A stretch of 27,684 bases of DNA from positions 1 to 27,684 of IMG/VR virus record IMGVR_UViG_3300031886_000030, one strand, 5' to 3'. Positions 1-27,684 of this stretch are shown in pieces. The position numbers and the translations under genes were made by a program. Numbering within the stretch: the stretch's first letter is position 1; each line of letters starts with the position of its first letter. This stretch comes from a virus. Below the pieces are notes generated by a model, which saw only the letters and a list, made by a program, of their open reading frames with translations, did no database searches and had not been told where the DNA came from.

Positions 1-627
1 TATGTAGACCAAACACATTTTAGTTGGCATTTTTCTGTAAATGAAACAAGGGCTTTTTACGATTTTACAAACACTATGCGTGATCTCGTCCGGGCTGATC
101 CAGAACAGGATATGAGTAATTTCCCAGATATTTTTAAAGACGAATATATTAAAAAAAGTATATATGACAGTATCGACGGCAATTTAGAATGGAAAGTTGA
201 TTCTAATGTTGTAGCAACAGGTGGGATTAATTTACCGATGGAAACACATAGAAAATTAGACTCTGCTGTTTTATTTGATAAAAATAATAAAATTTTAGAT
301 AATTCTTTCTTTACAGAAAAAACATATAAGAATTTTGTTTATAGTTTACCGTTCATTGGCTTTGGTATTCCGGGTTATGAAAAATACTTAAATGAGTTAG
401 GATACCAAACATGGGACCACTTTTTTAACACTAAAATAGATGAAAGTTCATATTTAACGACCATTAAAAGTCACTTTAAGTTGATAGATGAGTTATGTAG
501 TATGCCACTTCAGACCCTAGAAGACTTATTAAACAGTCAAGAAAGTATTAAAATGATGAAAGAAAACCAATCTACATACCTAAAACAAAACGAAATTAAA
601 ACTCTTATTGAACGCCTTACAACATAA
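1..627 (+). CDS. Glycosyltransferase-like protein, C-terminal part (5' truncated)
   Basis: The reading frame is open from the first base of the window, so the gene begins upstream and at least the last 208 residues are seen; the first internal ATG (position 76) is probably not the start. The segment near residues 104-141 (counted from the window edge) runs N-S-F-F-T-E-K-T-Y-K-N, then P-F-I-G-F-G-I-P-G, then L-G-Y-Q-T. This resembles the '(F)ITEKTxKp...PF...G.pg.l..L...Gf.TF' motif of glycosyltransferase-like proteins in marine phages and giant viruses. The catalytic part would lie upstream and cannot be checked. It is followed by two more plus-strand genes, the second also glycosyltransferase-like, which suggests a role in glycan or DNA/virion glycosylation. 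The function is inferred from the motif only. Confidence 0.7.
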   Translation, partial: YVDQTHFSWHFSVNETRAFYDFTNTMRDLVRADPEQDMSNFPDIFKDEYIKKSIYDSIDGNLEWKVDSNVVATGGINLPMETHRKLDSAVLFDKNNKILDNSFFTEKTYKNFVYSLPFIGFGIPGYEKYLNELGYQTWDHFFNTKIDESSYLTTIKSHFKLIDELCSMPLQTLEDLLNSQESIKMMKENQSTYLKQNEIKTLIERLTT

Positions 628-630
628 ATA
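623..630 (+). promoter_or_regulatory. Late promoter box 5 nt before ATG
   Basis: CATAAATA overlaps the stop codon of the upstream gene and is followed by GTAGT and then the ATG at 636. It matches the T4-like late -10 box (TATAAATA) at seven of eight positions. There is no Shine-Dalgarno sequence between box and start, so the predicted transcript starts at or very near the ATG. It is one of seven boxes in this window with the same 5-nt spacing. Confidence 0.6.
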
Positions 631-635
631 GTAGT

Positions 636-989
636 ATGAACGAAATAGAAAGATTACAACAACTAGCAGGTATAGTTAACGAAGAAGATGTTACTAAGGT
701 TGCAGTTGGCCATGTTGATGATGAGCCTGGAATGATTTCAAAAGAACTGTATCACATTGGCAAAAATGCTGTTGACATTCATAAAATGCTAAAAGAGCTT
801 CCGGATTCAGACTTCCCTCATTGGTGGCAAGCAAAAATAATTAAAGCACATGAATACGTTAAAAGTGCAAAAGATTTTTTAGATGCAGAACTTAATGCAT
901 CTGATGAAGACGAGCAAGAAATAGCAGACTTAGATCGGGCTGGTGAACTAGAGCAACAACAGGACCAAGACCCATCAGGCGTAAGTTAA
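636..989 (+). CDS. Small conserved phage protein with 'PHWWQAKI' helix
   Basis: A 117-residue acidic protein. The N-terminus M-N-E-I-E-R-L-Q-Q-L-A-G-I is of a type often seen on small proteins of marine T4-like phages. The core (about residues 40-90) has D-I-H-K-M-L-K-E-L-P, then F-P-H-W-W-Q-A-K-I, then A-H-E-Y-V-K-S-A-K-D-F-L-D, predicted helices that recur in uncharacterised proteins of such phages. The C-terminal 25 residues are rich in D, E and Q and probably disordered. The start has a late box 5 nt upstream and no Shine-Dalgarno sequence. I recognise the protein type but know no function; a virion or late-assembly role is only suggested by the late promoter. Confidence 0.75.
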   Translation: MNEIERLQQLAGIVNEEDVTKVAVGHVDDEPGMISKELYHIGKNAVDIHKMLKELPDSDFPHWWQAKIIKAHEYVKSAKDFLDAELNASDEDEQEIADLDRAGELEQQQDQDPSGVS

Positions 990-995
990 TTTTAA

Positions 996-1003
996 CTTAA
1001 ATA
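996..1003 (+). promoter_or_regulatory. Late promoter box 5 nt before ATG
   Basis: CTTAAATA is followed by ACCAT and the ATG at 1009, with no Shine-Dalgarno sequence. It has the same TAAATA-N5-ATG arrangement as at 636 and at five minus-strand genes. Confidence 0.5.
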
Positions 1004-1008
1004 ACCAT

Positions 1009-1785
1009 ATGCATTCCTTTTTTACATTCTATGTTCCGTGGAGCAATTTATCAGGTGCTTATGTTCCTGAAATATACGAGCAATACAATTCAGAATATAT
1101 AGAATTATCTAAACAAAAACATAAAGAACTATCAAATATGTTTGGTAGTGATTATCAATTTGTAGATGATTTACACTACTGTAAAGGTTTATTTAAAAAA
1201 TATAATATGCCTATGCTCGGGCATAACGATATTTTTAATATAAAGTTTATGTTATTTGAAGAGTATTTTAAAAAATATGATAAACTAACTTATATAGACT
1301 TTGATGTTATACATAAAGGAACATGTTCATTAACAGAAAAAGAAGACTTTTTAGAACCGAGTTGTGCAATACATTGGACTCAACCATTGCCAGGATATGG
1401 AATATTTCAAAGGACAAAAAAGTTGTGTGATTTGTTCAAACTTGATCCTAATAGAATGATATGGCAAAATAATAATGGTGTTATAACAATTAGTAAACAA
1501 ATGTGGGCAGAACTTAATTACTTAGAAACTATAAAAGAAGTATATGCAAAAAGTCAACACCAATTTGCAAAAGAAATATGCGATGAAACTATGTTTAACT
1601 TTATTACAATGTATAAAGACATAGATGTAACGAGATATAGTCCTACGTTTAATACTTTAGTTAGAAGAAGAGAAGAGTTTGATATACATACCGGGAATGA
1701 ATTTAGAATGTTTCACTTTACAAAGCATACAGGCAAAGAAATTTTAAACGAAGAACTAAGAAATCCAACTAGTATTCTTTACTAG
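1009..1785 (+). CDS. Glycosyltransferase-like protein (DxD, GT-A type)
   Basis: A 258-residue protein without signal peptide or membrane segment. Residues 94-100 read T-Y-I-D-F-D-V, a DxD motif (D97, D99) preceded by a hydrophobic strand, as in nucleotide-sugar-dependent GT-A enzymes, where the aspartates bind the metal and sugar-nucleotide diphosphate. A later N-N-G-V-I-T-I segment (about 154-160) and H-F-T-K-H-T-G near the C-terminus fit the acceptor half of GT8-like folds. Donor and acceptor cannot be read. The gene lies downstream of another glycosyltransferase-like gene and ends within a hairpin shared with the convergent GH6 gene (30-nt tail-to-tail overlap). Function is inferred from motif and fold pattern. 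Confidence 0.65.
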   Translation: MHSFFTFYVPWSNLSGAYVPEIYEQYNSEYIELSKQKHKELSNMFGSDYQFVDDLHYCKGLFKKYNMPMLGHNDIFNIKFMLFEEYFKKYDKLTYIDFDVIHKGTCSLTEKEDFLEPSCAIHWTQPLPGYGIFQRTKKLCDLFKLDPNRMIWQNNNGVITISKQMWAELNYLETIKEVYAKSQHQFAKEICDETMFNFITMYKDIDVTRYSPTFNTLVRRREEFDIHTGNEFRMFHFTKHTGKEILNEELRNPTSILY

Positions 1786-2613
1786 TTGTTCACCCATTTT
1801 ACCCCAAAACTTACCTGCCCTAGGGCCACCATTGGCTTTACCGTCTGACTCACCAGGTATTTTAATCCAAAGAAAAGCATCACACTTATCATCACCAGTA
1901 TCGCATGTTGGTGGTATACCTAATGCTCTGCCTGGAGGGTTACACCAGTCGTTACCGTGAGGACCATTGCCATTACGGCTAGTATCTATAACAAACTTCC
2001 ATTGATCATTATATTCACATACCTTTAAAGACCACTCTAAAGACTCCTTAGACGTTCTGTAGTTGCTTACATTGACTGCAAAGCCTCTTACCCTTTCGTT
2101 ACTAACAGAGTTTAAAAGATCGGCCGCTTCTTTAGGCGATAACCAATTACTATGTCCTATATCGATATAAACATGTGCTTCGCTTTCTGTTGTAAGTATG
2201 TTTAATGCTGACTGCATAAGTTCTATTCTAAACTTAGAATCTTCAAGTTCCATAAAAGTAGTATGAGGTAATGCATCGGGTTCATATATAATAATAGGAC
2301 TATGGCCCCTAATACCTTTTGCAAATGTTCGTATAAAGTCCATATAATCCAAACGATCAAAAGCACCACCTTTACTATGCTGTCCTATATCTCTATTTGG
2401 AATATTATACAATACAAAGTATGGTAGTTGGGGTTTTGTTCTATTTAAAAGTCGAATAAGACTTTTGTTTAGTTTTTTAAGTGTTTTCTTGCCTCGTTTA
2501 GCACCATACCAAAATGCGACTGGCTGTTCAAATATCCTACTTATGAGTGGGTATTTTATTTTGTGGTCTTTGACTCTATCAAAATCATTAACCCAAAATG
2601 GGTAGTTAAGCAT
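1756..2613 (-). CDS. Glycoside hydrolase family 6 (cellulase/cellobiohydrolase family)
   Basis: A 285-residue protein covering a complete GH6 catalytic domain. GH6 enzymes hydrolyse beta-1,4-glucans by inversion. Motifs in order: Y-N-I-P-N-R-D (69-75, D75 matching the conserved RD aspartate); I-I-Y-E-P-D-A-L (108-115, D113 matching the proton-donor aspartate of fungal Cel6A); Y-I-D-I-G-H-S-N-W-L (149-158); V-R-G-F-A-V-N-V-S-N-Y (175-185); I-D-T-S-R-N-G-N-G-P (209-218); D-W-C-N-P-P-G-R (222-229); W-I-K-I-P-G-E-S-D-G (249-258, D257 matching the third conserved acid). There is no signal peptide or carbohydrate-binding module, so it would act after lysis, on the virion or in the cytoplasm. It overlaps the deformylase gene by 8 nt, last in a four-gene unit. 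Family assignment is firm; substrate is unknown. Confidence 0.93.
   Translation of the reverse strand: MLNYPFWVNDFDRVKDHKIKYPLISRIFEQPVAFWYGAKRGKKTLKKLNKSLIRLLNRTKPQLPYFVLYNIPNRDIGQHSKGGAFDRLDYMDFIRTFAKGIRGHSPIIIYEPDALPHTTFMELEDSKFRIELMQSALNILTTESEAHVYIDIGHSNWLSPKEAADLLNSVSNERVRGFAVNVSNYRTSKESLEWSLKVCEYNDQWKFVIDTSRNGNGPHGNDWCNPPGRALGIPPTCDTGDDKCDAFLWIKIPGESDGKANGGPRAGKFWGKMGEQLVKNTSWIS
1766..1788. terminator. Hairpin between convergent genes
   Basis: A perfect 9-bp stem CAACTAGTA / TACTAGTTG with loop TTCTT covers the last codons of both the plus-strand glycosyltransferase-like gene and the minus-strand GH6 gene. Neither side has a long T-tract, so it may be a weak bidirectional terminator or an RNA-end stabiliser rather than a canonical intrinsic terminator. 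Confidence 0.5.
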
Positions 2614-3136
2614 CTTGTTTTCTTCTTGCAGACTGCCATTTTTTAATAAACTTATCTCGTTTCTTAATTGCTCGTTTTAGTTTTTCATCACTGGCATGTT
2701 CTAAATATAGTTTACCATTAATGTGATCAAACTCGTGCTGAAAACATCTAGCATCTCTACCTTCTAACCAATCCTCAACAACTTCTTGGTTACTTGTTTG
2801 AAACTTTACTTTTATTTTTTCTGGTCTTGTTAAAATAAAATATAGTGCAGGGAATGTAAGACACCCTTCTTCCATTGGAACTGTTTCGTCACTATATTCT
2901 AGTATTTCGGGGTTAAACACACCTACATCATGTCCACTTTCAAAATTCATTACAAATAGATTAAGACTTTGTCCTATTTGAGGTGCGGCCAAACCTATGC
3001 CTATTCTATCGTGCATAAGTTTAAATAGTTCTTGTTCTCTGGCCTCCCAATCCTCTTTCAAGTCAAAAGGATTAATGTCTGCTTTAGTATGTAGAGCAGG
3101 ATGTTTAGGTTCAACTAGTTCGCATTTCCAATTCAT
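2606..3136 (-). CDS. def: Peptide deformylase
   Basis: A 176-residue enzyme that removes the formyl group from the N-terminal methionine of new proteins. All three family motifs are present: G-I-G-L-A-A-P-Q-I-G (46-55), E-E-G-C-L (89-93) and Q-H-E-F-D-H (133-138). Metal ligands are C92, H134 and H138, with E135 as catalytic base. The C-terminus is a lysine-rich helix. Deformylase is a known auxiliary gene of marine phages; the short phage form is thought to support phage or host protein turnover. The start overlaps the stop of the upstream metallopeptidase gene (ATGA, 4 nt), and the end overlaps the GH6 start, so translation is probably coupled. Confidence 0.95.
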   Translation of the reverse strand: MNWKCELVEPKHPALHTKADINPFDLKEDWEAREQELFKLMHDRIGIGLAAPQIGQSLNLFVMNFESGHDVGVFNPEILEYSDETVPMEEGCLTFPALYFILTRPEKIKVKFQTSNQEVVEDWLEGRDARCFQHEFDHINGKLYLEHASDEKLKRAIKKRDKFIKKWQSARRKQDA

Positions 3137-3558
3137 AAGTCTAATTCTTTTCTAAAATAAGTCTTATATAACCACTTTTCAGTTCCATAAGCCTCCATTT
3201 CCCATGGAAGTTTTTTATATGCATAATCCGAATAATCTTCTTTATACCATTTAAACATTCTACCTGAGAGTTCGCCACTTAAAAACTGTTTTGCATGGAC
3301 TAGTTCATGGCATAAACATTGTAGCAGTTCTGTATAGGTATATTTGTAGTCGTATGATGTTCTGGCTAATTCAATATCAACCTCATCTTTGTCGCCCACA
3401 CAAAGTCCTGCACATTCGTCATCACACTTTTTAAATAACCAAATATCTACATATTTTACTTTTCTTGTTAACGGTAAATAATCATTCAATATTTCTTCTG
3501 AAATATCTATAACTTTTTGTTTGTTCTTAAGCCTACCGTATATGTCTACAATAATCAT
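3133..3558 (-). CDS. HExxH zinc metallopeptidase-like protein
   Basis: A 141-residue protein with C-H-E-L-V-H-A-K-Q at 83-91, a zincin HExxH motif (H84, E85, H88). L-P-W-E-M-E-A-Y-G at 117-125 offers E120 or E122 as third zinc ligand. Such compact SprT/gluzincin-like proteins with a 'PWExEAYG' tail motif occur in marine phages; their targets are unknown. Cysteines at 45, 49 and 53 form a C-x3-C-x3-C spacing that may bind another metal or simply be incidental. The start overlaps the upstream stop by one base (TAATG), and the stop overlaps the deformylase start, so the genes form one translationally coupled unit. Confidence 0.75.
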   Translation of the reverse strand: MIIVDIYGRLKNKQKVIDISEEILNDYLPLTRKVKYVDIWLFKKCDDECAGLCVGDKDEVDIELARTSYDYKYTYTELLQCLCHELVHAKQFLSGELSGRMFKWYKEDYSDYAYKKLPWEMEAYGTEKWLYKTYFRKELDL

Positions 3559-3893
3559 TACTTGTCCTTAAAAAAGTTTACTCTTTTAAATTTAATATTT
3601 GCAACGTCTTTCCACCATTTAGCAATATGTTCCGCCCATGACGTTCCGTGATTATATTTTTCCATTAACTGAAGATACCTATCATCATATGGCGGAATAT
3701 CAATTGTTTCGCCTTTACGACCTTCAACCCCTTCATATTCACTATTTCTAGTAAACTCAATATGTTTGCCACCGTGTTGGTAATGCATTATTAACATACC
3801 GTTTCTACCTTCTAATGCAGTAGGCTGTTCATAATACTCCATTTCAGCAAACTCTTCAGCAATTTGATTAATTTTATTAGTGTATTGACTCAT
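3558..3893 (-). CDS. Hypothetical protein, first gene of metallopeptidase-deformylase-GH6 unit
   Basis: A 111-residue protein that I do not recognise. It has a helical N-terminus (I-N-Q-I-A-E-E-F-A-E-M-E), a central strand-like part (G-M-L-I-M-H-Y-Q-H-G-G) and a C-terminal aromatic/basic segment (W-A-E-H-I-A-K-W-W-K). There is no signal peptide or membrane span. A late box lies 12 nt upstream of the ATG and no clear Shine-Dalgarno sequence is seen. It heads a unit whose genes overlap by 1, 4 and 8 nt. Confidence 0.65.
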   Translation of the reverse strand: MSQYTNKINQIAEEFAEMEYYEQPTALEGRNGMLIMHYQHGGKHIEFTRNSEYEGVEGRKGETIDIPPYDDRYLQLMEKYNHGTSWAEHIAKWWKDVANIKFKRVNFFKDK

Positions 3894-3905
3894 TTTACTT
3901 TATAT

Positions 3906-3913
3906 TATTTATT
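3906..3913 (-). promoter_or_regulatory. Late promoter box upstream of the 3893 unit
   Basis: Read on the minus strand this is AATAAATA, 12 nt upstream of the ATG at 3893. It would drive the four-gene unit that ends with GH6. Confidence 0.5.
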
Positions 3914-3937
3914 ACATACTATTTACATCTTTGTTAT

Positions 3938-4012
3938 TGGCAGACGAGTAAGGATTCGAACCTCAATCGCAAGGTTTTGGAGACCTGCATGTTACCATTA
4001 CACCACTCGCCT
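3938..4012 (-). tRNA. tRNA-Trp (CCA anticodon)
   Basis: The minus strand folds into a 75-nt cloverleaf: acceptor AGGCGAG/CTCGTCT (one G-U pair), discriminator G, and an encoded CCA end. The anticodon loop is CTCCAAA with anticodon CCA (Trp) and U33 in place. The T-arm is TGAGG-TTCGAAT-CCTTA. The anticodon stem has a mismatch at its top pair (C27-T43). It lies between dexA and the 3893 gene. One UGG codon exists for Trp, so supplementation rather than codon switching would be its role. Confidence 0.92.
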
Positions 4013-4115
4013 AAAATTGAGAGTATGCAGTCCACTTAAGGAATTTACTGGCTTGTTGCCAACCTAATTTACGAAAGACCATTCGAGCATACTCTCTTTT
4101 ATCTTGGTAGCACAC
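4011..4115 (-). CDS. Possible small ORF between dexA and tRNA-Trp
   Basis: An open frame of 34 residues begins with GTG at 4115 (or 23 residues from the ATG at 4082) and ends with TAG two bases inside the tRNA-Trp gene. The sequence M-V-F-R-K-L-G-W-Q-Q-A-S, then K-F-L-K-W-T-A-Y-S-Q-F, is basic and amphipathic and looks protein-like. The GTG form overlaps the end of dexA by 17 nt. Both arms of the 10-bp inverted repeat at 4019-4096 lie within it, and the only Shine-Dalgarno-like sequence for the ATG (AGAGAG) is inside the stem. It may be a real small gene, a gene remnant or chance. Confidence 0.3.
   Translation of the reverse strand: MCYQDKREYARMVFRKLGWQQASKFLKWTAYSQF
4019..4096 (-). repeat. 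10-bp inverted repeat closing a 58-nt loop, next to tRNA-Trp
   Basis: GAGAGTATGC (4019-4028) is perfectly complementary to GCATACTCTC (4087-4096). On the minus-strand RNA the closing stem comes just after the dexA stop and is followed by AATTTT and directly by the tRNA-Trp 5' end. Inside, GGTC can extend the stem against GACT, and TGGC-AACAA-GCCA can form a small hairpin. It may be a structured RNA, a dexA terminator or an RNase processing signal for the tRNA. Confidence 0.4.
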
Positions 4116-4638
4116 TAAAGTCTTTAAAAAACTTTTGCACACAAATTGCTTGCCACCTAGAATCTTCAAGTGCATTATGCAAGTTCTGTTGTAATCCTTT
4201 GCGAGGATCTTGAGGCATCATTTTAAATAATGTTCTACAATCACTAACTTGCCAATAGAACCAATTTTTATGATAATTAAAAGAATCAAAAAAGTCTTCT
4301 AATATAACCATGTCAAACTGTGGTCCTTGACACCATATACTGTCGCAACCAGTTAGCCAAGCATTAAGTTCTTTCATAAACGAAGTTACATTAGTTCGCC
4401 CTGTTTCGCCAAATGCTTCTTCCTGTATTTCAGGATCTTGCTTTGACCACCAGGCTAATGTATCCTCATTAACTTCACGATCTATCTCAGTTTGAGCATC
4501 CACATCTATTTTCCAATGCTTACCATTAAATGGTTTATTGCTTGTAAATGGGTCAAACTTAATTACGCCTACAGACAGTATGACTGCATTAGGCTTTGTG
4601 CCTAATGTCTCAATATCTATCATTGCGTGAGTTGCCAT
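4099..4638 (-). CDS. dexA: DEDDh 3'-5' exonuclease, DexA / Rv2179c-like
   Basis: A 179-residue nuclease with the three exonuclease motifs: M-I-D-I-E-T-L-G (D8, E10), W-C-Q-G-P-Q-F-D (D109) and H-N-A-L-E-D-S (H154, D159), giving the full DEDDh set of two-metal-ion 3'-5' exonucleases. Length and motif spacing fit the Rv2179c-like domain that includes T4 exonuclease A (DexA). T4 DexA is a DNA exonuclease, while the mycobacterial relative acts on RNA, so the substrate is uncertain. The start has a good Shine-Dalgarno sequence (TGGAG, 8 nt upstream) and a consensus sigma70 promoter 24 nt upstream, so it should be expressed early by unmodified host RNA polymerase. Confidence 0.88.
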   Translation of the reverse strand: MATHAMIDIETLGTKPNAVILSVGVIKFDPFTSNKPFNGKHWKIDVDAQTEIDREVNEDTLAWWSKQDPEIQEEAFGETGRTNVTSFMKELNAWLTGCDSIWCQGPQFDMVILEDFFDSFNYHKNWFYWQVSDCRTLFKMMPQDPRKGLQQNLHNALEDSRWQAICVQKFFKDFSVLPR

Positions 4639-4661
4639 ATGCTTACTCCAGTTAATTAAAC

Positions 4662-4689
4662 ATTATAGCAGGATTTTGTGGTTTGTCAA
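4662..4689 (-). promoter_or_regulatory. Consensus sigma70 promoter of dexA with palindrome over the -35
   Basis: On the minus strand TTGACA (4689-4684) and TATAAT (4667-4662) are perfect -35 and -10 hexamers with a 16-nt spacer. The -35 lies in the inverted repeat GTGGTT-GACA-AACCAC (4678-4693), which could be a repressor operator. The leader to the ATG is about 20 nt and carries TGGAG. Confidence 0.85.
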
Positions 4690-4705
4690 CCACTTTTGGG
4701 CGGAT

Positions 4706-5566
4706 TTACAAGGAAATTACGTGATCATCTGGGAATTCAGGGCCTTCTTTAACAGCAGTTAGTTGGCCGGCACCTTTAACCCCATCTTCCCACTTCATTT
4801 TCTCAAATGGGTCTTGTTTTCCTTCTTTAACCTTTTCCCACCAAGTAAGATCGCCTAATCCGGTTCTTTCTAAAAACCATGCAATTTTATGAGCAGTATT
4901 TACTCTTGCTTGTTGCATATTAGGGTGGCCAAAGTCATTAGGATCAGTTGGATTGCCTTCCATGTATTTTCTATTTTGAAATGTCTCATCATCATTGTTG
5001 CCAGTAATATCTGCTCGATCATGAATGAATTCCATATCAATTCTTTCAAAAATATCTAGCATATATGCTATATGGCTAAGCCATGCATCATTTTGTGCAT
5101 TTTGACTTAAATGGCCCATTAGTATAAACCAGTCATTAGGAACAACCGGTAGTATTGCGTAAGGGTGGCCTTCGTGGTTATCTTTAGGTGCAAGTAATTT
5201 AAACTGGCCAGTATATGACACAATTACTTCGTCCCAATCTTCTGTTACCATTAAGCAATCATCATTCCAAAAGAATAACCAATCACCTACTGCGTTGCCA
5301 GCCAATGTATTAACATATTGATGTAGATTGGTATAACCTAGTGGTTTAAAAATATTTGCTTTAGTTTCTAGTTTTGCTTCTTGACAAATAGGGCCTAATG
5401 TATTCTTTACATAATCGATAGTTTTCGAATCATCTTCGTCCATGCCTAGTAGTAATTCTATATTCTCAATATTTTTGCACTTGTCTATTAGTGTTTCGAC
5501 ACTAGTTTTTAATACTTCCTGTCTGCCCCTTGTTGGAAGTAGTATTGAAATTTTCTTTGTTTCCAT
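4706..5566 (-). CDS. Glycosyltransferase family 2-like protein
   Basis: A 286-residue protein. I chose the ATG at 5566 because it follows the upstream stop by one base (TAAAATG); an in-frame GTG at 5602 would force a 35-nt overlap. The N-terminus I-S-I-L-L-P-T-R-G-R is the typical first strand of GT2 (GT-A) enzymes, and W-L-F-F-W-N-D-D-C at 96-104 supplies the DxD-like acidic site (D102/D103). E-D-D-S and N-D-D-E-T occur elsewhere. There is no membrane segment. Upstream genes encode another GT-A-like protein and a carbohydrate-cluster-type oxygenase, so a shared role in making a modified sugar or glycan is likely. Substrates are unknown. Confidence 0.75.
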   Translation of the reverse strand: METKKISILLPTRGRQEVLKTSVETLIDKCKNIENIELLLGMDEDDSKTIDYVKNTLGPICQEAKLETKANIFKPLGYTNLHQYVNTLAGNAVGDWLFFWNDDCLMVTEDWDEVIVSYTGQFKLLAPKDNHEGHPYAILPVVPNDWFILMGHLSQNAQNDAWLSHIAYMLDIFERIDMEFIHDRADITGNNDDETFQNRKYMEGNPTDPNDFGHPNMQQARVNTAHKIAWFLERTGLGDLTWWEKVKEGKQDPFEKMKWEDGVKGAGQLTAVKEGPEFPDDHVISL

Positions 5567-5567
5567 T

Positions 5568-6530
5568 TTATGCGTCCGGTTTACGTTTGTGTCTATTTTC
5601 ACCTGTAAATAGTTTTCTAATGTTTCCTCTAAATGTGTAGTGGCCTACATGATTAAGAGCAGTTCTAGGATCTAACCAAACTTCTCCTCCCATTTCTTGC
5701 CAACGCCTACAGAATGTATAATCTTCTGACAAGTAACGCCGGGAGTCAGGATCAATTATACAATCAAATAATGAATACATATAAGGTTCAAACTTCATGT
5801 CAACATTAATATCATTAACATATTTTAAATCAGTATGCTTTTCGAACATTTGTTGTATAACTTCTTTTTGAATACACATAAAACCTGTGCCAGCATCTTT
5901 TAGTTTTACTAAATTATCACTAACATGAACTTGTGGTGTTTGGCCACCATCAGTATCTTTTAAGAAATCAAAGTTTACAACATAGTTTGAACTATGCCCT
6001 TCAATAGTATCTGCTGTTTCTTTTAATTCTCCATTTCTTGCCGCACCTAATATACTAGTCCAGTTAATTGCTTTCTTAGGATATGCTCCTACTACAATTG
6101 GTTTATCATATGCAACCATTCTCAAAACATCTTCTGGATTAAATTCAATATCAGCATCAATAAAAAACATGTGTGTTGCTGACTTGTTTTCCATAAAGAA
6201 ACTTGTTAATGTATTTCTGCCTCTTGTAATAAGGCTTTCATTTGCAAGTGTGCTAACTGTATATTGTATCTCATATTTATTACATAAGATTGCTAACCTC
6301 ATCATACTTCTAAAATATGGTTCGCCAATTTGTCCTCCAAAACAAGGAGTTGCTATAAAAATATGTTTGTTTCTAAGTGTAGATAAAGGTATCTCTATTT
6401 TAGCATCGAGTAAGTTAAATAAAGCATCTGTATTCTGCCCTTCAACTTTAGATGTATTAGGATTATTCTTAACTGGTTTTTGTGCTGTGGTCTTCTTTTT
6501 GGAAGCCGCGGCTTTTTTACGTTTTGCCAT
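5568..6530 (-). CDS. Glycosyltransferase-like protein with lysine-rich N-terminal tail
   Basis: A 320-residue protein. Residues 1-28 are a K/A/T-rich, probably disordered tail, and a GT-A-like core starts at K-H-I-F-I-A-T-P-C-F-G-G (55-66). M-F-F-I-D-A-D-I-E-F at 121-130 is the DxD motif (D125, D127), followed by P-I-V-V-G-A-Y-P-K-K (144-153), a combination typical of uncharacterised GT2-like proteins in marine phages. S-E-D-Y-T-F-C-R-R-W near residue 270 matches the conserved E-D region of the GT2 acceptor half. A good Shine-Dalgarno sequence (AAGGA) precedes the ATG. The gene overlaps the upstream oxygenase gene by 14 nt and is followed by the next glycosyltransferase after one base. Confidence 0.8.
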   Translation of the reverse strand: MAKRKKAAASKKKTTAQKPVKNNPNTSKVEGQNTDALFNLLDAKIEIPLSTLRNKHIFIATPCFGGQIGEPYFRSMMRLAILCNKYEIQYTVSTLANESLITRGRNTLTSFFMENKSATHMFFIDADIEFNPEDVLRMVAYDKPIVVGAYPKKAINWTSILGAARNGELKETADTIEGHSSNYVVNFDFLKDTDGGQTPQVHVSDNLVKLKDAGTGFMCIQKEVIQQMFEKHTDLKYVNDINVDMKFEPYMYSLFDCIIDPDSRRYLSEDYTFCRRWQEMGGEVWLDPRTALNHVGHYTFRGNIRKLFTGENRHKRKPDA

Positions 6531-7671
6531 GTGTAGTCCTTGTGTGTCCTAGTAATAAATCTGGATCTTCTTCATTGTTTATATATTCGAAAATCGCATT
6601 AATATAGTTTAATTCTGAGTCATTGTTTAAGTATATACTTTCATCAGCAAAAAGTAAATGTGTATCATTTTCTAATGCTAAATTAAATAGATGATCTCTT
6701 CTTTCTTTGTTGTTTGTAAGTCCTAATATACTTGGTAAAACTATGCCAGTTATATTAGGGTCTTTGATAAAGTCTTCTAACATTGGGTCCCAATGACAAA
6801 AACTTAATTCTAAAGGATAGTCTACTGGCACAATGCCTACGTCTTTACAAAACTTATCCATCTGTATGCTAGTGATAAAGAAAGGTGTTGTTTTACAAAA
6901 ACGACTGTTAGTGTCAATGTAGTTAATCCATGTTCTACTCGTGTCTACATTAGTCAATGACTGCCTGTAGTTTCTAAATAGTCTAAAGTAAGCACCTGGT
7001 CTACGTCTACCATAGTTACCACCTTTAACTAAAATTCTTGTGTCGAAACTCCAACGTGTTATATCTGTTTCGTTGTTTACGTTTCCGTGTATGTGTCCTT
7101 GCTGGAATAACCAACTTTGTCCTGGATATGTGTTACATGAAATAGAATTTTCTAAACATAACTCTTGTATTTCTTGATAACTTAATTGTTCATCATAAGT
7201 TTTTTGTGTTATGTCTCTACTGGCTTTCCATGGAAGTATTTGCATAGTGTTTGTGTCCCATGCTTTTGTAAGGGGAGTCCATATAGATAACATACCAGGC
7301 CCATGTCCATACCAAATACCTTGATGAAAGTTTAATGTTCTACCGTGTTCCTTTTGATTAGGGATCACCATCCGTAGACCAACAACGTCCTGTATCATAA
7401 AGTCTTCGCCATCAAGGTTTGGCGAAATTATGTCTTCAACAAAGTTATCTAATTTTCTTGCAAACTCTTCAGTTTTACAAATACGTTGTATATCCCATGC
7501 AAAGTCGTTTAACTCTTCTGGGTTCATAACTTTATGAGTTGTTTCAAGAGTTTTTATTTGCGGATATTTTTCTTGGACTGCATCTAAGAAATACTGACGC
7601 CAGTTATATTTTTCTAGATCATAATCTACAATCTTATTATCCCATCTATTATCTAGTTTGTTTAATTCCAT
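6517..7671 (-). CDS. 2OG-Fe(II) oxygenase-like protein fused to a LIC12192-type carbohydrate-cluster domain
   Basis: A 384-residue protein with two parts. Residues about 90-215 look like a 2-oxoglutarate/Fe(II) oxygenase of the phytanoyl-dioxygenase type: N-F-H-Q-G-I-W-Y-G-H-G (114-124), W-T-P-L-T (131-135), N-T-M-Q-I-L-P-W (141-148), P-G-Q-S-W-L-F (183-189), then H-I-H-G-N (193-197) and S-F-D-T-R (208-212). H116 and H193/H195 are candidate iron ligands and R206/R212 could bind 2OG; the usual HxD is not evident. Residues about 262-365 (F-F-I-T-S-I-Q-M, Y-P-L-E-L-S-F, T-G-I-V-L-P-S-I, L-L-F-A-D-E-S, I-N-A-I-F-E-Y-I) resemble the LIC12192 family of the bacterial 'sporadic carbohydrate cluster', where a separate 2OG oxygenase is a usual neighbour. 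There is no clear Shine-Dalgarno sequence, and tRNA-Ala lies 30 nt upstream. The fusion reading is from memory of the family pattern. Confidence 0.65.
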   Translation of the reverse strand: MELNKLDNRWDNKIVDYDLEKYNWRQYFLDAVQEKYPQIKTLETTHKVMNPEELNDFAWDIQRICKTEEFARKLDNFVEDIISPNLDGEDFMIQDVVGLRMVIPNQKEHGRTLNFHQGIWYGHGPGMLSIWTPLTKAWDTNTMQILPWKASRDITQKTYDEQLSYQEIQELCLENSISCNTYPGQSWLFQQGHIHGNVNNETDITRWSFDTRILVKGGNYGRRRPGAYFRLFRNYRQSLTNVDTSRTWINYIDTNSRFCKTTPFFITSIQMDKFCKDVGIVPVDYPLELSFCHWDPMLEDFIKDPNITGIVLPSILGLTNNKERRDHLFNLALENDTHLLFADESIYLNNDSELNYINAIFEYINNEEDPDLLLGHTRTTHGKT

Positions 7672-7701
7672 ATTTTTAAATTAGAGTCAGGTTTTTCCAA
7701 C

Positions 7702-7777
7702 TGGTGGAGCCGACTGGAGTCGAACCAGCGACCTCCTCCGTGCAAGGGAGGCGCTCTCCCAATTGAGCTACGGCCCC
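7702..7777 (-). tRNA. tRNA-Ala (TGC anticodon)
   Basis: The minus strand gives a regular 76-nt cloverleaf: acceptor GGGGCCG/CGGCTCC, discriminator A and encoded CCA, D-arm GCTC...GAGC, anticodon arm CTCCC-TTGCACG-GAGG with anticodon TGC, and T-arm with GGTTCGACTCC. It sits between two coding genes of the same strand, so it must be cut from an mRNA-like transcript or have its own promoter. Confidence 0.96.
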
Positions 7778-7784
7778 TGTATTA

Positions 7785-8030
7785 TTAATTACTGTTTCTA
7801 TTTAAATATGCAGTCATTCTGTCACCAACTTCTTTAGAGTTAGCGGCAACATTATCACTAATGCGTTGTGCATTTGCCATTACATTTTTTGCAATTTGTT
7901 CTGCATTCTTTTGAACATTCTCACCTACTTTAGTCCAATCAAAATCGATATCTACAATTTCTTTTCTTTTTATTGCTGTAGGTTTTTTCTTAGTTACAGT
8001 TTTCTTTGCTGGTGCTTTTGCTTTTGCCAT
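7785..8030 (-). CDS. Small basic N-terminus / coiled-coil protein
   Basis: An 81-residue protein in two parts. Residues 1-24 are almost only K, A, P and T (like a histone-tail or nucleic-acid-binding tail). Residues 28-78 form one amphipathic helix with Asn/Ala-rich heptads (Q-K-N-A-E-Q-I-A-K-N-V-M-A-N-A). I do not recognise a family. It lies exactly between tRNA-Thr and tRNA-Ala (37 and 7 nt). The start has a good Shine-Dalgarno sequence (AGAGGA), directly downstream of a GGAGA-GAAA-TCTCC hairpin. The lysine-rich tail resembles that on the glycosyltransferase-like protein at 5568-6530. Confidence 0.65.
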   Translation of the reverse strand: MAKAKAPAKKTVTKKKPTAIKRKEIVDIDFDWTKVGENVQKNAEQIAKNVMANAQRISDNVAANSKEVGDRMTAYLNRNSN

Positions 8031-8044
8031 TTTCTTTTTCCTCT

Positions 8045-8058
8045 GGAGATTTCTCTCC
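8045..8058 (-). promoter_or_regulatory. GNRA-tetraloop hairpin in the leader of the 8030 gene
   Basis: On the minus strand the sequence is GGAGA-GAAA-TCTCC, a 5-bp stem capped by a GAAA (GNRA) tetraloop, between the 3' end of tRNA-Thr and the Shine-Dalgarno sequence AGAGGA. It could protect the new 5' end after tRNA processing or affect ribosome binding. Confidence 0.4.
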
Positions 8059-8067
8059 TATAATGCG

Positions 8068-8143
8068 TGGAGCCGGATGTCAGATTTGAACTGACTACCT
8101 GTGGTTTACAAAACCACTGCTCTACCAAATGAGCTAATCCGGC
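8068..8143 (-). tRNA. tRNA-Thr (TGT anticodon)
   Basis: The minus strand gives a 76-nt cloverleaf: acceptor GCCGGAT/ATCCGGC, discriminator T, encoded CCA, D-arm GCTC...GAGC, anticodon arm GTGGT-TTTGTAA-ACCAC with anticodon TGT, and T-arm with AGTTCAAATCT. It reads ACA/ACN codons, common in AT-rich phage genes. A possible late box (TGTAAATA, 8176-8183) and a hairpin (8155-8171) lie upstream. Confidence 0.95.
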
Positions 8144-8154
8144 ATCGCATGTTC

Positions 8155-8171
8155 CACAATAATTTATTGTG
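8155..8171 (-). terminator. Possible hairpin before tRNA-Thr
   Basis: CACAATAA-A-TTATTGTG (minus strand) is an 8-bp near-perfect palindrome between the small gene ending at 8229 and tRNA-Thr. It is A/T-rich and has no T-tract after it, so it is a weak terminator at best, or a processing/operator site. Confidence 0.3.
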
Positions 8172-8228
8172 TTAATATTTACATCAAACGATGTATAGAG
8201 TAGGGGATTATTGAGTTAGAATTGATTA

Positions 8229-8399
8229 TTAGTTGCGTTCGGAAAAAGGTTTTTTAGAAACAAATTCGTTAAGACGTTCTGCTTCTCTTAAAACTTCGTC
8301 GGTTGTTGGCATATCTTCTGGAGTTTTGGCTTTGGCCTGCAAAATTTCTTTTGCTTCCTTTACCAAATCAAGCCGTATTTCGTATGGTGTCTTTGACAT
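8229..8399 (-). CDS. Small conserved phage protein (56 aa)
   Basis: A 56-residue protein beginning M-S-K-T-P-Y-E-I-R-L-D-L-V-K-E-A-K-E-I-L and ending L-N-E-F-V-S-K-K-P-F-S-E-R-N. It is helical, with the pattern 'YEIRLDLIKEAxxIL ... EVLxxAExLNxFVS' that I recognise from small uncharacterised proteins of T4-like marine phages. The start is supported by an AAAGGA Shine-Dalgarno sequence, and a late box (8447-8454) lies about 48 nt upstream. A 7-bp hairpin GTAAGAA-AAT-TTCTTAC (8420-8436) lies in the leader just before the Shine-Dalgarno sequence. Confidence 0.75.
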   Translation of the reverse strand: MSKTPYEIRLDLVKEAKEILQAKAKTPEDMPTTDEVLREAERLNEFVSKKPFSERN

Positions 8400-8446
8400 T
8401 AATTTTTTAAATCCTTTATGTAAGAAATTTTCTTACTGTATCACTA

Positions 8447-8454
8447 TATTTATC
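8447..8454 (-). promoter_or_regulatory. Late promoter box of the 8399 gene
   Basis: GATAAATA on the minus strand, in the gap between the lipase stop and the small gene. The transcript would run into tRNA-Thr and the 8030 gene. Confidence 0.55.
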
Positions 8455-8487
8455 GAACCGGATTCAAAAACTTAAAACTATACTTTG

Positions 8488-9294
8488 CTATTTAGGTAAC
8501 TGTTCTCCGTTGTCATCCATGTTATGTAAAAAATCATGATACTGGCCCATTGAATGATCGGTAAACCCATCTATTAAATTAAATGACTTTGCCGCTTCCC
8601 ATGTTCCTCTCCATTTATCTTTAAATCTTTGGAACCATGTTGCCTTCCTAATGTTACCATATGAATTAATGTATCTTAATATTCCACTGTGTTTGAAAAT
8701 TACACCGAAACTTGGCGGAACTATTGTAACAGTATCGTTATTATTTCTATACCTATAATAAGGAAAGGTTATATTCTTAAGAAAGTCTGCATTGCCAACT
8801 CTCGGTTGGCCAAATGTATGTAAGCCGCCATTTGGTTGTAACTCAACTGCAACTAAAACTGCCATTGCTCCACCTAATGAATGCCCTGTTACCCATATTG
8901 TTTTCTTACCGGACTTGTTATGTTTCTTTATTGCTTCTTTAATGCCTGGTATAACTTTTTTATACTCTGCATAAAAACCTCTATGAACTCTGCCACTTTT
9001 GTGATGGTTAATTGGCCATGTCTTTAAATCGGCAACAATATCATTTAGTTGCGTAGGTTCTGTTCCCCTACATGCAACAATAACATCATTAGCATCACTT
9101 AAAATATATGCTTGGGCACCGTCAACATCAATGTATGTTGGCGGCAAAGGTTTGTTTAAAAATTTTTTAATTGGGTCAAGGTTTCTAATTCCTTTTCGTG
9201 CTTTAAGTAAATTTTTTGGATCGCAATAACATTGATGGGCGATCATACTAATGAGAATACCGCGTTGGCGGTAAGACATTTCTCTTACTGACAT
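8488..9294 (-). CDS. Class 3 lipase (alpha/beta hydrolase)
   Basis: A 268-residue protein of the Lipase_3 type. Conserved blocks are V-A-C-R-G-T-E-P (73-80), G-R-V-H-R-G-F-Y (101-108), the nucleophile elbow T-G-H-S-L-G-G (136-142, S139), H-T-F-G-Q-P-R-V-G-N (159-168) and R-N-N-N-D-T-V-T-I-V-P-P (183-194, D187). The triad histidine is probably H247 (T-D-H-S-M) or H253. It has no signal peptide or membrane segment. The family hydrolyses acyl esters of glycerolipids, so membrane-lipid attack during lysis or entry is plausible but unproven. Start choice is supported by AAGGAG 7 nt upstream and a late box about 60 nt upstream. Confidence 0.92.
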   Translation of the reverse strand: MSVREMSYRQRGILISMIAHQCYCDPKNLLKARKGIRNLDPIKKFLNKPLPPTYIDVDGAQAYILSDANDVIVACRGTEPTQLNDIVADLKTWPINHHKSGRVHRGFYAEYKKVIPGIKEAIKKHNKSGKKTIWVTGHSLGGAMAVLVAVELQPNGGLHTFGQPRVGNADFLKNITFPYYRYRNNNDTVTIVPPSFGVIFKHSGILRYINSYGNIRKATWFQRFKDKWRGTWEAAKSFNLIDGFTDHSMGQYHDFLHNMDDNGEQLPK

Positions 9295-9355
9295 ACTTAC
9301 TCCTTATCGACACTTCCTACCTGTGTATCTTATTGTTTTTGTTTAATATCAGTAA

Positions 9356-9363
9356 TATTTATC
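9356..9363 (-). promoter_or_regulatory. Late promoter box of the lipase gene
   Basis: GATAAATA on the minus strand overlaps the stop codon of the oxygenase gene 9359-9859 and lies about 60 nt upstream of the lipase ATG. The leader carries AAGGAG. Confidence 0.55.
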
Positions 9364-9859
9364 CATTCTTTAGCAATCTTACATTACAAATAATTCTCAC
9401 ACCTTTTAATATTTGGGTTACTCTATGTGGTGTGGTGTAAGAATATAATGCTGAATCTCCTTGCTCTAGTTCAATAAGTTCTTTCCCCATAAATAAACCG
9501 CCACCTTTATACATATTTGGATCTGTTAGTTGTATGATAAGTCCTGCATTCGAGTTACCTTCTTCTGGCAACGGAGCATCAGTATGTTGCCCCATACATG
9601 CTTTGTAAGGATAACGCAAAGTTCTAAGAGATACTACTGTGTAATCAGTAAATATATTGTTTATTTTATCAATATATTTTTGAGCCTCTGGCGGACCAAG
9701 TCTGGTAAATGTGTATCCCCATTGCTCATTGAGATAAGTTCGTGTAATCTCTGCGCCTGTTAATGTTTTTATTTTTTCAGATAGTGTTTCACTACTTATA
9801 AGGGCAATAATTTCTTGGCATTCATTTTTTGTAAGTAAATTTTTATGTATTCGTTCCAT
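9359..9859 (-). CDS. 2OG-Fe(II) oxygenase, prolyl 4-hydroxylase-like
   Basis: A 166-residue double-stranded beta-helix oxygenase. The iron triad is H92-T-D94 (in G-Q-H-T-D-A) and H145 (T-T-P-H-R-V), with R155 (K-G-V-R-I-I) as 2-oxoglutarate ligand. L-I-I-Q-L-T-D (107-113) and Y-K-G-G-G-L-F (117-123) are the usual core strands of the P4H-like 2OG-FeII_Oxy family. Such enzymes hydroxylate proteins, nucleic acids or small molecules; the target is unknown. It overlaps the end of the next upstream HxD protein by 17 nt, so the two are co-translated and may act on related substrates. Confidence 0.88.
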   Translation of the reverse strand: MERIHKNLLTKNECQEIIALISSETLSEKIKTLTGAEITRTYLNEQWGYTFTRLGPPEAQKYIDKINNIFTDYTVVSLRTLRYPYKACMGQHTDAPLPEEGNSNAGLIIQLTDPNMYKGGGLFMGKELIELEQGDSALYSYTTPHRVTQILKGVRIICNVRLLKNG

Positions 9860-10466
9860 GGTATCTGATTGATAGTCCTAACTTTGATTCACATTTTAAA
9901 TTACTTGTTGCGTGAATCTTTCTAGAATCAAAACGTATATATCCGCCTACTTTAAATTCATAAGCATGTCCTGATAAGCCAAACCAGTAATGTTTTGGCT
10001 GGTGTGACAAGTATTTATATAGATGAGTAGGGATATCTTTGTCTGTTACATCTTGTATATCTGAATCACATGGTCTGCTTTTAATTGATGTATTATATTT
10101 AAACTCTAAGTTATCTCTGAAAGTCCAAGTAACACCGTCTTGATCATACCATTGATTAAAAACAATAAGGTAAGGATTAGGTCCTCCAATCACTTCTAAT
10201 GGTATAACTGTGTTTTCTTTTTCTATTGAATGATAATCAGTATGGGGATAGTATGGTTTAGAATGTTTATAGAAATGACTAATAGCAATTCTATCAACAT
10301 CGATTTCTTTTTCTACTTCTAGTATTTTTTTAATATCTTTACTAATACCACTTAATTTTTTCATAGTTTTGGTTTCATATTCTTTCTCAGAATAGTAAAA
10401 CTCTTTTAGTTGTTCTATAGTATCCATACTGATACCAGTGGAATTATATATGTTTGTAACCAACAT
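9843..10466 (-). CDS. Putative 2OG-Fe(II) oxygenase
   Basis: A 207-residue protein. H-F-Y-K-H-S at 64-69 leads into P-H-T-D-Y-H (74-79), giving H75-x-D77; G-G-Y-I-R-F-D-S-R-K-I-H-A-T (174-187) gives H185; and L-S-I-R-Y gives R201. The order HxD...H...R and the strands around it (Y-L-I-V-F-N-Q-W-Y) match the 2OG-Fe(II) fold, although the family is not one I can name. It starts two bases after the small gene 10469-10609 and overlaps the P4H-like gene downstream. There is no separate Shine-Dalgarno sequence, so coupling to the small gene is likely. Confidence 0.7.
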   Translation of the reverse strand: MLVTNIYNSTGISMDTIEQLKEFYYSEKEYETKTMKKLSGISKDIKKILEVEKEIDVDRIAISHFYKHSKPYYPHTDYHSIEKENTVIPLEVIGGPNPYLIVFNQWYDQDGVTWTFRDNLEFKYNTSIKSRPCDSDIQDVTDKDIPTHLYKYLSHQPKHYWFGLSGHAYEFKVGGYIRFDSRKIHATSNLKCESKLGLSIRYHGTNT

Positions 10467-10468
10467 AA

Positions 10469-10609
10469 TTAGTCTATTTTTTTATGCTTTTCTTTCCTAG
10501 GTATCACTTTTGTTTTGTCTTTTTGGACTTTGTGACCGTAGGGGCTGTCGTGATCAAACAGAACACGATGTGATCTTGTTTTCGGTGCTTTGCTGTTAGA
10601 TTTACGCAT
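10469..10609 (-). CDS. Small basic protein (46 aa)
   Basis: A 46-residue, strongly basic protein: M-R-K-S-N-S-K-A-P-K-T-R-S-H, then V-L-F-D-H-D-S-P-Y-G-H-K-V, then a K/R-rich tail (P-R-K-E-K-H-K-K). The central 'FDxDSPYGxKV' followed by 'R-K-x-K-H-K' recalls small conserved proteins of marine T4-like phages; the function is unknown. A late box lies exactly 5 nt before the ATG with no Shine-Dalgarno sequence, and the next gene starts 2 nt after its stop. Confidence 0.65.
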   Translation of the reverse strand: MRKSNSKAPKTRSHRVLFDHDSPYGHKVQKDKTKVIPRKEKHKKID

Positions 10610-10614
10610 AATAG

Positions 10615-10622
10615 TATTTATT
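10615..10622 (-). promoter_or_regulatory. Late promoter box 5 nt before ATG
   Basis: AATAAATA, then CTATT, then ATG at 10609 on the minus strand. It drives the small basic gene and probably the two oxygenase genes after it. Confidence 0.6.
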
Positions 10623-10658
10623 ATACATAGATTAAAGAAAATGTCAAATCTTGTTTAA

Positions 10659-10886
10659 CTATTCAGATATAGTAGGGACTTCAACAACTGCTTGTTCTTC
10701 TTGTTCTGGTTCATCATCAAAATCCATCAGTTGTTTGTCATCAATTACTATCCTTAAGGTTCCGTCCCAATAACCAACCATTCTTCTTCTTCGAATTTCT
10801 CTTTTTACTTCTCTACTGGAAGGTCCGCCTTCGCCTATTAATTCTTGTAATTCAGCATCAGTTTTTTTAATAAAACTTAAATCCAT
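10659..10886 (-). CDS. Hypothetical protein (75 aa)
   Basis: A 75-residue protein not recognised. It has a helical N-terminus (F-I-K-K-T-D-A-E-L-Q-E-L-I), a basic patch S-S-R-E-V-K-R-E-I-R-R-R-R, a short G-Y-W-D-G-T-L segment and a D/E-rich C-terminus. A GTGGAG Shine-Dalgarno sequence and a perfect TATAAATA late box upstream support expression from this ATG. Confidence 0.6.
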   Translation of the reverse strand: MDLSFIKKTDAELQELIGEGGPSSREVKREIRRRRMVGYWDGTLRIVIDDKQLMDFDDEPEQEEQAVVEVPTISE

Positions 10887-10934
10887 TTTTTGTTACTCCA
10901 CATACAACTTGAGTGTTAGGTTTACCTAATATTC

Positions 10935-10942
10935 TATTTATA
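10935..10942 (-). promoter_or_regulatory. Late promoter box (perfect TATAAATA)
   Basis: TATAAATA on the minus strand, 48 nt upstream of the ATG at 10886, identical to the T4 late consensus. A TTAGG-TAAA-CCTAA mini-hairpin and GTGGAG follow in the leader. Confidence 0.65.
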
Positions 10943-10976
10943 ATATGTGTGGAAAACGGGTAGGTTATGGGTTAAT

Positions 10977-12008
10977 TTAGAAGTCGAATTGATATGCAGT
11001 TACTGGCTTACTTTTTGAATCAGTAACTGCTTGTTTAAATTTGTTTGGAAGTTCCTTAGATGCGTCATCGAGTGCAATCGAAACTCTAAATTTTGTTTCG
11101 TGTTCTATAATAGGTTTATAAGTCTGTTTCATTGGTTCTCGATAAAGTTTATCATACTGATCATAAATTCCGGATTGCATGGCTAACAGTTTCTTTATTC
11201 GCTCAAAGCCTCCTACCTTAATTAATGTATTGATATCACCTGGGAGTATTTTATTCCATACTGCTTTTTTAAATCGTAATGTGTCTCGTAATTGTATTTC
11301 TGCAGGATCCATTGTTAAATGTATTTTTTGTTCTTTAACAATTTCGATTTGCATCTCTAAAATTTGATATATTGCTTCGGGTGATGAGAATGCAATTTCT
11401 TTTAATAGTTTTATATTTTTAGATTTACAAAAATCATAATATGGTTTAACAGTTTGTAACATTAATGCCGGAGTCATCAATACTATATTATCTATACCGC
11501 TAAAATTATGATCAGAAGTGCCAACTCCTAACATACAGTAAGGCATATCACCGCCCATTACAAGTTTATTATTTGATTCTGCTATTCTGTTTATAAATTC
11601 TAAATGTAATGCTACTTGAGGACTATTAATGTTATGCTGTTTTGCATACTTCATATGTTTATTTCTATTGTAAAACTGTTCTAAATCTATTTCTATAATT
11701 TCTAAGTCTACATTAAATTGTTTACATACTTCTTGAGCATAAATTAAATCATCAGTATTAATAATTCCGTCATTCCATTTAGACATGTATGTTACTGCTT
11801 TAAAAGGTATATTAAAGTGTGTTAGTAGCCTAAGCATAAATTGACTATCAGTTCCGCCACTTAATGCTAACGTGCAATTTTCAAAATCTTTAACTAACTC
11901 GCCATATCTATCTAAAAGACTTTTAGTATCTGTCGGTTTTTGTATCGCATAACGAACAAACTTGTCTAGTATGGTTACAGTTTTCGGTTCGCCGATTTCA
12001 AAATTCAT
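10977..12008 (-). CDS. PP-loop ATP pyrophosphatase-like enzyme
   Basis: A 343-residue protein with L-A-L-S-G-G-T-D-S at 47-55, the SGGxDS PP-loop that binds ATP in asparagine synthetase, QueC/ExsB and related adenylating enzymes. The following segments F-K-A-V-T-Y, L-E-I-I-E-I-D and V-M-G-G-D-M (about 150-155) fit the alternating strands of that Rossmann-like fold. No glutaminase domain is present, so it is not a complete glutamine-dependent asparagine synthetase; a QueC role is not supported either, since no zinc-binding Cys cluster is seen. It may adenylate an amide or carboxyl group of an unknown substrate. There is no Shine-Dalgarno sequence before the ATG. Confidence 0.75.
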   Translation of the reverse strand: MNFEIGEPKTVTILDKFVRYAIQKPTDTKSLLDRYGELVKDFENCTLALSGGTDSQFMLRLLTHFNIPFKAVTYMSKWNDGIINTDDLIYAQEVCKQFNVDLEIIEIDLEQFYNRNKHMKYAKQHNINSPQVALHLEFINRIAESNNKLVMGGDMPYCMLGVGTSDHNFSGIDNIVLMTPALMLQTVKPYYDFCKSKNIKLLKEIAFSSPEAIYQILEMQIEIVKEQKIHLTMDPAEIQLRDTLRFKKAVWNKILPGDINTLIKVGGFERIKKLLAMQSGIYDQYDKLYREPMKQTYKPIIEHETKFRVSIALDDASKELPNKFKQAVTDSKSKPVTAYQFDF

Positions 12009-12046
12009 ATAAATACCAAGTAAGTAATTTTTATTTTCTCAAATGT

Positions 12047-12054
12047 GATAAATA
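12047..12054 (+). promoter_or_regulatory. Late promoter box of the subtilase gene
   Basis: GATAAATA on the plus strand, followed 23 nt later by TTGGAG and the ATG at 12090. A second, perfect TATAAATA (12008-12015) lies further upstream on the same strand, within the start of the divergent PP-loop gene. Confidence 0.65.
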
Positions 12055-12089
12055 TACTTATAATATAACACAATTAATTGGAGTTTTAA

Positions 12090-13685
12090 ATGGCGTCATA
12101 TATCATCAAAATGAACAAGGCAGTTCACACTACATCTGATCAATGTAATACTGCAATTACTGATGCTGGTGCTTCTATTACTACAGCATATGGAATGACA
12201 TTTTCCTACAAGGTAGACGGAACAGCAGAGCAAGTAGCCGCAATAAGTGGACTAAAAAGTAGCCAATTAGAAGCCGATGAGTTAACGGCTAATCTATCTA
12301 CAGGCACTACAAGTAATGCATTTTTATTCAAATCAGGAATGGATGCAAGCGGAAACCCAGCATGGGACCCGCAATCAACAGGAAATGGAACAAATATTTA
12401 TTTACTAGATACAGGTATTAATGCATCTCATAATGAATTTGGTAGTTCCACAATTACTAATTTATATAATACCTCAGTTGCTACAGGATTCACTGACAGC
12501 AACGGGCACGGAACAGCAATGGCTAGTTTACTTGTTGGAGACAACATTGGATCAGCCCCTAACGCAACACTTTATAATGTTAAAATGTTTGACGACGGTG
12601 CTGGTAATATTTCCATAGGTGATGTTATTGGGGCACTTGATGAAGTAGCAAGTCACCATAATGACAATACACCAACTACTCCAAAAGTTGTATGTATGCC
12701 ATTTACACTATCTAAAAGTGAGTTAATTGATGATACACTTAATGATATGTTAGATGACGGATTACTTATTATAGCGGCGGCAGGTAACAACGGTGGCGAA
12801 GTTGATGATTATTCACCCGGTGGTTTAGATACTGTTATTACTGTTGGATCATTTGATCATGACTATCAAGTAATGGATATAACAAATAGGCCAATTGTTG
12901 ATACTTCAGCAAATGTTGATCTTTATAGAACTGTTAATAATAACGCAAAATTAGATATTTTTGCTATGGGTAAAGACATAATGATTGCTGATAGTGGCAA
13001 TGTTTCAAATTATGCATGGCAGGACGGAACGTCAGTTTCAACAGCCATTGTTGCAGGTATTACTACTCATTATATTGATCTTTATGGATCAAGATCAGCG
13101 AACCAAATTAAAACTACATTAGTAGACGAAGGGCATATAATAGCCAGGCAGTTAGTAAGTGCTGATCTTACTGATACATTATTAAAATATGATAACTTAA
13201 CATTTGGATCAGGTAAATCATTAGATTCAGGTAATGTTAGTTTTTCAATAGCATACGCACCGCAAAATACTGATGTTAAAATTGCAGATGTTCCTTCCGG
13301 AAGATTGTTTGATGTAGAGTATGGCGGAAGTGATACTGTTAATCTTGGATTAAATGGTTCAGCAACAGGAATATCAGTTATTGATTTTAGTCCTTTAGCA
13401 CCATGGATGACATTTGATACAGGAACTGGTGTAGTTACTGCAGATACTTCAGATTCAGGCACAGCACCGGCTAGTATTGCTCCAGGTATATATAACTTTG
13501 CTGTTAAAGGAACAGTAGGAAGTAAAACAATCGTTGAAGAATATTCAATAGGTGTTTATACTGCAGGCGGTAGTGCTAGTGATCTAAATGTAGCAGATGA
13601 GTATTATTATGATGACGATGCAGATGATTATGAAGCAGTTATTTCTTATGCTGTTGCACCAACAGGTGGCGGAACTAAGCCATAA
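12090..13685 (+). CDS. Subtilisin-like serine protease (S8) with propeptide and beta-rich tail
   Basis: A 531-residue protease. Residues 3-66 resemble an Inhibitor_I9 propeptide (Y-I-I-K-M-N at the start, L-E-A-D-E at the end). The S8 catalytic domain has D107 (L-L-D-T-G-I), H140 (N-G-H-G-T), oxyanion N233 (A-A-A-G-N-N) and S315 (D-G-T-S-V-S-T). Residues about 385-490 are beta-rich with P-W-M-T-F-D-T-G-T-G and P-G-I-Y-N-F-A-V-K-G, like Ig/cadherin-type domains of phage virion proteins. The tail is Asp/Tyr-rich (Y-Y-Y-D-D-D-A-D-D). No signal peptide is seen, so it may be virion-borne and self-activate. It has its own late promoter and Shine-Dalgarno sequence (TTGGAG) and ends at a strong terminator. 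Confidence 0.93.
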   Translation: MASYIIKMNKAVHTTSDQCNTAITDAGASITTAYGMTFSYKVDGTAEQVAAISGLKSSQLEADELTANLSTGTTSNAFLFKSGMDASGNPAWDPQSTGNGTNIYLLDTGINASHNEFGSSTITNLYNTSVATGFTDSNGHGTAMASLLVGDNIGSAPNATLYNVKMFDDGAGNISIGDVIGALDEVASHHNDNTPTTPKVVCMPFTLSKSELIDDTLNDMLDDGLLIIAAAGNNGGEVDDYSPGGLDTVITVGSFDHDYQVMDITNRPIVDTSANVDLYRTVNNNAKLDIFAMGKDIMIADSGNVSNYAWQDGTSVSTAIVAGITTHYIDLYGSRSANQIKTTLVDEGHIIARQLVSADLTDTLLKYDNLTFGSGKSLDSGNVSFSIAYAPQNTDVKIADVPSGRLFDVEYGGSDTVNLGLNGSATGISVIDFSPLAPWMTFDTGTGVVTADTSDSGTAPASIAPGIYNFAVKGTVGSKTIVEEYSIGVYTAGGSASDLNVADEYYYDDDADDYEAVISYAVAPTGGGTKP

Positions 13686-13706
13686 CATAAAAAATTTAAT
13701 TAAAAG

Positions 13707-13732
13707 AAGCACTAAATATTAGTGCTTTTTTT
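13707..13732 (+). terminator. Intrinsic terminator with a late box in the stem-loop
   Basis: AAGCACTAA-ATA-TTAGTGCTT is a perfect 9-bp stem with a 3-nt loop, followed by a T-tract that runs into the next ATG at 13733. The stem-loop also contains ACTAAATA (13711-13718), a late-box match on the same strand, so one element may end the subtilase mRNA and start the next. Confidence 0.85.
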
Positions 13733-14653
13733 ATGAATATAACACTTGACATAACAACTAACTCTATTGTTTTTAACCCTTTATCGTCTCAAGGACAATG
13801 GGTCAATCATCGTTTTGGAAAAAGAAAAATAAATTACCAGTTAGATATTAACAGTATAATCGAATATATTTCTACAATATATACGTTAGAACATGTAACT
13901 TTTATTTCTATATTCGGCGATCCTATTTTACATCCTAATATAGTAGAATTGTGTAAGGTTCTTAAAAGTGAAAACATTACTATGACATGTGTTACTTACG
14001 GTATGGGCGATAATAATGTTTTTAAAGATCTTAGTGAACTCGGTGTATATTTTGTATTTAAAACAACAGGTCTAGAAGATAAGGTCTTTTTAAATACTGA
14101 TTGGCAAATAATAAAAAATAATATAGATACAGTAAGCCAAAAACAAATACAATTTTTTAAATACAAGCACAATAAAAACGATCTTAACGAATTACAAAGT
14201 AATTATGATTGTATAGTAGAGTTGGACGGCGAATGTTTATGTGGCGATTGTAGTAGCATTATAGACGAACAAGGTAATTGGTTGTATGACGTTCATAACA
14301 TAGATTCAAAAAGTGAAACATTAGTAAAAACATTACAAAGTTATCATTACTTAAAACACTTTATAAAAAGTGTAAAAGGAAAAAGCATATTAAACAAGCC
14401 AAATGATTTTGTTCTGCCGGGGCTAAACTTAGAATTTGAGTTTGAACAAACAAATGATATATTTGTTAGTGCTAGTGGCCATGTTTTTAATAATAATGAA
14501 GAAATGCACATATTCTCAAATGCATTATGTGATGATTGGTCTTTAAGATCGTTTAATTTAAACTTTGAATATGAGAAGAAAGTATATTATGTTATTAGAA
14601 AATTGCTTAATAGAGATCTAAACGTTAATAGGCTCAGCAGTTTTAGTTATTGA
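13733..14653 (+). CDS. Radical-SAM-like protein lacking the [4Fe-4S] cysteines
   Basis: A 306-residue protein. H-V-T-F-I-S-I-F-G-D-P-I-L-H-P (54-68) matches the 'GGEP/GDP' strand of radical-SAM barrels. N-T-D-W-Q-I-I-K-N-N-I (121-131) followed by F-F-K-Y-K-H-N-K-N-D (141-150) matches the mid-barrel of marine-phage radical-SAM proteins. However, the N-terminal strand, where CxxxCxxC should stand (L-D-I-T-T-N-S-I-V-F-N-P), has no cysteine; the first is C74. A C-x-C-x2-C group (C168, C170, C173) could hold another metal. It is probably a non-catalytic paralogue or partner. The ATG abuts the T-tract of a terminator and no Shine-Dalgarno sequence is seen. Its end overlaps the convergent radical-SAM gene by 36 nt. 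Confidence 0.6.
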   Translation: MNITLDITTNSIVFNPLSSQGQWVNHRFGKRKINYQLDINSIIEYISTIYTLEHVTFISIFGDPILHPNIVELCKVLKSENITMTCVTYGMGDNNVFKDLSELGVYFVFKTTGLEDKVFLNTDWQIIKNNIDTVSQKQIQFFKYKHNKNDLNELQSNYDCIVELDGECLCGDCSSIIDEQGNWLYDVHNIDSKSETLVKTLQSYHYLKHFIKSVKGKSILNKPNDFVLPGLNLEFEFEQTNDIFVSASGHVFNNNEEMHIFSNALCDDWSLRSFNLNFEYEKKVYYVIRKLLNRDLNVNRLSSFSY

Positions 14654-15646
14654 TATATCACTTAAATTATTACAATATGTTAAAGGACATCGATAATTAT
14701 AGCCTGGGAAGTTCCATGTTTCGTCTGCAATATTGCCAAAGTTAATTGCTCCGCACCAACTACTATACATGTTGCCCTCACCATCTATATTTAAACTCTC
14801 TCGTCCTAAATGGCATACCATACCGCGGAATTCATTAAGTTGTTCATTTATAATTTGATGGTTTTGAACATACTTTGCAGACCCGTCATCATATAAAAAT
14901 TCTGTCATATATGTTTTAGGATCTGGAGGTGCTGTCTCTGGTGCATTAGGATCAGGCTCTGGTGCGGGTCTCGGCTTTATACCGGGTCTTCTTAAAACTT
15001 CTAACTCACTGTCTGTGTATTCCCAATACGTTTCCTGCTTGCTACGGGCGCCTAAGAGCTTCTTATACATGGTTTTAACACATATACTAACACTATCATA
15101 TCTATTACGTTTACAGTCTTTAAAAAGGTCTCTAATTTCTTCTACTAATACGCCTAATTCGTCTATTTGTCCGCCAATACCAGCAATGTTTATATCAACA
15201 TGCACATAGTCCATAATTTCGCTTAAAACCGTCTTAAAATGCTCTTTATCTTGACTTAAAGGGTGGTATGTATACACTACAGTATCTAAATATAACTTTG
15301 CTTTACTCCACCAATTAATAGTTCTACTTCCATTAGTAAAGATCATTGATTTACTGCCATTTTCGTGTATTTTGCGTATTATATCCTCAAATCCAGGCAT
15401 TACAGTCACTTCTCCACCTATTAATTCATAGTCTAAGACTTTATTTAAGGGTCTGTAGTGCATGTTTAGGCGTTCGATGGTGTCTATATATACCTGCTTG
15501 TTAAACCAGTTTTTAGACCCATCGTGTAGTATTGGAGGGCAATACTCACATTCGTAATTACATGAATTACCCATGTTCCATTGAATTCTTACTTTATTAT
15601 TTGTATTTCTAGAATGTGGGCCTATTACGGAAATTAACTTGGCCAT
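14618..15646 (-). CDS. Radical SAM enzyme with C-terminal SPASM/twitch-like cysteines
   Basis: A 342-residue protein. C-N-Y-E-C-E-Y-C-P-P (29-38) is the canonical CxxxCxxC that binds the [4Fe-4S] cluster and S-adenosylmethionine (C29, C33, C36). L-I-G-G-E-V-T (75-81) is the GGE motif. Residues 219-243 form a Pro/Glu-rich linker. The C-terminal part has C278, C298, C320 and C325 in a SPASM/twitch-like arrangement around N-I-D-G-E-G-N-M (286-293), which could hold an auxiliary cluster. SPASM enzymes often modify peptides or proteins; the substrate here is unknown. It lies 6 nt after the PAAR gene in a late transcription unit and is convergent with the cysteine-less homologue. Confidence 0.85.
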   Translation of the reverse strand: MAKLISVIGPHSRNTNNKVRIQWNMGNSCNYECEYCPPILHDGSKNWFNKQVYIDTIERLNMHYRPLNKVLDYELIGGEVTVMPGFEDIIRKIHENGSKSMIFTNGSRTINWWSKAKLYLDTVVYTYHPLSQDKEHFKTVLSEIMDYVHVDINIAGIGGQIDELGVLVEEIRDLFKDCKRNRYDSVSICVKTMYKKLLGARSKQETYWEYTDSELEVLRRPGIKPRPAPEPDPNAPETAPPDPKTYMTEFLYDDGSAKYVQNHQIINEQLNEFRGMVCHLGRESLNIDGEGNMYSSWCGAINFGNIADETWNFPGYNYRCPLTYCNNLSDISITKTAEPINV

Positions 15647-15652
15647 TGAACA

Positions 15653-15922
15653 TTAGTCTACTTGAACCGTGGATGAACCAGGTGTTAAAGAATGTCCACA
15701 GGTTGCAACTGTTCCTTTTTTACTTACTTTTTTACCGTCTGCAAAGACTGTAGATGAATAGTTGCTTGTTAATGTTGGTGATGAATGGGGTGACTTGCCA
15801 TGGCCTGCTACTTTATCTTTTTCTATTGATACTTTTTTGCTATCTGCAAAGACAGTAGAAGCACCGGGTCCTGTTACAACTCCTTGTGCGTTATCTGTTT
15901 TAACTCTTCCTATACCGGCCAT
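15653..15922 (-). CDS. PAAR-motif spike-tip protein (gp5.4-like)
   Basis: An 89-residue protein with two PAAR-like repeats: G-P-G-A-S-T-V-F-A-D-S-K-K-V (18-31) and Y-S-S-T-V-F-A-D-G-K-K-V (55-66), ending S-S-T-V-Q-V-D. H41, H46, C75 and H77 reproduce the three-His/one-Cys metal site known from PAAR proteins, which form the sharp tip on the central spike of contractile tails and type VI secretion systems (T4 gp5.4). It should sit at the baseplate centre and pierce the outer membrane. The start has a late box 5 nt upstream and no Shine-Dalgarno sequence. Confidence 0.85.
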   Translation of the reverse strand: MAGIGRVKTDNAQGVVTGPGASTVFADSKKVSIEKDKVAGHGKSPHSSPTLTSNYSSTVFADGKKVSKKGTVATCGHSLTPGSSTVQVD

Positions 15923-15927
15923 ATTAG

Positions 15928-15935
15928 TATTTATC
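15928..15935 (-). promoter_or_regulatory. Late promoter box 5 nt before ATG (PAAR gene)
   Basis: GATAAATA, CTAAT, ATG on the minus strand; the box lies just inside the start-distal gap after the Sm-like gene and predicts a leaderless transcript for PAAR plus the radical-SAM gene. Confidence 0.65.
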
Positions 15936-15939
15936 TATA

Positions 15940-16227
15940 CTAATCCTGGTTTGGGTCTAATATCTTTTCGTAATCGTCTGCACTAGTTTGTAGAGTCTTA
16001 ACTACTGTTTGAATTTGAGATTTAGGCACAATAACTTCTTCTGATTCACCAGTAAATATGTAAGGTATAAGTGCTAGTTCACTATCATTTACAATTACTA
16101 GACGAGGGTCGCCTAATGTTACTTGGTCGCCATCTTCATCTAATCCTAATAATGTAGCAATTAGTTCTACTCCACTAGTGAGTTTAAAGGTTAATACATT
16201 TCCTAATTCGTCGTTTAAGTTATACAT
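15940..16227 (-). CDS. Sm-like (Hfq/LSm-fold) protein
   Basis: A 95-residue protein. Residues 12-33 (L-T-F-K-L-T-S-G-V-E-L-I-A-T-L-L-G) form an Sm1-like beta-strand pair and residues 64-77 (E-E-V-I-V-P-K-S-Q-I) an Sm2-like pair, separated by an acidic D-E-D-G-D loop. Sm-like proteins of putative cyanophage origin are known from marine sequence data and form oligomeric rings, which suggests RNA binding or assembly, not proven. It has a late box 5 nt before the ATG. It lies between nrdB and the PAAR gene. The tail is acidic. Confidence 0.7.
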   Translation of the reverse strand: MYNLNDELGNVLTFKLTSGVELIATLLGLDEDGDQVTLGDPRLVIVNDSELALIPYIFTGESEEVIVPKSQIQTVVKTLQTSADDYEKILDPNQD

Positions 16228-16232
16228 GCAAG

Positions 16233-16240
16233 TATTTACC
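16233..16240 (-). promoter_or_regulatory. Late promoter box 5 nt before ATG (Sm-like gene)
   Basis: GGTAAATA, CTTGC, ATG on the minus strand, without a Shine-Dalgarno sequence. Confidence 0.55.
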
Positions 16241-16260
16241 GGACGGAGTATAATAGTGAT

Positions 16261-17361
16261 TTATAAACTGAAACCTTTAAATGTATCTTTTTCTACATCT
16301 ATTTTGGTTCCGCCTATAACATATGAACTAATCTCTGTTTCTTGAGGAGCAGGCTGGACACTACCGCCTGCAATCCATTGCTGGGTCCAAGGTAGGGGAT
16401 TTGTTCCTGTATTAAATATCTTTTCTTGGCCCACGGACTGCATTCTTTTACCTGCAATGTATTCTACATACTGTTTTAATAACTCTGCATTAAGTCCAAT
16501 AATACTTCCATCTTTAAACAAATAATCACTCCAGATTTTTTCCTGATTAACAGCCTCGAGAAACATTTCGGTGCATTGCTTATATGTTTCTTTTCTTATT
16601 TTTTCGTAATCCTTATCTTCTTGGGGAAGTAGTTTTAACATTTGTTGTGTGCTTGCTAAATGAATATTTTCGTCTCTACAAATAAACTTAATAATTTTTG
16701 CATTGCCTTCCATTTTTTTAAGTTCTGCAAATGCCCAAGCACATGCGAATGATACATAAAATCGGACACCTTCTAATATGTTTACACTCATTAAGCATAA
16801 CCAAATTCTTTTTTTATGCTCGTATTCATTATATTTTTTACTAGTTTTTTGTCTAAGAGCATTATACTCAATTAAATCGTCATATGTTTTTGTAATAGTG
16901 TCTGAACAGTCTATAATTTCTTGTATGTCTAGCATTTCATCAAATACTTTACTTGGGTTTGCATATACATTTCTAATAATATGTGAATAACTTCTACTAT
17001 GAATTAATTCTGAGAATGCCCATGTTTCAATCCATGCTTCAACCTCTGGCAGACTTACTATAGGCAAGAAAGCAAGATTAGGTGAACGGCCTTGCACACT
17101 ATCAAGTAATATTTGTCTTTTTAAATTACTTGTAAAGATATGTTGTTCAGCGGCAGTTAAGTTTTTAAAATCTGTTGCATCTTTTAAAATATCAATTTCT
17201 TCTGGGCGCCAAAAGAATCCTAATTGCTTGTCTGTAAGTTTTTCAAATTGCTTATATTTTACAATATCGTATCGTTGCATTCCTAGACCACCATTTGTGT
17301 CTAAGAACATATTCATCTTAGTATGATCATGTCTATTTTTTACATCTAATACACTTTTCAT
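16261..17361 (-). CDS. nrdB: Ribonucleotide reductase class Ia, beta subunit
   Basis: A 366-residue radical-generating subunit that, with NrdA, makes deoxynucleotides for phage DNA synthesis. Diiron ligands are D87, E118, H121, E197, E231 and H234, and the radical tyrosine is Y125 in S-E-L-I-H-S-R-S-Y (117-125); spacings match E. coli NrdB. The C-terminus (K-D-T-F-K-G-F-S-L) is the acidic/hydrophobic tail that docks on NrdA. The start overlaps the nrdA stop by one base (TAATG), so expression is coupled and driven from the nrdA promoter. Confidence 0.97.
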   Translation of the reverse strand: MKSVLDVKNRHDHTKMNMFLDTNGGLGMQRYDIVKYKQFEKLTDKQLGFFWRPEEIDILKDATDFKNLTAAEQHIFTSNLKRQILLDSVQGRSPNLAFLPIVSLPEVEAWIETWAFSELIHSRSYSHIIRNVYANPSKVFDEMLDIQEIIDCSDTITKTYDDLIEYNALRQKTSKKYNEYEHKKRIWLCLMSVNILEGVRFYVSFACAWAFAELKKMEGNAKIIKFICRDENIHLASTQQMLKLLPQEDKDYEKIRKETYKQCTEMFLEAVNQEKIWSDYLFKDGSIIGLNAELLKQYVEYIAGKRMQSVGQEKIFNTGTNPLPWTQQWIAGGSVQPAPQETEISSYVIGGTKIDVEKDTFKGFSL

Positions 17362-19688
17362 TATATTTTACAACTTTCGCAATCTTCTTCATCATCTAAC
17401 GGATCTAGAGTTACATTTGATGACTCGATAAAATTAGCCTCTACATTTTTTCTCTGGGTAAATTCTGCCTTATTAATATCTATTTCGCCTTGGCCATCGT
17501 AAGTGTTATTGTAGTATAATTGCTTACCGCCATATTTATAAAAATTGATTATATCACCTAACAATACACTTAGAGGAACTTTTTCTTCTGGATAGTGTTC
17601 CGGGTTGTAAGATGTATTTACTGAAATGCCTTGATCAACATATTTTTGTAGAACTGCTACAATTTTTAAGTAACCTTCTGGTGATTTTTGTTCCCAAAGT
17701 AAATCATATTTATTTTTATAATATGGGAAACCCGGCACTACTTGTTTTAATACACCATGCTTACTTTGTTTAATACTAACAAAACTACGTGGCGGCTCAA
17801 TGCCGTTTGTGCTATTACTAATTTGTGCAGATGTTTCTGCTGGCATTAGTGCCATTAGTGTTGAATTTCTAATTCCAGTTTCTGCTAACTGTTTTCTTAA
17901 TCCTTTCCAATCCATGCGTTCTTTATGTTTAACTAATTCGTCAACATCTTCTTTGTATGTTTGATTAGGCGTAATACCTTTACTATATTTTGTCTCATTT
18001 GTTTTAGGACATGCACCTTTTTCTATAGCCAAATTTGCACTTGCTTTAATCAAACTATAACTCCATATTTCTGCCCACTCATCTATAAGTTCTAAGTTAG
18101 GATTTTGGTATGTAGTATCGTGCTTTGCTAACCAATACGCAAAATTTATTATTCCAATACCTAATGGTCTTCGATTCATTGTGGATTGTTCTGCGGCCAT
18201 TACTGGATATGATTGATAGTCTAGTAGTTCGTCTAGGGCTCTTACTGCTAAATCACACACTTTTTCCATTTCTTGTGTATCTTTAATTACGCCCCAGTTA
18301 ATTGCACTTAAGGTGCATAAAGAAATTTCTGCATCTAAATCGTCAATAGATTTAAGTGGTTTTGTTGGTAAATTAATTTCACAACATAAATTACTTTGTC
18401 TAATTGGTGCTATGTCTTCTTGGAATGCTCCATGTGTGTTTGCATGATCAACATTCATTAAATAAATTCTTCCTGTATCCTTACGTTCTTGCATGAACGA
18501 AGAAAACAGTTCTATTGCTGAAATAGTCTTTTTTCGAATGCTTGTCATACGTTCTGCTTTTTCGTATAACTCTTGAAATTTTTCTTGATTATCGAAGAAA
18601 GCATTATATAGTCCAGGAACATCATTAGGACTAAACAATGTAATATTCTCTCCAGCAATAAGTCGCTCATACATTAACTTATTAAATTGCACACCATAAT
18701 CCATGTGTCTAACGCGATTATTTTCTGTTCCTTTATTGTTCTTTAATACAAGCAGATCTTCAACCTCTAAGTGCCATATAGGGTAATATAAAGTTGCGGC
18801 GCCGCCTCTTACTCCGCCTTGGGAGCAACTCTTAACTGCAGACTGAAATAATTTATAGAAGGGAATAACTCCAGTATGTGTTGCATCGCCATTTCTAATA
18901 GGAGAGCCTACTGATCTAATACTGCCTGCCCCTATACCTATTCCTGCTTTTTGACTTACATACCTTACAACTGCACTAGTTGTTGCATTAATGCTATCTA
19001 AACTATCGTCAGTTTCTATTAATACGCATGAACTAAACTGTCTTTGTGGTGTTCTGACACCTGCCATAACAGGCGTAGGTAAAGAAATCTTAAATGTGCT
19101 AATAGCATCATAATACATCTTTACATAATTCATTCTGCACTCTGCAGAATATTTACCAAACAATGTTGCCGCAATTAACATATACGCAACTTGTGGTGTT
19201 TCGTAAATTTCTCCTGTTGCTCTATTTTGAACTAGATACTTGCCTCGGAATTGTTCCATGGCGGCATAAGTTAATACTTCATCTCTTTCGTGTTTTAAAT
19301 GTGCATTAAGTTCGTCGATTTCATCTTTAGTGTATAGTTCTAGAATCTCAGAATCATAAAATCCTGCATCAATATTTTTTTGAATAATGTCGCATAAGCA
19401 TGGTGGTTCAAATTCTCCATAAACCATTTTACGCAAATGATAATTGATTAGCCTTCCGGCTACATATTGATAATTTGGATATTCTTCTGATATAAGGTCT
19501 GCCGCACTTTTAATAAGTGTTTCTTGTATATCTTCAGTTGCTATCGAATCAAAGAATTGTATTTGACTATTAATTTCTACTTGTGATGCACTGACTCCTG
19601 TGATTTCTTCGCAGGCATACATCACAACCTTGTGTAGTTTGTCTATGTTGAGATCTTCTAGTCGGCCGTCCCTTTTCTTAACTTGCAT
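17361..19688 (-). CDS. nrdA: Ribonucleotide reductase class Ia, alpha subunit
   Basis: A 775-residue catalytic subunit. An ATP-cone-type N-terminal domain (about 1-90, V-K-K-R-D-G-R) precedes the ten-stranded barrel. The redox pair is C221 (F-S-S-C-V-L) and C458 (S-L-C-T-L-S), the thiyl site is N433-L-C435-C-E437, and the C-terminal shuttle cysteines are C770 and C773 (C-E-S-C-K-I). Full length, with no intein or intron, unlike several T4-like phages with split or intron-bearing nrd genes. It is transcribed from a sigma70 promoter 53 nt upstream; a GGTAAATA late-type box also lies in the leader. Confidence 0.97.
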   Translation of the reverse strand: MQVKKRDGRLEDLNIDKLHKVVMYACEEITGVSASQVEINSQIQFFDSIATEDIQETLIKSAADLISEEYPNYQYVAGRLINYHLRKMVYGEFEPPCLCDIIQKNIDAGFYDSEILELYTKDEIDELNAHLKHERDEVLTYAAMEQFRGKYLVQNRATGEIYETPQVAYMLIAATLFGKYSAECRMNYVKMYYDAISTFKISLPTPVMAGVRTPQRQFSSCVLIETDDSLDSINATTSAVVRYVSQKAGIGIGAGSIRSVGSPIRNGDATHTGVIPFYKLFQSAVKSCSQGGVRGGAATLYYPIWHLEVEDLLVLKNNKGTENNRVRHMDYGVQFNKLMYERLIAGENITLFSPNDVPGLYNAFFDNQEKFQELYEKAERMTSIRKKTISAIELFSSFMQERKDTGRIYLMNVDHANTHGAFQEDIAPIRQSNLCCEINLPTKPLKSIDDLDAEISLCTLSAINWGVIKDTQEMEKVCDLAVRALDELLDYQSYPVMAAEQSTMNRRPLGIGIINFAYWLAKHDTTYQNPNLELIDEWAEIWSYSLIKASANLAIEKGACPKTNETKYSKGITPNQTYKEDVDELVKHKERMDWKGLRKQLAETGIRNSTLMALMPAETSAQISNSTNGIEPPRSFVSIKQSKHGVLKQVVPGFPYYKNKYDLLWEQKSPEGYLKIVAVLQKYVDQGISVNTSYNPEHYPEEKVPLSVLLGDIINFYKYGGKQLYYNNTYDGQGEIDINKAEFTQRKNVEANFIESSNVTLDPLDDEEDCESCKI

Positions 19689-19724
19689 GTGTGTATTTCC
19701 GTAATTTTTCTATGTTTCTAATTA

Positions 19725-19732
19725 TATTTACC
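19725..19732 (-). promoter_or_regulatory. Late-type box in the nrdA leader
   Basis: GGTAAATA on the minus strand, 36 nt upstream of the nrdA ATG and downstream of the sigma70 -10. It matches the box of the Sm-like gene and may allow late transcription too. Confidence 0.35.
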
Positions 19733-19740
19733 GAAGTTTT

Positions 19741-19769
19741 ATTATAATATAAAACTACTTAAAAGTCAA
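19741..19769 (-). promoter_or_regulatory. Sigma70 promoter of nrdAB
   Basis: TTGACT (19769-19764) and TATAAT (19746-19741) on the minus strand with a 17-nt spacer. The -35 overlaps the stop codon of the 20197 gene. Confidence 0.85.
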
Positions 19770-20197
19770 GAATAAATTTGCTTTAGTGGTAATTTATGGG
19801 TCTGAAATAGTGTTCCTTGCTTTAAGGCGGTATCCTTTAATACTACTTCACCAGGTGTGAAATTTAAAAAGAAGTCCTCATGTTCAAAAACTATTCCAGT
19901 ATTGCCGATTTCGTTATTACTTATCACTGGTAAAATTAGGTTTTCTTCTTTAATGAACCCCAATTGGTCTAAGGTAGCAATCATTAACAATGTTATGCCT
20001 GTTTGACAAAAATTACCGTCGTAAACAATAGTAAAAATGTTAGGCCAAGACTTAGGTGTGTAGTAGTCTAGATATCTATCTAATACTTTTATATGTGCAA
20101 ATTCGCTTACTACTTCTTTTATCGTAGATGGTTTTTGATTTCGAAAATCACGCCAAATTTTCAGTCGGTCCTCGGGACTATGATGTTTCTCGAACAT
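19766..20197 (-). CDS. Conserved hypothetical protein
   Basis: A 143-residue protein starting M-F-E-K-H-H-S-P-E-D-R-L-K-I-W-R. It has mixed helix and strand (W-P-N-I-F-T-I-V-Y-D-G, L-I-L-P-V-I) with F-E-H-E-D-F-F-L-N-F, and no signal or membrane segment. I do not recognise a function. It follows the large virion-type gene after 6 nt and has no Shine-Dalgarno sequence of its own, so it is probably co-translated with it and may be structural. Confidence 0.6.
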   Translation of the reverse strand: MFEKHHSPEDRLKIWRDFRNQKPSTIKEVVSEFAHIKVLDRYLDYYTPKSWPNIFTIVYDGNFCQTGITLLMIATLDQLGFIKEENLILPVISNNEIGNTGIVFEHEDFFLNFTPGEVVLKDTALKQGTLFQTHKLPLKQIYS

Positions 20198-20203
20198 TAG
20201 TTA

Positions 20204-22678
20204 TTATGTTGTTACTGTAGTTTGCCATCTTCGTAAAATATATCGCATTTGACAATCTGTAGAAGATGTTAAAGAGTTGTTAGCATTTAATGATATAATA
20301 TCTGTTCCGTCAGAAGCCATTGAAACTGTAAAATTGACGTTCCCTGTTATATTAGCATGATGATCACTATAAGTATCATTAATAAATACTTGCTTAGAAT
20401 CTGTATCTGCTCCTATCATTGTTGTTCCGATTCGTTTATATGTTTCGTTAACACTTGCTGATTTATCTTTCATACTATATTCAATTATGAAAGAATCATA
20501 TGTTGATGCATTCGCAGTCCAAATAACTGTATTACCATTTGCAACAGTAAGTCCTTCTGGTGATGAGAAACTTGTAATTGCTTCGCCTGACTCTGATGAG
20601 TCTTTTGTAAGTAATTCAATATTTGTTTTAATATTAAGTAGTCCCTTAATATCTGGATTAACACTATTAAAGTATAAGTTATTTGTGATTGTTGAAAAGT
20701 CTCTTGCTTCTTCTCTAGTATTAAAGTTTACTTCTTTAAGATCACTATCTATACTTAATGCCCATGATGTAAATGATACTGGTGATGATGCATATGGTTG
20801 TGCAACATATATGTTTTTAAAGTAATTAAAGTTAGTGTCTTGTAATGCGTTATATAACCATGTTTCTAGTTTTGATTTAACTGTTGAATCATCCTTAAGA
20901 TATGCACCAGCAGTAAGTCCTAAAGAACTAGCAGTTGATATACTGTCTTGGTGTATTCTAAATCCGTCCAAACTATTTGTTTTTTGATATGATTCTGAAA
21001 TTGTTAAATAAACTTTGTCGTCATCGTTTGGCACTAAATTTAGTTTCGGCCATGTATTAACATTATTAATTTTTGTAATTGCGCCGTTAAGTGTAGTTTC
21101 TGCGGATAAATTAACAGCAGTAACTGGTGTTGCAGATGTTGTTCCGTTTGCAACAACTGGAGTAATCGTTAATGCAGGGTCGCCTGATGCAACAGCATTA
21201 CCAGCAGTAACAACAAATGTATTTGCTGTAGCACTTGAAACTGTTTCTGAAGAACTATAGTCAGCATTTCCACCAAAATTTGCTACTTCAGTATTATTAA
21301 AACCATGATATGTTGAATGCACAACTGGTGTTGTATTTGTTCCGCTTTTATGGGTAACAAACTTAGAACTTGCTAAAGCATTAACTGTTGCAGTATTTGT
21401 TAAACTTCCTACTTCTATACCTGCTGTTCCACTAAGTGGAATGGCTGTAACTGTTCCTGAATCAACTGCTGTATTGCCTGTAGCATTAAGGAAAACTATA
21501 CCATCACCTACTTCAATGTTTTCTGCATTACTTACAGTCATTGATAAGTGAGTTGTATTAGTTAGTGTATCATACGATGTTACTGATCTTGCAATAGAGG
21601 CTGTATTAGTTGGCAGGGTTGCATCGATAGTAGTTGCTCCAATAGCAGAAACCTTTAATACTTTACCATCACTCCAACCTGATAATCCACTTGTGTAAAC
21701 ATGATTTAGGTTTGCAGAATCATACTTACCAACATTAGTTGCACCAACAGTAATTGTTGCTGTAGAACCTGCAACTGTCATTGCTTTACTAGATTGTATA
21801 TCTAGTTCTCTACTTAAAAATAAGTTACCTAATGTTAATCCTGTTTTATTAGCATCTGCTGATGTTTTCTTAATGTCAGTCGAGACTGCAATATGCTTAA
21901 AGTCTAATCCAATGTAACCAATTCCTGTTGATTGCGTTACTCTTATGTTTTTATTATTGAGGTATCTGTAACTAGGTAATACTTGAGTTGTTAAGTTAGG
22001 CCATAACGTTGCATCATTATAAAAACTAGTTACACCAGTCACATAAGCACCAACGTCTGTATCTGGACTTGTTTTACTTAATGCACTTATTAGTGTTGCA
22101 TTTCCATAATAACTTGCACCTATTTGTTCTGTAGTTTGAGGTGCAGACCTAAATCCTAAATTGTGTGAACTTCCACTTGCGGTGCCATCTTGTATAAATG
22201 CATAATCTTTTGATGACGCAACACTTGATGCACTTGACGTTGCAGAATCAGGATCTAAAACAATACCGTCTTTTGCTACGATCATATCATCTGAATCAAA
22301 AACTAGTGCTGTATCTAAATGTCTAAATTCTGTATTACTTGTTTTAAATACCGAACTTCCTGTCCATGAAGTTGTTTTAGTAATTCCGTCCCAAGTTGCA
22401 TTGCCTTTAGCATAGAATTTATTTGGGACTTCAAATTTTATTATTTGAACGTTTGCTAAATTTTTAACAGTATTTTCTGCGTTATTAGTTTTTTCAAACT
22501 GAGCAATTTTATTAAAATCTGTATTAACTAGACTGGCTGTATCTGCACCAATAAATACTTGTCTACTATCCGTTGCGAAGCCAAGTTCTCCTGGACGTAA
22601 AGGTTTAGGAAGATCCTGTTTTAAACCTCTACGGTTTTGGATCCTCGAAATAATTACACTATTGTTGCTTGTGGCCAT
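20204..22678 (-). CDS. Large virion protein, probably tail fibre or baseplate-associated
   Basis: An 824-residue protein. Residues 10-44 (I-S-R-I-Q-N-R-R-G-L-K, then P-L-R-P-G-E-L-G-F-A-T-D-S-R-Q-V-F-I-G) match the common N-terminal motif of phage tail-fibre/appendage proteins ('IQIRRGTxxxxxxxxLxxGElGyxtDtxklyIG'). The remainder is S/T/A/G-rich, beta-strand-rich and low in Cys, as in fibre shafts. No enzymatic motif or obvious exact tandem repeat is seen. The gene has a late box and a good Shine-Dalgarno sequence (TAGGAG). It may be a receptor-binding or wedge-linked protein; which one cannot be said. Confidence 0.75.
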   Translation of the reverse strand: MATSNNSVIISRIQNRRGLKQDLPKPLRPGELGFATDSRQVFIGADTASLVNTDFNKIAQFEKTNNAENTVKNLANVQIIKFEVPNKFYAKGNATWDGITKTTSWTGSSVFKTSNTEFRHLDTALVFDSDDMIVAKDGIVLDPDSATSSASSVASSKDYAFIQDGTASGSSHNLGFRSAPQTTEQIGASYYGNATLISALSKTSPDTDVGAYVTGVTSFYNDATLWPNLTTQVLPSYRYLNNKNIRVTQSTGIGYIGLDFKHIAVSTDIKKTSADANKTGLTLGNLFLSRELDIQSSKAMTVAGSTATITVGATNVGKYDSANLNHVYTSGLSGWSDGKVLKVSAIGATTIDATLPTNTASIARSVTSYDTLTNTTHLSMTVSNAENIEVGDGIVFLNATGNTAVDSGTVTAIPLSGTAGIEVGSLTNTATVNALASSKFVTHKSGTNTTPVVHSTYHGFNNTEVANFGGNADYSSSETVSSATANTFVVTAGNAVASGDPALTITPVVANGTTSATPVTAVNLSAETTLNGAITKINNVNTWPKLNLVPNDDDKVYLTISESYQKTNSLDGFRIHQDSISTASSLGLTAGAYLKDDSTVKSKLETWLYNALQDTNFNYFKNIYVAQPYASSPVSFTSWALSIDSDLKEVNFNTREEARDFSTITNNLYFNSVNPDIKGLLNIKTNIELLTKDSSESGEAITSFSSPEGLTVANGNTVIWTANASTYDSFIIEYSMKDKSASVNETYKRIGTTMIGADTDSKQVFINDTYSDHHANITGNVNFTVSMASDGTDIISLNANNSLTSSTDCQMRYILRRWQTTVTT

Positions 22679-22702
22679 ACTAATCTATCTCCTAGTTAGT
22701 AG

Positions 22703-22710
22703 TATTTATC
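22703..22710 (-). promoter_or_regulatory. Late promoter box of the large virion gene
   Basis: GATAAATA on the minus strand, followed by CTACTAACTAGGAG and the ATG at 22678. It shares the 'TAAATACT' extension with the leaderless class but has a normal leader. Confidence 0.65.
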
Positions 22711-22721
22711 ACTTTCAGATA

Positions 22722-23390
22722 TTACAAGGAGTAGTAGTCTGCTAGGCGTCCTGACCATTTGTGACAGTATTCTTCAAATTCATTGCCTTCTATAACAAAG
22801 TCTTGAAATTTGCCTTCTCTGTCGACCATAAGAATTGCTACTTTTTTAATATCACTGCCAAACATTTCATTATGTGCTAATGCGTATGCACAGCCTTGCA
22901 TAAAGTAGTCATTAATCCATTCTCTTTTCTTAATCTTTTTCGAAGTTTTAAAATCTATAATTGATTCTTGTCCTTCATACATACCTATTGCATCAGATGT
23001 TCCTGCGTATAGTCCTTCTGCAAGTAATCCAACTTCTACACCATATATTTCATTTACTTTAGACAGACCTTTATCTATCATTTCCATAGTCATTGTTTTA
23101 GCAAGTTGGCTGACAACATTTGTTCCGAATGAATCCCAGTCTTCTTCTAGAATATATTTTTCTAGGCTGTTATGGACTTTTGTTCCAAGCCCTGCTGATT
23201 CGGTGCTTATACGATTTGCTTCTGCTTCTCCTACTCTTTTGCGCCATGCAATAAGAGCAGTTTTATCACTAGTGGCTGAAAGTATTGTAGTTACACTTGG
23301 CACTGGTTCTCCAGTTCCGTCTGTGTATTTTCTGCCTTCTTTAGTTTGTATTCTTTTTAAATTAGGATAATCGTATTTAGATTGAAGCAT
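22722..23390 (-). CDS. PD-(D/E)XK superfamily nuclease (RecB/Cas4-like)
   Basis: A 222-residue protein. Nuclease motifs are L-G-T-K-V-H (68-73, H73), E119 in G-V-E-V-G-L, T-S-D-A-I-G (131-136, D133), I-I-D-F-K-T-S (144-150, D146 and K148) and Q165-x3-Y169, the RecB-type QxxxY. This is the single-domain exonuclease type common in T4-like marine phages, probably for host DNA degradation or recombination. It has a perfect sigma70 promoter whose -10 lies only 5 nt before the ATG, with no Shine-Dalgarno sequence, so an early leaderless mRNA is predicted. No Fe-S cysteine cluster of Cas4 is present. Confidence 0.85.
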   Translation of the reverse strand: MLQSKYDYPNLKRIQTKEGRKYTDGTGEPVPSVTTILSATSDKTALIAWRKRVGEAEANRISTESAGLGTKVHNSLEKYILEEDWDSFGTNVVSQLAKTMTMEMIDKGLSKVNEIYGVEVGLLAEGLYAGTSDAIGMYEGQESIIDFKTSKKIKKREWINDYFMQGCAYALAHNEMFGSDIKKVAILMVDREGKFQDFVIEGNEFEEYCHKWSGRLADYYSL

Positions 23391-23395
23391 AAGGT

Positions 23396-23424
23396 ATTAT
23401 AGCACTATTTAGGTTATTTGTCAA
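23396..23424 (-). promoter_or_regulatory. Consensus sigma70 promoter of the nuclease gene, with late box in spacer
   Basis: TTGACA (23424-23419) and TATAAT (23401-23396) on the minus strand, with a 17-nt spacer that contains CCTAAATA. The -10 is followed by ACCTT and the ATG at 23390, so the start site falls on or next to the ATG. Confidence 0.88.
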
Positions 23425-23427
23425 CTA

Positions 23428-23745
23428 CTACCAACTAATATTCCACTGTAAAGTGGTATTACTACTTGGGTCTGTAACTATATTTACTCCATAACCTAAA
23501 TCTTTGAAGTATTTTTTGACGTAATCTAATTGATCTTTCTTGGTTGGATCGGTTGTTACCGCGTTGTGAACATAGTAATAAACATTACTATTTGTCATTG
23601 TAGAGTTATTAACATTAGCATATAAAACACCTGCATCAATATTAGCAAATACAGAATTTTCTATAGTATTAATTTCACCATGAATAACAGTATTATTTCT
23701 AGTATCTGTTCTTGCAGTTGTAGCATTTACAAATATTCCTGGCAT
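23428..23745 (-). CDS. Conserved phage protein, probably structural
   Basis: A 105-residue protein. The N-terminal half is strand-rich with N-T-V-I-H-G-E-I-N-T-I-E, I-D-A-G-V-L-Y-A-N-V; the C-terminus is Q-L-D-Y-V-K-K-Y-F-K-D-L-G-Y and T-L-Q-W-N-I-S-W. I recall this pattern ('VIHsEi..IE..il...dAG...a.v...MT ... YFtdlGYtI...tnp.t..tf.W.i.W') from small virion-associated proteins of marine phages; the function is unknown. The start follows the upstream stop by one base with a GGAG Shine-Dalgarno sequence. Confidence 0.65.
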   Translation of the reverse strand: MPGIFVNATTARTDTRNNTVIHGEINTIENSVFANIDAGVLYANVNNSTMTNSNVYYYVHNAVTTDPTKKDQLDYVKKYFKDLGYGVNIVTDPSSNTTLQWNISW

Positions 23746-23746
23746 C

Positions 23747-24088
23747 TTATAACTCCGCTTTTATATCTTTCATTGCTTGATTGCCTGCCATTTTGGCGAC
23801 ATCAACACTTGGTTCTTCTTCTGTATCTATGTCTGCTGGTAGCTCGCCTTTTGGTTTTATTACATTTTTATCAACACTACTTGCAAATTGTCCATCGTCA
23901 ACTGCTTGTATAAGATCTTCTATCTCAATTTCATAGCCTTGATCGGCAAGAATTCTTTGTAAGTCTTCTGTTTCAATTTCGTCTTTATCGGGATCGGCAC
24001 TTACCTTTGCAAGTTCATTTTGGACTGCTACGATTAAGTCTTCGTAGTATCCTTCTGTGACCTTTAAGATAACCTCCCTAATGAGCAT
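23747..24088 (-). CDS. Acidic hypothetical protein
   Basis: A 113-residue, strongly acidic protein (E-I-E-T-E-D-L, I-E-I-E-D-L, D-I-D-T-E-E-E-P-S-V-D). The N-terminus M-L-I-R-E-V-I-L-K-V-T-E-G resembles the small tag seen on marine-phage structural/core proteins. It lies in the same unit as two virion-type genes, with 1-nt gaps and a GAGGTG Shine-Dalgarno sequence. No function is assigned. Confidence 0.6.
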   Translation of the reverse strand: MLIREVILKVTEGYYEDLIVAVQNELAKVSADPDKDEIETEDLQRILADQGYEIEIEDLIQAVDDGQFASSVDKNVIKPKGELPADIDTEEEPSVDVAKMAGNQAMKDIKAEL

Positions 24089-24089
24089 T

Positions 24090-25286
24090 TTACACCTCTA
24101 CTGGTGCTCTGCCTAGTGGCTCATCTTCTGGGCCAGCCGCGGCTGGTTCGTTAATATCAATTTCTGGTTCTGGTAAAGGTTCTTCCATGCCCATATCACC
24201 TATACCCAATTCTGGCTCTTCCAGGTCGTTTGTTCCTAATGCACCTACACCTGTTACTGTTCCTATAAGTCCGTCCATTCCTTCTTTGCTTGCTTTAGCA
24301 TTTAACAATGCATCATCTAAAAGTTGCTCTGCCTGTCCTTTAAATCCTTGTGCTTTTTCTAACCCAAATTCACTAACCATTGAATCTGTAATAGCGGGAA
24401 TGTCTTCGTTTTTCATTCTACCTAGTCTTTCTACTTGATCTTGCAAGTCATCTGCAAGAGCACGAATTGCCATAACAACTTCTGCTTCATCAACGGATGT
24501 TCCTTCAATTTCTTCTGAAATCATTTCATCTATAATATCGTCAAACATACTTTCTTGAACCTCTTCTTCTGTGTTTTCTCTATTTTGTTCAGCAATTTTT
24601 CTACCAAACATCTGAATGCCACCTTCTACTGCATCTTCTTCTAAACTGTTTAAGAAACCAACAACTGCATCTCTGCTTTTGCCACTTACTTCTGCAAACA
24701 TATTTAATTTTTCTTCAATTGCATCGTAACTTGTTGTATCTTTAAGTTCAACACCAATCTCTTTAGCAAGTTCACTCAACAGTCTATCATTTAAGTCTGT
24801 TTGAGCTTCTTCTATTGCTTCGTGTTGGCTACTGCATGATTCCATATATTCTTTTGCCGCTTTGATAACAATAGGAAGAACATGTTCATCATCAAAAGCA
24901 AATCTATTATCCATTCTAAATCTATTCATGGATTCACCACAGGCTTCGTCCATAGTGTATCCTGAATCCATTAAGCCTTCCACACTAGCAACAAGCATTT
25001 CCTTCATCTCGTTATATTTTGGAGATTCAGCATAATAGCCTTCTGCTAACATTGTTTCTGAAATATCTTTAATACCTAAATACTTAACGTATTCTGGTTC
25101 TAAGTGAAATTGTTTGCTAGATCCTTTAAGTTGAATGATTCGCATTTCTGCAGAATCTTTAAGTTTTACTAACTTGTCCTTCTTTGGAAAAGTTTGTGCA
25201 AATGAAATATTAAATTCTTCACTTAATAATTTTTGAAGATTTTGAATTCTTTGCTGTCCGTTTTGATTGAAATCTTTAATAAACAT
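24090..25286 (-). CDS. Virion structural protein of marine T4-like type
   Basis: A 398-residue acidic, mainly helical protein. Residues about 268-345 (V-M-A-I-R-A-L-A-D-D-L-Q-D-Q-V-E-R-L-G, M-V-S-E-F-G-L-E-K-A-Q-G-F) match a region of cyanophage virion proteins with 'aLvD.LQdmvE.LgkM.ne.lP.l.D...ee.G'. The C-terminal 40 residues are rich in P, E and D (E-P-L-P-E-P-E-I-D). The central region is charged with coiled-coil character. It heads a three-gene unit; a late box and an AGGAAG Shine-Dalgarno sequence precede it. Exact position in the virion is unknown. Confidence 0.65.
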   Translation of the reverse strand: MFIKDFNQNGQQRIQNLQKLLSEEFNISFAQTFPKKDKLVKLKDSAEMRIIQLKGSSKQFHLEPEYVKYLGIKDISETMLAEGYYAESPKYNEMKEMLVASVEGLMDSGYTMDEACGESMNRFRMDNRFAFDDEHVLPIVIKAAKEYMESCSSQHEAIEEAQTDLNDRLLSELAKEIGVELKDTTSYDAIEEKLNMFAEVSGKSRDAVVGFLNSLEEDAVEGGIQMFGRKIAEQNRENTEEEVQESMFDDIIDEMISEEIEGTSVDEAEVVMAIRALADDLQDQVERLGRMKNEDIPAITDSMVSEFGLEKAQGFKGQAEQLLDDALLNAKASKEGMDGLIGTVTGVGALGTNDLEEPELGIGDMGMEEPLPEPEIDINEPAAAGPEDEPLGRAPVEV

Positions 25287-25315
25287 TGTTTCTTCCTAAT
25301 ATGTTGTATATGTGT

Positions 25316-25323
25316 TATTTATC
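25316..25323 (-). promoter_or_regulatory. Late promoter box of the 25286 gene
   Basis: GATAAATA on the minus strand, 29 nt upstream of the ATG, followed by AGGAAG. It would drive three virion-type genes. Confidence 0.6.
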
Positions 25324-25343
25324 ATTTTTGTCTACGAAAATTT

Positions 25344-25793
25344 TTAGTAGTTTAACAAATGTTCTCGTAATTCTTTGAGATACATAACAGTCATATCCAT
25401 TCTAGACAGAACAACCTGCCTTTGAAAGTTAGTTGTTGCAGTTCTTAAGGTATAATTATAGAAAAGGCTATCATTATAGTGTTTGTGGAATCTTTCAATA
25501 TCTGTTTGAAGGGTGTCGGTTTTTATAGTTTTGTTTTGATCTTTTGAATTAAGTCTCTTTGTTATAGATTTTGTTAATCTAATAAAAGGAACGTCTTTTA
25601 GAATTGCTCTTTTGTCGAAATAACTGTATATATCGTAGTAATCGTTGGTATTTTTTCTATAAAAATACACACCTCTGTTAGCAACACTAGTTGTAATGTT
25701 GTCTAGGTCTCTTCTTAATTGTTTTTTATTAATTCGTTTTTTAGTATTTCTTGAAGCCAATTTTATTTTCTCGCCTAACTTTTTTAAGAACAT
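25344..25793 (-). CDS. Basic hypothetical protein; start uncertain
   Basis: A 149-residue basic protein from the ATG at 25793; alternatives are TTG at 25817 (157 residues) and TTG at 25760 (138 residues, least overlap). It contains K-K-R-I-N-K-K-Q-L-R-R-D-L, G-V-Y-F-Y-R-K-N-T-N-D-Y-Y-D and F-H-K-H-Y-N-D-S-L-F-Y-N-Y; it is mostly helical with aromatic-rich stretches. The family is not recognised. The 5' end overlaps the 67-aa gene upstream in the +1 frame across an A6 run. Confidence 0.5.
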   Translation of the reverse strand: MFLKKLGEKIKLASRNTKKRINKKQLRRDLDNITTSVANRGVYFYRKNTNDYYDIYSYFDKRAILKDVPFIRLTKSITKRLNSKDQNKTIKTDTLQTDIERFHKHYNDSLFYNYTLRTATTNFQRQVVLSRMDMTVMYLKELREHLLNY

Positions 25794-25944
25794 TTCTTTT
25801 ATACATCTCATTTGCAAGGTGTAGTTCTTGCTCTGACATACTATTTACATCTAAAAAGCCATCTTCTTCAATTTTATTGAATATCTTTCCTTCCGGCTGG
25901 CTTATTAAACTAACAGTATTATGTTTTGTCTTTATTGCTCTCAT
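25741..25944 (-). CDS. Small hypothetical protein (67 aa)
   Basis: A 67-residue protein. F-N-K-I-E-E-D-G-F-L-D-V (22-33), then E-L-H-L-A-N-E-M-Y-K-R-N-V-L-K-K-V-R-R-E-N-K-I-G (41-64), resemble the last helix and wing of a small winged-helix-like unit, so DNA or RNA binding is possible. It overlaps the end of the upstream gene by 26 nt and the start of the downstream gene by about 50 nt. No strong Shine-Dalgarno sequence (AGAAGAAA). Confidence 0.55.
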   Translation of the reverse strand: MRAIKTKHNTVSLISQPEGKIFNKIEEDGFLDVNSMSEQELHLANEMYKRNVLKKVRRENKIGFKKY

Positions 25945-26080
25945 TTTTCTTCTTTGCTTTCTTCTTTTTTGATTTGTAAATACTTGGGTTAGGTCTTTTT
26001 ATCATTCCACCTAAGGGAGCAACAACTGTAGCAATGCCGCCGGCGGATGTTGTTTCATTAATGATGTCGTTTATTGTCAT
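25919..26080 (-). CDS. Small hypothetical protein (53 aa) with lysine tail
   Basis: I prefer the ATG at 26080 (M-T-I-N-D-I-I-N-E-T-T), because the late box stands exactly 5 nt before it; an upstream in-frame ATG at 26113 would read through the box and overlap the oxygenase gene. The centre is small and hydrophobic (A-G-G-I-A-T-V-V-A-P-L-G-G) and the C-terminus is K-rich (K-S-K-K-K-K-A-K-K-K). The N-terminal 'INDIIxET' tag recurs in small marine-phage proteins. Function unknown. Confidence 0.6.
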   Translation of the reverse strand: MTINDIINETTSAGGIATVVAPLGGMIKRPNPSIYKSKKKKAKKKNESNKDKT

Positions 26081-26085
26081 ATTAG

Positions 26086-26093
26086 TATTTATC
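26086..26093 (-). promoter_or_regulatory. Late promoter box 5 nt before ATG
   Basis: GATAAATA, CTAAT, ATG at 26080 on the minus strand; identical over 16 nt to the box-to-ATG sequence of the PAAR gene. Confidence 0.65.
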
Positions 26094-26096
26094 TGT

Positions 26097-26702
26097 TTAA
26101 ATAGGATCATCATGTAAGTATTTAAACAAGTTATCTAGAGTAATAGTCCTATATGCTATAATTCTTTCTTTATCACTATCATTTCTTATACTATGCATTG
26201 TGTTCCAATTATTTAACATAAAGATTCCGGTTCCTTTTTTTACAGGCCCCGTATATGTTATTACATTAGGTCTGTTATAATCTTTAAAAAATCGTGTTCC
26301 GGATCCCTCTGGATTGTCTTGTAAATTTATAATTAAAATACCTAAGACATTTCTATTATCTATATGTGGATCCATATAAAATCCAGGTTTATCTATAATA
26401 ATAACAGGATTATTAGTAGGCCATCTAAAATTATAAAGCATATTAAACCACATATTCTTTACTTCAGGACAGTCTAATAAAATTTGATCTCCAGTCATAT
26501 ATTCTTCTATAGTAACACAACGTTCTTTAAATGTAGTATAAAAATCATCATCAGATATAGTGCAATATACTCTCCCTCTCTTCATAAGAGGGTCTTGAAA
26601 CTCGTATTCTACAGGGGCATTTTTTTCGATAGTAACGTCAAGGAGATCAAAACCAGATATTTCCCAGACTGGGTAATTATCAATTGGTAAAGTTAGGTTC
26701 AT
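26097..26702 (-). CDS. 2OG-Fe(II) oxygenase-like protein
   Basis: A 201-residue protein. D-P-H-I-D-N (111-116) gives H113-x-D115, W-N-T-M-H-S-I (166-172) gives H170, and R180 or R185 follows (K-E-R-I-I-A-Y-R) as the 2OG ligand. Strands L-G-I-L-I-I-N-L (120-127) and G-S-G-T-R-F-F (133-139) match the core of small phage 2OG oxygenases. Substrate is unknown. The start has a late box 5 nt upstream and no Shine-Dalgarno sequence. Confidence 0.82.
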   Translation of the reverse strand: MNLTLPIDNYPVWEISGFDLLDVTIEKNAPVEYEFQDPLMKRGRVYCTISDDDFYTTFKERCVTIEEYMTGDQILLDCPEVKNMWFNMLYNFRWPTNNPVIIIDKPGFYMDPHIDNRNVLGILIINLQDNPEGSGTRFFKDYNRPNVITYTGPVKKGTGIFMLNNWNTMHSIRNDSDKERIIAYRTITLDNLFKYLHDDPI

Positions 26703-26707
26703 AACAG

Positions 26708-26715
26708 TATTTAAT
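26708..26715 (-). promoter_or_regulatory. Late promoter box 5 nt before ATG
   Basis: ATTAAATA, CTGTT, ATG at 26702 on the minus strand. Confidence 0.5.
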
Positions 26716-26749
26716 TACTTAGAATGAAATTTTCTATTGGTATTGGTTA

Positions 26750-27684
26750 TTAATTCGGGTCGTAGTCGTGTGAGCCTGTAGGAATAACTTTCCAATATAT
26801 CGGGCCTTCTTTTGAAACGTGATATGAAATATCAATTGCTTCAACTTTATGATTTTTAAAGAATATATTAAAGGCCTCTAAATCTTGTTGTTTTGCGTAT
26901 GCCTCATCCTCCGGGGTCGGCGCACCAGAAACATTTGTTGGGTTTTCATTTACATAAAGAGTTAGTAGGTTCTTAGATAATTCGGTCCATTTTTCCGCGG
27001 CCACCATGCTTTTACTTTCCAAATACTGTAATATATCACGTGGTGTATAATGCCCTTCCATTCGTGGGTTAAAATATTCCATAACCATAATAGAGTCGCT
27101 ATCCCAATCGACATTGTTATATGCTTCTATAATTTTGTTTAGTTTTTCTAATCCTATATTGTTTTCAAACAAACGAACAAAATATTCAATTCTACCTATT
27201 AAGTAACTAAGATTACTTCTAGTGTTTATATGGAGATTTATAAGTTCCGTTTCTATCGATTTGTATTCTTTTGCGGCTGTTTTAAATGCTTCGGGGTAGC
27301 CTTGGGTGGTCGCCATATCAGACTGTGCGTCGATCATCTGCGATCTAATTGATGATAATGCGTTTACATCGTTTGCTACGTCTTTAGCAAATTTTAACAT
27401 ATCTTTTATAGAACTGCCTGCATTTGGGTGGGCTGGGTCTAGTTTGCCATTAAGATATAGCATCAGCTCTTGATGAGGACCGGGGTTAGGATACCATTTA
27501 TTTCCTGGAGTTGATTTTCCGGCGCCATCACCTTTCCAGGCTTTCAGTGTTTGTTTAAGCCATCGAATGCCTTCTAAATTGTTTGTTTGTGCTTGTCTAC
27601 CAGAAAGGGTAGCATATGGAAATAGAGTTTTCAGGTTTACAGGGCCTATAATATAACTTATTACGTCATATTCATTTATGCCAA
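26750..27684 (-). CDS. Hypothetical protein, 5' truncated at the window edge
   Basis: The frame is open from the last complete codon of the window (27682-27680) to the stop at 26750, at least 311 residues; the ATG at 27463 is probably internal because coding sequence continues upstream (G-I-N-E-Y-D-V-I-S-Y-I-I-G, L-F-P-Y-A-T-L-S-G-R-Q-A, W-Y-P-N-P-G-P-H-Q-E-L). The body is helical and charged, with Y-W-K-V-I-P-T-G near the end. No family is recognised. A virion role is possible from the neighbours only. Confidence 0.7.
   Translation of the reverse strand, partial: GINEYDVISYIIGPVNLKTLFPYATLSGRQAQTNNLEGIRWLKQTLKAWKGDGAGKSTPGNKWYPNPGPHQELMLYLNGKLDPAHPNAGSSIKDMLKFAKDVANDVNALSSIRSQMIDAQSDMATTQGYPEAFKTAAKEYKSIETELINLHINTRSNLSYLIGRIEYFVRLFENNIGLEKLNKIIEAYNNVDWDSDSIMVMEYFNPRMEGHYTPRDILQYLESKSMVAAEKWTELSKNLLTLYVNENPTNVSGAPTPEDEAYAKQQDLEAFNIFFKNHKVEAIDISYHVSKEGPIYWKVIPTGSHDYDPN

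Follow-up and report, generated by a model that had tools for sequence, protein, structure and literature searches.

A predicted GH6 endo-beta-1,4-glucanase without secretion features is a fixed gene of an aquatic jumbo-phage lineage

The window analyzed here is the entire IMG/VR record IMGVR_UViG_3300031886_000030, a phage genome fragment of 27,684 bases, and it carries on its minus strand a gene for a 285-residue protein of the cellulase family GH6 (Table 1). The GH6 gene is the last of a run that, starting from a promoter-like site, encodes an exoribonuclease, tRNA-Trp, a 111-residue ORF, a SprT-like peptidase, a peptide deformylase, and the GH6 protein. The ORF ends in this run overlap by 8, 4, and 1 nucleotides, so translational coupling is plausible. 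The initial annotation placed GH6 in a coupled unit with the deformylase and the HExxH peptidase; the genes and their overlaps are present at this locus, but the unit is not conserved across relatives, as the deformylase lies near GH6 in 59 of the 81 viral relatives and the SprT-like gene in only 19. A glycosyltransferase-like gene (phrog_14945) is found near GH6 in 40 of these relatives. The 117-residue protein encoded on the plus strand has a partial match to Flavobacterium phage immuto.

Table 1. Features of the window discussed in the text
Feature	Position	Strand	Remarks
117-aa protein	636..989	+	no assigned function; in the GH6 neighborhood in 66 of 81 relatives
GH6 catalytic domain, 285 aa	1756..2613	-	ATG start; four active-site aspartates intact; no signal peptide or binding module
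Inverted repeat	1766..1788		3' ends of GH6 and of a convergent 258-aa ORF meet here; terminator-like
Peptide deformylase	2606..3136	-	PF01327, E 4.7e-37; 8-nt overlap with GH6
SprT-like HExxH peptidase	3133..3558	-	PF10263, E 4.7e-5, slightly under the Pfam cut-off
Small ORF, 111 aa	3558..3893	-	same run as GH6; no assigned function
tRNA-Trp(CCA)	3938..4012	-	within the run that ends with GH6
Rv2179c-like 3'-5' exoribonuclease	4099..4638	-	first gene past the promoter-like site
Sigma-70-type promoter-like site	4662..4689	-	TTGACA-16-TATAAT, 12/12; TG ahead of second hexamer
phrog_1574 gene	5568..6530	-	conserved lineage marker for the prevalence test
NrdB, NrdA, tail-fiber-like and virion genes	16261..25286	-	collinear with PA5oct gp240-gp247

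The sigma-70-type site ahead of the exoribonuclease gene is likely the promoter of the run that ends with GH6. It is one of three perfect 12/12 matches in the window (the others at 10620-10647 and 23396-23424), all on the minus, coding strand, whereas shuffled windows average 0.12 such sites, and the phage thus seems, from these motifs, to rely on host-type promoters. Across the sister loci, strong promoter-like sites number 139 on the GH6 strand versus 27 on the other, a five-fold excess. The site upstream of the GH6 run could mean early expression, but promoter type does not settle the timing of GH6 because structural genes in the window also carry sigma-70-type sites. A search of the window for the T4 late promoter TATAAATA found four sites, which is chance level and therefore gives no evidence on timing.

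The GH6 protein matches the Pfam profile PF01341 over residues 23-262 (profile positions 17-299 of 305) with an E-value of 4.7e-53 and 181.4 bits against a cut-off of 27, which excludes a chance match, and the complete GH6 catalytic domain claimed by the initial annotation is borne out by this profile search, which the annotation itself had proposed. The Pfam search of the ORF revealed no domain besides GH6, and the best 10-residue segment within the first 40 residues has a mean Kyte-Doolittle value of only 0.8, in agreement with the earlier reading of a domain with neither signal peptide nor binding module. The closest solved proteins by sequence are Mycobacterium tuberculosis Cel6 (E 6e-50) and Thermobifida fusca Cel6A (E 1e-47), and the three aspartates first singled out as intact (D75, D113, and D257) do align with catalytic-site aspartates of both enzymes. 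A fourth conserved active-site aspartate, D151, can be added; we take D79, D117, D156, and D265 of T. fusca Cel6A to be the catalytic-site residues that correspond to D75, D113, D151, and D257, respectively. Wherever a viral copy spans these positions, all four aspartates are conserved, and nearly all of the 80 cellular copies compared have them too.

An AlphaFold model built from 53 relatives (mean pLDDT 91.4, pTM 0.92) was compared with solved structures using Foldseek, and the top matches were the GH6 endoglucanases 1UOZ, 1UP0, 6FAO, and 1TML, with TM scores of 0.87-0.88 (0.83-0.88 when both directions are considered). Each of the best 50 PDB fold matches listed is either a GH6 structure or a scaffold derived from such a structure. 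Cellobiohydrolases reach TM scores by target length of only about 0.50-0.65, with many gaps. Cellobiohydrolases of this family have a tunnel closed by long loops and a chain of about 360-430 residues, whereas the endoglucanases have an open cleft and about 285-300 residues. The active-site tunnel envisaged in the initial annotation is therefore not expected, as the 285-residue protein has endoglucanase length and appears to lack the extra loops of the cellobiohydrolases. By chain length and superposition, the model fits the open-cleft GH6 endoglucanase class, and from chain length and fold we infer an endo mode of action for the predicted enzyme. Thus, the gene apparently encodes a functional GH6 endo-beta-1,4-glucanase, as predicted from its sequence. 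Enzymes of this family hydrolyze beta-1,4-glucan with inversion, and the viral protein would be predicted to do likewise.

The viral protein resembles M. tuberculosis Cel6 (1UP0/1UOZ) and T. fusca Cel6A (1TML) in its whole-domain match, fold, four aspartates, and length, but it shares only about 33% identity with them, has no signal peptide, and has lost or rearranged the conserved cysteine pairs. These differences extend across the viral branch, as a comparison of secretion features in 81 viral and 80 cellular GH6 copies indicated. The median number of residues ahead of the domain is 2 in the main viral clade and 0 in a second viral clade versus 104.5 in the cellular copies, and a hydrophobic stretch precedes the domain in none of the 81 viral copies versus 68 of the 80 cellular ones. 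Cys76 is absent from all 81 viral copies and present in 78 of 80 cellular copies; Cys260 is found in 19 of 81 and 80 of 80, respectively. The two sites presumably belong to the two conserved disulfides of secreted GH6 enzymes, going by the pairing in T. fusca Cel6A. The viral branch displays neither the signal, lipoprotein, or N-terminal module nor the cysteine pairs that characterize secreted bacterial GH6. Because both the N-terminal signal or modules and the conserved cysteine pairs have been lost, the viral GH6 looks adapted to the cytoplasm, as would befit a protein folded under reducing conditions with no later export. C224 is kept in the main viral clade and C244 is new there (the position is not a cysteine in cellular GH6), and both are invariant, while the second clade has neither. 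The C224/C244 pair may represent a new disulfide, a metal site, or neither.

Judged by gene order and terminase similarity, the contig is a fragment of a jumbo phage akin to Pseudomonas phage PA5oct (Arenbergviridae). Genes of the window match PA5oct gp240-gp247 in the same order with 24-58% identity, where NrdA and NrdB correspond to gp241 and gp240, the tail-fiber-like protein to gp243, and the virion genes to gp247-gp244. The window itself lacks a terminase gene, but a terminase is present in 7 of 13 large GH6-bearing sister contigs (profile PF03237), and the one that was compared is 57% identical to the PA5oct terminase over 98% of its length. The collinear structural and ribonucleotide reductase block, together with this terminase, places the contig among the PA5oct-like jumbo phages. 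Sister contigs reach 339,794 and 216,820 bases, and the lineage is one of aquatic, mostly marine, jumbo phages with kinship to Arenbergviridae. The virus was at first described as T4-like, which holds in a broad sense only, since the terminase and the collinear block point to PA5oct and away from close T4 kinship. Strict T4 membership was considered and set aside. Profiles for gp23 and the phrog_2 terminase matched nothing, and PF03237 then recovered the PA5oct-type terminase; the gp23 major capsid profile PF07068 found no match in 17 contigs, all of them fragments, and matched no control genome either. GH6 was not detectable in PA5oct in a search of phage records. Ribosomal protein S21 is encoded in 14 of 25 large lineage contigs tested, with long extra tails (L182-L187, L268-L278), and its nearest relatives in phage records are in Pelagibacter phage HTVC008M and Methylophilales phages, followed by PA5oct; this kinship points only weakly to a proteobacterial host. 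The window also encodes a class 3 lipase (8488-9294) and a subtilisin-like protease (12090-13685), which with GH6 makes three degradative enzymes. Jumbo phages are frequent in the sea. The largest marine jumbo-phage cluster has been described as largely uncharacterized (PMC9123017).

The initial annotation did not regard GH6 as a standard phage gene, and this held up. No PHROG family matches the protein, BFVD contains no GH6 fold among its predicted structures of viral proteins, and matches in 50,697 phage records are limited to three records from two distinct phages, namely Streptomyces phage Gilgamesh (two of the records) and an unverified fecal contig. Within its own lineage, the gene is not an oddity. 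A scan of IMG/VR with the family alignment found at least 110 stretches that encode a relative, of which 80 of 110 were kept, and a scan with one member of a second viral group, which has 42-45% identity and different neighbors, yielded 25 loci. Prevalence was assessed on contigs that were gathered by the nearby phrog_1574 gene, and so not chosen on GH6, and that have 9.5 kb or more of sequence downstream of it. GH6 is present in all 41 qualifying contigs, in 33 inside the 9.5-kb stretch and in eight farther along the same contigs (L003, L039, L040, L050, L052, L064, L065, and L077). Some of the 41 contigs are near-copies, so the independent cases are fewer and the prevalence is local and contig-level; on these contigs, GH6 is a fixed gene of the lineage genome. 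Terminase-bearing contigs without GH6 do not indicate absence of the gene, given that 54-75 kb separate the two genes in contigs where both are present.

The GH6 phylogeny with viral contigs that the initial annotation had also proposed comprised 101 rows of viral and cellular GH6. The main viral clade (39 rows) has a support of 97, and a wider group with a support of 96 also takes in the second viral clade and a single Patescibacteria row on a long branch. Viral and cellular rows separate with a single change, although support is as low as 51 for the branch that sets all viral rows alone apart. Cellular sequences reach about 41% identity at best, and the GH6 domains of Gilgamesh and the fecal contig cluster with actinobacterial enzymes on another branch of the family. 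The median dN/dS over 57 close pairs is 0.071 (range 0.025-0.111), indicative of strong purifying selection, and the viral protein therefore does work. The Patescibacteria row beside the viral group (L131, a Pacebacteria MAG) has a very long branch and an unsure placement, and it is probably cellular because the genes around it are ordinary metabolic genes, a GH8-containing gene, and one for a family 2 glycosyltransferase. In that MAG (L131:106-5762), GH6 comes directly after the glycosyltransferase and GH8 genes, an arrangement that resembles a glucan-synthesis operon.

An obvious question is what a phage would do with such an enzyme. A separate T4-type GH24 lysozyme of 150-162 residues is encoded in four contigs of the lineage (G019, G020, G018, and G005), about 10 kb from GH6 in three contigs, so the phage need not depend on GH6 as its main lysin; the idea that it is the sole endolysin was dropped as the leading one once the lysozyme was found. 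No holin was identified, and the GH6 gene lies outside any lysis cassette. On balance, we lean toward the possibility that the lineage carries a fixed, predicted endo-beta-1,4-glucanase that is released by lysis and trims a beta-1,4-glucan of the host. Synthesis and folding would take place in the cytoplasm of the host, without the disulfides of secreted GH6, and the enzyme, having no export signal, would stay until the GH24 lysozyme opened the cell. A cytoplasmic glucanase that is never exported would meet its substrate after lysis, and release at that stage is what we infer. Once outside, GH6 may cut the host's own beta-1,4-glucan, be it cellulose itself or a sheath or matrix resembling it, which would free the large virions from debris and clear a path to neighboring cells. 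By analogy with known systems, a host glucan is the likeliest substrate, and the earlier suggestion that the host or its biofilm contains a beta-1,4-glucan to be cut by the phage or its lysate appears reasonable and is the leading interpretation. Erwinia phage S6, whose GH5 cellulase is verified, has host cellulose as its first receptor (PMC9544554), and Streptomyces CslZ, a GH6 enzyme, helps deposit a cellulose-like glycan (PMC9040799).

An alternative is that the enzyme is a depolymerase carried in or on the particle that cuts a surface glucan during adsorption or entry, as proposed for phage S6, and the GH6 gene of Gilgamesh does sit in a minor-tail gene region. We consider this unlikely, as the 81 viral copies have no structural domain fused to them, the ORF starts at the catalytic domain (a median of 2 residues upstream), and GH6 is not adjacent to the virion block in the window. 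GH6 might instead be an accessory cell-wall enzyme that cleaves the beta-1,4 bonds of peptidoglycan and aids lysis. T4-type lysozymes, too, are core enzymes that reside in the cytoplasm and have no signal, and CslZ degrades cellulose, chitin, and peptidoglycan, with its D120A variant losing activity on both peptidoglycan and CMC (PMC9040799). That the substrates of GH6 enzymes can include chitin, xylan, or peptidoglycan (PMC9040799) counts against the leading interpretation. Nevertheless, the lineage owns a GH24 lysozyme and the nearest folds are cellulose-active endoglucanases, which makes such a helper role in lysis unlikely, though conceivable.

It has also been proposed, for the viral GH6 of trench-sediment viruses, that the enzyme serves as an auxiliary metabolic gene (PMC8725595), which here would mean helping the infected host to degrade algal or plant cellulose for carbon and energy. 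Such a role seems very unlikely for the present lineage, since an enzyme without a secretion signal is not expected at extracellular cellulose while the host lives, and lineage-wide fixation and a separate viral group speak more for a core function of the virus than for a transient gene from the host. We give the least credence to an intracellular role in which GH6 works with phage glycosyltransferases, for example by trimming a glucan or glycan that decorates the host or virion. The adaptation of the protein to the cytoplasm and the glycosyltransferase-like neighbor in about half of the relatives would suit this role, but the gene order is not strictly kept and, to our knowledge, no cytoplasmic beta-1,4-glucan is known in the likely hosts.

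The viral GH6 differs in several respects from the phage and bacterial systems that it most resembles. Like the viral protein, CslZ, which is encoded beside the cellulose synthase genes cslA/glxA, has no binding module, and it acts on the bacterium's own cellulose-like glycan (PMC9040799), but it is a membrane lipoprotein of the host whereas the viral GH6 is soluble and signal-less. The S6 proteins gp094 and gp095 are likewise phage-encoded cellulases tied to host cellulose (PMC9544554), yet they belong to GH48 and GH5, not GH6, have extra domains, and come from an N4-like podovirus. Surveys of the Mariana Trench and the Aral Sea also reported GH6 in metagenomic viruses (PMC8725595, PMC9948696). 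There, the genes are sporadic auxiliary metabolic genes, host-derived in the trench study, whereas here they form their own viral group and are fixed in one lineage, a comparison made by description only. An enzyme counted elsewhere as a metabolic extra is thus a lineage-wide viral gene here.

A fixed, selected cellulase is a clue to the appearance of the hosts and a handle for finding them, and it suggests that they are wrapped in a cellulose-like sugar polymer. A bolder and rather doubtful extension is that this GH6 branch, almost confined to phages, is a core enzyme with a long viral history, rebuilt for the cytoplasm and directed by a widespread phage lineage against glucan-coated hosts, and that it betrays a large, unrecognized group of cellulose-making bacteria in the plankton. 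The viral protein also offers a soluble GH6 scaffold without the usual disulfides. In Gilgamesh, also a tailed phage, gp72 likewise has a GH6 domain, but this protein differs in its length of 444 residues, its N-terminal extension, its location in the tail gene region, and its separate actinobacterial branch; the gene (L180:3365-4699) was apparently acquired by a phage in a separate event.
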